Below, one piece after another: positions 1 to 64,000 of a DNA stretch of 64,000 bases (positions within the stretch are counted from its first letter, which is position 1; each line of letters begins with the position of its first letter). The position numbers were made by a program, and so were the translations under genes. The stretch comes from Joostella atrarenae. GTDB taxonomy: Bacteria; Bacteroidota; Bacteroidia; Flavobacteriales; Flavobacteriaceae. The stretch is from positions 186,001 through 250,000 of the forward strand of contig NZ_JAETXX010000001.1 in the NCBI RefSeq assembly GCF_021764745.1, written 5' to 3'. The notes under the pieces were generated by a model. It was not told where the DNA came from. It saw only the letters and a program-made list of their open reading frames with translations, and made no database searches.

Positions 1-8
1 ATCAGCTA

Positions 9-377
9 TTATCTTTTGAGATGATAATTACTAACTAAAACAGAAGCAGATATATGTAGTGTTCGCTCCAACTCTCTTATCATTTCGACAGTTAATTTCT
101 TTCTTCGATTTAAAATTTCAGAAACACGACTCTTACCTCCAATTACTCCTACCAAATCCTTCTGACGCATATTTAATTCTTCCATTCTAATTTTTATCGC
201 CTCAATTGGATCGGGTGCTTCAATAGGATAATGCTCATTTTCATAGTTTTCGATAAGCAAAGAAAGTATTTCCGCCTCATCTCCCTCTTCACTATCAATT
301 GAGGCATCAAAAATCACCTCTAAACGACTAAGTGCATCTCGGTAATCTTTGTCAGATTTAATTGGTCTTAACTTCAT
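9..377 (-). CDS. higA: HigA-type antitoxin, XRE-family helix-turn-helix protein
   Basis: A 122-residue protein whose C-terminal half (about residues 60-115) is an XRE/Cro helix-turn-helix, with recognisable stretches RQKDLVGVIG and RVSEILNRRKKLT. The acidic N-terminal part is typical of HigA antitoxins that bind their toxin partner. It lies 11 bases downstream of a HigB-like toxin gene in the same direction, giving the toxin-first order characteristic of higBA. By family knowledge it would neutralise HigB and repress the shared promoter upstream of the toxin. The family match is clear; activity of this pair is inferred. Confidence 0.85.
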   Translation of the reverse strand: MKLRPIKSDKDYRDALSRLEVIFDASIDSEEGDEAEILSLLIENYENEHYPIEAPDPIEAIKIRMEELNMRQKDLVGVIGGKSRVSEILNRRKKLTVEMIRELERTLHISASVLVSNYHLKR

Positions 378-388
378 AACAGTTTTTC

Positions 389-685
389 TTAAATTGTATC
401 AGCATCAATTTTATCATATTCAGCATGCGTACCTACAAAACGTATAAATGCCCATTGTTTTTCATAATTAAATTTAACAATCAATCGATAAGAATTACCT
501 TTAATATTAAAAACAACTCGGCCATTTTTCAAAATACTTGCATTAATATAAGTCTGCTTAACATCACTTGGAGAAAACCATTTTGCACTTTTAGCAGTGT
601 CATACCAAGTCTTTAAATATTGTTCGGAATCAGCATGACTTTTCCAATATTCTCGAAGCGTACTTTTTGCAATCATTCGTTTCAT
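389..685 (-). CDS. higB: HigB-type toxin, mRNA interferase
   Basis: A 98-residue basic protein matching the HigB toxin family (RelE-like fold, ribosome-dependent mRNA cleavage). Recognisable parts are LREYWKSHADSEQYLKTWY near the N-terminus, the NIKGNSYRLIVKF core strand and the C-terminal FVGTHAEYDKID segment. It is the first gene of a two-gene unit with the antitoxin 11 bases downstream. Translation could begin at the first Met (685) or at MIAKS three codons later (676). A promoter-like element lies just upstream. Function is assigned by family; the pair may be active or a relic, but both frames are intact. Confidence 0.85.
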   Translation of the reverse strand: MKRMIAKSTLREYWKSHADSEQYLKTWYDTAKSAKWFSPSDVKQTYINASILKNGRVVFNIKGNSYRLIVKFNYEKQWAFIRFVGTHAEYDKIDADTI

Positions 686-701
686 TTATCCGACTCTAAA
701 C

Positions 702-731
702 CAAAGATACAACAAGTTCTCTAATAACGAA
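702..731 (-). promoter_or_regulatory. Candidate promoter of higBA
   Basis: On the minus strand, TATCTTTG (702-709) matches the Bacteroidota -7 element TAnnTTTG. An imperfect -33 element TTCG (728-731) lies 18 bases upstream. Position fits transcription of higB-higA. The -33 match is weak. Confidence 0.45.
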
Positions 732-786
732 CTAAATAACTTCTAATAAATCACTCTTCAAAACAAACACACAACACCTAAATCAA

Positions 787-818
787 TTTGTTTTAATAAA
801 ACCTAAACTGTACTTTTA
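787..818 (+). promoter_or_regulatory. Candidate promoter of the S9 peptidase gene
   Basis: TTTG (787-790), a 20-base spacer, then TACTTTTA (811-818), one mismatch from the Bacteroidota -7 consensus TAnnTTTG. It lies 27 bases before the start codon at 845, and no other promoter-like element is visible in this gap. Confidence 0.5.
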
Positions 819-844
819 AAAACAGATAATCTAAATATAATTTA

Positions 845-3271
845 ATGAAAAAAATACTATTCTTACTTGCCTTAGCTGCAAATATTTGCACCGCACAAGA
901 AAAGTTATCCTACCAAAAGCCATCAAGCGAAATTCTAGAACTCGCAGATGTACAATTAGCTCCATCAGTAAAAATAGCAAGCAATCAAGAATACATGATT
1001 ATGCTATACAGAGATCGTTACAAAAGCATCAACGAGCTTTCTGAATCGGAATTACGTCTTGCAGGACTCCGAATAAACCCTAAAACGAATATCGGCAGCA
1101 GAACTACTTACTACAACAATATCACAATAAAAAACCCTAAAGAGAAAGAAGCTTCTGAAGTTAAAAACTTACCTAAGGAGTTGCGCCTTTCTAACTACAA
1201 ATGGTCTCCAGACGAATCTAAAATTGCCTTTACAAACACCGTAGAAAACGGAGTAGAGCTATGGGTAATTGACTTAAAAAGTAAGTCTGCAAAAAAACTT
1301 ACGGATGCAAATGTTAATGCAAACCTTGGAGATGTTATAAATTGGTACAAAGACAGCAACTCTCTTCTTGTAAAAATGATTCCTAATGAAAGAAAAGAAC
1401 TTATAAATCAGAATGAAAGCGTCCCTACTGGACCTACAATTTCCACAAACAACGGGAAAAAGGCACAAAACAGAACATACCAAGATCTTTTAAGTAATCC
1501 TAATGACGAATTTAATTTCGAACAATTAGCGGTTTCCGAAATCTACAAAATCTCTCTCGACGGAAGCAAAACTAAATGGAAAGATAGCGATATGTACAGA
1601 AATATTAGCTTTTCTCCTGACGGAAACTATGTAATGACCACAACTATAAAAAGACCATTTTCATACCTAGCTCCCTATTATAGATTCCCATCTGTAACAA
1701 CTATTTACAAGAAAGACGGAACACTCGTAAACGAAGTCCTTAACGCACCTCTTAACGAAGATTTACCAAAAGGATTTATGGCTACTGAAGAAGGTAGAAG
1801 AGACATTTCATGGAGGAAAGATAAAGCTGCAACGCTCGTTTATGTTGAAGCGTTAGACGGTGGAGATCCTGAAAATGATGTAGAATATAGAGACGAAGTT
1901 TTTACACTAGAAGCGCCATTCAACGGAAATGGAACGAGCATATTAAAAACAAAAAATAGATTCAGTGGAATTATTTGGGGAAATGAAACAACAGCTATCG
2001 CCTATGATAGATGGTGGAACAACAGAAACACTAAAATATACCTTTTTAACCCTGAAAACACTTCAAAAGCACCAAAAATAATTTCAGATAGAAATTACCA
2101 AGACGTTTATAGCGATCCAGGTTCTTTTGTAACACATGAAAATAAATACCACGAAAACATACTTTATTTAGATAATAAAGAAAATACTTTCCTTATTGGA
2201 GATGGTTTTTCTGAAGAAGGACAACATCCATTTGTAGATAAGCTAAACTTAAACACACTAAAAAAGGAAACCCTTTACAAATCTAACTTAAAAGATAAAA
2301 AGGAAGACTTATTGGAGTATGATCCAGAGACAGATCAATTACTTACGAGAATTGAATCTCCAAGCGAATACCCAAATTACTATTACAAAAACATTAAATT
2401 AAGAAAAGCTGCACAACAACTAACATTCTTTAAAAATCCGTTTGATAAAATTAAAGACATTCACAAAGAGGTTATTACTTACAAAAGAGATGATGGATTA
2501 GAACTCTCTGGGACACTTTACCTCCCTGTAGGCTACGACATGAATAAAAAGGAGAAAATGCCAATGATTTTATGGGCATACCCAAGAGAATACAAAGACA
2601 AAAACAGCGCTTCTCAAAACACTCAGAATCCAAATGAATTTACATACCTATCCTATTCATCTCCTATTTTCTGGGTATCTAAAGGTTATGTAGTTTTAGA
2701 TGATGCTGCTTTCCCTATAATTGGAGAGAATAATGAGCAACCAAACGATACTTTTAGAAAACAACTCGTTGCAAATGCAAAAGCAGCTATAGACGCAGTT
2801 GATAACTTAGGATATATCGACAGAGACCGTGTTGCTGTAGGCGGACATAGCTACGGTGCTTTCATGGTAGCCAACTTGCTATCACACTCAGATTTATTTG
2901 CAGCTGGAATTGCAAGAAGCGGTGCTTACAACAGAACACTTACTCCTTTCGGATTCCAAAGCGAAGAACGTAACTATTGGGAGGCTCCAGAAATTTATTA
3001 CAACATGTCTCCATTTATGCATGCTGAAAAGATGAACAATCCTCTTTTACTAATCCACGGGGAGGCAGACAACAACTCAGGAACTTACCCAATGCAAAGC
3101 GAGCGCTATTTTAATGCATTAAAAGGATTAGGAGCCACAGTAAGACTTGTAATGTTGCCAAAAGAAAGTCATGGATATAGAGCTAAAGAAAGTATTTTAC
3201 ATGTTATTTGGGAGCAAGACCAATGGCTAGAGACGTATGTGAAAAACAAAAAGACAGAAAAAAGCAACTAG
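845..3271 (+). CDS. S9 family prolyl oligopeptidase-like serine peptidase, exported
   Basis: An 808-residue protein with an N-terminal Sec signal peptide ending near CTAQ, a middle region of WD/beta-propeller-like repeats (for example WSPDESKIAF and FSPDGNYVM), and a C-terminal alpha/beta-hydrolase domain. The catalytic triad is visible: Ser669 in GGHSYGAF, Asp742 in HGEADNN and His776 in PKESHGYRA. This arrangement resembles bacterial acylaminoacyl/glutamyl-type S9 peptidases, which degrade peptides in the periplasm. Exact cleavage specificity cannot be told from sequence. It is a single-gene unit with its own promoter and a strong terminator before tRNA-Gln. Confidence 0.88.
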   Translation: MKKILFLLALAANICTAQEKLSYQKPSSEILELADVQLAPSVKIASNQEYMIMLYRDRYKSINELSESELRLAGLRINPKTNIGSRTTYYNNITIKNPKEKEASEVKNLPKELRLSNYKWSPDESKIAFTNTVENGVELWVIDLKSKSAKKLTDANVNANLGDVINWYKDSNSLLVKMIPNERKELINQNESVPTGPTISTNNGKKAQNRTYQDLLSNPNDEFNFEQLAVSEIYKISLDGSKTKWKDSDMYRNISFSPDGNYVMTTTIKRPFSYLAPYYRFPSVTTIYKKDGTLVNEVLNAPLNEDLPKGFMATEEGRRDISWRKDKAATLVYVEALDGGDPENDVEYRDEVFTLEAPFNGNGTSILKTKNRFSGIIWGNETTAIAYDRWWNNRNTKIYLFNPENTSKAPKIISDRNYQDVYSDPGSFVTHENKYHENILYLDNKENTFLIGDGFSEEGQHPFVDKLNLNTLKKETLYKSNLKDKKEDLLEYDPETDQLLTRIESPSEYPNYYYKNIKLRKAAQQLTFFKNPFDKIKDIHKEVITYKRDDGLELSGTLYLPVGYDMNKKEKMPMILWAYPREYKDKNSASQNTQNPNEFTYLSYSSPIFWVSKGYVVLDDAAFPIIGENNEQPNDTFRKQLVANAKAAIDAVDNLGYIDRDRVAVGGHSYGAFMVANLLSHSDLFAAGIARSGAYNRTLTPFGFQSEERNYWEAPEIYYNMSPFMHAEKMNNPLLLIHGEADNNSGTYPMQSERYFNALKGLGATVRLVMLPKESHGYRAKESILHVIWEQDQWLETYVKNKKTEKSN

Positions 3272-3293
3272 CAGAAAGTATATAAAAAACAAA

Positions 3294-3320
3294 AATCCCG
3301 ATTTTCATCGGGATTTTTTT
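3294..3320. terminator. Bidirectional intrinsic terminator
   Basis: Stem AATCCCGA / TCGGGATT with a six-base loop, followed on the plus strand by a T run (3314-3320) and preceded by an A-rich run. It can end both the S9 peptidase transcript and the opposing tRNA-Gln transcript. Confidence 0.85.
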
Positions 3321-3395
3321 TGGTTGGCCTACTAGGACTCGAACCTAGAACGACTGGACCAAAACCAGCTGTGTTGCCAATTACACCATAGGCCA
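3321..3395 (-). tRNA. tRNA-Gln (anticodon TTG)
   Basis: Reading the minus strand, the acceptor stem TGGCCTA pairs with TAGGCCA. The D-arm carries GGTGTAATTGGCAACAC, the anticodon loop is TTTTGGT with anticodon TTG, and the T-arm is CTAGG-TTCGAGT-CCTAG. Discriminator A (3324) is followed by a genomically encoded CCA (3321-3323). All stems pair. A consensus promoter lies upstream and a hairpin terminator immediately downstream. Confidence 0.96.
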
Positions 3396-3438
3396 ATCAA
3401 TCTTGCTTCACTTGACACGTGGTCTTTAAAAGCAGGTG

Positions 3439-3469
3439 CAAATTTAATACAAACTTTGATATGCACAAA
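3439..3469 (-). promoter_or_regulatory. Promoter of tRNA-Gln
   Basis: On the minus strand TTTG (3466-3469), exactly 19 bases of spacer, then TAAATTTG (3439-3446). This is a full match to the Bacteroidota housekeeping consensus. It sits about 40 bases upstream of the mature tRNA 5' end. Confidence 0.85.
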
Positions 3470-3570
3470 CATTTTTTTAAATTATTTTTAAATCATTTAA
3501 AACTCTCTTGTTAACATTTATCAAAAGTGGGGTACATTCGCTTATAATTTATTAAATTCGCCTGCTATAT

Positions 3571-6500
3571 ATGAAAAACAGTTACATGTCTGCAAATCAA
3601 TTTAAAAAATGGGATACAATCCTTGGATGGATCGTATTTTTGATCGCATTAATTACCTACCATTTAACGGTTGAGCCCACCTCAAGTTTTTGGGATGCTG
3701 GGGAATACATTGCCACATCTGCAAAATTACAAGTAGGACACCCACCGGGAGCTCCTTTCTTTCAGATGATGGGTGCATTCTTTGCTATGTTCGCTCCAGA
3801 TGCAGAAGCAGTAGCTGTAACCGTAAATCATATGTCGGTTTTTTCGAGTGCTTTTGCCATTCTATTTATGTTTTGGTCAATAACTAATATCACTAGAAAA
3901 TTAGCCTTAAAATCAGGAGAACTTACTACTGCAAACTATATTGCTATCTTAGGAAGCGGTGTAGTTGGCGCATTAGCATTTACATTTTCAGATAGTTTTT
4001 GGTTCAATGCTGTAGAAGCTGAAGTATATGCAATGGCCATGCTTCTTACCTCTTTAATGGTTTGGCTTGGACTTAGATGGGCAGACGAAATGAACACTCC
4101 ACGAGGAAATCGCTGGTTGATTCTAATCTCTTTGGTAGTAGGACTTTCTTTTGGAGTTCACTTTATGGCATTACTTACCATTCCTTCCCTAGGAATGATT
4201 TATTACTTCAAAAACTACAAAGACTATAACGCAAAATCTTTCATAATAGCCAACATTGTTTCGATAGCAATTTTACTTTTCCTATTTAAATTACTCCTTC
4301 CAAACGTTCTTAAAGTGTTTGGATATTTAGAAGTTTTCTTTGTAAACAGCATCGGACTTCCTTTTAATTCAGGAACAATTATCGCGGGGATTATTATTAT
4401 TGCAATATTCTACTTCGCTTTAAACTATACGAGGAAGAAAAATTACAAACTCATAAACACGATCGTTTTAAGTGTTATGTTCATACTGATTGGATTTTCC
4501 ACTTGGATGATGATTCCTATCCGTGCGAATGCTGGAACGGTAATTAATGAGAATAGCCCAACAGATGCACGTCAATTATTAGCCTATTATAATCTAGAGC
4601 AGTATCCAGAAACACATTTGTTTTACGGACCTATGTATTCTGATGCTTTTGCTGGTCAAGATCCAGACAATCCATATAAAGACGACAAGCCTAAGTACGA
4701 AAGAAAAGGTGGTAAATATGTTATTGTAAACAAATACAAGAATTCTAGAGTAGCTCCAAATAGTAGTCAAGAAGGATTCTTACCAAGAATGTGGAGTAGC
4801 GAACATGCTGCTAACTACATGAAAATTACGGGCCCATTAGACATAAAAGTAAAACCAGAATATCGTAGTGAAAAGCAACTCACCGATGCGGTTAGTCAGT
4901 TTAAAAGAGATCTTGAAAATGGTACTATTGATGAAGATGAATACATAAATTTCATCAAACAATTTAATGAATATCTCACCATAGAGAAACCTTCATTCAT
5001 GCAAAATATGCGATACTTATTTGAGTTTCAAATGGGATATATGTATTGGAGATATTTTATGTGGAATTTTGTTGGACGCCAAGATGATATCCAAGGAAGG
5101 TTAGACAACCATGGAAATTGGCTAAGTGGAATTAAGTTCGTTGACGAATGGCGATTAGGATCTCAAGACAACTTACCTTCAGATGTACTAAACAATAAAG
5201 CTAGGAACACCTATTTCTTCCTTCCATTAATTTTAGGACTGATAGGATTTCTATTTATATTAAAATCCAGTAAACAACAATTCTGGATACTCTTTACGCT
5301 CTTCCTGTTTATGGGAATTGCATTAAAAATATACCTAAATGAGCGCCCATTTGAGCCTAGAGAACGTGATTATGCCTTAGTCGGCTCTTTCTTTGTCTTC
5401 TCTATGTGGATTGGAATGGGAGTTTATGCGCTTTTTGATGAATTTAAAAAATACCTAACACCAAAAATATTAGCTCCGATTGTTACAGTAGTTTGCTTAT
5501 TGGCAGTTCCTACAGTAATGGCTTATCAAAATTGGGATGATCACGATAGATCAGACAGATATACAGCACAATCTATGGCGAAATCGTATCTAAATTCTAT
5601 CGAAGAAGATGCTGGTGCCATGCTATTTACTATTGGAGATAACGATACTTTCTCATTATGGTATGCACAAGAGATTGAAGAATACCGTACCGATGTAAGA
5701 ACCATAAACACAAGTTTATTTGCTACGGATTGGTATATCGATCAGATGAAACGTGCTGCATACGAGAGTGCACCAATTCCTTCACAGCTTACTCACGACA
5801 AGTATGCCTTTGGAGTTAGAGATGCCGTTTACTACCAACAGCTTACAGACGAACGCTGGGATATCAAGAAATTTATGGATTGGATTGCGAATGATGATAA
5901 CACAATTCGAAACCTCATTAAGAAAAGAGGAGGCGATACAAGTCAGTATCCAGAAAGCTATTTAAACCTTCCTTTCTATCCTACCAATAAAATCCGTGTT
6001 CCTGTAAATAAGAAAAACGCTTTAGCTACAGGACTAGTAAAAGAAAAAGATGCTGCTGAAATTGTAGATTATATAGACATCGATTTACCAAAAAGCGCCT
6101 TGCCAAAAAACCGACTATTGATGCTAGATTTATTAGCAAATAACGATTGGGAACGTCCAATATATTTCACTGGTGGTAGTTTTGATCCTGCGGAATATCT
6201 ATGGATGAAAGATTACCTTCAATTAGATGGATTGGTTTATAAGTTAGTGCCTATAAAAACACCTATCGATAAGAACAATCCATACGAAATGGGTAGAATT
6301 GATGAAGATCTTATGTATGATATCGTTATGGATTGGGATTGGGGTAACTCCGACTCACCAGATATTTATCACGACCCTGAAACTCGTAAAAACAGTATTT
6401 CTTATCGTGGTAATTTAGCGAGGCTTACAGAAAAACTTATCAATACTGATAAAAAAGAGAAAGCTAAAGATGTTTTAGATTTAGCTATGGATAAAATGCC

Positions 6501-6948
6501 ATTTGGATACTTTGGATACTATGTATTTTTAGAACCTTATGTACAAGGTTATTACAAAGTAGGCGAAACAGAAAAAGCAAGAGAACTATATTTAAATGTA
6601 GCTAAGAAATACCAAGAGAGCTTAAATTACTACAGCAACCTTCCTATAGATGATCAATATGATTATGCTTCAGACATTGTTAGCGACATAGAGCGCTACA
6701 GAAGCCTTCTAGACATCGTTGTAAGTAATGATAGCAAAGAGTTTGGATTGCCAGAAACTACTAAATTCAACGAATATTTAGAGCGTTTTAATCATTTCTA
6801 TAGAAGACCTCCTGGAAGTGCGGAGCCTACTCCTACTCCTAATGAAGAACCTATAACTGATGGAAATGCAATGCCTCAAAATATAGATTCTACTATTCTG
6901 GAAGATAATACTCCTATTAATGGAGGTATAATTCCAGAGAGTGAATAG
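3571..6948 (+). CDS. DUF2723 (TMEM260-like) membrane glycosyltransferase
   Basis: A 1125-residue integral membrane protein. The N-terminal part carries the conserved DUF2723 pattern (LTVEPTSSFWDAGEYIATSAKL, then LQVGHPPGAPFF), with acidic residues in the first extracytoplasmic loop as in GT-C type O-mannosyltransferases. About a dozen hydrophobic segments follow. The large C-terminal region is soluble and helical (possible TPR-like) and ends in an acidic, proline-rich tail. The eukaryotic relative TMEM260 is an O-mannosyltransferase, and Bacteroidota have general protein O-glycosylation, so a protein glycosylation role is inferred, not shown. Initiation may be at 3571 or at the in-frame ATG five codons on. 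Single gene, no operon partner evident. Confidence 0.8.
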   Translation: MKNSYMSANQFKKWDTILGWIVFLIALITYHLTVEPTSSFWDAGEYIATSAKLQVGHPPGAPFFQMMGAFFAMFAPDAEAVAVTVNHMSVFSSAFAILFMFWSITNITRKLALKSGELTTANYIAILGSGVVGALAFTFSDSFWFNAVEAEVYAMAMLLTSLMVWLGLRWADEMNTPRGNRWLILISLVVGLSFGVHFMALLTIPSLGMIYYFKNYKDYNAKSFIIANIVSIAILLFLFKLLLPNVLKVFGYLEVFFVNSIGLPFNSGTIIAGIIIIAIFYFALNYTRKKNYKLINTIVLSVMFILIGFSTWMMIPIRANAGTVINENSPTDARQLLAYYNLEQYPETHLFYGPMYSDAFAGQDPDNPYKDDKPKYERKGGKYVIVNKYKNSRVAPNSSQEGFLPRMWSSEHAANYMKITGPLDIKVKPEYRSEKQLTDAVSQFKRDLENGTIDEDEYINFIKQFNEYLTIEKPSFMQNMRYLFEFQMGYMYWRYFMWNFVGRQDDIQGRLDNHGNWLSGIKFVDEWRLGSQDNLPSDVLNNKARNTYFFLPLILGLIGFLFILKSSKQQFWILFTLFLFMGIALKIYLNERPFEPRERDYALVGSFFVFSMWIGMGVYALFDEFKKYLTPKILAPIVTVVCLLAVPTVMAYQNWDDHDRSDRYTAQSMAKSYLNSIEEDAGAMLFTIGDNDTFSLWYAQEIEEYRTDVRTINTSLFATDWYIDQMKRAAYESAPIPSQLTHDKYAFGVRDAVYYQQLTDERWDIKKFMDWIANDDNTIRNLIKKRGGDTSQYPESYLNLPFYPTNKIRVPVNKKNALATGLVKEKDAAEIVDYIDIDLPKSALPKNRLLMLDLLANNDWERPIYFTGGSFDPAEYLWMKDYLQLDGLVYKLVPIKTPIDKNNPYEMGRIDEDLMYDIVMDWDWGNSDSPDIYHDPETRKNSISYRGNLARLTEKLINTDKKEKAKDVLDLAMDKMPFGYFGYYVFLEPYVQGYYKVGETEKARELYLNVAKKYQESLNYYSNLPIDDQYDYASDIVSDIERYRSLLDIVVSNDSKEFGLPETTKFNEYLERFNHFYRRPPGSAEPTPTPNEEPITDGNAMPQNIDSTILEDNTPINGGIIPESE

Positions 6949-7014
6949 TAACAAAATTCTTATCCTTAGAAATTAAAACTCTTTGGATAGTATAAAACAA
7001 ATGCTACCTTTTTA

Positions 7015-7058
7015 TACGAAGTCGAGAAAATTAAGATTTTAAATTTCTCGACTTCGTA
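7015..7058. repeat. Perfect 15-bp inverted repeat before the deacetylase gene
   Basis: Arms TACGAAGTCGAGAAA (7015-7029) and TTTCTCGACTTCGTA (7044-7058) are exact reverse complements around a 14-base AT-rich loop. The repeat ends three bases before the deacetylase start codon. It has no T run on either side, so it is not an obvious terminator. It could be an operator or a hairpin covering the start region. Confidence 0.8.
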
Positions 7059-7061
7059 AAA

Positions 7062-7721
7062 GTGGCGACAAAATTCTGCTACTACGTGAAGCCCTATTTA
7101 ATAAAAACACCTCGTGCCGTAAAGCTCATCTTCAAGAAACTTACTTGGGATATTAAAACGGAGAAAAAAGAGGTTTTTTTAACTTTTGATGACGGCCCAA
7201 CTCCAGATGTTACCGCTTTTGTTCTGGAACAACTACAAAAGTATAATGCCAAGGCTACGTTCTTCTGTATCGGTAAAAACGCCTCACTATATCCAGAAAT
7301 TTTAAAAGCTATTTTAGCTGAAGGACATTCTATTGGAAATCACACCAATAATCATTACAACGCAAGTAAGCACAAGTTAGCAGCTTACCTAGAGAATGTA
7401 ACCCTAGCTAAAAACACAATTGAAGAACACATAAATTTCTCTACAAAACTCTTTAGACCTCCTTACGGAAGGATTTCTTCAAAAGCATCTAAAGCTATCA
7501 GAAGAAAAGGGTATACTATAATAATGTGGGATGTGCTAAGCGCCGATTTCGACACTTCTATTTCAGTAGAAAAATGTATTAATAATGTTATTAAAAACGT
7601 AACATCAGGGAGTATTGTAGTATTTCATGATAGTAAGAAATCCTATCCTATATTAAAAAAAGCACTTCCTGTCATATTAGAAAAACTCCAAACAGAAGGC
7701 TACTCTTTTAGCGCTATTTAG
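7062..7721 (+). CDS. NodB-domain polysaccharide deacetylase
   Basis: A 219-residue protein with all NodB (carbohydrate esterase 4) motifs: LTFDDGPTP (motif 1, catalytic and metal Asp), HSIGNHTNNH (motif 2, the metal-binding HxxxH), RPPYGR (motif 3) and the C-terminal VVFHDS motif. Such enzymes remove N- or O-acetyl groups from peptidoglycan or polysaccharides in the cell envelope. There is no clear signal peptide; a short hydrophobic N-terminus precedes the domain. The start used is GTG; a second GTG at 7086 is equally possible because no ribosome-binding sequence discriminates. A strong inverted repeat ends just before the GTG. Confidence 0.85.
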   Translation: MATKFCYYVKPYLIKTPRAVKLIFKKLTWDIKTEKKEVFLTFDDGPTPDVTAFVLEQLQKYNAKATFFCIGKNASLYPEILKAILAEGHSIGNHTNNHYNASKHKLAAYLENVTLAKNTIEEHINFSTKLFRPPYGRISSKASKAIRRKGYTIIMWDVLSADFDTSISVEKCINNVIKNVTSGSIVVFHDSKKSYPILKKALPVILEKLQTEGYSFSAI

Positions 7722-7781
7722 CCAATAAAAATCGAGAGAATAGGCTTAATTGCTAACCTATTTATACAACTAAAAAGGCAA

Positions 7782-8078
7782 CTATATATAATCTTGCAAC
7801 AAAGCTATTAGCGAATTTGCGTCTTGCTCTCCACTTTTACGCCATACCATTTCGCCAGCTTTATAAATCATTAACGTAGGCAAACCTTTAACCCTTAAAG
7901 CCTCTGCCAACTCCTGGTTTTTATCAATATCGATTTTTATAACTCTAGCTTTATCTCCCAATGCTGCTGCCACATCTCGAAGAACAGGATGCATCGCTGT
8001 AGAAGATTCATTCCAATCCGTATAAAAGTCTAATAAAACAGGTATGTTACCATGAATTAACTCACCAAATTTTGACAT
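7782..8078 (-). CDS. Thioredoxin-fold protein without the CXXC active site
   Basis: A 98-residue cytoplasmic protein of thioredoxin length. It keeps the fold signatures VLLDFYTDW (strand before the active site), the IDIDKNQELAEAL region and the cis-proline loop KGLPTLMIY. The active-site WCxxC is replaced by W22-N-E-S-S26, so both redox cysteines are gone and no other cysteine is present. It therefore cannot act as a dithiol oxidoreductase and is more likely a chaperone-like or binding protein. Similar cysteine-less proteins occur in Flavobacteriaceae as far as I recall. It is a lone gene; a TACATTTG -7-like box lies upstream at 8108-8115. Confidence 0.82.
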   Translation of the reverse strand: MSKFGELIHGNIPVLLDFYTDWNESSTAMHPVLRDVAAALGDKARVIKIDIDKNQELAEALRVKGLPTLMIYKAGEMVWRKSGEQDANSLIALLQDYI

Positions 8079-8184
8079 ATATATCCAATTTTAACATCTT
8101 GATAAATCAAATGTAATAAAAAAACCGTTAAAATGCTCTAAACAAGGCTTTTTAGCTACTTTCAACCTATAAAAGGACAAAAAC

Positions 8185-9429
8185 TTAAGAAACTACTCCT
8201 TTAGATTTTTTCTTTAACTCTATTACCGTTACTTCTGGCCAGATACCTACTCTACCAGGATATCCTATAAAACCAAGACCTCTATTTACATTAATAAACT
8301 GGCCTGCTTTTTCATAAACTCCAGCCCAATATTTATATCTATATTTTGCAGGACTCCATTTAAGCCACCCTGGAATTTCAACTCCAAATTGCATTCCATG
8401 CGTGTGTCCGCTTAAAGTTAAATGGTAATGATAAGGGTGGTCTATAACTTGATATTGCCAATGAGAGGGATCATGACTCATCAATATTTTAAAATCATTG
8501 CTATCGATATTCTGAATTGCCTTCTCTAAATCTCCAGCCTTTTTAAAACCACCTTCTCCCCAATTTTCAACTCCTACAAGCGCTAATCGTTCGCCGTCTT
8601 TTTCTAAAAATCGGCTGTCATTCAATATCAAATCAAATCCCATATCTTTTTGAATCTGCTTCAATTCATCAAGGTTAGCTTTTTTTGCTTCTTCTGAAGG
8701 CCACTCTGCATAATCACCATAATCGTGATTCCCTAGAACGGAATACTTCCCATCTTTAGCACTTAATTTGGAAAATGTATCTTTCCAAGGATGCATTTCT
8801 GCAGCCACATTATTTACAAGATCTCCAGTGAATAATAAAATATCTGAACCTTGCTCATTAATAAGATCTACAACATATTCTATCTTCTCCTTATTATCGA
8901 AACTACCACTGTGAATATCTGAAATCTGAGTTATTTTATATCCATCAAAAGCATCTGGAAGATCGTCAAATTCTAACGTATGTTTTATCACTTGGAAGTC
9001 GTACTTCCCTTTGTACATACCATATAATAATGATAAAAATGGTACGGCAGCAACACCAAGCGCAACCTGACTCATAAATCTTCTACGTGAAGGAAATCCT
9101 TCAGCAGAAACCGTATCCGACTGAAATAATTTTCCGAATATCCATCCGAAAAAGCGAACGATATCTTCTATCAACATAAAAATACCTGTACAAAAACCTA
9201 ACGCCATAAAAGCCAAAAAGAGACCTACAGAAACTCCCATAGCATGACTCATTCCTTGAGAACGATCAAAATGATTAAACTGCACATATACATTAACCAA
9301 AACTGCAACAAAAACAAGGGCATAACCTATTTGCAGATATGGATTTTTAACAAGAGTTCTAAAGGCTTGAAAGCCATAAAAGGCTCCGATGAGATAAACT
9401 ATTCCTAATACTATAAAAAAACGCGACAT
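8185..9429 (-). CDS. Membrane-anchored metallophosphoesterase (YkuE-like)
   Basis: A 414-residue protein: four or so N-terminal membrane helices (residues 1-140), then a calcineurin-like phosphoesterase domain. The metal-ligand motifs appear in order: ITQISDIHSG, FTGDLVNN, VLGNHDYGD, MSHDP and LSGHTHGMQFG. Family members hydrolyse phosphomonoesters or diesters, for example UDP-diacylglucosamine or phospholipids; the substrate here is not determinable. The catalytic domain follows the last helix directly. Single gene; TAATTTTG at 9452-9459 on the minus strand resembles a -7 element. Confidence 0.86.
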   Translation of the reverse strand: MSRFFIVLGIVYLIGAFYGFQAFRTLVKNPYLQIGYALVFVAVLVNVYVQFNHFDRSQGMSHAMGVSVGLFLAFMALGFCTGIFMLIEDIVRFFGWIFGKLFQSDTVSAEGFPSRRRFMSQVALGVAAVPFLSLLYGMYKGKYDFQVIKHTLEFDDLPDAFDGYKITQISDIHSGSFDNKEKIEYVVDLINEQGSDILLFTGDLVNNVAAEMHPWKDTFSKLSAKDGKYSVLGNHDYGDYAEWPSEEAKKANLDELKQIQKDMGFDLILNDSRFLEKDGERLALVGVENWGEGGFKKAGDLEKAIQNIDSNDFKILMSHDPSHWQYQVIDHPYHYHLTLSGHTHGMQFGVEIPGWLKWSPAKYRYKYWAGVYEKAGQFINVNRGLGFIGYPGRVGIWPEVTVIELKKKSKGVVS

Positions 9430-9493
9430 ATATTTCTTTCTCTATTTAAAGCAAAATTATCTTATATACAGCCAAATAGAACGCTTTTAGAGT

Positions 9494-10216
9494 TTATTTA
9501 ACGTTATCTACCATTTGCTGAACTATAGATGAGTCGGATTTTCTGACAAAACTTTCATCAAAAGCATTCCCATTAAAAGAGATTGGAGCAGCTACAAATA
9601 CATTTTTATAAAGTTTACTTGCTGAAAAATGAATCTCCGAAAAGCCTTCCTTTTTAAAAGCTTTTACATTGTCGATATTTACCCCACTGCCTGGCATAAT
9701 TTTAATTTTGTCTTTATATTCCTGCTGAAGTTTTACCAGCAATGGAAGACCATCAGCAGCCTTATTTGCTTGCCCACTGGTTAAGATTCGATCACAACCC
9801 ATTTCTATTATCTGCTGTATTGCTTCCTCCGGATTCGGAATCCAATCGAAAGCCCGATGGAAAGTAAATGATAATGGTTTTGCTAACTCCACCAACTCTT
9901 GAGTTCTTTTAAAATCTAACGTATTATCATTATTTAATACTCCAGAAACAATTCCGCTACAACCTATCTTTTTACAAAGTAGAATATCCTCTTTCATCAC
10001 CTCAAATTCTTCATCAGAATACGTAAAATTCCCACTTCTTGGTCTAATAAGTACAAATACAGGAATTTCAAGTTGAGCTACAACCCCTTTTAAAACACCG
10101 TAAGAAGGAGTAATTCCACCTACTTCCAATTCTCCACAAAGCTCAATTCTACTAGCCCCTCCTTTTTCAGCATTCAACGCAGATTCAACAGAGTTTGCAC
10201 AAATTTCTATAATCAT
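9494..10216 (-). CDS. cutC: CutC family copper homeostasis / TIM-barrel protein
   Basis: A 240-residue protein starting MIIEICANSVESALNAEKGG, the conserved CutC N-terminus. Further CutC signatures are ASRIELCGELEVGG, VFVLIRPRSGNFTY, FHRAFDW and LTSGQA. An upstream in-frame ATG (10342) would add 42 unrelated hydrophobic residues and run into the divergent asparaginase gene, so I chose the internal start at 10216. CutC was named for copper tolerance in E. coli, but its molecular role is uncertain. It is divergent from the glycosylasparaginase, with 62 bases between the start codons. Confidence 0.9.
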   Translation of the reverse strand: MIIEICANSVESALNAEKGGASRIELCGELEVGGITPSYGVLKGVVAQLEIPVFVLIRPRSGNFTYSDEEFEVMKEDILLCKKIGCSGIVSGVLNNDNTLDFKRTQELVELAKPLSFTFHRAFDWIPNPEEAIQQIIEMGCDRILTSGQANKAADGLPLLVKLQQEYKDKIKIMPGSGVNIDNVKAFKKEGFSEIHFSASKLYKNVFVAAPISFNGNAFDESFVRKSDSSIVQQMVDNVK

Positions 10217-10278
10217 ATTTCTTATATTTAACCCGAAATTATCATTAACACCCTTGTAAAAATAAACAAGATATAGCC

Positions 10279-11274
10279 ATGCAAAGAAGAAATTTTCTAA
10301 AAAAGACAGGATTAGGAGCCACAGGAATTCTATCGATTCCATTTTTAGCCTCTTGGACAGAGGAAGATATTAAAGTGAATCCTAAAACGATAGCTACACC
10401 AATGACTCCAATTGCAATCTGCACCTGGAATTTTGAAAATGCTACCGCAAAAGCATGGGAAGTTTTAAGTAATGGAGGAACTGCTTTGGATGCTGTAGAG
10501 CAAGGGGTAATGATTGAAGAAGCTGATGAAACCAATCAAACTGTTGGAAAAGGAGGACGCCCAGATAGAGATGGAAACGTAACTCTTGATGCGTGTATTA
10601 TGGATAAAGATGGAAACTGCGGTTCTGTTGTGTATTTACAAAATATAACACATGCTGTTTCTGTTGCCAGAAAAGTAATGGAAGATACTCCACATGTAAT
10701 TTTAGCAGGAAAAGGAGCTGAGCAATTTGCGTATGAAAAAGGCTTTAAGAAAGAGAATATCTTAACAGAAAAATCAAAAAGAGATTGGTTAAAATGGAAA
10801 GAGAAATCTCAATATGAAACTATTATAAACATAGAGAATCACGACACGATAGGAATGCTAACCATCGATAAAAATGGTGATATTGCTGGCGCTTGTACTA
10901 CAAGTGGAATGGCTTATAAAGTTGGCGGAAGAGTTGGAGATTCTCCTATTGTTGGAGCTGGACTTTTTATAGATAATGAAGTTGGTGGCGCTACGGCAAC
11001 TGGTGTCGGGGAAGAGGTTGTAAGAACTGTTGGTTCTTTTCTAATTGTTGAATTAATGAGACAAGGAAAATCACCTCAAGAAGCATGTGAAGAAGCTGTA
11101 AAAAGAATCATCGCTAAAAATAAAGATCATGATTCTTTCCAAGTAGGCTTTTTAGCTATCAATAAAAAAGGAGAAACTGGAGCATATTGTATTCATCCAG
11201 GGTTTAGTTTCAGAAAATATACCGAAGAAGGGCATACCAATAATCCTGCTGGATCATACGTAAAAGGAGAATAA
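10279..11274 (+). CDS. N4-(beta-N-acetylglucosaminyl)-L-asparaginase, Tat-exported
   Basis: A 331-residue Ntn-hydrolase of the glycosylasparaginase family. The autoproteolysis site is HDTIGML, with Thr190 as the nucleophile created by cleavage after the Asp. Other conserved segments are GGTALDAVE, SVVYLQNITHAVSVARKVM and GRVGDSPIVGAGL. The N-terminus QRRNFLKKTG followed by a hydrophobic stretch is a Tat signal, so the enzyme folds in the cytoplasm and acts in the periplasm. It removes N-glycans from asparagine after protein degradation, suggesting use of glycoproteins. Neighbouring polA is probably transcribed separately. Confidence 0.9.
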   Translation: MQRRNFLKKTGLGATGILSIPFLASWTEEDIKVNPKTIATPMTPIAICTWNFENATAKAWEVLSNGGTALDAVEQGVMIEEADETNQTVGKGGRPDRDGNVTLDACIMDKDGNCGSVVYLQNITHAVSVARKVMEDTPHVILAGKGAEQFAYEKGFKKENILTEKSKRDWLKWKEKSQYETIINIENHDTIGMLTIDKNGDIAGACTTSGMAYKVGGRVGDSPIVGAGLFIDNEVGGATATGVGEEVVRTVGSFLIVELMRQGKSPQEACEEAVKRIIAKNKDHDSFQVGFLAINKKGETGAYCIHPGFSFRKYTEEGHTNNPAGSYVKGE

Positions 11275-11394
11275 AGAATACATCAAAAAAAGTAAAAAAT
11301 CAATTTAAAGAAATAGAGTTAAAAGAAACGGACAAGCACCTTCTCTTCTTAAATCTTTATAACTTTACACATTATATAATTTATCATAGAAAAC

Positions 11395-14223
11395 ATGGCA
11401 GACCAAAAAAGGTTATTTCTTTTAGACGCATACGCATTAATTTTTAGAGGCTATTATGCATTTATAAAAAACCCAAGAATTAACTCTAAAGGAATGGACA
11501 CCTCTGCGGTTCTAGGATTTATGAATTCTCTTTTAGATGTTATAAAAAGAGAGCAGCCAGATCATTTGGCGGTAGCGTTTGATAAAGGAGGAAGCAAGGA
11601 TCGTGTGGAAATGTTCGAAGAATATAAAGCCAATCGTGATGAAACTCCAGAAGCCATCCGCATTGCTGTACCTATTATTCAAGACATCTTAAAGGCAATG
11701 CATATTCCGTGCATTGTAAAAGACGGTTTTGAAGCTGATGATATTATTGGAACACTAGCCAAACAAGCAGAAAAGGAGAACTATAAAGTGTATATGGTTA
11801 CTCCAGATAAAGATTTTGCTCAATTGGTTTCTGAGAACATATTTATGTATCGCCCAGCAAGAATGGGGAACGGTATAGAAATATTAGGAATTCCTGAAGT
11901 ACAAAAAAAATTCGAAGTAGAAACTCCTGAGCAGGTAATAGATTTCTTAGGAATGATGGGAGATGCTGCGGATAATATTCCTGGACTTCCGGGAGTTGGA
12001 GAAAAAACAGCTAAGAAATTTTTAAAAGAATTTGGAAGCATGGAAAACCTTTTAGCAAACACCGATAAGCTAAAAGGGAAAATGAAAGAGAAAGTAGAAG
12101 CAAATAGAGAGCTGGGATTACTATCTAAAGAACTCGCTCGAATTATGCTCGATGTTCCTGTTCAGTTTCATGAAGACGACTACAAACTCGACACTCCAGA
12201 TATCGATAAAGTACAAGAAATTTTCCAAGAGTTAGAATTTAGAAGACTAGCAGATAGTATTTCTAAAATCTTCGGAAAAGAAGTTGCTATAGAAGAATCT
12301 AAAAACGCAGACAATAAAGCTAAAGTCAACGATGGCTTAGAAGTTCAATATGACCTTTTTGGAAGTAATGAAAAAGCAGACAACTCAACTACTGGGCATG
12401 TTACTGGCTATAAAACGATAACAGATGTACCGCATTTTTATCAGCATGCTAATACTGCTCTTGCTAGAAAATTATTAATCAAAAACTTACTTCAGCAAAA
12501 AAGCGTTTGTTTTGACACCGAAACTACAAGCTTAAAATCTTTGGAAGCTGAATTAGTAGGTTGCGCATTTTCATGGAAACCAGGAACAGGATTTTATGTT
12601 TCTTTTCCAGAAAATCAAGAAGAGTCAAAAGCCATTTTAGAAGAATTCCGTCCATTTTTTGAAAATAAAGAAATTGAAAAAATTGGTCAGAATTTAAAGT
12701 ACGACATAAAAGTGCTCTCCAATTATAACATGCCTGTTGAAGGCCCTATTTTTGACACTATGATTGCGCATTATCTTATAAACCCAGATATGCGTCATAA
12801 TATGGATATTTTAGCAGAGACTTATTTAAACTATAGTCCTGTTTCTATTGAAACTCTAATTGGAAAAAAAGGTAAAAACCAACGTTCCATGAGAAGCGTT
12901 GCTTTAGAAGAACAAACAGAGTATGCTGTTGAAGATGCTGATATTACCCTTCAGCTAAAAAACATTTTTGAAAAAGAACTACCAAATCTAAATGCTAAAA
13001 AGCTATTCGATGAAATTGAAGCGCCACTTGTAAAAGTATTAGCAGAAATGGAAATAGAAGGTATTAATTTAGATGAAGAGTTTTTATTCTCTCTTACAAA
13101 AGATCTGAATAGTGATATTCTAAGATTAGAAGGTGCTATTTTCGAACAAGCAGGAGAAGAGTTCAATCTAGCATCTCCAAAACAACTTGGCCTTATTTTA
13201 TTTGATAAATTAAAGTTGGTAGACAAACCTAAAAAAACTAAAACTGGACAATATTCTACTGCAGAGGATGTGCTTTCTTATCTAGCAAAAGATCATCAAA
13301 TTATAAACGATATTTTAGAGTGGCGACAATTAAATAAATTAAAAAGCACCTATGTAGATGCGCTGCCAAATGAGATCAATTCCAAAACGAAGCGTATTCA
13401 TACTGTTTACAGTCAGGCAGTAGCCGCAACAGGAAGACTAAGCTCTAACAACCCTAATCTTCAAAATATCCCGATAAGAACTGAAAGAGGTCGCCAAGTA
13501 AGAAAGGCGTTTGTTCCAAGAGATAAAAACTACACATTGCTAGCAGCCGATTATTCGCAAATAGAACTTCGTATTATTGCTGCTCTAAGTGAAGAAGATA
13601 CAATGATAAAGGCTTTTCAAGATGGCGTGGATATCCACACCTCTACCGCCGCAAAAGTATTTAATGTTCCTCTCGAAGAAGTAACCCGTGAGCAACGTAG
13701 TAATGCTAAAACGGTAAACTTTGGTATAATATATGGTGTTTCCGCTTTTGGTTTAAGTAATCAAACTACATTAAGTAGAAGTGAAGCCAAAGAATTAATA
13801 GACACCTACTATGAAACATACCCAAAACTAAAGGCATATATGAGCAAACAAGTTCATTTTGCACAAGACAATGGCTATGTGGAAACTGTTCTTGGTAGAA
13901 GGAGGTATTTAAAAGATATTAATTCTAGAAATCAAGTGGTTCGTGGGGCTGCAGAGAGAAATGCTGTAAACGCACCTATTCAGGGTAGTGCAGCAGATAT
14001 CATAAAGATTGCAATGATTAATATCCAGAAAAAGCTTAAGGACGGTAACTTCAAAACAAAAATGCTTCTTCAGGTACATGATGAACTAGTTTTCGATGCT
14101 TACAATGAAGAACTCGACACTATAAAAACTATGATTAAGACCGAAATGGAAAGCGCCTACAAGCTAAATGTACCTTTAGATGTTGAAATAGGACTAGGAA
14201 AAGACTGGCTTGAAGCGCATTAG
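11395..14223 (+). CDS. polA: DNA polymerase I
   Basis: A 942-residue, full-length, three-domain PolA. The 5'-3' exonuclease domain (about 1-290) has DGFEADDIIGTLA and the helix-hairpin-helix GLPGVGEKTAKKFL. The 3'-5' exonuclease domain retains its motifs (FDTETTSL, GQNLKYD, EYAVEDAD), so proofreading should be active. The polymerase domain has motif A DYSQIELR, motif B RSNAKTVNFGIIYG and motif C QVHDELVFD. It fills gaps in repair and replaces RNA primers. The last ~320 bases are duplicated as a broken copy at 19521-19838. A terminator lies about 150 bases downstream. Confidence 0.97.
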   Translation: MADQKRLFLLDAYALIFRGYYAFIKNPRINSKGMDTSAVLGFMNSLLDVIKREQPDHLAVAFDKGGSKDRVEMFEEYKANRDETPEAIRIAVPIIQDILKAMHIPCIVKDGFEADDIIGTLAKQAEKENYKVYMVTPDKDFAQLVSENIFMYRPARMGNGIEILGIPEVQKKFEVETPEQVIDFLGMMGDAADNIPGLPGVGEKTAKKFLKEFGSMENLLANTDKLKGKMKEKVEANRELGLLSKELARIMLDVPVQFHEDDYKLDTPDIDKVQEIFQELEFRRLADSISKIFGKEVAIEESKNADNKAKVNDGLEVQYDLFGSNEKADNSTTGHVTGYKTITDVPHFYQHANTALARKLLIKNLLQQKSVCFDTETTSLKSLEAELVGCAFSWKPGTGFYVSFPENQEESKAILEEFRPFFENKEIEKIGQNLKYDIKVLSNYNMPVEGPIFDTMIAHYLINPDMRHNMDILAETYLNYSPVSIETLIGKKGKNQRSMRSVALEEQTEYAVEDADITLQLKNIFEKELPNLNAKKLFDEIEAPLVKVLAEMEIEGINLDEEFLFSLTKDLNSDILRLEGAIFEQAGEEFNLASPKQLGLILFDKLKLVDKPKKTKTGQYSTAEDVLSYLAKDHQIINDILEWRQLNKLKSTYVDALPNEINSKTKRIHTVYSQAVAATGRLSSNNPNLQNIPIRTERGRQVRKAFVPRDKNYTLLAADYSQIELRIIAALSEEDTMIKAFQDGVDIHTSTAAKVFNVPLEEVTREQRSNAKTVNFGIIYGVSAFGLSNQTTLSRSEAKELIDTYYETYPKLKAYMSKQVHFAQDNGYVETVLGRRRYLKDINSRNQVVRGAAERNAVNAPIQGSAADIIKIAMINIQKKLKDGNFKTKMLLQVHDELVFDAYNEELDTIKTMIKTEMESAYKLNVPLDVEIGLGKDWLEAH

Positions 14224-14648
14224 AAATTAACAAAATATACTTACAATCTAATACTTAAAAATCTTCAGACAAAGTAGGAGTTGATTAAAATAGTACGCTA
14301 CCGTATTATAAGATAGACCCGGTGTATGATCGATAAAGTGATTACATTAAAAATTAACTTAAGCAGATCAAAAGCTCCCGAATATACTCGGGAGCTTTTT
14401 TTTACAAAAAACATTCTGTAAACTACTTTAGTACTTTACAAACAATAACTAGTTATCATAAAATCAATGGAATTTTAAATCTGAAAAATCAAAAATAAAT
14501 ATTCATTTTAATAACTCTACAAATAGCTATTCTATATGGTATGATAAAAATATAAATGCATAATTTTTCCTACGCATAATTAAAGATTTCATATTGCATT
14601 TAACATTAATTTTCGCTTTATTTAACAAAATTTTAAAGCTAATCAAAA
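14224..14648. other. Intergenic region polA-susC, 425 bases
   Basis: It contains the polA terminator (14371-14403) and otherwise AT-rich DNA. No ORF, tRNA or clear TAnnTTTG promoter is visible. The last ~25 bases (TTTAACAAAATT..AAAGCTAAT) recur before the second susC at 19916-19935. The rest of this spacer is missing from the second copy. Confidence 0.6.
14371..14403 (+). terminator. Intrinsic terminator downstream of polA
   Basis: Stem AAAGCTCCCGA / TCGGGAGCTTT with a short AT loop, followed by eight T residues. Confidence 0.88.
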
Positions 14649-17600
14649 ATGAATGTAAAATTTAAATGGATTTTAACACTCTTGTGCCTTTTAACGATGC
14701 AAATATCGCTAGCACAAGAGAAAACAGTCTCAGGTACTGTTGTTTCAAAAACAGATGGCTTCCCTTTACCAGGAGCAAACATTGTTGTTAAAGGAACCAC
14801 AAACGGCGTACAAACAGATTTTGATGGAAATTACAGCATCTCCACCAAAGCAGGAGAAACAATCTCTTTTTCTTACATAGGGTACAAAACTACTGATGTA
14901 AAAATTGGTAATTCTAACACTATTAACGTCTCATTAGAAGAAGATGCCCAATCATTAGACGAAGTAATAGTTGTTGCCTATGGTACATCAAAGAAAGAAG
15001 ACTTTACAGGTTCTGCAACACAAATTAATGCAGAGCAACTAGAAAGTAGAGTTATCACAAATGCTGTTAATGCCTTAGATGGTGCTGCCGCTGGTGTTAA
15101 TGTTTCAGCACCTAGTGGTCAACCAGGAGCTAGCCCTAATATTAGAATTAGAGGAACAGGTTCCTTTAGCGCATCTAACTCTCCTCTATACATAGTAGAT
15201 GGAGTTCAATTTAACGGAGAACTTTCTAGTATCAACCCTAATGATATCGAAAGTATGACTGTACTTAAAGATGCAGCTTCAACATCTCTTTACGGAAGTA
15301 GAGCTGCAAACGGAGTAGTTCTAATTACTACTAAAAAAGGAAAACAAGGAAAGAGCAAAGTTTCTTTGAATGTAAGTCAGGGGCTTACTTCAAGATCTAT
15401 ACCAGAATATGATCGTGTAAATGCTCAACAATATTACCCTTTGCTATGGGAAGCATATAGAAATGGACTTTCCATCTCTGGAAACACTCCTGTAGCGGAT
15501 GCTAATACTGAAGCTTCTGCTGAAATATACAATGAGTTAGGATACAATCCTTTTAATGTAGCTAATAATCAAATCGTCTTAACTAATGGGCAATTGAATC
15601 CAGACGCTCAACTAAAAATTGATCCAAAGGATTTAAATTGGCAAGATCAACTTATTAGAACTGGAGTTAGACAAAACATAGATTTCTCATACCAAGGAGC
15701 TAACGAAAACACTGATTATTATGCTTCTATTGGATACTTAAATGAAGAAGGGTACATAGTAAACTCTGATTTCGAAAGAGTTTCTGCTAGAATTAATGTG
15801 AACTCAAAATTAAAAAAATGGTTTAAAACAGGAATAAACCTATCTGGAACTAGTTCAATTTCAAACCAAGCTGCAGATGCAAGTAGTACAGGATATGTAA
15901 ATCCTTTTTACACCACACGTGCTATTGCTCCAATATATCCAGTTCATCAACATGATTTAACTACAGGCGCTTATATCTTAGATGATAATGGAGATAGAAT
16001 TTACGACATTGGAGACTACCGAGTTGGAGGTGGTGGTAGCGGAAGAAACGTTATACAGGAAACAATGCTTAATGTAGATCAAGATAAAATATTTTCTTTT
16101 TCTGGTCGTACCTATGCTGAATTCTATTTTTTACAAGACTTCACCTTCACAGTTAACGCTGCCTTAGATAAAAGATTTTACTATAACGAAGAATTTGACA
16201 ACCCTATAGTTGGAGATGGAGCACCAGATGGTAGAGCTGGAAGAACTTCCACAATGCGTAGTACCCAAAACTACAATCAATTATTAAGATATGATAGAGA
16301 TTTTGGAAAACATAGCGTCTCTGCCCTTTTAGGACATGAAAGCTTTGAAACTGAATATAATTATTTAGATGGTTTCAGACAAGAACAAATTGTTGAAGGT
16401 AACACAGAACTTATAAACTTTACAACCACTAACAATTTAGAATCTTATACAAGTAGACAAACTACGGAAGGTTATTTCTCAAGATTAAATTATGATTTTG
16501 ATAATCGTTACTATATCTCTGGATCATTTAGAAGGGACGGTTCTTCTCGTTTTGACCAAGATGCTAGATGGGGTAATTTCTTCTCTGTTGGAGGAGCATG
16601 GAGATTGGATCAAGAAGCATTTATAAAAGGAGTAGACTGGATCAATCTGTTAAAATTAAGAGCTTCTTATGGTCAAGTAGGTAATGATGACTTAGGTGGA
16701 TATTATGTAAGTCAATCGTTATTTGATTTAGGGTACAACAATGGACCTGAAGGTGGGATTTTAGTTAGCTCACCAGGGAACCCTTTCTTAAAATGGGAAA
16801 CTAATATTCAAACAGACTACGCTTTAGAATTTGGTCTTTTCCAAAACAGAGTAGCAGGTACTGTTGAATATTACCAACGTAAATCTGAAGATTTATTATT
16901 TGATGTTCCTCTTCCTGTTTCTTCAGGTTTAGACGATTATCCAGATAACATTGGTAGCTGGACTAATAAAGGTATTGAAATAGAGTTAAATTTTGGAATA
17001 GTAAGAAATGAAAATTTCACTTGGGATTTAGGAATCAATGCTTCTACACTTAAAAACGAAATCAATGAGCTTTCTCAGGAAGAAATCATAAATGGATCAA
17101 AAAAACTAGTTGTTGGTGGAGATATTTATGATTATTGGTTAAGAGATTGGTATGGAGTAGATCCAGCTGACGGATCGGCATTATATATTGTAGATCCTGA
17201 ATTAATTGAAGAAAATGACGATGATGTTAGAACTATCGATGGTACACTTGTTACTACTAACCAAAACAAAGCTCTTTATGACTTTGTAGGGTCTGCAACT
17301 CCAGATGTATTCGGATCTATAAGAAACAGCTTTACTCTTAAAGGTTTTGAACTTGGATTTATGTTTACATACCAGCTTGGAGGTGAAACTTACGATTCCA
17401 ATTATGCAAACTTAATGAGTTCTGGAGAATATGGGTCATCATTAAGTACAGACATATTAGATCGTTGGCAACAACCTGGAGACATTACCAATGTTCCTAG
17501 ACTAGACGCTACTAAAACAGCTGTTTTTGGAGCTGGTTCTAGCAGATGGTTAACAAGCTCAGATTACCTATCTCTAAGACAAGTAAACTTAGGTTATAAT

Positions 17601-17783
17601 TTTGACAGTCATTTACTTGATGCTTTAGGATTAGGAAGTCTTAAAATATATGCTTCTGGTGAGAACTTATTTAAACTTACTGATAGAAGTGGTATGGATG
17701 TAGGAGAAAACTTTAGTGGTACTACTAGCAACAGGTTCACACCTGCTAGAGTAATATCATTAGGACTAAACGTAACTTTTTAA
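14649..17783 (+). CDS. SusC/RagA-family TonB-dependent outer-membrane transporter, copy 1
   Basis: A 1044-residue SusC-type receptor. A Sec signal peptide ends at ISLAQ. A carboxypeptidase-regulatory-like beta-sandwich follows (about residues 25-100: GTVVSKTDGFPLPGANIVV, TDFDGNYSI). Then come the TonB-box-like LDEVIVVAYG, the plug domain with SPLYIVDGVQF and TVLKDAASTSLYGSRAANGV, and a large beta-barrel ending in a C-terminal Phe. It pairs with the SusD lipoprotein 9 bases downstream to import oligosaccharides or peptides too large for porins. No glycoside hydrolase is linked, so the substrate is unknown. It is closely similar along its whole length to the second copy at 19941. Confidence 0.95.
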   Translation: MNVKFKWILTLLCLLTMQISLAQEKTVSGTVVSKTDGFPLPGANIVVKGTTNGVQTDFDGNYSISTKAGETISFSYIGYKTTDVKIGNSNTINVSLEEDAQSLDEVIVVAYGTSKKEDFTGSATQINAEQLESRVITNAVNALDGAAAGVNVSAPSGQPGASPNIRIRGTGSFSASNSPLYIVDGVQFNGELSSINPNDIESMTVLKDAASTSLYGSRAANGVVLITTKKGKQGKSKVSLNVSQGLTSRSIPEYDRVNAQQYYPLLWEAYRNGLSISGNTPVADANTEASAEIYNELGYNPFNVANNQIVLTNGQLNPDAQLKIDPKDLNWQDQLIRTGVRQNIDFSYQGANENTDYYASIGYLNEEGYIVNSDFERVSARINVNSKLKKWFKTGINLSGTSSISNQAADASSTGYVNPFYTTRAIAPIYPVHQHDLTTGAYILDDNGDRIYDIGDYRVGGGGSGRNVIQETMLNVDQDKIFSFSGRTYAEFYFLQDFTFTVNAALDKRFYYNEEFDNPIVGDGAPDGRAGRTSTMRSTQNYNQLLRYDRDFGKHSVSALLGHESFETEYNYLDGFRQEQIVEGNTELINFTTTNNLESYTSRQTTEGYFSRLNYDFDNRYYISGSFRRDGSSRFDQDARWGNFFSVGGAWRLDQEAFIKGVDWINLLKLRASYGQVGNDDLGGYYVSQSLFDLGYNNGPEGGILVSSPGNPFLKWETNIQTDYALEFGLFQNRVAGTVEYYQRKSEDLLFDVPLPVSSGLDDYPDNIGSWTNKGIEIELNFGIVRNENFTWDLGINASTLKNEINELSQEEIINGSKKLVVGGDIYDYWLRDWYGVDPADGSALYIVDPELIEENDDDVRTIDGTLVTTNQNKALYDFVGSATPDVFGSIRNSFTLKGFELGFMFTYQLGGETYDSNYANLMSSGEYGSSLSTDILDRWQQPGDITNVPRLDATKTAVFGAGSSRWLTSSDYLSLRQVNLGYNFDSHLLDALGLGSLKIYASGENLFKLTDRSGMDVGENFSGTTSNRFTPARVISLGLNVTF

Positions 17784-17792
17784 ATTGTAATC

Positions 17793-19286
17793 ATGAAAAG
17801 AATATTAAAAAATAAAATACTAATAGGCTTAGCCATTTTAAACCTTGGCCTTTTTTCCTGTAGTGACGACTTTTTAGACGAAGTCCCTACAGAAAGTGTA
17901 TCAGATCAATCTGCAACTACAACAACTGGAAATTTATTCTTAGTAATTAACGGAATTCATAGGTCTTTATATATAAGATACGGATCCCAAGGGAGAAGCG
18001 GTATTGGATCTCTAATGATTCAAAATGATGTACTAGGAGAGGATTTTGTAATGACATCTAGAGGAAACGGTTGGTTCGTTAGCGCATCAGCATGGAATGA
18101 CCATACAAATGCTAATGATAGTGATGATCTATTTCCATATAGAACTTATTATAGAATCATTAGAAATGCCAATGTTGTGATTAATGGAGCTGAAAATGCA
18201 GAAGGACCAGAAGCAGAAAGAAATGCAGCTCTTGGACAAGCATACTTTTATAGAGCATGGGCACATTTCCAAACAGTACAACTATTTGGAAAAAGATATG
18301 ACGGCACTACAACTAACTCCCAATTAGGAGTTCCTATTAGACTTACAGCAGACAATGAGCCATTAGCTAGAAATACTGTTGAAGAAGTATATGCACAAGT
18401 TCATGAGGACTTGAACCAAGCAATCTCACTATTAGACGGTTATTCAAGAACAAACAAATCCCACTTAGATAAGTCAGTAGCTCTTGGACTTAAAGCAAGA
18501 GTTGCTTTAGTTCAACAAGATTATACAACCGCTGCTAATTATGCTAAACAAGCAAGAAGCGGGTACAGTCTTATGTCTAGAGACGATTACTATGCTAATT
18601 TTAATGATTATGGTAATGGAGAATGGATGTGGGGAAGTCACATTCAGGAAGATCAAACAGATTATTTTGGAAACTTCGGAGCATATGTTTCTAGAAACTA
18701 CAGCTCTACTAACATCAGAACAAATCCAAAAGCTATTAATAATCTGCTATACGATAAAATAGCTCCAACAGATATTAGAGCTAAAATATTTGATCCTACA
18801 GGGGAGCATGATAGCCTTCCTCCAGGATATGAAATCGGATCTAATTTCAGCAAAGAACCTTATACAAGTCAGAAATTCCTTGCTGTGGGAGCAGGAGACA
18901 GTAGAATGGACGTTCCATACATGAGAGCTGCAGAAATGTATCTAATTGAGGCAGAGGCTCTTTCATACTCTAATGAAAGTGAAGCAAAACAAGTTCTTTT
19001 TAAGCTAGCTTCAAATAGAGATCCCAATTATACACTTTCTACAAATTCAGGAGATACTCTAAAAGAAGAGATTTACGTACAGCGAAGAGTAGAATTATGG
19101 GGTGAAGGGTTTAGATTTTACGATTTAAAACGTTTAAATCAACCTTTAGACAGAACAGGTGCTAATCATGTTGGAAGCGTTATCAATAACGTATATGAGG
19201 TGCCTGCTGGAGATAATAGATGGCAATGGCTTATCCCACAGGATGCACTTAATGCTAACCCATTATTAGAACAAAATCCTATATAA
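17793..19286 (+). CDS. SusD/RagB-family substrate-binding lipoprotein, copy 1
   Basis: A 497-residue surface lipoprotein with lipobox LGLFSC followed by acidic residues (SDDFLDEVPTES), a pattern associated with surface export in Bacteroidota. The SusD helical repeats are visible: YRIIRNANVVINGA, ALGQAYFYRAWAHFQTVQLFG, RAAEMYLIEAEAL and VQRRVELWGEGFRFYDLKRL near the C-terminus. It forms the lid of the SusC transporter and binds the ligand. It is co-transcribed with susC (9-base gap) and followed by a strong terminator. The last ~96 bases across the stop codon are identical in DNA to copy 2. Confidence 0.95.
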   Translation: MKRILKNKILIGLAILNLGLFSCSDDFLDEVPTESVSDQSATTTTGNLFLVINGIHRSLYIRYGSQGRSGIGSLMIQNDVLGEDFVMTSRGNGWFVSASAWNDHTNANDSDDLFPYRTYYRIIRNANVVINGAENAEGPEAERNAALGQAYFYRAWAHFQTVQLFGKRYDGTTTNSQLGVPIRLTADNEPLARNTVEEVYAQVHEDLNQAISLLDGYSRTNKSHLDKSVALGLKARVALVQQDYTTAANYAKQARSGYSLMSRDDYYANFNDYGNGEWMWGSHIQEDQTDYFGNFGAYVSRNYSSTNIRTNPKAINNLLYDKIAPTDIRAKIFDPTGEHDSLPPGYEIGSNFSKEPYTSQKFLAVGAGDSRMDVPYMRAAEMYLIEAEALSYSNESEAKQVLFKLASNRDPNYTLSTNSGDTLKEEIYVQRRVELWGEGFRFYDLKRLNQPLDRTGANHVGSVINNVYEVPAGDNRWQWLIPQDALNANPLLEQNPI

Positions 19287-19316
19287 AGTAATAACATAGA
19301 TATCTTTATAAAACCA

Positions 19317-19353
19317 ACAAGCTCGTTATTCTAATAAATAACGAGCTTGTTTT
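19317..19353 (+). terminator. Terminator after susCD copy 1
   Basis: Perfect 14-bp stem ACAAGCTCGTTATT / AATAACGAGCTTGT with a six-base loop, ending in TTTT. The same element follows the second susCD pair at 24603. Confidence 0.85.
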
Positions 19354-19455
19354 GTATTATAGTAAGTCTCTTAGAGCTATAAATAAATACCTCTCTTTAT
19401 ATTTTTACTCCCTATTTATTAAAGGAGTAATAATATTCAGATTAGACAGAAAAAT

Positions 19456-19530
19456 CAAACTCTTATTGAATTCCCGAATAAATATAGTGATACATCTATT
19501 AATGAACATGCAACGCTATTGTATTTAAAA
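19456..19530 (+). pseudogene. Remnant of the 3' part of a DUF547 gene
   Basis: These 75 bases match 25459-25533 in the intact DUF547 gene, including the codons for TLIEFLNKYSDTTINEHATL, with a few substitutions. The match starts abruptly after sequence that corresponds to the spacer downstream of susD copy 2 (up to about 24743). It ends at GTATTTAAAA, where polA sequence takes over. It is a non-functional scar of a tandem duplication followed by a deletion. Confidence 0.85.
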
Positions 19531-19838
19531 GTTATTAATTCTAGAAATCAAGTGATTGGTGGAGTTGCAGAGAGAAATGTTGTAAACGCAACTATTCAGG
19601 GTAGTGCAGCAGATATCATAAAGATTGCAATGATTAATATTCAGAAAAACTTAAGGACGATAACTTCAAAATCAAAAGGCTTCTTCAGGTACATGATGAA
19701 CTAGTTTTCGATGCTTACAATGAAGAACTCGACACTATAAAAACTATGATTAAGACCGAAATGGAAAGCGCCTACAAGCTAAATGTACCTTTAAATGTTG
19801 AAATAGGACTAGGAAAAAACTGGCTTGAAGCGAATTAG
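19521..19838 (+). pseudogene. Truncated, frameshifted copy of the polA 3' end
   Basis: This matches polA 13905-14223 almost base for base, from INSRNQVVRGAAERNAV through motif C to the stop codon (TAG at 19836-19838). One base is lost relative to polA near 19650 (AAAAAGCTT has become AAAAACTT), shifting the frame, and several substitutions change residues. It lacks the rest of the gene and cannot make a polymerase. An open reading frame of about 60 codons at 19519-19704 is only the part of this remnant before and just past the frameshift. It marks the junction of the tandem duplication. Confidence 0.92.
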
Positions 19839-19940
19839 AAATTAATCTATGTTAAATAGCATTTAATTTATTTTAAGTAGAAATATTTCTATTTATTGGC
19901 TTTTTTTTGTTTTCTTTAACAAAATTAAAAGCTAATTAAA

Positions 19941-22900
19941 ATGGAGTTAAAAATTAAATGGATCTTAACACTCTTGTGCATAGCTGTCACACAATTTGCA
20001 CTATCCCAAGAGAAAACAATAACAGGTACTGTTGTTTCTGCAGCAGATGGTTTCCCATTACCAGGGGCTAACATTGTTGTTTTAGGTACCACTAACGGGG
20101 TTCAAACAGATTTTGATGGAAAATTCAGCCTTAACACTAAAGTAGGGGAAACTATAACCATATCGTATATTGGTTTTAAATCAATCGATGTAAAAATTAG
20201 CGGTGCTAATAATATAAACATTTCCCTACAAGAGGATGCTCATTCTTTAGACGAAGTAATTGTTGTTGCTTACGGTACTACTAAAAAAGAGGATTTTACT
20301 GGTTCAGCTACACAAATCAATTCCGAACAACTAGAAACTAGAGTTATTACCAATGCTATAAATGCTTTAGATGGAGCATCTGCAGGGGTTAATGTTTCTG
20401 CCCCAAGCGGGCAGCCTGGTTCAACTCCTAATATTAGAATTAGAGGTACAGGATCTTTTAACGCTTCTAGCTCACCACTTTATATAGTAGATGGAGTACA
20501 ATTTACTGGTGAACTTTCTAGCATAAACTCAAATGATATAGAAAGTATGACAGTACTTAAGGACGCTGCATCAACTTCTCTTTACGGGAGTAGAGCAGGG
20601 AATGGAGTCGTCTTAATTTCTACGAAAAAAGGAAAACAAGGGAAAAGCAAAGTATCTCTAAATGTTAGTCAAGGTATTACTACTAGATCTATAGAAGAAT
20701 ATGACCGTGTAAATGCTCAACAATATTACCCACTTATGTGGGAGGCTTATAGAAATGGCCTTTCTATCTCAGGCAATACTCCTACTGAAGAAGCAAACAT
20801 GCAAGCTTCTTCAGAAATTTTCGAAAGGTTAGGATACAATCCTTTCAATGTAGCTAATGATCAAATAGTTTTAACAAATGGACAACTAAACCCAGATGCA
20901 CAGTTAAAAATTGATCCACAAGATTTAGATTGGCAATCACCCCTTATCAGAACGGGAGCAAGACAAAACGTAGATTTCTCATATCAAGGAGCAAATGAAA
21001 ATACTGATTATTATGCTTCTCTAGGATATTTAAATGAGGAAGGATATCTAGCTAATTCTGATTACGAAAGGGTATCTGCTAGAATAAACGTAAATTCAAA
21101 ACTAAAGGAATGGGTAAAAGCGGGTTTAAATTTGTCTGGAGCGAGTTCCATATCAAATCAAGCTGCAGACGGGAATAGTACAGGGTTATCCAACCCATTT
21201 TTTGTTACCCGACGCATGAGTCCTATATATCCAGTTCATCTACACGACGTAGATACTGGCAATTATATTTTAGATGATGAAGGGCAAAGAATTTATGATT
21301 CGGGTGAATATAGAATCGGAAGTTCTAATGGAAGAAATATTGTTCAAGAAACAGAATTAAATGTTGATAGAGACAAAATATTTTCATTTTCAGGTCGAAC
21401 TTATGCTGAGTTTTACTTCTTAAAAGACTTTACATTTACACTTAATGCTTCCTTAGACAAAAGGTTTTATCACAACGAAGAATTCGACAATCCAATTGTT
21501 GGAGATGGTGCACCAGACGGTAGAGCGGGAAGAACTTCGACAACACGTAGTACTCAAAACTACAACCAATTATTAAGGTATGATAAAGAATTCGGCAAAC
21601 ACTCTATCTCTGCTCTTCTAGGGCATGAAAACTTTGAAACTGAATATAATTATTTGGATGGGACAAGACGAGAAGAAATTATTGAAGGAAACACAGAACT
21701 TGTGAATTTCACAAACATAACCGACTTAGAGTCTTATACAAATAGACAAACTACTGAAGGTTATTTCTCGAGAGTTAACTACGATTTTGATAACCGTTAT
21801 TATATATCTGGATCTTTTAGAAGAGACGGATCTTCTAGATTCCATGAAAACACTTGGGGTAATTTCTATTCTGTTGGTGGAGCATGGAGAATAGACCAAG
21901 AGGCTTTTATTAAACAGATAGATTGGATAAACTTATTAAAGTTAAGAGCATCATATGGTGAAGTTGGGAACGATGATTTGGGCGGATATTATGTAAGCCA
22001 GGCACTATTTGACTTAGGCTTTAACAATGCTACCGAGGGAGGAATATTGTTAGAGTCTGCAGGAAATCCCAATTTAAAATGGGAAACGAATGTCCAAACT
22101 GATTACGCACTTGAATTTGGTTTCCTTCAGAATAGAATAACTGGTACATTAGAGTATTACAGACGTAAATCTCAAGACATTCTTTTTGAAGTTCCACTTC
22201 CAATTTCCTCAGGTCTTGATGATTATCCTGCTAATATCGGAAGCTGGACAAATAAGGGAATAGAAATTGAACTTCAACTCGGAATTGTAAGAAATCAAAA
22301 TTTCAGTTGGGATTTAGGAATTAATGCATCTACACTCGACAATGAAATTAATGAACTACCCCAAGAAGAGATAATTGATGGTTCTAAAAAATTAGTTGTT
22401 GGAGGAGATATTTACGATTATTGGTTAAGAGATTGGTATGGTGTAGATCCATCCGATGGTGCAGCATTATATATTGCTGATCCTGAATTGATAGAAGAAA
22501 ATGATGATGAAATTAGAACTATTGACGGTACTAATGTTACTACAAATCAAAGTAAAGCGTTATATGACTTTGTAGGATCTGCTACTCCTGACTTATTTGG
22601 TTCAATCAGAAACAACTTTAGATACCATGGAATAGAGCTTGGCTTTATGTTCACATATCAACTTGGAGGTGAAACTTATGATAGAAATTACTCAGGAATA
22701 ATGCATTCAGGAACATATGGTACAGCACTGAGTACAGATATATTAAACCGCTGGCAACAACCGGGGGACATTACTGATGTACCTAGATTAGATACAACAA
22801 AAACAACTGCTTTTGGAGCAGGGTCAAGCAGATGGTTAACAAGCTCAGACTATCTTGCGCTAAGACAAGTAAGCTTATCTTATAATTTTGATAGCTCTCT

Positions 22901-23069
22901 TATTGACGCACTTGGTCTCGGCAGCCTTAAAATATATGCATCAGGAGAAAATTTATTTAAAATAACTGATAGAAAAGGTATGGATGTAGGAGAGAACTTT
23001 AATGGTACTACTAGCAATAGATTTACACCTGCTAGAGTAATATCATTAGGATTAAACGTAACTTTTTAA
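19941..23069 (+). CDS. SusC/RagA-family TonB-dependent outer-membrane transporter, copy 2
   Basis: A 1042-residue paralogue of the upstream SusC, collinear over its whole length. It has a signal peptide ending at FALSQ, then a regulatory beta-sandwich (GTVVSAADGFPLPGANIVV), TonB box LDEVIVVAYG, plug (SPLYIVDGVQF, SLYGSRAGNGVVL) and barrel with terminal Phe. Differences from copy 1 are scattered. Some fall in probable outer loops and plug-facing segments (for example around the RMSPIYPVHLHDVDTGN region), so ligand range may have diverged. The intergenic spacer before it is about 320 bases shorter than that before copy 1. Forms an operon with the SusD gene 9 bases downstream. Confidence 0.95.
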   Translation: MELKIKWILTLLCIAVTQFALSQEKTITGTVVSAADGFPLPGANIVVLGTTNGVQTDFDGKFSLNTKVGETITISYIGFKSIDVKISGANNINISLQEDAHSLDEVIVVAYGTTKKEDFTGSATQINSEQLETRVITNAINALDGASAGVNVSAPSGQPGSTPNIRIRGTGSFNASSSPLYIVDGVQFTGELSSINSNDIESMTVLKDAASTSLYGSRAGNGVVLISTKKGKQGKSKVSLNVSQGITTRSIEEYDRVNAQQYYPLMWEAYRNGLSISGNTPTEEANMQASSEIFERLGYNPFNVANDQIVLTNGQLNPDAQLKIDPQDLDWQSPLIRTGARQNVDFSYQGANENTDYYASLGYLNEEGYLANSDYERVSARINVNSKLKEWVKAGLNLSGASSISNQAADGNSTGLSNPFFVTRRMSPIYPVHLHDVDTGNYILDDEGQRIYDSGEYRIGSSNGRNIVQETELNVDRDKIFSFSGRTYAEFYFLKDFTFTLNASLDKRFYHNEEFDNPIVGDGAPDGRAGRTSTTRSTQNYNQLLRYDKEFGKHSISALLGHENFETEYNYLDGTRREEIIEGNTELVNFTNITDLESYTNRQTTEGYFSRVNYDFDNRYYISGSFRRDGSSRFHENTWGNFYSVGGAWRIDQEAFIKQIDWINLLKLRASYGEVGNDDLGGYYVSQALFDLGFNNATEGGILLESAGNPNLKWETNVQTDYALEFGFLQNRITGTLEYYRRKSQDILFEVPLPISSGLDDYPANIGSWTNKGIEIELQLGIVRNQNFSWDLGINASTLDNEINELPQEEIIDGSKKLVVGGDIYDYWLRDWYGVDPSDGAALYIADPELIEENDDEIRTIDGTNVTTNQSKALYDFVGSATPDLFGSIRNNFRYHGIELGFMFTYQLGGETYDRNYSGIMHSGTYGTALSTDILNRWQQPGDITDVPRLDTTKTTAFGAGSSRWLTSSDYLALRQVSLSYNFDSSLIDALGLGSLKIYASGENLFKITDRKGMDVGENFNGTTSNRFTPARVISLGLNVTF

Positions 23070-23078
23070 ATCGTAATC

Positions 23079-24575
23079 ATGAAAAAAATACTTATAAATA
23101 AAATACTAATCGTCTTAGTTATTTTAAATTTCAGTCTGTTTTCATGTAGTGATGACTTCTTAGAAGAAGTTCCTACAGAAAGCATATCAGAACAAGCAGT
23201 TGCAACAACAACTGGTAATCTATTTTTAGTAATTAACGGAATTCACAGGTCTCTTTACATAAGATATGATTCTAATGGTAGGGCTGGAGCAGGATCTCTT
23301 ATGATTCAAAATGATGCGCTAGGTGAAGATTTTGTGATGACAGGAGAAGCTAATAAATTTTTCATCCAAATGGCAGGATGGTCAGATCACACGGATGCTA
23401 GTGACAGTTATGACTTATATCCATATAGATTCTATTATAGAATTATTAGAAATGCTAATGTAGTGATAAATGGCGTTGGTAATGCTGAAGGTCCAGAAAT
23501 TGAAAAAAACACTGTTTTAGGAGAAGCTCTTATTTACAGAGCATGGTCTCATTTCCAATTAGTACAATTATATGGAGAAAGATATGACGCTTCTAGTGAA
23601 AACACCCAATTAGGTGTACCTATAAGACTTACCACAGATAACAATCCTATAACTAGAAATACTGTGAAAGAAGTTTACACACAAATTCATACAGATTTAG
23701 ATCAAGCTATTAAAGTATTGGAAGATTACTCAAGGGCAAATAAATCTCACCTAGATAAATCCATAGCACTTGGCATTAAAGCAAGAGTAGCACTAGTACA
23801 ACAAGATTACACCACTGCTGCAAGCTATGCAAACCAGGCAAGAAGTGGATATAGTCTTATGTCTAGAGACGATTATTACGCTAATTTTAATAATTATGAA
23901 AATATTGAATGGATGTGGGGAAGTCATATTCAAGAAGATCAAGTAGGAACTTTTAGCACTTTTGGAGCCTATGTATCTAGAAACTTTAGCTCATCAAACA
24001 TTAGAGGAAATCCTAAAGCAATTAACAATCTACTTTACGACAAAATAACTTCAACAGATATAAGATCAAAACTTTTTGATCCTACAGGACAGCATGACAG
24101 TCTACCTCCAGGACATGAGGAATTGAGTTCTAGGTTCAGCAAAAAGCCATATACTAGTCAGAAGTTTTTAACAGAGAGTACCGGAAGCAGTAAAATGGAT
24201 GTACCTTACATGAGAGCTGCAGAAATGTATCTTATTGAAGCGGAAGCACTTTCATATTCTAATGAAAGTCAAGCCAAGCAAGTTCTTTTTGAATTAGCTT
24301 CAAATAGGGATCCTAACTATACACTTTCTACAAACTCTGGAAGTGCATTAAAAGAAGAAATATATATTCAACGCCGAGTTGAATTATGGGGTGAAGGTTT
24401 CAGGTTTTATGACTTAAAACGGCTAAATATCCCTTTAGATAGAATAGGCACTAATCATACTGGAGAACTTATAAATTATGTTTATGAAGTACCTGCTGGA
24501 GATAATAGATGGCAATGGCTTATCCCACAGGATGCACTTAATGCTAACCCATTATTAGAACAAAATCCTATATAA
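23079..24575 (+). CDS. SusD/RagB-family substrate-binding lipoprotein, copy 2
   Basis: A 498-residue lipoprotein paralogous to the first SusD. Lipobox FSLFSC is followed by SDDFLEEVPTES. SusD signatures are YRIIRNANVVINGV, LIYRAWSHFQLVQLYG and QRRVELWGEGFRFYDLKRL. The region around residues 80-100, which carries candidate ligand-contact positions, differs clearly from copy 1 (EANKFFIQMAGWSDHTDAS against RGNGWFVSASAWNDHTNAN). The C-terminal ~80 bases of coding DNA are identical to copy 1, including silent sites. It acts with the preceding SusC; substrate unknown. Confidence 0.95.
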   Translation: MKKILINKILIVLVILNFSLFSCSDDFLEEVPTESISEQAVATTTGNLFLVINGIHRSLYIRYDSNGRAGAGSLMIQNDALGEDFVMTGEANKFFIQMAGWSDHTDASDSYDLYPYRFYYRIIRNANVVINGVGNAEGPEIEKNTVLGEALIYRAWSHFQLVQLYGERYDASSENTQLGVPIRLTTDNNPITRNTVKEVYTQIHTDLDQAIKVLEDYSRANKSHLDKSIALGIKARVALVQQDYTTAASYANQARSGYSLMSRDDYYANFNNYENIEWMWGSHIQEDQVGTFSTFGAYVSRNFSSSNIRGNPKAINNLLYDKITSTDIRSKLFDPTGQHDSLPPGHEELSSRFSKKPYTSQKFLTESTGSSKMDVPYMRAAEMYLIEAEALSYSNESQAKQVLFELASNRDPNYTLSTNSGSALKEEIYIQRRVELWGEGFRFYDLKRLNIPLDRIGTNHTGELINYVYEVPAGDNRWQWLIPQDALNANPLLEQNPI

Positions 24576-24602
24576 AGTAATAACATAAAAACTTTATAAA
24601 AT

Positions 24603-24637
24603 AAGCTCGTTATTCTAATAAATAACGAGCTTGTTTT
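24603..24637 (+). terminator. Terminator after susCD copy 2
   Basis: Stem AAGCTCGTTATT / AATAACGAGCTT with loop CTAATA and TTTT. It is the duplicate of the element at 19317. The remaining spacer to 24846 is AT-rich, with nothing else recognisable. Confidence 0.85.
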
Positions 24638-24846
24638 GCATTATAGTAAGTCTCTTAGAGCTATAAATAAAAGCCTTCCTTTATATTTTTACTTCCTATT
24701 TATTTAAGTAGTAATAATATTCAGATTAGACAGAAAAATCAAAAATGATGAAAGTGTTTCCTTAAGCCAATTATGTAATACATTTGTTATAAATGCTAGG
24801 TACTTTAGTTAATTATTAACGAAGATTACTCTTAAACCATAAAAAT

Positions 24847-25560
24847 ATGAAATACAAACTAATCATATTTCTATCAATTACCATTACTGTTTTTTCTATT
24901 GAAAAAAGTTATACTCAAGAGTTAGATCATGAAATTTGGAATCAACTACTTAAAAAATATGTATCTGAAAATGGAACTGTAACGTACAGTAATTTTGATG
25001 AAGATTTATTAAATACGTATTTGAAAGAATTAGAAACCAATCAGCCAAATGATTCATGGAGTAAAAATAAAGTATTATCCTATTGGATCAATGCATACAA
25101 TGCATTTACAATAAAACTTATATTGAAAAACTTTCCACTTAATAGTATTAAAGACATAAAAGACCCTTGGAATCAGAAGTTCATTCCCTTAAAAGATGAA
25201 CAACTAATATCTTTAAACGATATCGAACATAGGATTTTAAGAAAAATGAATGAACCTAGAATACATTTTGGGATAAATTGCGCCTCTATCTCATGTCCAA
25301 AACTATTAAACGAAGCATTTACAAGCAAAAATGTAGATCTACAGCTTAATAAAGCAAGTCTTGATTTTATTAATGATAAATCAAAAAATAATATTTCTAC
25401 ATACAGAATTGTAGTTTCTCCTATTTTTGATTGGTTCAAAGAGGATTTTACAAAAAACCAAACTCTTATTGAATTCCTGAATAAATATAGCGATACAACT
25501 ATTAATGAACATGCAACACTATCGTATTTAAAATACAACTGGAATATAAACGGCAAATAA
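24847..25560 (+). CDS. DUF547 domain protein, exported
   Basis: A 237-residue protein with an N-terminal signal peptide (cleavage near SYTQ) and a DUF547 domain, recognised by SYWINAYNAFTIKLIL, HFGINCASISCPKLLNEAF (two conserved Cys) and SPIFDWFKEDF. The family's biochemical role is unknown; it is frequent in marine bacteria and has a cysteine-containing core. A 75-base remnant of a second copy is found upstream at 19456-19530, showing this gene's 3' end was the right boundary of a duplication. No operon partner downstream. Confidence 0.88.
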   Translation: MKYKLIIFLSITITVFSIEKSYTQELDHEIWNQLLKKYVSENGTVTYSNFDEDLLNTYLKELETNQPNDSWSKNKVLSYWINAYNAFTIKLILKNFPLNSIKDIKDPWNQKFIPLKDEQLISLNDIEHRILRKMNEPRIHFGINCASISCPKLLNEAFTSKNVDLQLNKASLDFINDKSKNNISTYRIVVSPIFDWFKEDFTKNQTLIEFLNKYSDTTINEHATLSYLKYNWNINGK

Positions 25561-25734
25561 TTAGAAGCTTTACCAAAAATAGAGTTGAAATTTAGATTTT
25601 CAACTCTGTTTTACATTATATGAAACTATAAATTGCGGTTCTATTCAAAATTGTTAATTTGCAGCTTCTTACCGTGTTGTTTTAACTTACTAAAAACCAA
25701 ACGGTTCAAAACAACAAATAATTAACACCCCCTA

Positions 25735-25765
25735 TTTGTATATAACATAAATAGTTGTACTTTTG
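25735..25765 (+). promoter_or_regulatory. Promoter of the rplM-rpsI operon
   Basis: TTTG (25735-25738), exactly 19 bases, then TACTTTTG (25758-25765). This is a full match to the Bacteroidota housekeeping promoter. Expected transcription start is about 25769-25772, at the base of the leader hairpin. Confidence 0.88.
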
Positions 25766-25768
25766 CAC

Positions 25769-25800
25769 CCCATTATCCCGAATTCACGTTTGGGTATGGG
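25769..25800 (+). promoter_or_regulatory. Structured 5' leader of rplM (candidate uL13 autoregulatory element)
   Basis: The predicted mRNA begins with a two-tier hairpin. The outer stem is CCCAT (25769-25773) with ATGGG (25796-25800). The inner stem is CCCGAA (25777-25782) with TTTGGG (25789-25794), loop TTCACG, and a small internal loop separates them. A hairpin at the extreme 5' end of a ribosomal-protein mRNA is typical of autoregulatory leaders, and such leaders are described in Bacteroidota. That uL13 binds this one is inferred. Confidence 0.6.
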
Positions 25801-25832
25801 AATGGAATGTTTAATTTTTTAAAAAATTTAGT

Positions 25833-26288
25833 GTGGATACATTAAGCTACAAAACAATTTCAGCAAACAAGGCTACTGTTAACAAACAGTGGGTTTTAGT
25901 TGATGCTGATGGTCAGACGCTAGGACGTCTTTCTTCTAAAGTGGCAAAGCTACTTAGAGGTAAGTATAAGCCTAATTACACACCGCATGTTGACTGTGGA
26001 GATAATGTAGTTATTATCAATGCAGAGAAAATCAACTTGACGGGTAAAAAATGGGATGCAAAAGAATACGTGCGTCACACAGGTTACCCAGGTGGTCAAA
26101 GAACAACAACAGCTACGGAACTTTACAAAAAAGATCCTACACGTTTGTTGGAAAAATCTATTAAAGGAATGCTTCCTAAAAACAAATTAGGCGCAGAGCT
26201 ATTCCGTAATTTAAAAGTGTACGTTGGTGCAGAGCACGCTCAAGAAGCTCAAAAACCAACTGCTATTAACTTAAACGATCTTAAATAA
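25833..26288 (+). CDS. rplM: Large ribosomal subunit protein uL13
   Basis: A 151-residue L13 with the conserved segments WVLVDADGQTLGRLSSKVAKLLRGK, NAEKINLTGKKW, HTGYPGG and LPKNKLGAELFRNLKVY. The start is GTG at 25833 (MDTLSYKT), the normal N-terminus in this group; no alternative ATG is in frame nearby. It assembles early into the large subunit. The stop overlaps the rpsI start by one base (TAATG), so the two are translationally coupled. It is driven by a strong promoter with a structured leader. Confidence 0.97.
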   Translation: MDTLSYKTISANKATVNKQWVLVDADGQTLGRLSSKVAKLLRGKYKPNYTPHVDCGDNVVIINAEKINLTGKKWDAKEYVRHTGYPGGQRTTTATELYKKDPTRLLEKSIKGMLPKNKLGAELFRNLKVYVGAEHAQEAQKPTAINLNDLK

Positions 26289-26674
26289 TGGAAGTAATTC
26301 ACAAAATCGGCAGAAGAAAAACTGCAGTTGCAAGAGTTTACGTTTCTGAAGGTGAAGGTAAAATCACCATCAACAAAAAAGAATTTGCACAATACTTCCC
26401 AACGCCAACTTTACAGTACAAAGTTAAGCAGCCTCTAACATTAACAGAGAATGTTGAAAACTTTGACATTAAAGTAAATGTTTTTGGTGGTGGAGTAACA
26501 GGACAAGCTGAGGCTATCCGTCTTGCAATTTCTAGAGCTATGTGTGAAATCGATGCAGAGCATAGATTAACTCTTAAACCAGAAGGATTACTTACAAGAG
26601 ATCCAAGAATGGTAGAGCGTAAGAAATTCGGTCAGAAGAAAGCACGTAAGAAATTCCAGTTCTCTAAACGTTAA
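26288..26674 (+). CDS. rpsI: Small ribosomal subunit protein uS9
   Basis: A 128-residue S9 with IGRRKTAVARVYV at the N-terminus, the GGGVTGQAEAIRLAISRA core and the C-terminal basic tail KKARKKFQFSKR, whose last Arg contacts P-site tRNA in known ribosomes. It is coupled to rplM by a one-base overlap. A 208-base leader-containing gap separates it from rpsB. The small hairpin ATGTGT / ACACAT just after the stop is too weak to call a terminator. Confidence 0.97.
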   Translation: MEVIHKIGRRKTAVARVYVSEGEGKITINKKEFAQYFPTPTLQYKVKQPLTLTENVENFDIKVNVFGGGVTGQAEAIRLAISRAMCEIDAEHRLTLKPEGLLTRDPRMVERKKFGQKKARKKFQFSKR

Positions 26675-26736
26675 TCTGTATCAGATTTTTTACATGTGTT
26701 TTATACACATTGTTCATTTATTATTGAATTTAAAAC

Positions 26737-26781
26737 ATGTCGTTGCTTCGTTTCTTGAAAAAGAAAAGGAGAGCAGTTTAG
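26737..26781 (+). CDS. Possible 14-codon leader peptide ORF before rpsB
   Basis: ATG at 26737 opens a frame encoding MSLLRFLKKKRRAV and stopping at TAG 26779-26781. It is strongly basic, and its stop codon lies inside the 5' arm of the rpsB leader hairpin. Ribosomes finishing here would disrupt that hairpin, as in leader-peptide attenuation. It may equally be a chance ORF within the leader. No ribosome-binding sequence is evident, as is usual in this phylum. Confidence 0.35.
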   Translation: MSLLRFLKKKRRAV

Positions 26782-26857
26782 CATCCAAATGGTAAAGGCA
26801 ATCGATTTTTATCGTGACCACTTTAACATTGCTAAATATTCAAACCCACTTAGTGGG
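26777..26857 (+). promoter_or_regulatory. Structured leader RNA of rpsB
   Basis: A long interrupted hairpin. TTTAGCA (26777-26783) pairs with TGCTAAA (26830-26836). ATG (26789-26791) pairs with CAT, and TAAAG (26793-26797) pairs with CTTTA (26821-26825). The tip is CGAT-TTTT-ATCG (26803-26814). A second hairpin CCCAC-TTA-GTGGG follows at 26845-26857, 25 bases before the rpsB start. This is a good candidate for a uS2 (RpsB) autoregulatory element; the ligand is inferred. Confidence 0.6.
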
Positions 26858-26882
26858 CAACGGAAAGTAAACTATTACAAAA

Positions 26883-27680
26883 ATGGCAAATAACATAGAA
26901 GTTAAAGACTTACTAGAAGCAGGTGTACATTTTGGTCACCTTACTAGAAAATGGAATCCAAACATGGCTCCTTATATCTACATGGAGCGTAACGGGATTC
27001 ACGTTATCAATTTATACAAAACAGTTGCTAAAATTGAAGAGGCTAACGAAGCCCTTAAAAAAATAGCACAATCAGGTAGAAAAATCTTATTTGTAGCTAC
27101 CAAAAAACAAGCTAAAGATATCGTTGCTGAGAAAGCAGGAGCAGTAAATATGCCTTACATCACAGAAAGATGGCCAGGTGGTATGCTTACTAACTTCGTT
27201 ACTATTAGAAAAGCTGTTAAAAAAATGGCTGCTATTGATAGAATGAAGAAAGACGGTACTTTCGATACTCTTTCGAAAAAAGAAAAATTACAAGTAGATC
27301 GTTTAAGAGCTAAACTTGAGAAAAACTTAGGTTCTATTACAGACATGACTCGTTTACCAGGAGCATTGTTTATTGTAGATACTTTACGTGAACACATCGC
27401 AGTAAAAGAAGCACAGAAATTAAACATTCCAATTTTTGCAATGGTAGATACAAATTCTGACCCAAGAGAGGTTGATTATGTAATACCATCTAATGATGAT
27501 GCTTCTAAATCTATCGAGAAAGTTCTTACTCACGTTACTGCTGCTCTAGCTGAAGGTCTTTCTGAAAGAAAAGCTGACAAAGATGCTGAGAAGAAAGCAG
27601 AACAGGAAGAAGAAAGTAAAGCAGAACAAGAAGCTAAAGAGAAGAAAGCTAAAGCTTTAGAGACTGAAGACAACGATTAA
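26883..27680 (+). CDS. rpsB: Small ribosomal subunit protein uS2
   Basis: A 265-residue S2. The conserved motifs are LLEAGVHFGHLTRKWNPNM, RKILFVATKKQAKDIV, WPGGMLTN and the C-terminal VDTNSDPREVDYVIPSNDDA. A charged, low-complexity Glu/Lys tail (about 40 residues) extends beyond the core, common in Bacteroidota S2. It heads the rpsB-tsf pair, an arrangement conserved widely in bacteria. A structured leader precedes it and a long inverted repeat separates it from tsf. Confidence 0.97.
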   Translation: MANNIEVKDLLEAGVHFGHLTRKWNPNMAPYIYMERNGIHVINLYKTVAKIEEANEALKKIAQSGRKILFVATKKQAKDIVAEKAGAVNMPYITERWPGGMLTNFVTIRKAVKKMAAIDRMKKDGTFDTLSKKEKLQVDRLRAKLEKNLGSITDMTRLPGALFIVDTLREHIAVKEAQKLNIPIFAMVDTNSDPREVDYVIPSNDDASKSIEKVLTHVTAALAEGLSERKADKDAEKKAEQEEESKAEQEAKEKKAKALETEDND

Positions 27681-27692
27681 ATAACAATATAA

Positions 27693-27753
27693 TAAAGTCG
27701 TTATCCTCTTACCTTCTATACTTTTGTACAGAAATTAATGGATAACGACTTTA
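27693..27753. repeat. Perfect 14-bp inverted repeat between rpsB and tsf
   Basis: Arms TAAAGTCGTTATCC (27693-27706) and GGATAACGACTTTA (27740-27753) are exact reverse complements. The 33-base loop contains TACTTTTG (27719-27726), identical to the rplM -7 element, though no -33 box is placed correctly. There is no T tract after the right arm, so it is not a standard terminator. It may adjust the rpsB:tsf ratio by processing or partial termination, or hold an internal promoter. Confidence 0.75.
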
Positions 27754-27774
27754 CTAATTAAAACTGATATAGAA

Positions 27775-28599
27775 ATGGCAAAAATTACAGCCGCTGAAGT
27801 AAATAAACTTAGAAAGGCTACCGGTGCAGGTATGATGGATTGCAAAAATGCATTGGTTGAAGCTGAAGGCGATTTTGATACAGCAGTAGAAGTTCTTCGT
27901 AAAAAAGGACAAAAAGTAGCAGCTAAAAGAGCAGATAGAGAATCTACTGAAGGTGCCGTCATCGCTAAGGTAAACGACGCTAACAGCAGAGGTATTATTA
28001 TTTCTCTTAACTGTGAAACAGATTTCGTTGCTAAAAATGATACTTTCGTTGCTTTAGCTAACGAACTTGCAGATTTAGCTTTAAATTTTGACTCTAAAGA
28101 AGCATTTTTAGATGCAGACTTTAAAGGAGTTAAAGTTTCAGATAAATTAATCGAACAAACTGGAGTTATCGGTGAGAAAATCGAAATTGGTGACTTTAGA
28201 ACTTTAGAAGCTCCTTTCGTAGGTTCTTACATCCACGCAGGAAACAAAATCGCTACACTTGTAGGTTTATCTGCTGGTGTTGAAGGTGCAGATGTTGCTG
28301 CTAAAGATGTTGCAATGCAAGCTGCAGCAATGAACCCAGTTGCTTTAAACGAATCTGGAGTAGACCAAGAAGTTATCGATAAAGAAATCGAAATTGCAAA
28401 AGATACTTTAAGAGCAGAAGGGAAACCAGAAGCTATGCTAGAGAACATTGCAAAAGGTAAATTAAAGCGTTTCTTTAAAGACAACACTTTAGTAAACCAA
28501 GATTTTATTAAAGATAGCAAACTAAGCGTTACAGATTATGTAAAATCTTACGACAAAGAACTTACAGTTCTTGCTTTCGAAAGAGTAGCTTTAGGATAA
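27775..28599 (+). CDS. tsf: Translation elongation factor Ts
   Basis: A 274-residue EF-Ts, the nucleotide exchange factor of EF-Tu. The N-terminal UBA-like domain contains KLRKATGAGMMDCKNALVEA. The core contains NCETDFVAKNDTFVALA, the TDFV motif that inserts into EF-Tu, followed by dimerisation and C-terminal subdomains. It is downstream of rpsB with a 94-base gap holding a long inverted repeat, and is followed by a terminator. Confidence 0.97.
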   Translation: MAKITAAEVNKLRKATGAGMMDCKNALVEAEGDFDTAVEVLRKKGQKVAAKRADRESTEGAVIAKVNDANSRGIIISLNCETDFVAKNDTFVALANELADLALNFDSKEAFLDADFKGVKVSDKLIEQTGVIGEKIEIGDFRTLEAPFVGSYIHAGNKIATLVGLSAGVEGADVAAKDVAMQAAAMNPVALNESGVDQEVIDKEIEIAKDTLRAEGKPEAMLENIAKGKLKRFFKDNTLVNQDFIKDSKLSVTDYVKSYDKELTVLAFERVALG

Positions 28600-28638
28600 T
28601 ACATTACAGCTTATTCAATATAAGCTTTCATATATAAG

Positions 28639-28673
28639 ACCACTTTTGAATTTACTTCGGAAGTGGTTTTTTT
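28639..28673 (+). terminator. Intrinsic terminator after tsf
   Basis: Stem ACCACTT (28639-28645) / AAGTGGT (28661-28667) followed by a run of T residues to 28673. Confidence 0.85.
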
Positions 28674-28760
28674 ATACACGATATTTCTACTACTACGACT
28701 TAATTATTTTGCTTATTTTTGCTGAGGAAATTTTTCAGAAATAATCTTCAACAGAAAAAC

Positions 28761-29468
28761 ATGCAATACAAAAGAATACTTCTAAAGTTAAGCGGAGAAG
28801 CTCTAATGGGCAACAAACAGTACGGAATAGACCCAGTTAGGCTAAAAGAATATGCTGAAGAAATAAACTCAGTGATCGCAAAAGGTGTTCAAGTAGCTGT
28901 TGTAATAGGTGGCGGGAATATTTTTAGAGGACTTGCAGGCGCTAGTAATGGAATGGATAGAGTTCAAGGAGATCATATGGGAATGCTTGCTACCGTTATA
29001 AACGGACTTGCGCTACAATCTGCTCTAGAAGATGAAGGTGTACAAACTCGATTACAATCTGCTATAAAAATAAACGAAGTTGCTGAACCTTTTATTAGAA
29101 GACGTGCCATAAGACACCTAGAGAAGGGCCGTGTTGTAATTTTTGGTGGTGGAACAGGAAATCCTTATTTTACAACAGATTCTGCAGCTGTATTGAGAGC
29201 GATAGAAGTAAAATGTGATGTTATCTTAAAGGGAACTAGAGTTGATGGAATCTATACTTCAGACCCTGAGAAAGATAAAGACGCGACCAAATTTGATAAT
29301 ATTACATTTAAAGATGTACTTACAAAAGGACTAAAAGTAATGGATACTACAGCCTTTACATTAAGTCAAGAAAACGAATTGCCAATTATCGTTTTTGATA
29401 TGAATAAACCTGGGAATCTGCTAAAAGTAGTATCAGGAGAAAAAATTGGTACAAAAGTTAATCTTTAA
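28761..29468 (+). CDS. pyrH: UMP kinase
   Basis: A 235-residue UMP kinase (UMP + ATP to UDP) of the amino-acid-kinase fold. Its motifs are [63 protein letters not shown] and [13 protein letters not shown] start at ATG 28761 (MQYKRILLK). A longer in-frame start at 28719 would add 14 unconserved residues and would lie inside a TATTTTTG -7-like element (28714-28721). It is followed 46 bases later by frr, the usual pyrH-frr pair. Confidence 0.96.
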
Positions 29469-29514
29469 TTATCTTGTAATTTAATTAGCTAAACTATTTT
29501 AAACATTAATAGTT

Positions 29515-30069
29515 ATGAACGAAGAAACACAATTTATATTAGATACCGCCAAAGAATCTATGGACGGTGCGCTAAAGCATTTAGAGAAGGAGTTTGTAAA
29601 CATCCGTGCCGGTAAAGCTAGCCCAGCAATGGTTGGTAGCGTTATGGTAGATTACTATGGTTCTCCTACTCCACTTAGTCAAGTTGCCAATATAAATACC
29701 CCAGACGGAAGAACAATTTCTATCCAGCCATGGGAAAAAGGAATGATTCAGCAGATAGAAAAAGGAATCATGATTGCCAACTTAGGGTTTAATCCTATGA
29801 ATAATGGTGATATGGTGATTATTAACGTTCCACCGCTTACAGAAGAAAGAAGAAGAGACTTAGTAAAACAAGCAAAAGCTGAAGCTGAAGATGCTAAAGT
29901 ATCTATAAGAAGTGCTAGACAAGAGGCTAATAAAGAAATAAAAAAATTAGATATCTCTGAAGATCTTAAAGCGAATGCAGAAGTAGATGTACAGGCATTA
30001 ACAGATGAGTACATCAAAAAAACTGATGCTAGTTTAGCTACCAAAGAGAAAGAAATAATGACAGTTTAA
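29515..30069 (+). CDS. frr: Ribosome recycling factor
   Basis: A 184-residue RRF of normal length. It has the N-terminal helix MDGALKHLEKEFVNIRAGKASPAMV, the hinge and barrel domain DYYGSPTPLSQVANINTPDGRTISIQPW, then ALTDEYIKKTDA in the C-terminal helix. With EF-G it splits post-termination ribosomes. It is co-transcribed with pyrH; a 7-bp inverted repeat (AACTATT / AATAGTT, 29492-29514) directly abuts the start codon. A strong terminator follows. Confidence 0.97.
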   Translation: MNEETQFILDTAKESMDGALKHLEKEFVNIRAGKASPAMVGSVMVDYYGSPTPLSQVANINTPDGRTISIQPWEKGMIQQIEKGIMIANLGFNPMNNGDMVIINVPPLTEERRRDLVKQAKAEAEDAKVSIRSARQEANKEIKKLDISEDLKANAEVDVQALTDEYIKKTDASLATKEKEIMTV

Positions 30070-30092
30070 TTTTAGTTAAACTTTCAATAAAA

Positions 30093-30127
30093 AATTAAAG
30101 CGGCTCCAAGGAGTCGCTTTAATTTTT
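30093..30127. terminator. Intrinsic terminator after frr
   Basis: Stem AATTAAAGCG..CTCC / GGAG..CGCTTTAATT with an AAG loop, followed by TTTTTT. The flanking A run means it may work in both directions. Confidence 0.88.
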
Positions 30128-30169
30128 TGTAACATTACAAGATATTTTCAAAAGACCCGTTTCTAATAA

Positions 30170-32695
30170 ATGAAAAATAAAGCGTCCTTTATTTTAATAC
30201 TATTCTTACTACTGGCAAACGCAAGTTTTGCCCAAGATATCATATCTGGAAGAGTACTATCTGAAGAAAATGCTACCCCGCTTCCATTTGCCACTATTGT
30301 TACTAATAACGGCAAAAACACAATTACTAATTTAGATGGAGAATTCTCCATTGTTAAGAGTGATAGCCTCCAAATTCTAACTATAAGCTACATTGGCTAT
30401 AAGCCAAAAAAGCAAGCAATCTTCTCCAACGATGATATTACTATAATTCTAGAAAAAAATATCGAAGAATTAGATGAAGTAATTTTAAGGGAAAAAGGAA
30501 CTGATGGCTTAGCTATTATAAAAAAAGCAATTGAAAATCGTGAGAATAACAACCCTGAAGATATTCTAAACACATATTCTTACGACAACTATAGTAAACT
30601 AATTATTACTGCTGATAAAGATTCTATCAACGGAACAATCGATTCTATATTTAAGGTAAAAAGAAATGATAGATTAAAATTTAAAAAAATAGATTCAACT
30701 AACTATCAGCTAAAAAAGCAACTCGAAAAGTCTCATTTATACATTATTGAAAAAGCTTCTAAATTTTTGTATTCTAAACATAAAGGGGAGCGAGAAAATA
30801 TCATTGGGACACATATGGCTGGTTTTAAGAAACCAATCTATGAAGCGTTAGCTCTAGAAATGCAATCTTTTTCTTTTTACGACAATCATTATAAAGTATT
30901 CGGAACCGAATTTGTAAGCCCACTTGGAAAAAATGCATTAAAAACATACAATTATAAAATTTTAGATACCGTAAACGAACAAGATCGTGATGGCTATATA
31001 ATTCATTATTTCCCTAAAAAAGATAAAGAAAGAGTAGGCTTAGAAGGCGTTTTATATATCGACACAAAAAGCTACGCTATTCAAAAAGCCATTTCTCAAT
31101 TAAATGCTGCAATAGATGTTCAAGCTGTACAAAACTATACTTATTTTGAAAAGGAAAATATATGGTTTCCTTCCAAAAGTAATGTTATGGTCGGAAAAGG
31201 AGAAAACAATAATGTAGTTACCTTATTTGGAAAATTAAGGATAGCCTCTAGCTCTAAAATGGAAGATTCTACTTTTGTGAGCACCAATCCTGATGATATT
31301 ACTAAACATATTTATCTTATTGCAGAAACGAATAATTCTAATATCAACCTCAATCAACCAGTAACAATAGAAAGGAGAGACACTGCAATTGATCTTCTAA
31401 ACGTAGCTGCAGATAGAGAAGAAGATTTTTGGAGAAGCTATAGAACTGATAGTATTACTGATAAAGAAAAAGAAACTTACATAGCAGTAGATAGTTTAGT
31501 GGAAGCTAATAACTACGAAAAGAAACTATCTTTTATAAGAAAAGTGATGGTAGGATATGTGAGTACAAAATATATTGATTTTGATTATAAATCGTTACTA
31601 AAGTTCAATAGGTATGAAAACTTTAGACTTGGACTAAGCGCTGTAACCAATAATAATTTCTCTACTAAATATAAAATACATGGTTATGGTGCCTATGGAA
31701 CGAAAGACGGAGAATTTAAGTATGGTTTTGGCGCAGAAAGGAGATTAGATAAATATGATGACACCCGAATTGGAATAAACTATAAAGACGACTTAGTAGA
31801 AACTGGAAGTTTAACTTTTATTACTGACGGAAGGGCTTTTTATTTATTTGAACCGAGACTATTTAACATTAGTCAGTTTCATAAAGTAAACGACATAAGT
31901 GCTTATGTAACCCATGATTTTACTCCTAAAATAAGTTCTAGATTCGAGCTCTCTCACCAAGACGTAAAACCTACTTACGATTATACTTTTACCAATAATG
32001 GGCAAACCTATGAAACTTACCAAACAAGCTCCATTACAGCTGCAATTCAATGGAACCCATTTAATAAATACATGCAAACTAATGAAGGTAAAGTTATTAT
32101 AGAAAACAAATACCCACAGTTTACTTTACAAACTACTCAAGCGCTTAGGAATCTATTTGACAGTGATTTAAGCTTCTCAAAAGTAGCTATGAGAGTTATG
32201 CATGAAATAAGTCCACTCAACAAAGGAAAAACAACATTTCTATTTGTTGGAGGGATAGGATTTGGCGACCTCCCAATAACAGAATTGTTTAACACCTCTC
32301 CAAACCAGCCAGACGGAGAAGTAATATTAGACAGATTTTCTGTTGCTGGACGTGATAGTTTTGAGACTATGTATTTTAATGAGTTTTTCTCTGATAGATA
32401 TGCTGTCTTACAAGCAAAACATTACTTTAAGCGTTTCAATATTACAAAGAATTTTAGACCAGAATTGGTGCTAATATCAAGATTCGCAATAGGGAATGTA
32501 TCCGAAAGACAACAACATGAGGGAATCGATTTTAACTCTTTAGAAAACGGATATTTAGAAAGCGGGATAGAAATAAATAAAATTCTCAAAGGTTTCGGAC
32601 TCAACTTTATGTATAGGTACGGAGCTTATCACTTACCTAATTTTGATGACAATATCTCCTTTAAGTTTACCTACTATTTTAGTTTAGGTTTTTAG
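30170..32695 (+). CDS. DUF5686 / carboxypeptidase-regulatory-like outer-membrane protein
   Basis: An 841-residue protein with a signal peptide (cleavage near NASFAQ). A carboxypeptidase-regulatory-like beta-sandwich follows (residues ~22-110: SGRVLSEENATPLPFATIV, TNLDGEFSI, ISYIGYKPKK). Then comes a long DUF5686 region that looks like an outer-membrane beta-barrel, rich in alternating aromatic strands and ending in a C-terminal Phe (YYFSLGF). It resembles SusC N-termini but lacks a TonB plug. DUF5686 proteins are widespread in Bacteroidota with unknown function. The downstream RND gene begins 45 bases later but has its own -7 element. Confidence 0.82.
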   Translation: MKNKASFILILFLLLANASFAQDIISGRVLSEENATPLPFATIVTNNGKNTITNLDGEFSIVKSDSLQILTISYIGYKPKKQAIFSNDDITIILEKNIEELDEVILREKGTDGLAIIKKAIENRENNNPEDILNTYSYDNYSKLIITADKDSINGTIDSIFKVKRNDRLKFKKIDSTNYQLKKQLEKSHLYIIEKASKFLYSKHKGERENIIGTHMAGFKKPIYEALALEMQSFSFYDNHYKVFGTEFVSPLGKNALKTYNYKILDTVNEQDRDGYIIHYFPKKDKERVGLEGVLYIDTKSYAIQKAISQLNAAIDVQAVQNYTYFEKENIWFPSKSNVMVGKGENNNVVTLFGKLRIASSSKMEDSTFVSTNPDDITKHIYLIAETNNSNINLNQPVTIERRDTAIDLLNVAADREEDFWRSYRTDSITDKEKETYIAVDSLVEANNYEKKLSFIRKVMVGYVSTKYIDFDYKSLLKFNRYENFRLGLSAVTNNNFSTKYKIHGYGAYGTKDGEFKYGFGAERRLDKYDDTRIGINYKDDLVETGSLTFITDGRAFYLFEPRLFNISQFHKVNDISAYVTHDFTPKISSRFELSHQDVKPTYDYTFTNNGQTYETYQTSSITAAIQWNPFNKYMQTNEGKVIIENKYPQFTLQTTQALRNLFDSDLSFSKVAMRVMHEISPLNKGKTTFLFVGGIGFGDLPITELFNTSPNQPDGEVILDRFSVAGRDSFETMYFNEFFSDRYAVLQAKHYFKRFNITKNFRPELVLISRFAIGNVSERQQHEGIDFNSLENGYLESGIEINKILKGFGLNFMYRYGAYHLPNFDDNISFKFTYYFSLGF

Positions 32696-32715
32696 GCACA
32701 TTCGCAGAGGTTTTC

Positions 32716-32723
32716 TACCTTTG
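32716..32723 (+). promoter_or_regulatory. -7 element of the RND exporter gene
   Basis: TACCTTTG matches TAnnTTTG exactly, 17 bases before the ATG at 32741. The -33 region (TTTAGG near 32691) is poor. It lies outside the upstream stop codon. Confidence 0.45.
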
Positions 32724-32740
32724 CATTGAAATTTTTTTTG

Positions 32741-35125
32741 ATGATAAACAAGATCAGTAAAGGCTTTTGGAAGAAAACAGCTAGAATAATTCTTCGCAAT
32801 CGCATCGTTATTTTGTTGATTCTACTCGGAATCACTGTTTTCCTTGCTATGCAGTGGAAAAATATGCGCTTCACTTTTACAGAAGCTAATCTACTTCCAG
32901 ATCACCATCCGGTAAATGTAGAATACAATAAGTTTCTTGACGCCTTTGGGGAAGAAGGAAACCTAATTATCATCGCTATAAAAGATGATAGCCTGTTTAC
33001 TCCTGATAATTTTAATGAATGGAATAAACTGAGTAAAAAGCTGCAAGCAAAACCTGAAGTAGACCTCGTAATATCTACAGACAACCTTCAGAAACTAGTA
33101 AAAAATACTGAGAAGCAACAGTTTGAAATGGAACCTTTAATTAAAGGGGAAATAAAAAATAATGTTGAAATCGATAGTTTAAAGGACGAGTTATTCCATA
33201 GACTTCCATTTTATGAAAGCCTACTTTACAATAAAGAAACACACACTATTAGAACAGCTATTTATATTGATAAAGAGATTGTAAACACTAGTGTACGTAA
33301 AGATTTTGTGCTTAATGACTTTGAACCGCTAATTGACGATTTCGAAGCCAAAACGGGACTTGACGTTAGAGTTTCTGGAATGCCATACATAAGAACACTA
33401 AATTCTCAAAGTATCATAGACGAAATAAGTATGTTTATTGGTGCTGCCTTAGGTGTTACTTCTTTAATATTCTTTTTCTTTTTTAGATCCTTTAGAGCTA
33501 CTTTCATTTCAATGATAGTAGTAATAATTGGAGTTATGTGGGCATTTGGAATCTTAGGCCTACTTCATTATGAAATTACTGTTTTAACTGCACTCATACC
33601 TCCTTTAATCATTGTTATTGGAATCCCCAATTGTATATTCCTCATCAATAAATATCAGCAGGAGGTTCAAAAACACGGAAACCAAGCTAAATCACTACAG
33701 CGTGTAATATCTAATGTTGGGAATGCTACATTGATGACCAATATCACCACTGCTGCTGGTTTTGCCACTTTTATTATTACAGAGAGTAAGCTTTTAAAAG
33801 AGTTTGGTATCGTTGCTTCTTTAAACATCTTTGCAATTTTTGTATTATCGTTACTTATAATTCCGATTATATACAGTTTTATGCCTTTGCCTAAAACAAA
33901 GCATTTAAAACATTTAAATACAAGATGGATCAACACATTTGTTGGTTGGATGGAAAACACCGTTCGTAATCATAAAATTGCTGTATTTATAGTTTCCCTA
34001 TTAGCTCTAATTAGTAGCATCATAGGTATTTATCAAATTAGAATCTCTGGGAGTTTAATAGAAGATATGCCTCAAGACGCAGCTTTCTTTGATGATATTC
34101 GTTTTTTCGAAAAAGAGTTTGATGGAATCCTTCCTGTCGAAATAATGGTGGATACAAAGAGAAAAAATGGCGTTTTAAAACTCTCAACCCTTAGAAGAAT
34201 GGAAGAGCTGGAAGACCTTATTAAAGAGATTCCAGAACTATCAGATCCGATTTCTGTAACTAATTTGGTAAAATACTCCAAACAAGCTTATTATAATGGG
34301 AATCCTGATTACTACCAGCTTCCTAATAATCAAGAAAATGCATTTATCCTTTCTTACGCAAAAAAATCTTCTAACAATGCCAATCTACTTAAAAGCTTTG
34401 TAGATTCTACCGGGCAAGTGGCAAGAATCACCACTTTTATGAAAGATATTGGTACTGACAAAATGGAAGGGATAGAAGCTGACCTATGGAAAAAAATACA
34501 CAAAGTTCTTCCTGAAGATCGCTACGACATCACTCTTACAGGGAAAGCATTGGTATTTATGAAAGGAACGAAATACTTAGTGAAAAATTTAGTGATGTCT
34601 CTTGCGCTAGCAATTTTTCTTATTTCTCTATTTATGGCCTATATGTTTAGGTCCTTTAAAATGATCATAGTCTCCTTAATTCCAAATATCCTTCCGCTTA
34701 TAATTACAGCCGGAATGATGGGATTCTTAGGAATACCAATTAAGCCGTCTACAATTTTAGTTTTTAGTGTTGCTTTTGGTATTTCTGTAGATGATACTAT
34801 TCACTTTTTAGCAAAATACAGACAGGAACTTACAAAGAACCATTGGAACATAAGAAAATCTGTATATAACGCACTAAGAGAAACTGGAGTGAGCATGTTC
34901 TACACTTCTATAGTATTATTCTTTGGCTTCTCAGTTTTTATGTTAAGTAGCTTCGGTGGAACAAAAGCTTTAGGAGGACTTGTTTCTTTTACGCTATTAA
35001 CAGCCATGTTAGCAAATCTAATTTTACTACCTGCCCTTTTATTAGCGCTAGAAAGAAACATAGCAAACAAGAAAGTTCTTAAAAAACCTAATATCGATGT
35101 GCTTCCTAAAAGCAGTAAACAGTAA
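32741..35125 (+). CDS. RND superfamily (MMPL-type) exporter
   Basis: A 794-residue membrane protein with the duplicated RND layout: one N-terminal helix, a large periplasmic loop, five helices, then the same again. It shows SSD/MMPL-like segments (VTSLIFFFFFRSFRATFISMI; AFGISVDDTIHFLAKYRQEL with the conserved Asp pair; HFLAKYRQ). The family exports lipids or hydrophobic compounds using the proton gradient; the substrate here is unknown. I start at ATG 32741, because the alternative TTG at 32726 directly follows a -7 promoter element and would be at the transcript's very 5' end. Confidence 0.85.
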   Translation: MINKISKGFWKKTARIILRNRIVILLILLGITVFLAMQWKNMRFTFTEANLLPDHHPVNVEYNKFLDAFGEEGNLIIIAIKDDSLFTPDNFNEWNKLSKKLQAKPEVDLVISTDNLQKLVKNTEKQQFEMEPLIKGEIKNNVEIDSLKDELFHRLPFYESLLYNKETHTIRTAIYIDKEIVNTSVRKDFVLNDFEPLIDDFEAKTGLDVRVSGMPYIRTLNSQSIIDEISMFIGAALGVTSLIFFFFFRSFRATFISMIVVIIGVMWAFGILGLLHYEITVLTALIPPLIIVIGIPNCIFLINKYQQEVQKHGNQAKSLQRVISNVGNATLMTNITTAAGFATFIITESKLLKEFGIVASLNIFAIFVLSLLIIPIIYSFMPLPKTKHLKHLNTRWINTFVGWMENTVRNHKIAVFIVSLLALISSIIGIYQIRISGSLIEDMPQDAAFFDDIRFFEKEFDGILPVEIMVDTKRKNGVLKLSTLRRMEELEDLIKEIPELSDPISVTNLVKYSKQAYYNGNPDYYQLPNNQENAFILSYAKKSSNNANLLKSFVDSTGQVARITTFMKDIGTDKMEGIEADLWKKIHKVLPEDRYDITLTGKALVFMKGTKYLVKNLVMSLALAIFLISLFMAYMFRSFKMIIVSLIPNILPLIITAGMMGFLGIPIKPSTILVFSVAFGISVDDTIHFLAKYRQELTKNHWNIRKSVYNALRETGVSMFYTSIVLFFGFSVFMLSSFGGTKALGGLVSFTLLTAMLANLILLPALLLALERNIANKKVLKKPNIDVLPKSSKQ

Positions 35126-35154
35126 AATTTTTCTTATTAAGAAATAAATCATTG

Positions 35155-35203
35155 AAAAAAAGCCATTGGCGAATTATTAAAAATTTGCTAATGGCTTTTT
35201 TTT
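35155..35203. terminator. Intrinsic terminator after the RND exporter gene
   Basis: Stem AAAAGCCATT / AATGGCTTTT closes a longer imperfect hairpin with T residues to 35203. The A run on the left makes it potentially bidirectional. Confidence 0.85.
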
Positions 35204-35257
35204 ATAAAATCTAATCAAGAAAGAAAATATTCATAGGGATTCTAAGTGCTTAGAAAT

Positions 35258-35369
35258 AAAAAAAAGCCTGCCGGAAACAAGTTTCCGAACAGACTTTAAG
35301 GTTCCCCCAAACCTACAATCTTATATATTTTGAATTGCTTTAAGAGCAATATTTTTTACGAACTATTTT
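35258..35369 (-). ncRNA. Candidate small RNA, about 112 nt, unidentified
   Basis: On the minus strand a full consensus promoter is followed by three hairpins. The first is ATTGCT-CTTAA-AGCAAT (about 35334-35350). The second is AGGTT-TGGGGG-AACCT, which exposes a G-rich loop. The third is a rho-independent terminator, AAGTCTG(T)TCGGAAAC / GTTTCCGGCAGGCTT, ending in eight T (35265-35258). No start-stop ORF of note lies within it. The complementary strand shows no terminator logic. It could belong to a known Bacteroidota RNA family such as 6S-Flavo or Flavo-1; I cannot confirm that by eye. Confidence 0.7.
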
Positions 35370-35372
35370 CTA

Positions 35373-35403
35373 CAAAGGTAGAAATTAATATTAAATACAC
35401 AAC
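35373..35403 (-). promoter_or_regulatory. Promoter of the small RNA candidate
   Basis: Minus strand GTTG (35400-35403), a 19-base spacer, then TACCTTTG (35373-35380). This matches the Bacteroidota promoter in both boxes and spacing. Expected start of transcription is about 35367-35369. Confidence 0.78.
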
Positions 35404-35492
35404 AGGAAAAATCCCTATTTTTATATTATAAAATTATCTTAAATTTCTTATTGTTATGTTAAATGTACAAAAAAAATACATTCAACAATTAC

Positions 35493-35518
35493 TAAATACA
35501 TTAAAATTAATGTATTTA
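35493..35518. repeat. Perfect palindrome between the small RNA and asnS promoters
   Basis: TAAATACATTAA (35493-35504), two bases AA, then TTAATGTATTTA (35507-35518). The arms are exact complements. A further AATACATT lies about 20 bases to the left. It looks like a dimeric regulator's operator but may be an AT-rich coincidence. Confidence 0.55.
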
Positions 35519-35629
35519 ATGAAAAATTAATATTACGTGATAAATAAATAAAATTTTCTAATGGCTATTGAGTTTATATGTAGCTTTAAAATTTTATCTT
35601 TGCTTCCTCACTTATTGAAGTAACTCATA

Positions 35630-37063
35630 ATGAAATTAGATAGTATAAAAGAACTACTTGGAGGAGACAAACTTCTTCAAGAGGTGAACGTTAAAGGATG
35701 GATCCGTACTTTTAGAAGTAATCGTTTTATTGCTTTGAATGATGGTTCTACGATTAACAACATACAATGTGTTGTTGATTTTGAAAACACTTCAGAAAAA
35801 ATCCTTAAAGAAATCAATACTGGAGCTGCCGTAAGTATCACTGGTACTCTGGTAGAAAGCCAAGGTAAAGGTCAGAATGTAGAGATTCAAGTAAAAGACA
35901 TCTCTATATTAGGGCAAGCAAATCCAGATGAATATCCTATTCAACCAAAAAAGCACTCTTTAGAATTTCTTAGAGAAAAAGCACACCTTAGAGTACGTAC
36001 AAGCACTTTTAGCGCTATAATGAGGGTTCGATCTGCACTTTCTTTTGCTGTTCACCAATACTTTAATCAGAATGGATTTTATTATGTTAATACACCAATA
36101 ATTACAGGTTCTGATGCTGAAGGTGCTGGAGAGATGTTTAGAGTTTCTTCTTTAGATCCTAAAAACCCACCACTTACAGAAGACAACGAGATAAACTATA
36201 AAGAAGATTTCTTCGGAAAGGAAACAAATCTTACCGTTTCTGGGCAACTAGAAGCAGAGACATATGCTATGGGATTAGGGAAAGTATATACTTTTGGACC
36301 TACCTTTAGAGCAGAAAACTCCAATACTTCTAGACATTTAGCGGAATTTTGGATGATTGAGCCAGAAGTTGCCTTTCTAGATTTAGACGGAAATATGGAC
36401 TTGGCTGAAGACTTTATAAAGTATGTTATTAAATATGCTTTAGACAATTGCAAAGAAGATCTTGAGTTTTTAGAAGAAAGATTACTAAACGAAGAAAAAA
36501 CTAAACCACAGGCAGAAAGAAGCGAAATGAAGCTCACAGAAAAACTTCATTTTGTTCTAGATAATAACTTTAAAAGAGTTAGCTATACAGAGGCTATAGA
36601 TATTTTAAAGAACTGCAAACCTAATAAGAAGAAGAAATTCAATTATATTATTGAAGAATGGGGAGCAGATTTACAAAGTGAGCACGAGCGTTACCTTGTA
36701 GAAAAGCATTTTAAAACTCCAGTGATATTATTTGATTATCCAGCGGACATAAAAGCTTTTTACATGAGAGCTAATGAAGATGGTAAGACGGTAAGAGCTA
36801 TGGATATTCTTTTCCCTGGTATAGGTGAAATTGTTGGTGGAGCTCAAAGAGAAGAGCGCTACGACGTGCTTATGGAAAAGGTAAAAGCCATGGGAATCGA
36901 TGAAAAAGAACTATGGTGGTACTTAGATCTTAGAAAATTTGGTACTGCAACTCACAGTGGTTTCGGTTTAGGTTTTGAGAGATTAGTGCTCTTTGCTACT
37001 GGAATGACTAACATAAGAGACGTTATTCCTTTCCCAAGAACGCCACAAAGTGCAGAATTTTAG
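35630..37063 (+). CDS. asnS: Asparaginyl-tRNA synthetase
   Basis: A 477-residue class IIb synthetase that charges tRNA-Asn. The N-terminal OB-fold (residues ~10-110, [19 protein letters not shown]) is followed by the catalytic domain with motif 2 [25 protein letters not shown] and motif 3 [12 protein letters not shown]. The [13 protein letters not shown] segment is typical of AsnRS, not AspRS. Length and motifs are complete. A TATCTTTG -7 element lies at 35595-35602, and a terminator follows. Confidence 0.96.
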
Positions 37064-37088
37064 AATAAATTAACACTATACAGTAATA

Positions 37089-37128
37089 AAACTAGCTTGT
37101 GAAGCCATTTCATAAAGCTAGTTTTTTT
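37089..37128 (+). terminator. Intrinsic terminator after asnS
   Basis: Stem AAACTAGCTT / AAGCTAGTTT followed by a T run. Confidence 0.85.
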
Positions 37129-37154
37129 ATTTTTATATAAAGGTTACAAGACAT

Positions 37155-38618
37155 ATGCTTAAACAGCACTTACAATTTAAATTATCGCAAAAATTATCGC
37201 CGCAACAGATACAGTTAATGAAACTGATACAGTTGCCGACACAAGCTTTTGAGCAACGCTTAAAACAAGAGCTTGAGGAAAATCCTGCCTTAGAAAACGG
37301 TAAGGATGATACTACTGATTATGATAATGACGATATCGATAACTCTACTCAAGAAGATGATTATGATAGTGAGTCTATAAATGCTGAAGACATAAATGTT
37401 GATGAATATCTTAGTGATGATGAAGTACCTGAATATAGACTACAAGCTAACAACTACAGCAGTGACGATGAAGATAAATCTGTGCCTTATGCAGCGGGAA
37501 CATCTTTTCACCAACATCTTATAAATCAACTAAACACCTTTAGATTGAATGACGACCAAAGAGATATCGCTGAATTTCTTGTTGGAAGTGTTGATGAAAG
37601 TGGATACATAAGAAGATCTGTTCCAGATATTGTAGATGATTTAGCCTTTACCCAAAATGTTTTTACTGAAGAAAGTGAGGTAGAAAAAATATTTCAAGTA
37701 GTACAACAGTTAGATCCTGCTGGAGTCTGTGCAAGGGACTTACAGGAATGTTTGCTTATACAACTTGACAGGAAAGAACCCACCAAGAGCATAGAACTTG
37801 CGTATGAGATATTAGATAAATCTTTTGAGCAATTCACTAAGAAACACTACAGCAAGCTTATACAGAAATACGATATTACTGAAGAGGAATTAAGAGATGC
37901 CATTCATGAGATAGAACGGCTAAATCCTAAACCTGGCGGTTCGTATGCTGGTAATAACAGAATTGTAGAGCATGTAATTCCCGATTTTACAATTAAAATT
38001 ATTGATGGGGAGCTGGACCTTTCTTTAAATGGAAGAAATGCTCCAGAGCTACACGTATCTCGTGAGTATAATAACATGCTTAAAGGATATAAAGACACCA
38101 AAGCAAAATCTAAGTCGCAAAAGGACGCCGTACAGTTTATAAAACAAAAATTAGATGCGGCAAAATGGTTTATAGATGCTATAAAACAAAGGCAAGAGAC
38201 ACTATATGTCACCATGAACTGCATTATGCATTACCAAGAGGAATATTTTTTAACTGGGGACGAGCGTAAACTTAGACCCATGATTTTAAAAGATATTGCC
38301 GACACAATTGGAATGGATGTCTCTACAGTCTCTCGAGTTGCAAACAGTAAGTATGTTGACACTCCTTATGGAACAAAATTGATTAAAGAATTCTTTTCTG
38401 AATCAATGAAAAATGATGAAGGAGAAGACGTATCTACGAGAGAAATAAAGAAAATATTAGAAACGGTAATCAATGAAGAGGATAAAAGAAAACCTCTAAC
38501 AGATGATAAACTTGCTGCAATATTGAAAGAAAAGGGATACCCAATAGCTAGAAGAACTGTAGCAAAATATAGAGAACAACTTAACATCTCTGTTGCCCGC
38601 TTAAGAAAAGAAATTTAA
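37155..38618 (+). CDS. rpoN: RNA polymerase sigma-54 factor
   Basis: A 487-residue sigma-54. Region I is the Gln/Leu-rich N-terminus (FKLSQKLSPQQIQLMKLIQL). Region II is a strongly acidic linker (about 50-100). The core-binding domain has QQLDPAGVCARDLQECLLIQL, the helix-turn-helix has DIADTIGMDVSTVSRVANSKY, and the C-terminal RpoN box reads ARRTVAKYREQL, which recognises the -24 element. All parts needed for function are present. It would serve a subset of promoters through AAA+ activators, none of which is in this window. Overlaps the next gene by one base (TAATG). Confidence 0.96.
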   Translation: MLKQHLQFKLSQKLSPQQIQLMKLIQLPTQAFEQRLKQELEENPALENGKDDTTDYDNDDIDNSTQEDDYDSESINAEDINVDEYLSDDEVPEYRLQANNYSSDDEDKSVPYAAGTSFHQHLINQLNTFRLNDDQRDIAEFLVGSVDESGYIRRSVPDIVDDLAFTQNVFTEESEVEKIFQVVQQLDPAGVCARDLQECLLIQLDRKEPTKSIELAYEILDKSFEQFTKKHYSKLIQKYDITEEELRDAIHEIERLNPKPGGSYAGNNRIVEHVIPDFTIKIIDGELDLSLNGRNAPELHVSREYNNMLKGYKDTKAKSKSQKDAVQFIKQKLDAAKWFIDAIKQRQETLYVTMNCIMHYQEEYFLTGDERKLRPMILKDIADTIGMDVSTVSRVANSKYVDTPYGTKLIKEFFSESMKNDEGEDVSTREIKKILETVINEEDKRKPLTDDKLAAILKEKGYPIARRTVAKYREQLNISVARLRKEI

Positions 38619-39223
38619 TGCGATTATTCTCAAAGTTAATTAGCCACATCTTTAATCCTATTTTCTTACCGCTAGCAGGTACGATACTGTATTTCCTTAT
38701 ATCACCAAAATACAACCCGCCAGAAGCCAGAAAATTAATTCTTTTAGCAATACTAATTATCACCGTAGTAATACCATTTATATTCTTTTTACTATTAAAA
38801 AACTTAGGATGGATAACTACAAATAGTCTGAGCAACGTAAAAGAAAGGAAAGTGCCGCTCTATTTATGTATTATATTAATTTATATAACGTTAAAAAAAG
38901 TAGCTACAATAAATTTTTCGATAGAACTTTACTTCTTCTTTATTGGAATTTTGGGAGCACTTATAAGCTGTTTAATTATGGTTTACTTCAATTTTAAAGC
39001 AAGTATGCATATGATAGGAATTAGCGGCTTAGCGACGTTTATTTTAGGCCTATCTTTTCATTATGAAATCAACATTACTTTTGGCATTGCATTATTAATC
39101 TTGTTGCTGGGAACAATAGCTACCGCACGACTCTATTTAAAGTCTCATAATTATGCTGAAATAATGGTTGGAATGTTTTTAGGAGTTGTTACCCAGTTCT
39201 TAACTTTTGGGTACTGGTTATAA
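38618..39223 (+). CDS. PAP2-like integral membrane protein
   Basis: A 201-residue, largely hydrophobic protein with about six membrane helices. The segments KASMHMIGISG and ARLYLKSHNYAEIMVGMFLG occupy the places of PAP2 phosphatase motifs 2 and 3 (S-x-H and S-H-x-x-x-E), so it may be a lipid phosphate phosphatase-like protein. The first motif is not clear. It is translationally coupled to rpoN, and its 3' end overlaps that of the convergent PorT-like gene by six bases. Function otherwise unknown. Confidence 0.65.
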   Translation: MRLFSKLISHIFNPIFLPLAGTILYFLISPKYNPPEARKLILLAILIITVVIPFIFFLLLKNLGWITTNSLSNVKERKVPLYLCIILIYITLKKVATINFSIELYFFFIGILGALISCLIMVYFNFKASMHMIGISGLATFILGLSFHYEINITFGIALLILLLGTIATARLYLKSHNYAEIMVGMFLGVVTQFLTFGYWL

Positions 39224-39913
39224 TATATAAAATATTAATCCTGCTTTAAATATTTTTGGAGCTACAGGCTCACCATCGATAGTATATATATCATCTTCAA
39301 ATACATTGGTAAGATCATATTGCGCATAGAAATTCCACGTATTATATCCGAAACTAATATAGATTCCGTATTGCAAGTCTCTTATATCCTTATTTGAAAA
39401 TTTGATTGTCTCATCGTCTGTAATAAACTTAGAATTTCCAGAAATTAAATAAGACAACTTAACCCCACCATATATTCGCCAAAAACGATAATCTTCTGCT
39501 CTTGAAGAACGCCAACGAAATTCAATTGGGATTTCTACAAAACTCATAGAAAGCTTATTTCTGTTATAAGAAACATCATCAGGCACTTTTTGATACGTAA
39601 TAGTGCCATCTGCTTCTTCTGTAGCTAATAAATCACTATAAATAGCATTAAAAGATAATCCGGCACCAATACCTAACCCAATATTTCTTCTCCTATTAAT
39701 TGGTAAGTCTTTAATAAAACCTCCAATAATTCCATAAGAGAAACTGCTTTGGCCTATATCGCTAGGCGCTTGTGTTAGCAAGTTATAATTAATACCGAAA
39801 TAAAACTGGTCTTCAAAATACTTTTCATCTGCTTCTACCACTACAAGAGAATCTTGTTGCGCCCAAAGCAATGAGTTAAAGCATAATAAAAAGAAGAAAA
39901 TAATTCTTTTCAA
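39218..39913 (-). CDS. Outer-membrane beta-barrel protein, PorT/SprT-like
   Basis: A 231-residue protein with signal peptide (cleavage near LLWAQQ) and a small barrel of about eight strands (for example DQFYFGINYNLLTQ, LGIGAGLSFNAIY, IPIEFRWRSS, YGIYISFGYNTWNFYAQYDL), ending FKAGLIFYIL. Sequence and gene neighbourhood (rpoN on one side, exbD genes on the other) resemble PorT/SprT, a barrel protein required for type IX secretion in gliding Bacteroidota. General porin-family similarity would look much the same, so the specific assignment is moderate. Confidence 0.65.
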   Translation of the reverse strand: MKRIIFFFLLCFNSLLWAQQDSLVVVEADEKYFEDQFYFGINYNLLTQAPSDIGQSSFSYGIIGGFIKDLPINRRRNIGLGIGAGLSFNAIYSDLLATEEADGTITYQKVPDDVSYNRNKLSMSFVEIPIEFRWRSSRAEDYRFWRIYGGVKLSYLISGNSKFITDDETIKFSNKDIRDLQYGIYISFGYNTWNFYAQYDLTNVFEDDIYTIDGEPVAPKIFKAGLIFYIL

Positions 39914-39951
39914 TGAAGTCAGTTTTAATAATTTATAAAAGTAATTAAAAT

Positions 39952-39990
39952 AAAAAACGCTTCATATCCAATTGGAAAGAAGCGTTTTTT
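39952..39990. terminator. Terminator between exbD and the PorT-like gene
   Basis: Perfect 12-bp stem AAAAAACGCTTC (39952-39963) / GAAGCGTTTTTT (39979-39990). A/T runs on both sides allow function in either direction. It ends the leftward exbB-exbD transcript. Confidence 0.85.
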
Positions 39991-40017
39991 AAATATAAGT
40001 TTAACCGAAATGGATTA

Positions 40018-40500
40018 TTACTTTAAGTTTTGAAAAGCACTACCACCTTTGGTAGTATAGTTAATTTTTAATGCATTAACTTTTCTCAATTCTTGTTTAA
40101 TATCCGAAACGAGTCCCATATTGGTTTCGTTATCAACTTTCAAAGCAGTTGTAAGTACGTTTTGCAACTCCTCACGCTTTGAAGCTCTTTCAGCAAGTAC
40201 ATAGTTAGCTACCTCAGAAACATCAGCAAATTTATCATTCAATTGAATTTTTGCTGCTGTTCCAAATTTCTCTTGGTAACGTTGACTAGGTTTACCTGCA
40301 TAGATATAAATTACCCTGTCTTTTTTATCAAGCTTTTGAACTTGATCAGCATAAGGCAATTCATTTTTAACCATAAGAGAACTATCTTTCATTGTGGTAA
40401 CGGTCATGAAGAAAAATAACAACATGAAAACGATATCCGGCAATGATGCGGTTGAAACCGCAGGTAAATCCCCTTTCTTTTTCTTTGTGAATTTTGCCAT
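40018..40500 (-). CDS. exbD: ExbD/TolR-family biopolymer transport protein (second ExbD)
   Basis: A 160-residue protein with a short cytoplasmic N-terminus, one membrane helix (about residues 20-40: LPDIVFMLLFFFMTVTTM, with the conserved Asp needed for proton use), and a periplasmic domain. It is the last gene of a four-gene leftward unit. With ExbB it converts proton-motive force into movement of TonB, which would power the SusC transporters in this window. Two different ExbD proteins in one operon is the usual flavobacterial layout. Confidence 0.9.
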   Translation of the reverse strand: MAKFTKKKKGDLPAVSTASLPDIVFMLLFFFMTVTTMKDSSLMVKNELPYADQVQKLDKKDRVIYIYAGKPSQRYQEKFGTAAKIQLNDKFADVSEVANYVLAERASKREELQNVLTTALKVDNETNMGLVSDIKQELRKVNALKINYTTKGGSAFQNLK

Positions 40501-40520
40501 AATAGCTTGTACTAATTTAA

Positions 40521-41141
40521 TTAGTTATTTTTTGGTTCAGCCTCAGATAATTTTTGAGGATACATTTTCTGAATACGCTCTAACTTAGGCTTAAGCTCAT
40601 CTTTAATAGCATCTGAAGTTTTAGGATCTAAATAAGTATCATTCATTTCCGTAAAATCTCTACCATAAAGTCTTTGCGCTTCTCTGTTTCTCAACTCATT
40701 ATAAGCAGCTACCAATTCATTCTGTACTGCTATATACGTCCCATATTCAGTTAATCTATCATTCTGTAAAGAAATAATAGCTTTACTTGGGTGATCTGAA
40801 GACTCAGGATTTTTTGCTCCTTTACAATAGTCGCAAGGCTCTCCTTTCTCTCCTGTTCCTCCACCGTTATCCAAAAATTTTACAGCAGCTTCGCGAAGGT
40901 TTTTAAGGTCCATCACTTCTTCTTCAACAAGTAAGTCGTTGTTTTTATTAACAACTACCGTAAAGATATTTTTCTGCTTAATAATTGGCGGATTTTCTGG
41001 CGGCTCTATTGGTGGCAACTTACGATCTAATCCTGCATCTGTTTCTATAGTTGTTGTTACCAAGAAAAAGATCAGAAGTAGGAAAGCGATATCTGCCATT
41101 GAACCTGCGTTAACTTCAGGCGGTGCTCCTCTTCTTGCCAT
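40521..41141 (-). CDS. exbD: ExbD/TolR-family biopolymer transport protein (first ExbD)
   Basis: A 206-residue ExbD: MARRGAPPEVNAGSMADIAFLLLIFFLVTTT contains the single helix with its conserved Asp, followed by a periplasmic domain longer than normal. The insertion around residues 90-120 includes a CDYCKG pair of cysteines and Gly-rich sequence, which may form a disulfide or metal site. It lies 20 bases upstream of the second exbD and 18 bases downstream of the small membrane protein gene, clearly one operon. Partner of ExbB in TonB energisation. Confidence 0.9.
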   Translation of the reverse strand: MARRGAPPEVNAGSMADIAFLLLIFFLVTTTIETDAGLDRKLPPIEPPENPPIIKQKNIFTVVVNKNNDLLVEEEVMDLKNLREAAVKFLDNGGGTGEKGEPCDYCKGAKNPESSDHPSKAIISLQNDRLTEYGTYIAVQNELVAAYNELRNREAQRLYGRDFTEMNDTYLDPKTSDAIKDELKPKLERIQKMYPQKLSEAEPKNN

Positions 41142-41159
41142 TTTATATTGTTTTTATTG

Positions 41160-41579
41160 TTATTGTTTCTTAAATCCTCCTACTACCATTGCTAGTATAG
41201 CTAGTACAGCCAATATATAGAAAGTCCATAAACCTGCATCAACAGCTTTAACAGTCCCTTCTGTAACATCGATTCCTCTATCTGCCATTTGTTGTAGATT
41301 TACATCTGATCCATTAGCAAATACGAAGTAACTAACTAGTACGATTACAGCAAAAGCAGCAACAGAAATTAATGCTTTCTTCAATTTATCTGCATCAGAT
41401 GCTAGACCTACTATTGAAAAAATAAATGTAATTCCAGCAACAATAACAGTTAACCATATTCCTAGATTAATCATTATACCGATAAAACCTTCGTTGTCGT
41501 CATTTTGCGCTATAAGAACCCACAGCACTAATCCGATCACACTAAGTATTATCGCTAATATTTTAGCTATTTTATACAT
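41160..41579 (-). CDS. Four-helix membrane protein within the exbB-exbD operon
   Basis: A 139-residue protein with four predicted membrane helices (about 5-25, 35-60, 68-88 and 115-135) and a short extracytoplasmic loop between helices 3 and 4. No recognised domain. It sits between exbB and the first exbD with gaps of 18-24 bases. I recall this position being conserved in Flavobacteriaceae, so it may be an accessory part of the ExbB/ExbD motor; that is inference from context only. Confidence 0.8.
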   Translation of the reverse strand: MYKIAKILAIILSVIGLVLWVLIAQNDDNEGFIGIMINLGIWLTVIVAGITFIFSIVGLASDADKLKKALISVAAFAVIVLVSYFVFANGSDVNLQQMADRGIDVTEGTVKAVDAGLWTFYILAVLAILAMVVGGFKKQ

Positions 41580-41603
41580 ATCATTAATTATATTAAGTGC
41601 TTA

Positions 41604-42404
41604 TTATTTTTTGTGATCTACCAACATGTCTACTAAGATGATTGAAGCATCTTCCATGCTGTTAACTATACTATCAATTTTAGCGATAATGTAGTTGTAA
41701 AAAATCTGAAGTATAATAGCCACAATAAGACCAAATACTGTTGTTAATAAGGCAACTTGAATATCTCCTGCAATAAGAGATGCATCTAGTCCACCAGCAG
41801 CACTAATTTTTTCGAAGGCCTGAATCATCCCGATTACAGTACCCATAAATCCTAACATCGGCGCAATTGCGATGAATAGAGATAACCAAGAAACGTTTTT
41901 CTCTAATTGACCCATTTGTACACCACCATAAGCTACAACAGCTTTTTCAGCAGCATCAACTCCTTCGTCAACTCTGTCTAAACCTTGATAATAAATAGAT
42001 GCAATAGGACCTCTTGTGTTTCTACAAACTTCCTTAGCAGCTTCTACTCCTCCAGACGCTAATGCATCTTCTACTTTCTGAGTAAGCTTTTTAGTGTTTG
42101 TAGTTGCCATGTTCAAGAATATAATTCTTTCGATAGCCACAGCTAATCCTAAGATTAAACATAAAAGTACAATACCCATGAAGCCTGCGCCCCCTTGGAT
42201 AAATTTTTCTTTAAGGACTTGTTGGAATCCTTTTGACTCAGCTGCAGGAGCTTCATCTTGTACTAGTGCTGTTGAAGCATCATCAATAGCAACAATTTCT
42301 GAGATTTGATCAGCCACAACTGGAGTTAAATCCTTTGCGTTGGCAGTTGTTGCATTAAAAGCCAATAATCCGGCAATCGCCAGCATAGAGAATAGTCTTT
42401 TCAT
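41604..42404 (-). CDS. exbB: ExbB/TolQ-family proton channel protein
   Basis: A 266-residue MotA/TolQ/ExbB protein. It begins with a probable signal or first helix (MKRLFSMLAIAGLLAFNATTANA) and an extended linker, followed by three membrane helices. Characteristic segments are GLAVAIERIIFLN, LFIAIAPMLGFMGTVIGMIQAFEKIS and ALLTTVFGLIVAIILQIFYN. It is the first gene of the unit exbB-membrane protein-exbD-exbD and forms the pentameric channel around ExbD. tRNA-Ser lies just upstream in the same direction. Confidence 0.93.
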   Translation of the reverse strand: MKRLFSMLAIAGLLAFNATTANAKDLTPVVADQISEIVAIDDASTALVQDEAPAAESKGFQQVLKEKFIQGGAGFMGIVLLCLILGLAVAIERIIFLNMATTNTKKLTQKVEDALASGGVEAAKEVCRNTRGPIASIYYQGLDRVDEGVDAAEKAVVAYGGVQMGQLEKNVSWLSLFIAIAPMLGFMGTVIGMIQAFEKISAAGGLDASLIAGDIQVALLTTVFGLIVAIILQIFYNYIIAKIDSIVNSMEDASIILVDMLVDHKK

Positions 42405-42480
42405 TTCTTCTAAACTTAAATTTGTTCGTTAATAGGGTTAAAGATAAAAAAAAAATGTTATTAAACATTAAAAACTACAG

Positions 42481-42568
42481 CAGAGAGGAAGGGATTCGAA
42501 CCCTCGATACGCTTTTGACGTATACACACTTTCCAGGCGTGCGCCTTCGACCACTCGGCCACCTCTCT
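42481..42568 (-). tRNA. tRNA-Ser (anticodon GGA)
   Basis: On the minus strand, acceptor AGAGAGG pairs with CCTCTCT, and the D-arm begins TGGCCGAGTGG. Anticodon stem CACGC/GTGTG encloses loop CTGGAAA with anticodon GGA. There is a long variable arm (class II, as expected for Ser) and T-arm GAGGG-TTCGAAT-CCCTT. Discriminator is G. CCA is not encoded, unlike tRNA-Gln in this window. Confidence 0.96.
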
Positions 42569-42638
42569 ATATTTCATATAGCTTTAGACTGCCAAATAAC
42601 GAATTTTTTTTTAGTTGTTAAAATTTATGCCGTTAATT

Positions 42639-43658
42639 TTAAGACATTTCACCTCTTAAAGGTGTTTCATATATGGTTTTGAACACTTTACGTTGAATAT
42701 TATTCCCCATAAGATACATTAATTTTGTGATTGCAGCTTCGGTTGTTACATCTTTTCCACTAATTACACCTACTTTTCGTAAGTGAGAACTCGTTTCATA
42801 CTGTCCCATTATTACACTTCCACCGGAACATTGCGTTACATTCACAATTATCTTACCTGATTTTATGGCCTTTTCTAATAATTCTTCGAACCATTTTTCA
42901 GTAGGAGCATTTCCAGCCCCATAAGTTTCTAATATAATAGCCTTTGTATTTGGATTGCATAACAAACAGTTTAATGTACTCTCTGTAATCCCAGGAAATA
43001 ATTTTACCAAAGCTATATTTACATCCATTTCTTTATGGATCTTCAATTTTTTACGCGTTGGCTTCAACAAATATTCATAATTAACCTTTAAATGAACACC
43101 ACTTTCCGCCAATGGTGGATAATTTAAAGAAGCAAATGCCTGAAAATGCTCCGCATTTATTTTTGTTGTTCTATTTGCTCTGTATAATTTATATTCAAAA
43201 TAAAGACAAACCTCTCTAATAACCGCACTATTATTTTTTCTCAATGATGCAATCTGAATAGAAGTTATTAAATTCTCTTTTGCATCGGTACGTAAATCTC
43301 CAATTGGAAGTTGAGATCCCGTAAAAATAACTGGTTTTGAAAGATTTTCTAACATAAAGCTTAAAGCAGATGCTGTATAACTCATCGTATCACTTCCATG
43401 AAGCACTACAAATCCGTCATAATCTTCGTATCGCTCTTCAACAATCTCCACAATATGAACCCATGAACTCGGATTCATATTTGAGGAATCTATAGGCTCA
43501 TCAAAAGAAACTGTATTTATATTACAATCTAAAAGGGAAAGCTCTGGGATGCTCTTTAATAATTTATCAAAATTAAAAGCATGCAAAGCACCAGTGGCAG
43601 AATCTTTAACCATACCAATAGTTCCTCCTGTATAAATAAGTAATATTCTAGCCTGCAA
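42639..43658 (-). CDS. ansA: Type I (cytoplasmic) L-asparaginase
   Basis: A 339-residue asparaginase that hydrolyses asparagine to aspartate and ammonia. The two catalytic Thr regions are visible: IYTGGTIGM near the N-terminus and VLHGSDTMSYTASALSFML, with TGSQLPIGDLRTDA following. There is no signal peptide, which together with length fits the low-affinity cytoplasmic type. Its start overlaps the end of the acyltransferase gene by 11 bases, so the two are translationally coupled. Confidence 0.93.
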   Translation of the reverse strand: MQARILLIYTGGTIGMVKDSATGALHAFNFDKLLKSIPELSLLDCNINTVSFDEPIDSSNMNPSSWVHIVEIVEERYEDYDGFVVLHGSDTMSYTASALSFMLENLSKPVIFTGSQLPIGDLRTDAKENLITSIQIASLRKNNSAVIREVCLYFEYKLYRANRTTKINAEHFQAFASLNYPPLAESGVHLKVNYEYLLKPTRKKLKIHKEMDVNIALVKLFPGITESTLNCLLCNPNTKAIILETYGAGNAPTEKWFEELLEKAIKSGKIIVNVTQCSGGSVIMGQYETSSHLRKVGVISGKDVTTEAAITKLMYLMGNNIQRKVFKTIYETPLRGEMS

Positions 43659-44787
43659 TCGCTTTATGTTTTAAATGATTCGTAACAGGATTAGCATACA
43701 TGCTTAAAAAATTTTGTAATTCAATTTCATTCGCTGCCTGCACCCTGCGTTTTATACGTCTATTAAATTGTCGCTTTTCTTTGTCTGTATATTTAGATTC
43801 AAATCTTGTAGTATTATTAAGCATATCATACGCTAAATAATTAGAAGGCCACAATTTATAATTTAGATGTATTTTTTCATCAATAATATCTGCTAACATC
43901 TGAAACTGCTTATTATTAGGCTCTCCGCTATCTCTAATAAGGTCTAATTCATCAGAAAGAACATCGCCAGCAGTAATTTGAATACGTTTTTTCTTTCCAG
44001 TAACTCCTTTTAATATACTATTAAAATCTTCATTACTAGATTTCACATACTCAATCTCCTTATGTTTCGCCATTAATTCTGGCATTTTCCAGATATCTGT
44101 TGGATCGTATTCGTAAGAAATGGCTATTGGAACAATTTTTAATTTCTTAAAATAATCCATCACATCAGCTTCATCACTAGCTAATGCTAACATCTTCAAT
44201 ACTCCCTGCTGTGTCTGATCATCTCCATTTTTAGTACGCCCTTCTCTTTGCGCAATCCAAACAGATCTTTTTTCCTGCTGAAGTAAATCTCCAATATAGG
44301 AAGATACCAACTTAGAACTCTTAAGCATTTCCCTTGGTGACAAACCCCTCTTGATTAAAAAATTTCTATTCAATCGAGATAAAGCCATTAAAAATGGTTT
44401 TTTAACAAGGTTATCACCAATTGCAGACGCCGTCATCACCAAATCATGCTCGTACAAAGCGACATTCAATAAAGATGTGTCAAGAATAATATCCCTATGA
44501 TTACAAACAAACAAGTACGACTCATTTGGATCTAATTTATCAAAACCGGAAGTAAAAAAACCTTCAGAGCTCTTTTCGAGCACCATACGGACACTATTAT
44601 ATATTATCTTAGTTTGGAAATCTCTTATAGAATGACAACTCTTTGCTATCTCCATAATTTCATCTACTTCCTTATCTGGAAACGTAAATTGAAGCATAGC
44701 AAGCACCATGGGATGCTTCATGAATTGCAGTAAAGCATCATTTACTTCGGTATCATAATAAGGTCTTATATCGTCTATCGTTATCAC
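43648..44787 (-). CDS. PlsC/GPAT-like acyltransferase
   Basis: A 379-residue protein of the lysophospholipid acyltransferase superfamily. Block I reads CNHRDIILD (His97, Asp103). This places five residues between H and D where the usual motif has four, unless Asp99 or another residue serves. Block III is AQREGRTKNGDDQT. A C-terminal domain of about 120 residues is helical and basic. It probably transfers a fatty acyl group to a glycerolipid or lysolipid at the membrane; exact substrate unknown. It overlaps ansA by 11 bases. Confidence 0.72.
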   Translation of the reverse strand: MITIDDIRPYYDTEVNDALLQFMKHPMVLAMLQFTFPDKEVDEIMEIAKSCHSIRDFQTKIIYNSVRMVLEKSSEGFFTSGFDKLDPNESYLFVCNHRDIILDTSLLNVALYEHDLVMTASAIGDNLVKKPFLMALSRLNRNFLIKRGLSPREMLKSSKLVSSYIGDLLQQEKRSVWIAQREGRTKNGDDQTQQGVLKMLALASDEADVMDYFKKLKIVPIAISYEYDPTDIWKMPELMAKHKEIEYVKSSNEDFNSILKGVTGKKKRIQITAGDVLSDELDLIRDSGEPNNKQFQMLADIIDEKIHLNYKLWPSNYLAYDMLNNTTRFESKYTDKEKRQFNRRIKRRVQAANEIELQNFLSMYANPVTNHLKHKAIAG

Positions 44788-44847
44788 TCGATTCTAAGTT
44801 TAATGGCAAAAAAACAAAATTTAGTTTACTTTAACTTTAAAAGCTTG

Positions 44848-45615
44848 TTAAACTCCAAATACTTCTTTAGAGTTATTAGTCGTAGTTGTTACGATTTCTT
44901 CCAAAGAACTACCGTAAACATCTACTAATTTTCCAGCTACTTGTGTTAAATAAGAACTTTCATTTCGTTTCCCTCTATATGGAGTAGGCGCTAAATAAGG
45001 CGCATCGGTTTCTAAAACTATTTCTGAAAGAGGAATTTCATTTAAAAAAGTATCTATTTTTCCATTTTTAAATGTTACCACACCGCCAATACCAAGTTTC
45101 ATATTATAAGAAACTGCCTGTTTTGCCTGCTCTAATGTTCCCGTAAAACAATGAAAAATACCATAAAGATTATCTCCCTTTTCACTTTCCAAAACTTCAA
45201 AAACCTCATCAAAAGCATCTCGACAATGAATAACTATAGGAAGTTTATATTTTTTCGCCAACTGAATTTGATGCTTAAAAGCTGCTTGCTGTTCTTTTAA
45301 AAAAGTTTTATCCCAATAAAGATCTATTCCTATTTCTCCAATAGCATAAAAACTTCTTTTCGCCAGCAACTCTTCAATATGAGCTAACTCCTCTTTATAG
45401 TTGTCTTTTACATGAGTTGGATGCAATCCTGTCATTAAAAAAACATTTTCAGGATAGCTAGCCTCTAACTTTAACATCGCTTCTGTATATGTAGAATCTA
45501 TTGCAGGCACAAAAAAACGTTCTATTCCTGCATCCATCGCTCTTTTAATCATCTCATCACGATCATCATCAAAAGCCTCACTGTATAAATGTGTATGTGT
45601 ATCTGTAAAAACCAT
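44848..45615 (-). CDS. tatD: TatD-family metal-dependent deoxyribonuclease
   Basis: A 255-residue TIM-barrel hydrolase. Metal ligands lie in FTDTHTHLY (HxH), AIGEIGIDLYWD (Glu), PIVIHCRDAFDEV, GIFHCFTG and VLETDAPYLAP (Asp). TatD enzymes are 3'-5' exonucleases involved in DNA repair and nucleic acid turnover; cytoplasmic. I start at MVFTDTHTH (45615). An upstream in-frame ATG at 45729 would add 38 unconserved residues and run across the start of the divergent retropepsin-like gene. Confidence 0.93.
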   Translation of the reverse strand: MVFTDTHTHLYSEAFDDDRDEMIKRAMDAGIERFFVPAIDSTYTEAMLKLEASYPENVFLMTGLHPTHVKDNYKEELAHIEELLAKRSFYAIGEIGIDLYWDKTFLKEQQAAFKHQIQLAKKYKLPIVIHCRDAFDEVFEVLESEKGDNLYGIFHCFTGTLEQAKQAVSYNMKLGIGGVVTFKNGKIDTFLNEIPLSEIVLETDAPYLAPTPYRGKRNESSYLTQVAGKLVDVYGSSLEEIVTTTTNNSKEVFGV

Positions 45616-45667
45616 GCTGCAAAAATAATAGTTTAAACGGCTATATTTGCATAAAACTAAAGAGATA

Positions 45668-46108
45668 ATGCAAAGCCTAAAAAAATTATTATTACTGAAG
45701 GGATATATTAAAACCCCGCTAACACTCACTAAAACAAATCATTTTGAAGTTGTAGCTAAAATTAACGGTGTTACTGGAAGGTTTATCCTAGATACAGGAG
45801 CGTCAAACACCTGTATTGGCTTTGACTGTATTGAACATTTTAACCTGAAAACAGAGGATTCTGAAGTTAAAGCTGCTGGTGCTGGCGCCACTAATATGCT
45901 AACACAAGTTTCTAAAAAGAATGTTTTAGAGATTGAAAGCTGGAAACGGAAAAAGCTTAAAATTGTTCTTTTTGATCTTACCCATGTAAATTCTGCTCTT
46001 ACAGTTCATAACTCACTTCCTGTGCACGGCATCATTGGAGCTGATGTTCTTAAAAGAGCTAAAGCTGTGATCGACTACAATAAAAAGACGCTTTATTTAA
46101 AACCTTAA
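45668..46108 (+). CDS. Retropepsin-like aspartyl protease family protein
   Basis: A 146-residue protein with the retroviral-type aspartic protease signature FILDTGASNTCIG, and the downstream hydrophobic GIIGADVLKRAKAVIDYNKKTLYL segment typical of single-domain clan AA proteins. One catalytic Asp per chain implies a homodimer. There is no strong signal peptide, only a short hydrophobic-basic N-terminus (MQSLKKLLLLKGYI). I start at ATG 45668; an earlier TTG at 45647 overlaps the -7 element TATATTTG (45642-45649). Proteolytic activity is not assured; many such proteins are uncharacterised. Confidence 0.78.
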   Translation: MQSLKKLLLLKGYIKTPLTLTKTNHFEVVAKINGVTGRFILDTGASNTCIGFDCIEHFNLKTEDSEVKAAGAGATNMLTQVSKKNVLEIESWKRKKLKIVLFDLTHVNSALTVHNSLPVHGIIGADVLKRAKAVIDYNKKTLYLKP

Positions 46109-46224
46109 ATATCCTAATCCATTTAACTAATTTTCCTGTAAGTTACCCTCTTTAAAAAGGGGGAATTTCCTGTTGATTTGACACTATATTATATAGACAT
46201 TTACACAAATCAACAATCGGGGCC

Positions 46225-46347
46225 ATGAAGACAGACATTAACTACCAAATTAGCAAAAACTCAAACGACATTCATTTAGCGGTTATAATTATTGCTCTTG
46301 CAATGATTACATTTCTTCTGAATATATTTTTGGTTTTATCTATTTAA
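46225..46347 (+). CDS. 40-residue single-helix membrane peptide
   Basis: A small ORF starting ATG AAG ACA (MKTDINYQIS) with a polar 18-residue N-terminus and a C-terminal membrane helix (LAVIIIALAMITFLL onward), ending TAA. It fills the gap between the retropepsin-like gene and the terminator at 46385. No family recognised. The balance of a charged head and clean hydrophobic tail favours a real small protein, but conservation is unknown. Confidence 0.5.
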   Translation: MKTDINYQISKNSNDIHLAVIIIALAMITFLLNIFLVLSI

Positions 46348-46384
46348 TAATCCTATACATATATTAGCCAACCAAAACCAAAAA

Positions 46385-46415
46385 AACGCCCGAACTAAAT
46401 TTCAGTTCGGGCGTT
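46385..46415. terminator. Bidirectional terminator
   Basis: Perfect 12-bp stem AACGCCCGAACT / AGTTCGGGCGTT with a 7-base loop. An A run on the left gives a T run for the leftward sucA-sucB transcript, and TTTCCTATTTT on the right serves the rightward genes. Confidence 0.85.
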
Positions 46416-46443
46416 TCCTATTTTATAAGTTATTTTTAAAATA

Positions 46444-47667
46444 CTATAACTCTAAAGCCTTCTTAACATTTCCATCCATCAATAACTCTTCAGGACTTTC
46501 TAATGCTTCTTTTATTGCTACTAAGAATCCAACAGACTCTTTACCATCAATAATACGGTGGTCATAAGACAATGCAACATACATTATTGGCGCAATTGCA
46601 ATAGCTCCATCTCTAGCGATTGGACGCTCTACAATATTATGCATTCCAAGAATAGCACTTTGTGGCGGATTGATTATTGGTGTTGATAACATAGAACCAA
46701 AAACTCCTCCGTTGGTTATTGTAAAAGTTCCACCAGTCATTTCATCTACTGTAATTTCACCTTCACGAGCTCTGATCGCTAATCTTTTCACCTCAGCTTC
46801 TACACCTCTAAAACTTAAGTTCTCTGCATTTCTAATTACAGGAACCATTAATCCTTTTGGTCCAGATACTGCGATACTAATATCACAGAAATCGTAGCTT
46901 ATCATTTCCTTACCGTCAATCATTGAATTAACAGAAGGATACATTTTTAATGCACGTACTACTGCCAATGTAAAGAAACTCATAAACCCAAGTCCTACTC
47001 CGTGCTTAGATTTAAATTCTTCTTTATACTGCTTACGCAATTCGAAGATAGGATTCATATCCACCTCGTTGAAAGTAGTTAGCATTGCTGTTTCGTTTTT
47101 CACAGAAACTAAACGCTCTGCTACTTTACGTCTCAACATTGATAATTTTTTACGCTCAGTACCACGACTTCCAGTACTTGGAGTTCCCATAGAAGGCGTT
47201 GCTTTTACAGCATCGTCTTTAGTTATACGTCCGTCTTTACCTGTACCTTTAACTTCTTTAGGATCTACTCCTTTTTCAGCAAGTACTTTTTTTGCAGCTG
47301 GACTTGCAGTACCAGTTGCATATGTTTCTTTTTTCTCCGGTGCTTTTTCAGCTGGAGCTGCTTCTTTTTTAGGTTCTTCTTTAGCTACTTTTTCTTCTTT
47401 TGGAGCATCATCTCCTCCAGCAGGTTTTTCAGCAGAAGTATCTATTAAGCATACAATTGCTCCTACAGCTACTGCATCCCCTTCTTCCGCTTTTAGTGTA
47501 ATAATCCCACTAGCTTCCGCTGGCAATTCTAAGGTAGCCTTGTCAGAATCTACTTCAGCAATTGCTTGATCTTTTTCAACATAATCTCCATCTTCAACCA
47601 ACCATTCTGCGATCTCTACTTCTGTTATCGATTCCCCAGGAGAGGGAACTTTCATTTCTAAAACCAT
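46444..47667 (-). CDS. sucB: 2-oxoglutarate dehydrogenase E2, dihydrolipoyl succinyltransferase
   Basis: A 407-residue E2 of the TCA cycle. The N-terminal lipoyl domain carries Lys43 in [14 protein letters not shown]. An Ala/Pro/Lys/Glu linker follows, then the peripheral subunit-binding domain ([32 protein letters not shown]) and the acyltransferase core with [15 protein letters not shown] (catalytic His and Asp). Together with SucA and a lipoamide dehydrogenase encoded elsewhere it makes succinyl-CoA. It lies 52 bases downstream of sucA. Confidence 0.96.
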
Positions 47668-47719
47668 TATTCTTCTATTTAGTTTTATATTTTATTGTCT
47701 TGTTATTATAAATATACTC

Positions 47720-50533
47720 TTATTTAGCTTTACGTTGCATATTGTCTTTGGATTTATCAAAAACATATTCAATTACTTGCTGATGTCTACGCTTAGAACG
47801 TGTTGCACTACCTGCTGCTGGAGCTGCATAGAAACGTCTTGAAGCTACTCTAAAAGTTCTAGCCTCTTCAAAATGTAATAATAAATGACTCCAAGCACCC
47901 ATGTTTCTTGGCTCTTCTTGTGCCCAAACCACTTCCTCTGCATTACTATATTTATCCATTATCTTACGCATTTCTGTAGATGGCAATGGAAATAATTGCT
48001 CTAGCCTTACTAAAGCCACATCATCTCTACTTTCTTTTTCTTTAGCATCTAATAAATCATAATAGAATTTACCTGTACAGAATACTAAAGTTTTCACCTT
48101 TTTAACTTCGGCTTCAGCGTCATCAATAACGGTTTGGAAGCTTCCATTTACAAATTCATCTACTGAAGAAACCACTTTAGGATGTCTCAATAAACTTTTA
48201 GGAGTAAAGACGATTAAAGGTTTTCTATAATCAGCCTTCATCTGCTTTCTTAATAGGTGAAATAAATTGGCAGGTGTAGTAACATCAACAACAAACATAT
48301 TGTCTTTTGCACACAACTGTAAGTAACGCTCCATTCTTGCAGAAGAATGCTCCGCTCCCTGACCTTCATAACCATGAGGAAGCAACATTACTAATCCATT
48401 TTGGATTTTCCATTTATCTTCAGCAGCAGAAATATATTGGTCGATCATTATCTGAGCACCATTACTAAAATCTCCAAACTGAGCCTCCCATATTGTTAAA
48501 GTATTTGGACTCGCCATGGCATAACCATAATCAAATCCAACCACTCCATATTCTGAAAGAAGTGAATTGTAAACATCAAAATGTCCATTTTGATTGTCTT
48601 TTAACTCATTTAGTAATACTATTTCCTCTTCAGACTCTTCTACTTTTATTACTGCATGACGGTGAGAAAAAGTACCTCTCTCTACATCTTGCCCAGACAT
48701 ACGCACATTAAAGCCTTCTTCTAAAAGAGTTCCATACGCTAATAACTCTCCCATTGCCCAATCAAGCTTGTCTGTATCAAAGAACATTTTATTACGCTCT
48801 TTTATCAGCTTCTCGATTTTACGCATGAATTTTTTATCCTTCGGAAGGTTTGTTATCTTCTCTGCAATCTGAGTCAATTTATCTTTTGGATAACTAGTAT
48901 CTATAGACTCCATCATTCTATCTTCCAAGCAAGGGTTAAAACCTTTCCACTCATCTTCCATAAATGGAGTAATCACGGTTTTATCTTCCTTACGAGAATC
49001 TTCAAGCTCTTCTTCCAAAGAAGCCTTATAATCATCCTCTAATTTCTTAACATAAGAATCGTCTATAACGCCTTCTTTCTTTAATTTATCAGCATAGATA
49101 TTACGAGGATTATCGTGCTGAGAAATTGCCTTATATAATTTAGGTTGTGTAAACCTAGGCTCATCTCCTTCATTATGACCATACTTTCTATATCCAAGAA
49201 GATCTATAAAAACATCTCTTCCGAATTTCATACGGTAATCTAAAGCAAAATTCACTGCATGAACAACAGCCTCTGCATCATCTGCATTTACATGAAGTAC
49301 TGGCGAAAGAGTTACTTTTCCTACATCAGTACAATAAGTTGACGACCTTCCGTCTAAATAATTTGTAGTAAATCCTATCTGATTATTAACTACAATATGT
49401 ATTGTTCCTCCAGTTTTATAACCATCTAATAGCGCCATTTGCACCAACTCATAAGCAAGTCCTTGCCCCGCGATTGCTGCATCTCCATGAACTACAATTG
49501 GTAAAACCTTAGAGAAATCGTCTTGATAATGTGTATCTTGTTTTGCTCTTGTAATTCCTTCTACAACTGCTCCCACAGTTTCTAAGTGAGAAGGGTTTGG
49601 AGCAATATTCATGTTTATTTTCTTACCACTATTTGTTTTTCGATCACTCGTCCAACCTAAGTGGTATTTAACATCTCCATCAAAAATATCTAGCTCATAA
49701 TCTTTACCATCAAACTCACTAAATATATCTTTTGCTGACTTTCCAAATATATTTGTCAATACATTCAACCTACCACGGTGAGCCATTCCCATCACAAACT
49801 GTTGAACGCCCATATCCGCAGCCTTTTCTACTAATGCATCTAAGGCAGGAATTAATGATTCATTTCCCTCTAAAGAGAAACGCTTTTGACCTACATATTT
49901 AGTATGTAAAAAATTCTCAAAAGAAATAGCCTCATTTAATTTACGAAGAATATTCTTTTTAGAATCATCATCAAATTTAGGATGGTTGTCATTAACATTC
50001 AACCACTCTTGAATCCATTGCTTACGCTCTGGATTACGAATGTACATATATTCAATCCCGATTGCATCACAGTAAATAGACTCTAAATGATCTATGATTT
50101 CCTGCAATGTAGATGCTCCAATTCCTAGAATATCTCCAGCATTGAAAACGGTATTTAAATCTGATTTTTCTAATCCAAAATTATCGATTGCTAATGTAGG
50201 GGAATACTTTCGGCGTTCTCTTACAGGATTTGTTTTGGTAAACAAATGTCCTCTGCTTCGATAACCATCTATAAGACGTACAACTTGAAATTCTTTATAT
50301 ACATCTTGAGGAATATCAATCTTTTCTCCTGTACTAGGATTTTTGACTGAAACAGTATCATTTTCTGAAATGGCTTCTCCGCCTTCTGAATCTGAACTTT
50401 CTATTCCGAAATCAAAACCTTGAAAGAAAGCTCTCCAACTTGGTTCTACACTATCCGGATTAATTAAGTATTGATCGTATAAATCCGCAAAAAAAGCGGT
50501 ATTTGCCGCATTTAAAAAGGAATATTTATCCAT
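47720..50533 (-). CDS. sucA: 2-oxoglutarate dehydrogenase E1, thiamine-dependent
   Basis: A 937-residue E1 of normal length. The N-terminal E2-binding segment contains NAANTAFFADLYDQYLINPDSVEPSWRAFF. TPP-binding and active-site motifs include GMAHRGRLNVL, VHGDAAIAGQG and the GDEPRFTQP stretch. The C-terminal transketolase-like half contains LLPHGYEGQGAEHSSARMERYLQLC and ends with the basic tail typical of E1o. It decarboxylates 2-oxoglutarate and passes the succinyl group to SucB. Transcribed with sucB from a consensus promoter. Confidence 0.96.
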   Translation of the reverse strand: MDKYSFLNAANTAFFADLYDQYLINPDSVEPSWRAFFQGFDFGIESSDSEGGEAISENDTVSVKNPSTGEKIDIPQDVYKEFQVVRLIDGYRSRGHLFTKTNPVRERRKYSPTLAIDNFGLEKSDLNTVFNAGDILGIGASTLQEIIDHLESIYCDAIGIEYMYIRNPERKQWIQEWLNVNDNHPKFDDDSKKNILRKLNEAISFENFLHTKYVGQKRFSLEGNESLIPALDALVEKAADMGVQQFVMGMAHRGRLNVLTNIFGKSAKDIFSEFDGKDYELDIFDGDVKYHLGWTSDRKTNSGKKINMNIAPNPSHLETVGAVVEGITRAKQDTHYQDDFSKVLPIVVHGDAAIAGQGLAYELVQMALLDGYKTGGTIHIVVNNQIGFTTNYLDGRSSTYCTDVGKVTLSPVLHVNADDAEAVVHAVNFALDYRMKFGRDVFIDLLGYRKYGHNEGDEPRFTQPKLYKAISQHDNPRNIYADKLKKEGVIDDSYVKKLEDDYKASLEEELEDSRKEDKTVITPFMEDEWKGFNPCLEDRMMESIDTSYPKDKLTQIAEKITNLPKDKKFMRKIEKLIKERNKMFFDTDKLDWAMGELLAYGTLLEEGFNVRMSGQDVERGTFSHRHAVIKVEESEEEIVLLNELKDNQNGHFDVYNSLLSEYGVVGFDYGYAMASPNTLTIWEAQFGDFSNGAQIMIDQYISAAEDKWKIQNGLVMLLPHGYEGQGAEHSSARMERYLQLCAKDNMFVVDVTTPANLFHLLRKQMKADYRKPLIVFTPKSLLRHPKVVSSVDEFVNGSFQTVIDDAEAEVKKVKTLVFCTGKFYYDLLDAKEKESRDDVALVRLEQLFPLPSTEMRKIMDKYSNAEEVVWAQEEPRNMGAWSHLLLHFEEARTFRVASRRFYAAPAAGSATRSKRRHQQVIEYVFDKSKDNMQRKAK

Positions 50534-50571
50534 GTTTTCTTTTCAATGTCTCTAATTAGACAAAATTTATA

Positions 50572-50603
50572 CAAAAGTACAATATTTGAGAAAATTGATA
50601 CAA
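50572..50603 (-). promoter_or_regulatory. Promoter of sucA-sucB
   Basis: On the minus strand TTG (50601-50603), 21 bases, then TACTTTTG (50572-50579), a full -7 match. It lies 39 bases before the sucA start codon. Confidence 0.6.
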
Positions 50604-50638
50604 TGTTTTAATATATTTATAAGATAAAAATTACCAAT

Positions 50639-51184
50639 ATGCATATTTATAACAATACCCGTTTCAAAAAATACATCTTATTCTTTATAATGTTAGGAAT
50701 TACTCATTTTGCCTCTGCTCAAATGACTCAAAATTATAGAAGTCCACATTTTTGGGACAATGTTAGCTTTGGAGGTGGAATAGGATTAGGGTTTGGAAGC
50801 GACTTTTTTAGCGGTTCCATTACTCCAAGTGCTATTTACAGAGTAAATGATAAGTTTGCAACAGGTGTAGGTTTAAATTTTACATACAGCGATGACCATA
50901 ATTATACCGCCACCGTATTTGGAGCAAGTGTCTTAGGATATTACAACCCAATCAGAGAGATTCAACTTTCTGCAGAATTCGAAGAACTCCATGTAAATAG
51001 AAAATTTGATTACGGCGGTAACATTCCAGATTATAAAGACGAATACTGGTATCCAGCACTCCATCTTGGAGTTGGTTTTAATACCGGACATGTAACCATG
51101 GGCGTACGCTATGATGTTTTATATGATGATGACAAAAGTATTTATGGAACACCATTTATGCCATTTATTAGAATTTACTTCTAA
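50639..51184 (+). CDS. Small outer-membrane beta-barrel protein
   Basis: A 181-residue protein with signal peptide (cleavage near HFASAQ) and eight or so amphipathic strands (NVSFGGGIGLGFGSDFF, SAIYRVNDKFATGVGLNFTY, LHLGVGFNTGHVTMGVRYDV), ending FIRIYF. Homologues beside sucA are, as I recall, often labelled alpha-ketoglutarate decarboxylase in databases. Nothing in this sequence supports that: no TPP-binding motif, far too short, and clearly exported. It is probably a porin-like or structural envelope protein of unknown function, divergent from sucA. Confidence 0.78.
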   Translation: MHIYNNTRFKKYILFFIMLGITHFASAQMTQNYRSPHFWDNVSFGGGIGLGFGSDFFSGSITPSAIYRVNDKFATGVGLNFTYSDDHNYTATVFGASVLGYYNPIREIQLSAEFEELHVNRKFDYGGNIPDYKDEYWYPALHLGVGFNTGHVTMGVRYDVLYDDDKSIYGTPFMPFIRIYF

Positions 51185-51204
51185 TAAATAAACTTATACA
51201 AATG

Positions 51205-51244
51205 AAAAAACCTCTTCATATAAAAATAATGAAGAGGTTTTTTA
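51205..51244. terminator. Bidirectional terminator
   Basis: Stem AAAACCTCTTCAT / ATGAAGAGGTTTT, flanked by an A run on the left and a T run on the right. It serves the rightward barrel gene and the leftward dehydrogenase genes. Confidence 0.88.
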
Positions 51245-51270
51245 TTGCAAAATTTAACTAAATCCTGAGT

Positions 51271-51918
51271 CTATAAAGACCAGGCTTTACCTTTAGTAGC
51301 TTCTTCTACTGTCATACATCCATTATAAACTCCAGGAACAGGATCGTAAGCTAACACTTCTTCACCTATTTTCTGACTGTTTTTGTATGCATTGATAGTA
51401 GTCCAACGAAGGTCGTTTATCATTCCGAAAGCAAGCGCTTCATTGTCTTCTACTTTATTTTCTGTAGTTCCGATTTCAACTTCATTACCTTCAATACTGA
51501 TACGTTTGTTTAAATCTTTCCTTTTATCTTCTGATACTTTAAGATTTTCAGCAACAATCTCCTCATATTGTTCTGGAGTTATATCACTTAAATCTTCATT
51601 GTATTTCTCTTTTAGCTGACTCACTAAACCAGCCATTCTCTTACGGTATTTTTTTTGAGTCTCTAATGTCTCCACCTCATTAACATACTTATCTAAAAAC
51701 TGAGGTACATTAACTTGTGATGCAGATGGAGTATCTGTTTCAGGAATTATAATATCTACAATATTTGTAAGCGCAACTCCTTCTTCAGCAGTAAAAAACT
51801 CAGGTACCCAAGTTGCTTTATCTGCAGTACAGCTTTGCAACATACTCAAAAGTGTAGGTGTTGCTACTACAAAACCGGCTGTTAAACCTATATTTCTAAG
51901 TGCTTTTCTTCTATCCAT
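51271..51918 (-). CDS. Gluconate 2-dehydrogenase subunit 3-like lipoprotein, Tat-exported
   Basis: A 215-residue protein matching the small (subunit 3) component of GMC-type membrane dehydrogenases, with FFTAEEGVALTNIVDIIIPETDTPSA as the family hallmark. The N-terminus DRRKALRNIG is a twin-arginine signal and is followed by a hydrophobic stretch and lipobox LLSMLQSC, so it should be a Tat-exported lipoprotein. The gene lies 10 bases downstream of the GMC subunit gene. By analogy with known complexes it escorts the flavin subunit, which has no signal of its own, across the membrane and anchors it. Confidence 0.88.
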   Translation of the reverse strand: MDRRKALRNIGLTAGFVVATPTLLSMLQSCTADKATWVPEFFTAEEGVALTNIVDIIIPETDTPSASQVNVPQFLDKYVNEVETLETQKKYRKRMAGLVSQLKEKYNEDLSDITPEQYEEIVAENLKVSEDKRKDLNKRISIEGNEVEIGTTENKVEDNEALAFGMINDLRWTTINAYKNSQKIGEEVLAYDPVPGVYNGCMTVEEATKGKAWSL

Positions 51919-51928
51919 GATACGTTTA

Positions 51929-53644
51929 TTACAAATTCATTTTTTTAAGTTCTTCTACTGCATGATTAGCAGCTCTCGCCGTGAATGCCATATATCCTAA
52001 AGATGGATTATGACATGCAGAAGAGGTCATAAAAGCTCCATCGGTTACGTATACATTTGGCACCGCGTGTACTTGATTGTATTTATTAAGTACAGAAGTT
52101 TTAGGATCTCTACCCATACGAGCAGTTCCCATTTCATGAATTCCTAATCCCATACCTCCAATATCATCGTAAGTAGAAACATCTTTAAACCCAGCAGCTT
52201 CTAACATCTCTGCAGCTTGATTTTTCATATCTACACGCATTGCTAGTTCATTTTTACCAAAATCAGCATCAAAAGTTACTGTTGGTAATCCCCATTCATC
52301 AAGGATATCGTAATTATGATACATACGGTTACTGTGATCTGGAAGTGTTTCTCCAAAAGCTGTCATTCCCATAGTCCATCCACCTGGTTCTAATAAAGCC
52401 TTTTTAAGATCTTTACCATAAGAAAGCTCACGGATAGATTCAGACCAATCTCCTCTACTTGCTCCTCCTTGATACCCGTATCCTCTTATAAAGTCTTTTT
52501 GATCGGTAGAACCTCCTAAGTTTCTAAAACGTGGTATGTAAACTCCGTTAGGTCTTCTTCCTTTATAATATTTATCATGGAATCCATCAAACTTACCGCT
52601 AGCACCTACTCTAAAGTGGTGATCCATTAAGTTATGTCCTAATTCGCCACTATCATTCCCCATTCCATCAGGGAATCTATCTGATTTAGATTGCATTAAG
52701 ATTGATGCAGAGGCAACAGCAGAAGCACATAAGAAAATTACTTTTGCTTTAAACTCCATTGTCTCTTTAGTTTCCGCATCTATAACACGTACTCCTGTTG
52801 CTTTTCCAGTTTCAGCATCATACATTACTTCATGTACAATAGAATTTGGACGAAGCGTCATATTTCCTGTCGCTTCTGCAGTTGGCAATGTAGATGAGTT
52901 ACTGCTAAAGTAAGCCCCAAAAGGACATCCTCTAATACATCTATTTCTATATTGACAAGGACCTCTCCCGTCTCCTTCTTTTGTTCCTTTTGTAATATGA
53001 GCTACACGACCGATAGTGATTTTACGATCTCCGAACTTCTCTTCAATAGAATCTTTAAAGTGATCTTCCACACAGTTTAAATCCATTGGAGGTAAAAACT
53101 TTCCATCAGGAAGGATATCCAATCCTAAATTTGTTCCACTTACCCCAATAAATTCTTCAACTTTATCATACCATGGTTTTATTTCATCGTAACGTATTGG
53201 CCAATCTACGGCAATCCCATCTTTAAGGTTTGCTTCAAAATCGATATCTCCCATACGGTAACTCTGTCTACCCCACATAAGAGAACGTCCTCCTACATGA
53301 TATCCACGCATCCAATCGAAGCGGCGGTCTTCATTATAAGGATGTTTAATGTCATCAACAAAAAAGTGTTCACTAGCTCCACCTACGGTATAACCAGTTC
53401 TGTTTTGTTTAAATTTTCTTTCTTTAGTTTCTCTGGAAGCTGCACCTCCATTTGGCAAATCCCACGGATCTAAATTAGCAGTTGGATAATCTTCCACATG
53501 TTTTACCATACGGCCTCGTTCCAAAACCAATGTTTTTAATCCATTTTCGCAAAGTTCTTTTGCTGCCCATCCACCAGAAACTCCAGTTCCGACAACAATA
53601 GCATCGTACTCTTCTTGTGGGGAATTGTAATAAAATGTACTCAT
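51929..53644 (-). CDS. GMC-family FAD-dependent dehydrogenase (glycoside/sugar oxidising)
   Basis: A 571-residue GMC oxidoreductase. The FAD-binding region is YDAIVVGTGVSGGWAAKELCENG followed by the LVLERG acidic strand end. Other features are the GGRSLMWGRQSYR segment, a Cys-rich stretch (CQYRNRCIRGCPFGAYFSS) and the C-terminal MGTARMGRDPKTSV and CHNPSLGYMAF motifs that carry the active-site residues. I start at MSTFYYNSP (53644) because the longer ATG at 53677 overlaps a TATATTTG -7 box (53675-53682). Related dehydrogenases oxidise sugars or glycosides, some at C3. It pairs with the Tat-exported small subunit. Confidence 0.9.
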   Translation of the reverse strand: MSTFYYNSPQEEYDAIVVGTGVSGGWAAKELCENGLKTLVLERGRMVKHVEDYPTANLDPWDLPNGGAASRETKERKFKQNRTGYTVGGASEHFFVDDIKHPYNEDRRFDWMRGYHVGGRSLMWGRQSYRMGDIDFEANLKDGIAVDWPIRYDEIKPWYDKVEEFIGVSGTNLGLDILPDGKFLPPMDLNCVEDHFKDSIEEKFGDRKITIGRVAHITKGTKEGDGRGPCQYRNRCIRGCPFGAYFSSNSSTLPTAEATGNMTLRPNSIVHEVMYDAETGKATGVRVIDAETKETMEFKAKVIFLCASAVASASILMQSKSDRFPDGMGNDSGELGHNLMDHHFRVGASGKFDGFHDKYYKGRRPNGVYIPRFRNLGGSTDQKDFIRGYGYQGGASRGDWSESIRELSYGKDLKKALLEPGGWTMGMTAFGETLPDHSNRMYHNYDILDEWGLPTVTFDADFGKNELAMRVDMKNQAAEMLEAAGFKDVSTYDDIGGMGLGIHEMGTARMGRDPKTSVLNKYNQVHAVPNVYVTDGAFMTSSACHNPSLGYMAFTARAANHAVEELKKMNL

Positions 53645-53786
53645 TATTTTAGCTTGTTTACAATAGTAGTTCTTCAAATATAAAAATTAATTTTTTACAT
53701 TAGACGAATATTTTAATTATCAATAAAGCATTTTAACAACATTAACATTATTGATTTAATAATTATTCACACAAATAAATACGAAT

Positions 53787-54812
53787 ATGGAGAGAAGAAA
53801 GTTTATAACAAATTCAAGCAAAGCAGGACTAGCCATCTCATTTTTAGGCATGTACGCCTGTAAAGAAACTTCCTCCGAAAAGAAAGAATTGAAACAAAAT
53901 ACTCCAGTTTTCGAACCTTTTTTTAAGCTATCGTTAGCACAGTGGTCTCTTCATAAAATGATTCGAGAAGAAAAGTTAAATCCGATGGATTTTGCAAAAA
54001 AAGCTAAAGAATTAGGTTTTGAAGGTTTAGAATATGTGAACCAACTTTATAACAAAGAAATCGAAAAACGTGGAAATAATAACAAAGCCATTATCTCTTT
54101 AGCCGAAGACTTAAAAAAAATAAGTGATAAAGAAGGGATGCTAAATCAAATTATGATGGTAGATCTTCAAGGTGAAGAAAACCTTCTTTCTACAGCTGAT
54201 GAAAACTTAAGAAAACAAGCTGTTGAAAATCACAAAATATGGATTGATGCTACCGCTATTTTAGAATGTCATTCTATACGAATTAATTTATTTGGTTCTA
54301 ATGATGAAAAAATTTGGAAAGAAAAATCTGTAGCTTCTTTAAATGAGCTTTCTGAATATGCATCAGAAAAAAATGTAAATGTTATTGTTGAAAATCACGG
54401 AGCCCTTTCTTCTAACGGTGCTTTAATGGTAGAAGTCATGAAAACCGTAAATAGAGATAACTGCGGTACACTGCCTGATTTCGGAAACTTCTGTGTAAGA
54501 AGAGAAGATGATAAATTATGGGACGCTCCATGTATTGATCAATATGACATCTATAAAGGAGTAGAAGAATTAATGCCATTTGCAAAAGGAATTAGTGCAA
54601 AAACTTTTAACTTTGATGAAAATGGAGACGAAACAACTATCGATTTCTATCGAATGATGAAAATCATTAAAGATGCAGGATTCAAAGGTTTTGTTGGTGT
54701 AGAATATGAAGGCGACACGCTATCCGAAGAGAAGGGAATCATTGCCTCAAAAGCACTTTTACTGAAGGTTGCAAAAAAACTAAGCGACACTTCGGTTTAC
54801 ACAGAAGCATAA
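53787..54812 (+). CDS. Exported sugar phosphate isomerase/epimerase-family TIM barrel
   Basis: A 341-residue xylose-isomerase-like TIM barrel (AP endonuclease 2 superfamily). Visible elements are LSLAQWSLHKMI, ELGFEGLEYVNQLY, SIRINLFGSND, VNVIVENHGALSSN (metal-site region), DFGNFCV and FVGVEYEGDTL. The N-terminus ERRKFITNSSKAG plus hydrophobic run and Cys (LGMYAC) is a Tat-type signal, perhaps with a non-canonical lipobox, so it acts in the periplasm. Isomerase or epimerase-like members act on keto-sugars. It is divergent from the GMC pair and begins the rightward sugar gene block. Confidence 0.82.
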   Translation: MERRKFITNSSKAGLAISFLGMYACKETSSEKKELKQNTPVFEPFFKLSLAQWSLHKMIREEKLNPMDFAKKAKELGFEGLEYVNQLYNKEIEKRGNNNKAIISLAEDLKKISDKEGMLNQIMMVDLQGEENLLSTADENLRKQAVENHKIWIDATAILECHSIRINLFGSNDEKIWKEKSVASLNELSEYASEKNVNVIVENHGALSSNGALMVEVMKTVNRDNCGTLPDFGNFCVRREDDKLWDAPCIDQYDIYKGVEELMPFAKGISAKTFNFDENGDETTIDFYRMMKIIKDAGFKGFVGVEYEGDTLSEEKGIIASKALLLKVAKKLSDTSVYTEA

Positions 54813-54899
54813 TTAAATTTAAAATACAATCTCAATATGCAAGCATTGGGATTACTAATAATTACTAACTATAACTATTTAATTTAAACGCAAGCTAAC

Positions 54900-56129
54900 A
54901 TGAACAAAAAAACTCAATTTCAGCTATCCTTTATGATGTTCTTAGAATTCTTCATATGGGGAGGCTGGTTTGTAACGCTAGGAACTTTTCTTGGTAATAA
55001 CTTAGAAGCTACAGGGGCACAATCTGCCATGGCTTTTTCTACCCAATCTTGGGGTGCAATCATTGCTCCTTTTATAATCGGACTTATTGCAGACCGCTAT
55101 TTTAATGCTGAAAAAATACTGGGAATACTACACATTATAGGTGCTGTACTTATGTATTTAATGTATCAAAGTACAGATTTTGGAACATTCTATCCGTTTG
55201 TACTAGCATATATGATTGCCTATATGCCAACATTAGCACTTGTAAACTCTATTTCCTTTAACCAAATGACCGACCCAGGAAAACAATTCTCCTTTGTTAG
55301 AGTTTTTGGGACTATCGGTTGGATTGTAGCTGGAAGTGTTATTAGTTTCTTAGCTTGGGATTCTACAGAGAATATTGCTCAAGGGATGCTTAAAAATACT
55401 TTTTTAATGGTAGCAGGAGCTTCAGCTTTACTAGGAATATTCAGTTTCACACTTCCTAAAACGCCACCAACAGCAGACAGAAGTAAAAAGGCAAATGTTT
55501 CTGAAATCTTAGGCTTGGATGCCCTTAAACTTTTAAAAGATAGAAACTTTCTGTTATTCTTTATTTCATCGGTACTTATCTGTATTCCATTAGCATTTTA
55601 TTACCAAAATGCTAGTCCATTTTTAACAGAAATTGGAGTAGAAAATTCTACTTTCAAAATGTCTTTCGGACAAATGTCAGAAGTATTATTTATGTTGCTA
55701 CTCCCATTTTTCTTTAAAAAATTCGGATTCAAAAAAACAATCTTAGCAGGTATGCTTGCATGGACTATCCGTTATTTATTATTTGCATATGGAGACTCTG
55801 GAGAATTAGTATTTATGTTAATCCTCGGAATTGCTTTACACGGATTGTGTTATGACTTCTTCTTTGTATCTGGACAAATATATACTGACTCTAAGGCTGG
55901 TGCGAAAAACAAAAGTGCTGCTCAAGGCCTTATTACTTTAGCTACATATGGTATCGGAATGTTAATCGGTTTTGAAATTGCAGGTATGATTTCAGATAAA
56001 TTCTTAATTGCTGAAGGAACTCACGACTGGTATAGCATCTGGATTTTCCCAGCTGGTTTTGCATTTGCAGTAGCCATTTTATTTGCTATTTTCTTTAAAG
56101 ACGAAAAAATAGAATATAAAGAACAGTAA
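54900..56129 (+). CDS. Nucleoside:H+ symporter-family MFS permease
   Basis: A 409-residue, 12-helix transporter of the NupG/XapB branch of the major facilitator superfamily. It starts with FQLSFMMFLEFFIWGGWFVTLGTFL, the conserved N-terminal helix of that family, and has IAPFIIGLIADRYFNAEK in the loop between helices 2 and 3. In Bacteroidota such permeases often occur in sugar loci, so the substrate may be a mono- or keto-sugar, not a nucleoside. It lies 87 bases after the TIM-barrel gene in the same direction, likely one transcript. Confidence 0.85.
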   Translation: MNKKTQFQLSFMMFLEFFIWGGWFVTLGTFLGNNLEATGAQSAMAFSTQSWGAIIAPFIIGLIADRYFNAEKILGILHIIGAVLMYLMYQSTDFGTFYPFVLAYMIAYMPTLALVNSISFNQMTDPGKQFSFVRVFGTIGWIVAGSVISFLAWDSTENIAQGMLKNTFLMVAGASALLGIFSFTLPKTPPTADRSKKANVSEILGLDALKLLKDRNFLLFFISSVLICIPLAFYYQNASPFLTEIGVENSTFKMSFGQMSEVLFMLLLPFFFKKFGFKKTILAGMLAWTIRYLLFAYGDSGELVFMLILGIALHGLCYDFFFVSGQIYTDSKAGAKNKSAAQGLITLATYGIGMLIGFEIAGMISDKFLIAEGTHDWYSIWIFPAGFAFAVAILFAIFFKDEKIEYKEQ

Positions 56130-56204
56130 AAAGATTTATAACATTTTTTTATATGTTCTTTTCTGAATAGAAAACTATATTACAACCTATTGAAAAAATT
56201 AAAA

Positions 56205-57338
56205 ATGAGTAAAAAAATAAGATTAGGAATTTTAGGAGGTGGAGGCGATTCACTTATCGGTGTGCTTCACCGTATCGCTTCTTCAATGTACGATAGCTAT
56301 CAATTAGTTGGTGGTGTTTTTAATCCGAATTACGATGAAAATATAGGATTTGCAGAACAAATTGGAATTCCAACAAATAGAATTTATAAAGATTTTGATG
56401 CCTTAATTGAAGGAGAATTGAAACTTCCAGAAGAAGAGCGCATCCAAGTAGTTTCTATTCTTACACCAAACTTTTTACATTTTCCGATGGCAAAAAAGCT
56501 ATTAGAATCCGGATTTAATGTTATTTGTGAGAAACCAATGACTACCACTTTTGAAGAGGCTAAAATTCTTCAAGAAACATTAGAAAAAGCGAACACTATT
56601 TTTGCTGTAACTTATACATATACTGGTTACCCGATGGTGCGTCAAATGAAAGAAATGATCGCTTCTGGTATTATTGGTAAAGTTCAAAAAGTAGACGTTC
56701 AATATTATCAAGGATGGATTAATTCAATCATTCATGATAAAGAAAAAAGAGCAAATACATGGCGTTTAAATCCTGAGAAATCTGGAATTAGCTGTTGTGT
56801 TGGAGATATTGGAACGCATGGTTTCGATATGATTGAATATGTAACAGGAATGGAAGTGAAAACCATTCTGGCAGATCTCAATTATTTATATGCTGATAAC
56901 AAAATGGATATCGACGGAACCATTTTACTTCGCTTAGCGGAAAACGTAAAAGGAGTTCTTAGAACTAGTCAGATTGCTACTGGTGAAGAAAACAACTTTA
57001 CTGTAAATATATATGGTGAAAAAGGAGGTTTAAAATGGGAACAAGAAAACCCAAATTACCTTTACCACCTAACTGATGATGAGCCATTAAGAGTTTTAAA
57101 ACCAGGACACGCTTACAACAGTGAATTCTCTTTAGATGGAACAAAGCTACCTCCAGGTCACCCAGAAGGGATTTTCGATTCTATGGGGAATATCTATAAA
57201 GGTGTTGCTAAAGCCATCAGAAAAGAAAAATACCATCCAGGAGAGTTTCCTACTATGAAGGATGGAGTACGAGGAATGAATTTTATTGAGCGTGCAGTAG
57301 CTTCTCATCAACAAGGAAATGTTTGGGTAGAAGTATAA
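56205..57338 (+). CDS. Gfo/Idh/MocA-family NAD(P) oxidoreductase, first copy
   Basis: A 377-residue cytoplasmic dehydrogenase. The N-terminal Rossmann fold is IRLGILGGGGDSLIGVLHR. The cofactor and catalytic-region motif is NVICEKPMTT, with the catalytic Lys in EKP. In the C-terminal substrate domain, CCVGDIGTHGFDMIEYVTG carries the conserved Asp and His. I start at ATG 56205 (MSKKIRLG); a TTG five codons upstream is less likely. No signal peptide. Members oxidise or reduce sugars at C1, C2 or C3; the linkage to DUF1080 genes here suggests 3-keto-sugars. Confidence 0.9.
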   Translation: MSKKIRLGILGGGGDSLIGVLHRIASSMYDSYQLVGGVFNPNYDENIGFAEQIGIPTNRIYKDFDALIEGELKLPEEERIQVVSILTPNFLHFPMAKKLLESGFNVICEKPMTTTFEEAKILQETLEKANTIFAVTYTYTGYPMVRQMKEMIASGIIGKVQKVDVQYYQGWINSIIHDKEKRANTWRLNPEKSGISCCVGDIGTHGFDMIEYVTGMEVKTILADLNYLYADNKMDIDGTILLRLAENVKGVLRTSQIATGEENNFTVNIYGEKGGLKWEQENPNYLYHLTDDEPLRVLKPGHAYNSEFSLDGTKLPPGHPEGIFDSMGNIYKGVAKAIRKEKYHPGEFPTMKDGVRGMNFIERAVASHQQGNVWVEV

Positions 57339-57366
57339 AAACTCCTACACATTCTATTGTTATATT

Positions 57367-57395
57367 AAGGCTGTGCGTATTTTACTCACAGCCTT
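57367..57395 (+). other. Hairpin between the two Gfo/Idh/MocA genes
   Basis: Stem AAGGCTGTG / CACAGCCTT with an 11-base loop and no T tract. It is possibly an RNA-stabilising or processing element; it is weak as a terminator. Confidence 0.4.
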
Positions 57396-57445
57396 ATTCA
57401 TTAAAAAAATCATTTAACGAATAATTTATATCTAAAAAAATCAAA

Positions 57446-58591
57446 ATGAGAAAACTTAGAATGGGAATGGTTGGCGGAGGCATCGGCTCTTTTATGGGAG
57501 ATGTACACCGTAAAGCCTCTGGATTAGATGGAATGATAGAACTTGTTTGTGGTGCTTTTAATAGTACTTTAGAAAAAACTATCGAATCTGGAAAATCACT
57601 ATACCTACCTAAAGAAAAATGTTACGGAAGCTTCCAAGAAATGATTCTCGAAGAAAAGAAACTTCCAGAAGGAGAACGTATGGATTTTGTTACCATTGTC
57701 ACTCCAAACCATTTACATTTTGAGCCCGCAAAAATGGCACTAGAAAATGGATTTCATGTGGTTTGCGACAAACCTATGACACTTACTATCCAAGAAGCAC
57801 AAATACTAGAGAAACTAGCAAAAGAATCTGGTTTACTATTTGCTTTGACTCATAATTATACTGGAAACGCTATGGTAAAACAAGCCAGAGCTATGGTAAC
57901 AAATGGAGATCTTGGAGAAATTAGAAAAGTGCAGGTACAATACCTACAAGGATGGATGGCTGCAGAAATTAATAAGGAAGCCAAAATTAAACCATGGCGA
58001 GCAGACCCTAAAAAATCTGGAATTGGAGGTTCTTTAGCAGACATTGGAACACATGCAGAAAACTTAGTTTCTTATATTACAAATCAAGAAATTGTAGAAA
58101 TAGCAGCTGATTTAGGGAGAATTGGAAAAGACCGCGTTTTAGATAACGACGGGAATTTATTACTAAGAATGGAAGGCGGAGCAAAAGGAACTATGTCTAT
58201 TTCTCAAGTTGCAACAGGAGAAGAAAATGCACTTATTGTTAAAGTTTACGGTAGTAAAGGAAGCATTGAATGGAACCAAGAAGAAAGCACCAAACTTATA
58301 GCAAAATGGATAGATAAGCCACAACAAGCCTTCACTCCTGATGGAATTGATATTTATGATAGCGTAAGAGCTACTTCTAGAATTCCAAAAGGGCATCCTG
58401 AAGGTTATTTAGAAGCTTTTGGGAACATCTATCGCGCCTTTGCGACGCACTTAATGAGTGTATTGGAAAATAAACCTATAGAAAAACCTGATTATCCATC
58501 TGTTAGCGATGGTGTAAGAGGAGTACAATTTATTTATGCTGCAGTAAAAAGTGATCAAGAAAATTCAGCATGGACTAAATTAAAACAATAG
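57446..58591 (+). CDS. Gfo/Idh/MocA-family NAD(P) oxidoreductase, second copy
   Basis: A 381-residue relative of the preceding gene, clearly diverged. The Rossmann motif is GMVGGGIGSFMGDVHRKA, the catalytic-lysine motif is HVVCDKPMTLT (DKP where EKP is usual), and GGSLADIGTHAENLVSYIT is the substrate-domain motif. No signal peptide, so cytoplasmic. Two different oxidoreductases side by side could serve oxidation and reduction of the same keto-sugar or two substrates. A strong terminator follows. Confidence 0.9.
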   Translation: MRKLRMGMVGGGIGSFMGDVHRKASGLDGMIELVCGAFNSTLEKTIESGKSLYLPKEKCYGSFQEMILEEKKLPEGERMDFVTIVTPNHLHFEPAKMALENGFHVVCDKPMTLTIQEAQILEKLAKESGLLFALTHNYTGNAMVKQARAMVTNGDLGEIRKVQVQYLQGWMAAEINKEAKIKPWRADPKKSGIGGSLADIGTHAENLVSYITNQEIVEIAADLGRIGKDRVLDNDGNLLLRMEGGAKGTMSISQVATGEENALIVKVYGSKGSIEWNQEESTKLIAKWIDKPQQAFTPDGIDIYDSVRATSRIPKGHPEGYLEAFGNIYRAFATHLMSVLENKPIEKPDYPSVSDGVRGVQFIYAAVKSDQENSAWTKLKQ

Positions 58592-58598
58592 CTTATAT

Positions 58599-58648
58599 GG
58601 TTGATAATTTCTAATTTTAATACATTAAATTTTTTATCAACCTTTTTT
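58599..58648 (+). terminator. Intrinsic terminator inside the sugar locus
   Basis: Stem GGTTGATAA (58599-58607) / TTATCAACC (58634-58642) followed by six T residues. It divides the locus into an upstream unit (53787-58591) and a downstream unit (58713-61373). Confidence 0.82.
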
Positions 58649-58712
58649 CTGGATAAATTGCTTATCCATTAACTAAATCGATTTTATAACATTCAACTAA
58701 ATACTTCAACAA

Positions 58713-59765
58713 ATGAAAACCATAAAAGGCCCTGCCGTATTCCTAGCGCAGTTTGTAGATAGTAAAGCTCCATTTAATTCATTAGATGGAATTTGTAAAT
58801 GGGCAGCAGACTTAGGATATAAAGGAATTCAAATTCCTACTACAGAAAAATTCTTAATTGATCTTGATAAAGCCGCGGAAAGCAAAACTTATTGTGATGA
58901 TTTAAAAGGAAAAATTAATTCTTATGGATTAGAAATCACAGAACTTTCCACGCATTTACAAGGACAATTAGTAGCTGTAAATCCTGCCTACGATATTATG
59001 TTTGATAATTTCGCTCCTGATAATGTTAAGAACAATCCTAAGGCGCGTACAGAATGGGCTGTAGACCAAATGAAAAAAGCAGCAAAAGCAAGTAATCATT
59101 TAGGGCTAAATGCTCATGCAACATTTTCAGGATCGCTACTTTGGCATACCTTCCATCCATGGCCACAAAGACCACCAGGATTAGTAGAAATGGGCTTTGA
59201 AGAGCTTGCTAAACGCTGGCTTCCTATTCTTAATGAATTTGACGAACAAGGAGTAGATGTATGTTACGAAGTACATCCGGGGGAAGATATTCATGATGGC
59301 GACACTTTTGAACGTTTCTTAGAAGCAACTGGAAAGCATAAACGTGTAAACATACTATATGACCCATCACACTTTGTTCTTCAGCAGTTAGATTACATAG
59401 AATACATAGACCACTACCATGAGTTTATAAAGGCATTCCATGTAAAAGATTCCGAATTTAATCCTACAGGTAAAAAAGGAGCTTTTGGAGGTTATAATAA
59501 CTGGGGAGATCGTGCTGGAAGATATCGCTCTTTAGGGGACGGACAAATAGATTTTAAAAAGATATTTTCTAAACTTACACAATACGGATGTGACGTTTGG
59601 GCAGTAATGGAATGGGAATGCTGTATAAAAAGCCCTGAGCAAGGTGCAAGAGAAGGAGCCCCATTTATTCAAAGTCACATTATAGAAGCTACAGAAAAAG
59701 TTTTTGATGATTTTGCTGGTGGTGATGTCGATGAAGCTAAACTAAAAAAAATATTAGGAATATAA
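58713..59765 (+). CDS. Cytoplasmic sugar phosphate isomerase/epimerase-family TIM barrel
   Basis: A 350-residue xylose-isomerase-like TIM barrel without a signal peptide. Metal-site regions are VDVCYEVHPGEDIHDG (Glu and His), NILYDPSHFVLQ (Asp and His), FIKAFHVKDSEF and VWAVMEWECC (Glu). An ITELSTHLQGQL segment is also conserved in the family. In keto-glycoside loci of other bacteria such enzymes convert or cleave 3-keto-sugar intermediates; here that is inferred from context. It heads a three-gene unit with the two DUF1080 lipoproteins (26 bases to the next gene). Confidence 0.85.
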   Translation: MKTIKGPAVFLAQFVDSKAPFNSLDGICKWAADLGYKGIQIPTTEKFLIDLDKAAESKTYCDDLKGKINSYGLEITELSTHLQGQLVAVNPAYDIMFDNFAPDNVKNNPKARTEWAVDQMKKAAKASNHLGLNAHATFSGSLLWHTFHPWPQRPPGLVEMGFEELAKRWLPILNEFDEQGVDVCYEVHPGEDIHDGDTFERFLEATGKHKRVNILYDPSHFVLQQLDYIEYIDHYHEFIKAFHVKDSEFNPTGKKGAFGGYNNWGDRAGRYRSLGDGQIDFKKIFSKLTQYGCDVWAVMEWECCIKSPEQGAREGAPFIQSHIIEATEKVFDDFAGGDVDEAKLKKILGI

Positions 59766-59790
59766 ACACAACTATTTTAAACAAAACGTA

Positions 59791-60543
59791 ATGAAAACTA
59801 TTAACTATTTATTTATGGCATCTCTCGCAATGATGTCTTGCAAGCAACAAAATAATGAAAAAGCTACTTCTGATACGGTAGCTACTCAAAAAGAAGAAGT
59901 CACTAAAGAATCTGATACTAACAAAGAAGAATGGGTTTCTTTATTCGATGGAAAAAATTACGATTCTTGGCATATGTTCAATGGTGGTGAAGTGAATGAT
60001 ACTTGGTCTATCAAAGATGGTGCAATGGTATTTACACCTGGAGAAAATGCAGGAAATATTGTTACTAATAATGATTACACTAATTTTGAACTTTCTTTGG
60101 ATTGGAAGATTTCTGAAGGAGGAAACAGTGGTATTTTCTGGGGAGTACAAGAGGGTGACAAATACAAAGAACCATACCAAACGGGGCCTGAAATTCAGGT
60201 ATTAGACAATGAAAGACATCCAGATGCTAAAGCAGGAGAGACACATCAAGCGGGTGCTTTATATGATATGATTGCACCAAGTGAAAACGTAGTAAAACCA
60301 GCTGGAGAGTGGAACAACTGCGTATTAACAATCAACCATAAAACAAATCAAGGTTCTGTAACTTTAAACGGAACTAAAATCGTAGAATTCCCAGTACATG
60401 GTGAGAAATGGGAAGAAATGATAGCGAATTCCAAGTTTAAAGGCTGGGATGGCTTTGGAGTTTCCAAAACTGGAAAAATTGGACTTCAAAACCATGGAAA
60501 CATCGTTTCATACAGAAATATTAAAATAAAAGAATTAAAATAA
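59791..60543 (+). CDS. DUF1080 (3-keto-disaccharide hydrolase) lipoprotein, first copy
   Basis: A 250-residue lipoprotein: short signal with lipobox LAMMSC, an acidic/Thr-rich linker, then the DUF1080 beta-sandwich. Domain marks are WVSLFDGKNYDSWHMF, FELSLDWKISEGGNSGIFWGVQ, GPEIQVLDNERHPDA and the final GKIGLQNHGNIVSYRNIKIKEL. Proteins of this family, a concanavalin-like fold, hydrolyse 3-keto-glycosides after oxidation of the sugar. Membrane anchored, facing the periplasm or outside. Its stop codon overlaps the next start (TAATG). Confidence 0.9.
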   Translation: MKTINYLFMASLAMMSCKQQNNEKATSDTVATQKEEVTKESDTNKEEWVSLFDGKNYDSWHMFNGGEVNDTWSIKDGAMVFTPGENAGNIVTNNDYTNFELSLDWKISEGGNSGIFWGVQEGDKYKEPYQTGPEIQVLDNERHPDAKAGETHQAGALYDMIAPSENVVKPAGEWNNCVLTINHKTNQGSVTLNGTKIVEFPVHGEKWEEMIANSKFKGWDGFGVSKTGKIGLQNHGNIVSYRNIKIKELK

Positions 60544-61373
60544 TGATTAGAAAAATAATCTTAAGCGCTTTAGTTCTTACTGCTATAGCTTCTTGTAATA
60601 CACCTAAAGAAGAGGAACAGAAAGGAGAAATTCTAGTTACAAAGGAAGAGTCTGAAGTAATTACTTATGAAGAATATTCTGGAGAAGAACCAACTACTCC
60701 TGAGGAAACAGAATTCTATGAGCCTATTGTTTCTACAGTAGATCCTACTTCTAAAAGTGGTGCTCCAAGCGATGCCATTATTCTTTTTGATGGAGAAAAT
60801 TTAGACAACTGGATCAGTTCAAAAGATAGTACAGCAGCAGCATGGACTATTAATAGCGATGGTAGTATGACTGTAAAAGATAAGTCTGGAGATATCCAAA
60901 CAAAACAAAACTTTGGAAGCATTCAATTACATATTGAATGGAAGTCGCCTTCAGACATACAAGGTGAGGGGCAACACAGAGCGAACAGTGGGGTATTCCT
61001 TCAAAATCTTTACGAAGTTCAGGTGTTAGACAATAATGATAATGACACCTACACAAACGGTCAAGTAGGTTCTATCTATAAGCAAGGAGTTCCTTTGGCA
61101 AAAGCATCTGCCCCTACTGGAGATTGGAATAGTTATGACATTATTTACCATGAGCCAGAATTCAATGAAGAAGGTGGTAAAATAAAATCTGCTACGATTA
61201 CCGTATTACATAATAATGTGCTAATTCAAGATCATACAGAGATAAAAGGAACAACCCCTTATATTGGATGGCCTAAAAATGAAGCACATGGAAAAGGCCC
61301 TATCCGTCTTCAAGATCATGGGGATAATAGCCGTGTGAGCTATAGAAATATCTGGGTAAGAGAGTTAAAGTAA
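60543..61373 (+). CDS. DUF1080 (3-keto-disaccharide hydrolase) lipoprotein, second copy
   Basis: A 276-residue DUF1080 lipoprotein with lipobox LTAIASC and a very acidic, Glu-rich linker of about 50 residues before the domain. Domain marks are AIILFDGENLDNWIS, IQLHIEWKSPSD, RANSGVFLQNLYEVQVLDN and GPIRLQDHGDNSRVSYRNIWVREL. It is diverged from the first copy and coupled to it by a one-base overlap, suggesting the two work on different keto-glycosides or as partners. A terminator follows. Confidence 0.9.
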   Translation: MIRKIILSALVLTAIASCNTPKEEEQKGEILVTKEESEVITYEEYSGEEPTTPEETEFYEPIVSTVDPTSKSGAPSDAIILFDGENLDNWISSKDSTAAAWTINSDGSMTVKDKSGDIQTKQNFGSIQLHIEWKSPSDIQGEGQHRANSGVFLQNLYEVQVLDNNDNDTYTNGQVGSIYKQGVPLAKASAPTGDWNSYDIIYHEPEFNEEGGKIKSATITVLHNNVLIQDHTEIKGTTPYIGWPKNEAHGKGPIRLQDHGDNSRVSYRNIWVRELK

Positions 61374-61431
61374 ATCCATTAGGTATTTAAGATAAAACAT
61401 CTTGTATGGATTTAAATGTTATTATTAAAGT

Positions 61432-61465
61432 AAAGATCCTCGTAGATTTATTTACGAGGATCTTT
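61432..61465. terminator. Bidirectional terminator between convergent sugar genes
   Basis: Perfect 13-bp stem AAAGATCCTCGTA / TACGAGGATCTTT, with T-rich sequence after it and A-rich sequence before it. It ends both the DUF1080 transcript and the opposing lldD transcript. Confidence 0.85.
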
Positions 61466-61485
61466 ATTTTTAGATAATTAGTAAA

Positions 61486-62643
61486 TTACTTTTTTAAATG
61501 ATTTGGTAGATTATTAATTTCGCCGCAACAGACCTGTTCCATCACTTGTCTTAATTCTGTTTTTAAAAGAGATATAGCATGGTCTCCTCCTTCTTCTCCC
61601 ATTGCTGCTACACTATACATAAAGAGTCTTCCTAAGAAAGTAAAAGACGCACCACTAGCTATTGTTCTAGCTATATCAGGACCTGAACGAATTCCACTAT
61701 CCATCATAACAGTAATCTGGTCGCCATACTTTTCTGCAATTCTTGTAAGAGGCCTAATTGTAGATTCCCCAGCATCGAGTTGTCTACCGCCATGATTAGA
61801 AACAATAATACCATCAAAACCCATTTTAATGGCTAACTCAGCATCAGACTCTGTAGCTACACCCTTTAAAACCAACTTCCCTTTCCACATATCTCGGATT
61901 GGTTTAATTTTCTCTTCATTCAATCGCCCTGAAAAGGTTTTATCCATAAACTTCCCAAGTTGTTTCAGATTTAATCCTTCAGGTGTATAAGGCTTTAAAG
62001 TCTCAAAAGTTGGCTGTCCATGTTTCAATGTTTCAAATGCCCAACGAGGTTTTTTAAATACTTCAATTATATTTTTAACAGACATTTTTGGTGGCATTGC
62101 TAAGCCATTTCTAATATCGCGAGGTCGAAAGCCAAAAGTAGGTACATCACATAAAACAACTAGAACGGGGCATTCTGCATCTGCTGCTCTTTTAATTATA
62201 TCATCCCTCAAGGCATCTTCAGCAGGATGATAAAGTTGAAACCATGCTTGTCCTTCCGTTAGCTCTGCTATTCTTTCAATACTAGCAGTAGTTACCGTGC
62301 TTAAAATAAAAGGTATATTATGTTTGAACGCAGATTTCGCCAAGATTTCAGGAGCATTTGGCCACATAAGTCCTTGCAGGCCTACTGGAGAAATCCCGAA
62401 GGGAGCATCATATTCATGCCCAAATAATGTTGTTTTTAATTTTGAATCTGTATAATTATCAAGATAATAGGGTTGCAATTCAATATCTCTAATTTGAGAA
62501 GTGTTTTTATGCAGGTTTACATCTTCATTACATCCGCCATCTAAGTATTCAAAAGCAAATTTTGGCATTCGCTTTTTTGCTCTATTTCTAAGATCATCTG
62601 CAGAAGGGTATCTACTATCTACTTTAATTTCTACTTTTTTCAT
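61486..62643 (-). CDS. lldD: FMN-dependent alpha-hydroxy-acid (L-lactate) dehydrogenase
   Basis: A 385-residue member of the L-lactate dehydrogenase/glycolate oxidase family. Recognisable parts are AFEYLDGGCNEDVNLHKN, FGISPVGLQGLMWPNAPE, WFQLYHP, LVLKGVATESDAELA and the active-site block GIIVSNHGGRQLDAGES with the catalytic His, followed by VMMDSGIRSGPDIART. It oxidises L-lactate to pyruvate at the membrane. In non-phosphorylating L-fucose/L-rhamnose pathways lactate is an end product, which explains its place beside rhaM and a fucose permease. It begins five bases after the ancestral rhaM stop. Confidence 0.88.
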   Translation of the reverse strand: MKKVEIKVDSRYPSADDLRNRAKKRMPKFAFEYLDGGCNEDVNLHKNTSQIRDIELQPYYLDNYTDSKLKTTLFGHEYDAPFGISPVGLQGLMWPNAPEILAKSAFKHNIPFILSTVTTASIERIAELTEGQAWFQLYHPAEDALRDDIIKRAADAECPVLVVLCDVPTFGFRPRDIRNGLAMPPKMSVKNIIEVFKKPRWAFETLKHGQPTFETLKPYTPEGLNLKQLGKFMDKTFSGRLNEEKIKPIRDMWKGKLVLKGVATESDAELAIKMGFDGIIVSNHGGRQLDAGESTIRPLTRIAEKYGDQITVMMDSGIRSGPDIARTIASGASFTFLGRLFMYSVAAMGEEGGDHAISLLKTELRQVMEQVCCGEINNLPNHLKK

Positions 62644-62648
62644 TTCTA

Positions 62649-62975
62649 CTATAATTTAAAAATGTGATCCATTAGTCTCCATTTCTCATTCGGTTTAGAA
62701 TTAGGTAGAGCTTTTTGGTATTTCCACATCAAATCTTCTCACTTCTTTACAATCGCTTTTGGTTCTCCCAGTTTAGATTCTTCATAAGCAACCTCATCGA
62801 CCACTTCCATAATCATAAAAAGTCTGTTTTCTACTGAATAGATATCCATAGTAGAAATTCCAGATTCTTTAATATCATCTAGTATTTCTGGCCATACTTC
62901 CTTATGATAAGCCTTATATTCTTCTATTAAATTAGGATCTTCATTTAAGTCTAAAGCAAAACAATATCTTTTCAT
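62649..62975 (-). pseudogene. rhaM: L-rhamnose mutarotase gene with an in-frame stop
   Basis: RhaM interconverts anomers of L-rhamnose (or L-fucose). The first 78 codons are intact (MKRYCFALDLNEDP, EYKAYHKEVWPEIL, SGISTMDIYSVENRLFMIMEV). Codon 79 is TGA (62739-62741). The same frame continues directly with EDLMWKYQKALP and EKWRLMDHIFKL to a TAG at 62649, giving 108 sense codons, the normal RhaM length. In the family a Trp stands just before the E-E/D-L-M-W motif, so a TGG-to-TGA change is the simplest explanation. The truncated 78-residue product lacks a conserved C-terminus. It could also be a sequencing error. Confidence 0.85.
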
Positions 62976-62981
62976 AACTCA

Positions 62982-64000
62982 TTAATTATTACTGATGAAT
63001 CTTTTTCCGTAGAAACAAATTACTAAAAAGCATATTAAAGGGAGTATAAAAGAGAAGTTTACCTCAGAAACACCCATTATTGATGTGTCATTAACCCCAT
63101 TTCCAGCGATATCAATTATCATCCCTTGAAATTTAGGCATCAACGCACCTCCTACAATAGCCATTACTAATCCTGCCGCGCCAATTTTGGAGCTTTCTTC
63201 ATCCAATCCATCTAATGCAATTCCATAAATTGTAGGGAACATAACAGACATAAAAAATGAAAGCGACACTAAGCAATATAATCCAACAATTCCTTCAATA
63301 TAGATGGTTCCTAAAGAAGCTATTATTGCAAACAAAGCAAATAACATTAATAATTTTCCGGCTGAGATATATTTAAGCATATATGTCCCTACTGCTCTAC
63401 CCACCAAGAAAAGTATGAATGCAATAAACTGATAATTTGCTGCATCACTAGAGCTTATACCAATTGCTTCTGCATATTGATATATATAAGTCCAACACAT
63501 TATTTGTGCTCCCACATAAAATACTTGTGCTATAACCCCAAATACATATTTTTTATTCTTAGAAAGCGATATAAATGTTTTTCTAAGACTTAATTTACCT
63601 TCTTCATTATTTACTTGCGGCATTTTAACTGCCAACAATAAAATAAAAAGGAATAAAACAACAAGTCCTAAAATTACATATGGATTTCTTATTACAATCA
63701 GATCGGCTGTTCTAATTTGAGTTTTCTCTAGCACATCTAAAGCTGAGAAATTATCGATATCATCTGATTTCAACTTTTTAAGTACAAAATGTTGAGCTAC
63801 CAAGAGTCCTCCAATTAAACCAACAGGATTAAATGCCTGCGCCAAGTTTAACCGCTGGGTTGCCGTTCTTGGATCTCCCATTGATAAAATATAAGGATTG
63901 GCAGTAGTCTCTAAGAATGCTAATCCGAAAGTAAGCACATATAGTCCTAAACAAAAAAACCAAAATTGCTCCGTAATTGCAGCTGGATAAAATAGAAGTG
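62982..64000 (-). CDS. FucP-type sugar:H+ symporter, 5' part beyond the window
   Basis: The frame is open to the right edge of the window, so the N-terminus is missing. The visible ~339 residues form about ten membrane helices of a major facilitator permease of the FGHS (FucP/GluP) family. The hallmark LYVLTFGLAFLETTANPYIL is present, with RLNLAQAFNPVGLIGG just after. Relatives import L-fucose, glucose/galactose or N-acetylglucosamine. Neighbouring rhaM (6 bases downstream) and lldD point to L-fucose or L-rhamnose. A GTG inside the frame near 63938 is not the true start. Confidence 0.88.
   Translation of the reverse strand, partial: LLFYPAAITEQFWFFCLGLYVLTFGLAFLETTANPYILSMGDPRTATQRLNLAQAFNPVGLIGGLLVAQHFVLKKLKSDDIDNFSALDVLEKTQIRTADLIVIRNPYVILGLVVLFLFILLLAVKMPQVNNEEGKLSLRKTFISLSKNKKYVFGVIAQVFYVGAQIMCWTYIYQYAEAIGISSSDAANYQFIAFILFLVGRAVGTYMLKYISAGKLLMLFALFAIIASLGTIYIEGIVGLYCLVSLSFFMSVMFPTIYGIALDGLDEESSKIGAAGLVMAIVGGALMPKFQGMIIDIAGNGVNDTSIMGVSEVNFSFILPLICFLVICFYGKRFISNN

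What the first reader, a model, noticed from the sequence alone, without database searches (positions are those of the whole stretch)
13905..25533. Readable tandem duplication of a ~6.3 kb polA-tail/susC/susD/DUF547 unit
The order polA, susC-susD, scar, susC-susD, DUF547 is what results if the segment from inside polA (13905) to inside DUF547 (25533) was duplicated head to tail. The scar contains DUF547 3' sequence joined to polA 3' sequence, which are the right and left ends of the unit. Both susCD pairs then stayed open and diverged, while the redundant gene ends decayed. It is a clear case of SusCD family expansion with its boundaries still visible.
Basis: seen in the sequence. Interest (0 to 1): 0.8.

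Follow-up and report, generated by a model that had tools for sequence, protein, structure and literature searches.

The report
Mismatched tandem pair of nutrient importers
A bacterium carries two neighbouring copies of a nutrient-importer gene pair inside a recent tandem duplication, but the two pairs differ far more than the duplication's own scars, so one pair was most likely swapped in from a related bacterium and did not diverge in place.

Summary
A unit of polA tail, susC-susD and DUF547 tail is repeated head to tail. Between the two susCD pairs lies a scar: spacer, 81 nt from near the DUF547 end, then the last ~320 nt of polA, joined at a 10-bp microhomology. The proposed timing is wrong. 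The useless scar pieces are 93-96% identical to their parents. The two open susCD pairs are only ~78% identical in DNA, with synonymous divergence above 1, about that between species of this genus. Changes in the polA remnant sit mostly at codon positions 1 and 2, with a frameshift, so it decayed after the duplication, which is recent. Identity shifts abruptly at the polA stop and 84 nt before the susD stop. Best reading: a recent tandem duplication in which one ~5-kb susCD block is a divergent allele brought in by recombination, during or after the duplication. Both pairs look functional (dN/dS ~0.1). No donor or single-copy carrier was found. RagAB allele exchange in Porphyromonas is the closest known case. 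A well-dated instance of a known process, not a new kind of system.

The parts
11395..14223 (+). polA, intact; the left end of the repeated unit lies at 13905 inside it
   Evidence: Pfam DNA_pol_A and exonuclease domains; repeats D8/D6
13905..14230 (+). left end of unit, copy 1: polA 3' end (functional)
   Evidence: 94% and 96% to 19521-19845, profile
14231..14648 (+). spacer upstream of susC copy A; not alike to the 95-nt spacer upstream of copy B except near the start codon
   Evidence: alignment profile and sequences
14649..17783 (+). susC copy A (1044 aa)
   Evidence: TIGR04056 801.9 bits, TIGR04057; Pfam plug and CarbopepD_reg_2
17793..19286 (+). susD copy A (497 aa, lipobox-like LFSC)
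   Evidence: Pfam SusD_RagB and SusD-like_3; N-terminus
19202..19298 (+). right-hand breakpoint: last mismatch at 19202 (24491 in copy B), then 84 identical nt to the susD stop and 12 more beyond
19287..19459 (+). scar, part 1: spacer with a terminator-like inverted repeat, homologous to the stretch downstream of susD copy B
   Evidence: 94% over 144 nt; 11 substitutions in 158 aligned sites
19450..19530 (+). scar, part 2: 81 nt homologous to 25453-25533 near the end of DUF547; 719 nt between part 1 and this part are missing
   Evidence: 93%; 6 of 81 differ
19521..19530 (+). duplication joint: 10-bp microhomology GTATTTAAAA shared by polA (13905) and DUF547 (25524)
19521..19845 (+). scar, part 3: polA 3' remnant with a frameshift; substitutions mostly at codon positions 1 and 2
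19941..23069 (+). susC copy B (1042 aa, 82% identical to A)
   Evidence: TIGR04056 790.8 bits
23079..24575 (+). susD copy B (498 aa, 78% identical to A, lipobox-like LFSC)
24847..25560 (+). DUF547 gene, intact; right end of unit at 25533
   Evidence: PF04784, E 1e-24
25833..26674 (+). rplM-rpsI, right border of the variable polA-rplM interval
   Evidence: Ribosomal_L13, Ribosomal_S9; rpsI follows polA in the 6 other genomes of the genus

Best explanation
This is a recent head-to-tail duplication of a polA-tail/susCD/DUF547-tail unit, sealed at a 10-bp microhomology, in which the two susCD blocks are not copies of one another from that event. One block, running from just after the polA stop codon to 84 nt before the susD stop, is a divergent allele of the same importer. 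It entered by recombination, either because the two units came from two strains of the species with near-identical polA but different susCD alleles, or because one block of a plain duplication was later replaced. The scar pieces had no function and decayed neutrally. Both pairs stayed under purifying selection as two related TonB-dependent 'pedal-bin' outer-membrane importers. Shown: anatomy, joint, age mismatch, breakpoints, low dN/dS. Inferred: import, the donor's identity, which pair is resident, and different substrates for A and B.
For: Age of duplication: the polA remnant differs from polA at 15 of about 316 sites plus 1 indel. Of the 15, 11 map to the scar branch, all at codon positions 1 or 2; 3 map to polA's own branch and 1 is ambiguous. 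The codon-position ratio (1+2: 3) is 12:3, against 12:51 for the same stretch of polA between this genome and its relative G003, Fisher p = 1.6e-5. So the remnant was essentially this strain's polA when the joint formed. The spacer (11 of 158) and the DUF547 tail (6 of 81) give similar figures. Age of susCD: NG86 dS 1.40 and dN 0.11 for susC, dS 1.11 and dN 0.14 for susD. Fourfold divergence is 163/337 and 62/133, close to the median 0.51 (taken by hand) of the 26 syntenic gene pairs between this genome and G003 that passed the filters. Breakpoints are sharp on both sides. A and B are sisters with support 100 in an 81-row SusC tree and an 81-row SusD tree, so they are alleles, orthologues or paralogues of one lineage.
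Against: No donor and no single-copy carrier of either allele was found. None of the 6 other genomes of the genus has a SusD match at 1e-150. Of 397 family genomes, 8 including this one match at 1e-170, the best other at 69% (only 3 first-look candidates were scored per genome there). No second strain of the species was available. GC3 is alike in A and B (0.20-0.22), so composition does not mark a foreign block. The left breakpoint at the very end of polA carries no donor polA, which is a coincidence if the donor was another species. A supporting argument that I first saw in G005 versus G002 failed: their susCD divergence (0.65, 0.61) is at background (median about 0.59 of 20 other genes) and their polA is the outlier.
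Confidence: 0.68

Rival explanations
1. A and B are old tandem paralogues of this lineage. A recent larger duplication of polA-tail/A/B/DUF547, followed by two deletions by recombination between A and B sequences, left A, scar, B. No foreign DNA is needed.
For: A and B are sisters in both trees. The right breakpoint lies beside a stretch (WQWLIP) that is present in 20 of 81 SusD relatives checked, and in looser form (W.W.IP) in 43 of 81, where A-B recombination could occur.
Against: It needs three events against two. None of the 6 other genomes of the genus has either copy. No third full-length copy above 37% SusC identity was found in this genome (short partial matches reach 57%).
Confidence: 0.15
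2. An old tandem duplication whose non-functional ends were kept young by repeated gene conversion from the working polA and DUF547 regions, while susCD was too diverged to convert.
For: Conversion depends on similarity (general knowledge). G005 and G002 show polA divergence far below background (94/348 = 0.27) with a drop at the polA stop, so polA can be homogenised in this genus, though there between species.
Against: It needs conversion of three separate scar pieces to similar ages, covering the polA piece right up to the joint. The remnant has its own frameshift and 11 scar-branch changes spread over its length.
Confidence: 0.1
3. One reading: a recent duplication, after which both susCD pairs diverged in place by point mutation, perhaps by selection for new substrates.
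For: Collinear units and a readable joint. Copy B SusD has more unique changes than A against L011 (50 versus 19, p = 0.0002) and L012 (44 versus 18); 3 of 5 outgroups reach p < 0.05 for SusD and 1 of 5 for SusC.
Against: Synonymous sites differ about as much as between species: 163/337 fourfold sites (95% interval 0.43-0.54), while the decaying polA remnant shows 11/316 changes on its branch (95% interval 1.8-6.1%). Selection on proteins does not saturate synonymous sites, and the last 84 nt of susD are identical.
Confidence: 0.04

Closest known systems
ragAB allele exchange in Porphyromonas gingivalis / P. gulae (four rag types)
   Same: A SusCD-type importer with strongly diverged alleles described as horizontally exchanged: RagA about 58-69% and RagB about 47-57% identity of the other types to type 1, with the rag locus said to be transferred between strains and species independently of other virulence genes (PMC11817032, passages only; PMC5266723, passages only).
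   Different: In the table passage seen in PMC5266723 each strain is assigned one RagAB type. Here two divergent pairs stand side by side in one chromosome, joined by a dated duplication scar, in a different family of bacteria.
Plain tandem gene duplication by short-homology recombination (general knowledge)
   Same: Head-to-tail unit, 10-bp microhomology joint, truncated gene ends in the scar.
   Different: The contents of the two units are much older than the joint.
SusC/SusD family outer-membrane importers (solved relatives by sequence: SusC homologue 8aa4, RagA 6sli, SusC homologue 5t3r; SusD-like 3lew)
   Same: Both SusC copies reach TIGR04056 and TIGR04057; both SusD copies reach SusD_RagB and show a lipobox-like LFSC. 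Copy A matches these structures by sequence; copy B was not run.
   Different: The reading frames listed between polA and rplM that I identified are only the two susCD pairs and DUF547, so no enzyme hints at the substrate.

Membership tests
SusCD importer pair | SusC: SusC/RagA family TonB-linked receptor with signature and N-terminal CarbopepD_reg_2 domain | tested here: met
   TIGR04056 801.9 and 790.8 bits, cut-off 368; TIGR04057 above cut-off; PF13715, PF07715
SusCD importer pair | SusD: lipoprotein of the SusD/RagB family directly downstream of susC | tested here: met
   PF07980 and PF14322 above cut-off in both; LFSC seen in both N-termini by eye; 9-nt gaps to susC. NCBIfam's narrow model NF033071 (SusD of the starch system) is far below its cut-off
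SusCD importer pair | Transport of an oligomer across the outer membrane | not testable with these tools
   needs experiment
Simple tandem duplication with divergence in place | Collinear homologous units joined head to tail | tested here: met
Simple tandem duplication with divergence in place | All parts of the two units diverged for the same time | tested here: not met
   scar pieces about 5-7%; susCD fourfold 48% and 47%, dS above 1
Xenologous allele replacement (ragAB-like) | Gene block more diverged than its flanks, with sharp borders | tested here: met
Xenologous allele replacement (ragAB-like) | Donor lineage carrying the imported allele, or conspecific strains with alternative alleles | tested here: inconclusive
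   none in 7 genus genomes, 397 family genomes or 60 relatives, the last two with capped scoring; no second strain of the species was available

The most novel reading that the evidence does not exclude
The duplication and the allele import were one event: DNA from a conspecific strain carrying an alternative susCD allele was fused head to tail to the resident unit by microhomology at one end and by homology at the other. The bacterium thereby gained a second, already divergent importer in a single step ('instant neofunctionalisation').
Probability: 0.3. Interest if true: 0.5.

Novelty: new member of a known kind. Interest (0 to 1): 0.36.

Why it matters
This genome has 79 SusC-like matches, some weak and some pieces of one gene, and how such families grow is usually inferred from old paralogues without scars (general knowledge). 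Here a decaying polA fragment works as a clock. It shows that neighbouring paralogues joined by a visible duplication scar can be older than the duplication itself, so counting such a pair as a recent duplicate that diverged fast would be wrong.

Tried and rejected
1) I first took G005 versus G002 (same genus, another susCD at the same place) as a second case of susCD exchange, because their susCD is far more diverged than their polA. Control genes (23 pairs passing the filters of at least 40 fourfold sites and over 50% identity; pairs below these were dropped before the count) showed that susCD is at background and polA is the outlier. Rejected.

2) The first polarisation of the polA remnant used three relatives in the wrong orientation; it was repeated correctly and only that is used. 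The spacer interval was fed my miscount (12 of 159); one search gives 11 of 158.

3) The search for a donor or single-copy carrier was negative.

4) GC3 as a mark of the foreign copy: uninformative. A recalled Bacteroidota promoter motif was looked for upstream of both susC genes and in the scar: no hit.

5) Literature: no paper in the library holds the terms SusC, SusD, 'tandem duplication' and Flavobacteri together, nor SusC, SusD, 'lateral gene transfer', 'gene amplification' and Bacteroides together. 'Homology-facilitated illegitimate recombination' with 'microhomology' and 'duplication' gave one plant paper (listing only). Searches were read as listings only and not used. The library holds open-licence papers only.

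6) No structure was predicted: it would not decide between the histories.
Full report
ANATOMY. The repeat is real. In 10000-30000 the larger direct repeats fall into collinear series with spacings near 5290 (susCD and spacer) and 5616 (polA tail), plus one of 6003 (DUF547 tail). Copy 1 runs from 13905 to 19530 and copy 2 from 19521 to 25533. The joint is a 10-bp overlap present in polA and in DUF547, the only 10-mer shared by the stretches compared. The scar between the pairs consists of about 170 nt of spacer with an inverted repeat, 81 nt from near the end of DUF547, and 325 nt matching the end of polA. A further 719 nt (end of the spacer and most of DUF547) are missing from it. Searched against its own genome, the scar finds these three parents, itself, and two short inverted matches. 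A scar that differs by several percent from its parents is not expected from an assembly error (inference).

THE MISMATCH. The numbers run the other way. Per 100 aligned columns, the polA piece is 93-98% identical, the susD end with spacer is 93-98%, and the columns of susCD between are 65-87%, with one of 92% at the susC/susD joint. The change is abrupt: about 7 nt after the polA stop on the left, and at 19202/24491 on the right, after which 84 nt to the susD stop and 12 more are identical.

DATING THE JOINT. Against six relatives of the genus, 11 of the 15 substitutions between polA and its remnant lie on the remnant's branch, all at codon positions 1 or 2, and there is one single-base indel; 3 lie on polA's branch and 1 is ambiguous. 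Between this genome's polA and that of G003 the same stretch differs at 9, 3 and 51 sites in positions 1, 2 and 3. The contrast gives p = 1.6e-5. So the remnant was nearly identical to the resident polA when it lost its function and has since decayed by about 3.5% (95% interval 1.8-6.1%). The spacer (11 of 158 sites, two branches) and the DUF547 tail (6 of 81) agree.

DATING THE GENES. susC A/B: dN 0.11, dS 1.40; susD A/B: dN 0.14, dS 1.11. Fourfold sites: 163/337 and 62/133. For the 26 syntenic genes of this genome and G003 that passed the filters, the median fourfold divergence is about 0.51 (median taken by hand from its list). A and B are thus nearly as far apart as orthologues in two species of the genus. 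With a Jukes-Cantor correction susCD stands at 0.73-0.78 against 0.07 for the spacer, about tenfold. The low dN/dS says that both have been under purifying selection.

RELATIONSHIP. In SusC and SusD trees of 81 rows each, A and B are sisters with support 100, with the B branch longer (0.15 against 0.085; 0.20 against 0.074) (SusC tree by the quick method). Relative-rate tests favour faster change in B for SusD with 3 of 5 outgroups and for SusC with 1 of 5. This is suggestive only.

THE NEIGHBOURHOOD. polA and rplM-rpsI, followed by genes that I take for rpsB, tsf, pyrH and frr (names recalled, not searched), flank a variable interval. In the genus (7 genomes), G001, G003, G004 and G006 have no susCD or DUF547 there. 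G005 has polA, another susCD, a 296-aa gene, DUF547, rplM. G002 has polA, that other susCD, an LRR/Ig surface protein and a protein with a sub-threshold fn3 match. The susCD of G005 and G002 is far from A and B (SusC 43%, SusD 32-33%) and joins the trees on a very long branch, though in this genome its best SusD matches are still A and B (36%). In 18 intervals that I picked by eye from other genera of the family, one (G101) has a susCD. Of the cargo proteins run against Pfam, one each is an A2M protein, a DUF5916 protein, an LRR/Ig protein and an fn3 protein; 4 of the 18 intervals are about 1 kb or less. In Leeuwenhoekiella aequorea the closest named relative (SusD 72%) also lies between polA and rplM, but inverted. 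Other near relatives are not at this place: in G204 (SusD 68-69%) and G064 (59%) no polA, rplM or DUF547 lies within the 19.5 kb read, and of the 80 loci only L011 shows polA or rplM within the DNA held. The slot thus accepts changing cargo, which fits repeated gain and replacement, but does not prove it.

WHAT I WITHDREW. G005 and G002 first looked like a second example of susCD exchange. Control genes show that susCD there is as diverged as most other genes and that polA is unusually alike.

INTERPRETATION. A joint about 5% old with gene contents about ten times older is not what duplication followed by point mutation gives. The simplest history is one microhomology-sealed tandem duplication plus one recombinational import of a divergent allele bounded by the polA stop and the susD end. 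Whether these were two events, or one fusion of two strains' haplotypes, cannot be told without further strains. An all-internal history (old paralogues, larger duplication, two deletions) needs three events and remains possible; continual gene conversion of the ends is less likely. Allele exchange of a SusCD pair is described for ragAB of Porphyromonas (PMC11817032 and PMC5266723, passages only). What is particular here is that two such alleles sit in one chromosome with a clock between them.

FUNCTION. Both pairs have the domains, signals and spacing of working SusCD importers. The substrate is unknown. That A and B take up related but not identical substrates is an inference from 18-22% protein difference kept under selection.

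Noticed in passing
L109:3089-5911 versus L112 (polA of G005 and G002, same genus): Their polA differs at only 94/348 fourfold sites (0.27) against a background near 0.59, and similarity falls at the polA stop: polA itself seems to have been exchanged or homogenised between these species. Three ribosomal-protein genes (0.17-0.22) are low too, as is usual for such genes.
   Followed up: partly
window 14224-25832 (polA-rplM interval): Across Flavobacteriaceae this interval between two core gene blocks carries changing cargo: SusCD, LRR/Ig surface protein, alpha-2-macroglobulin, DUF5916 proteins, or nothing.
   Followed up: partly
L011:6830-11485: In Leeuwenhoekiella aequorea the closest named SusCD relative lies in the same polA-rplM interval but in the opposite orientation.
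   Followed up: no
G000:C1:348306-351323 (-), locus L005: A SusC-like gene (35% identical to copy A) with one in-frame TGA in the matched stretch, possibly a pseudogene.
   Followed up: no
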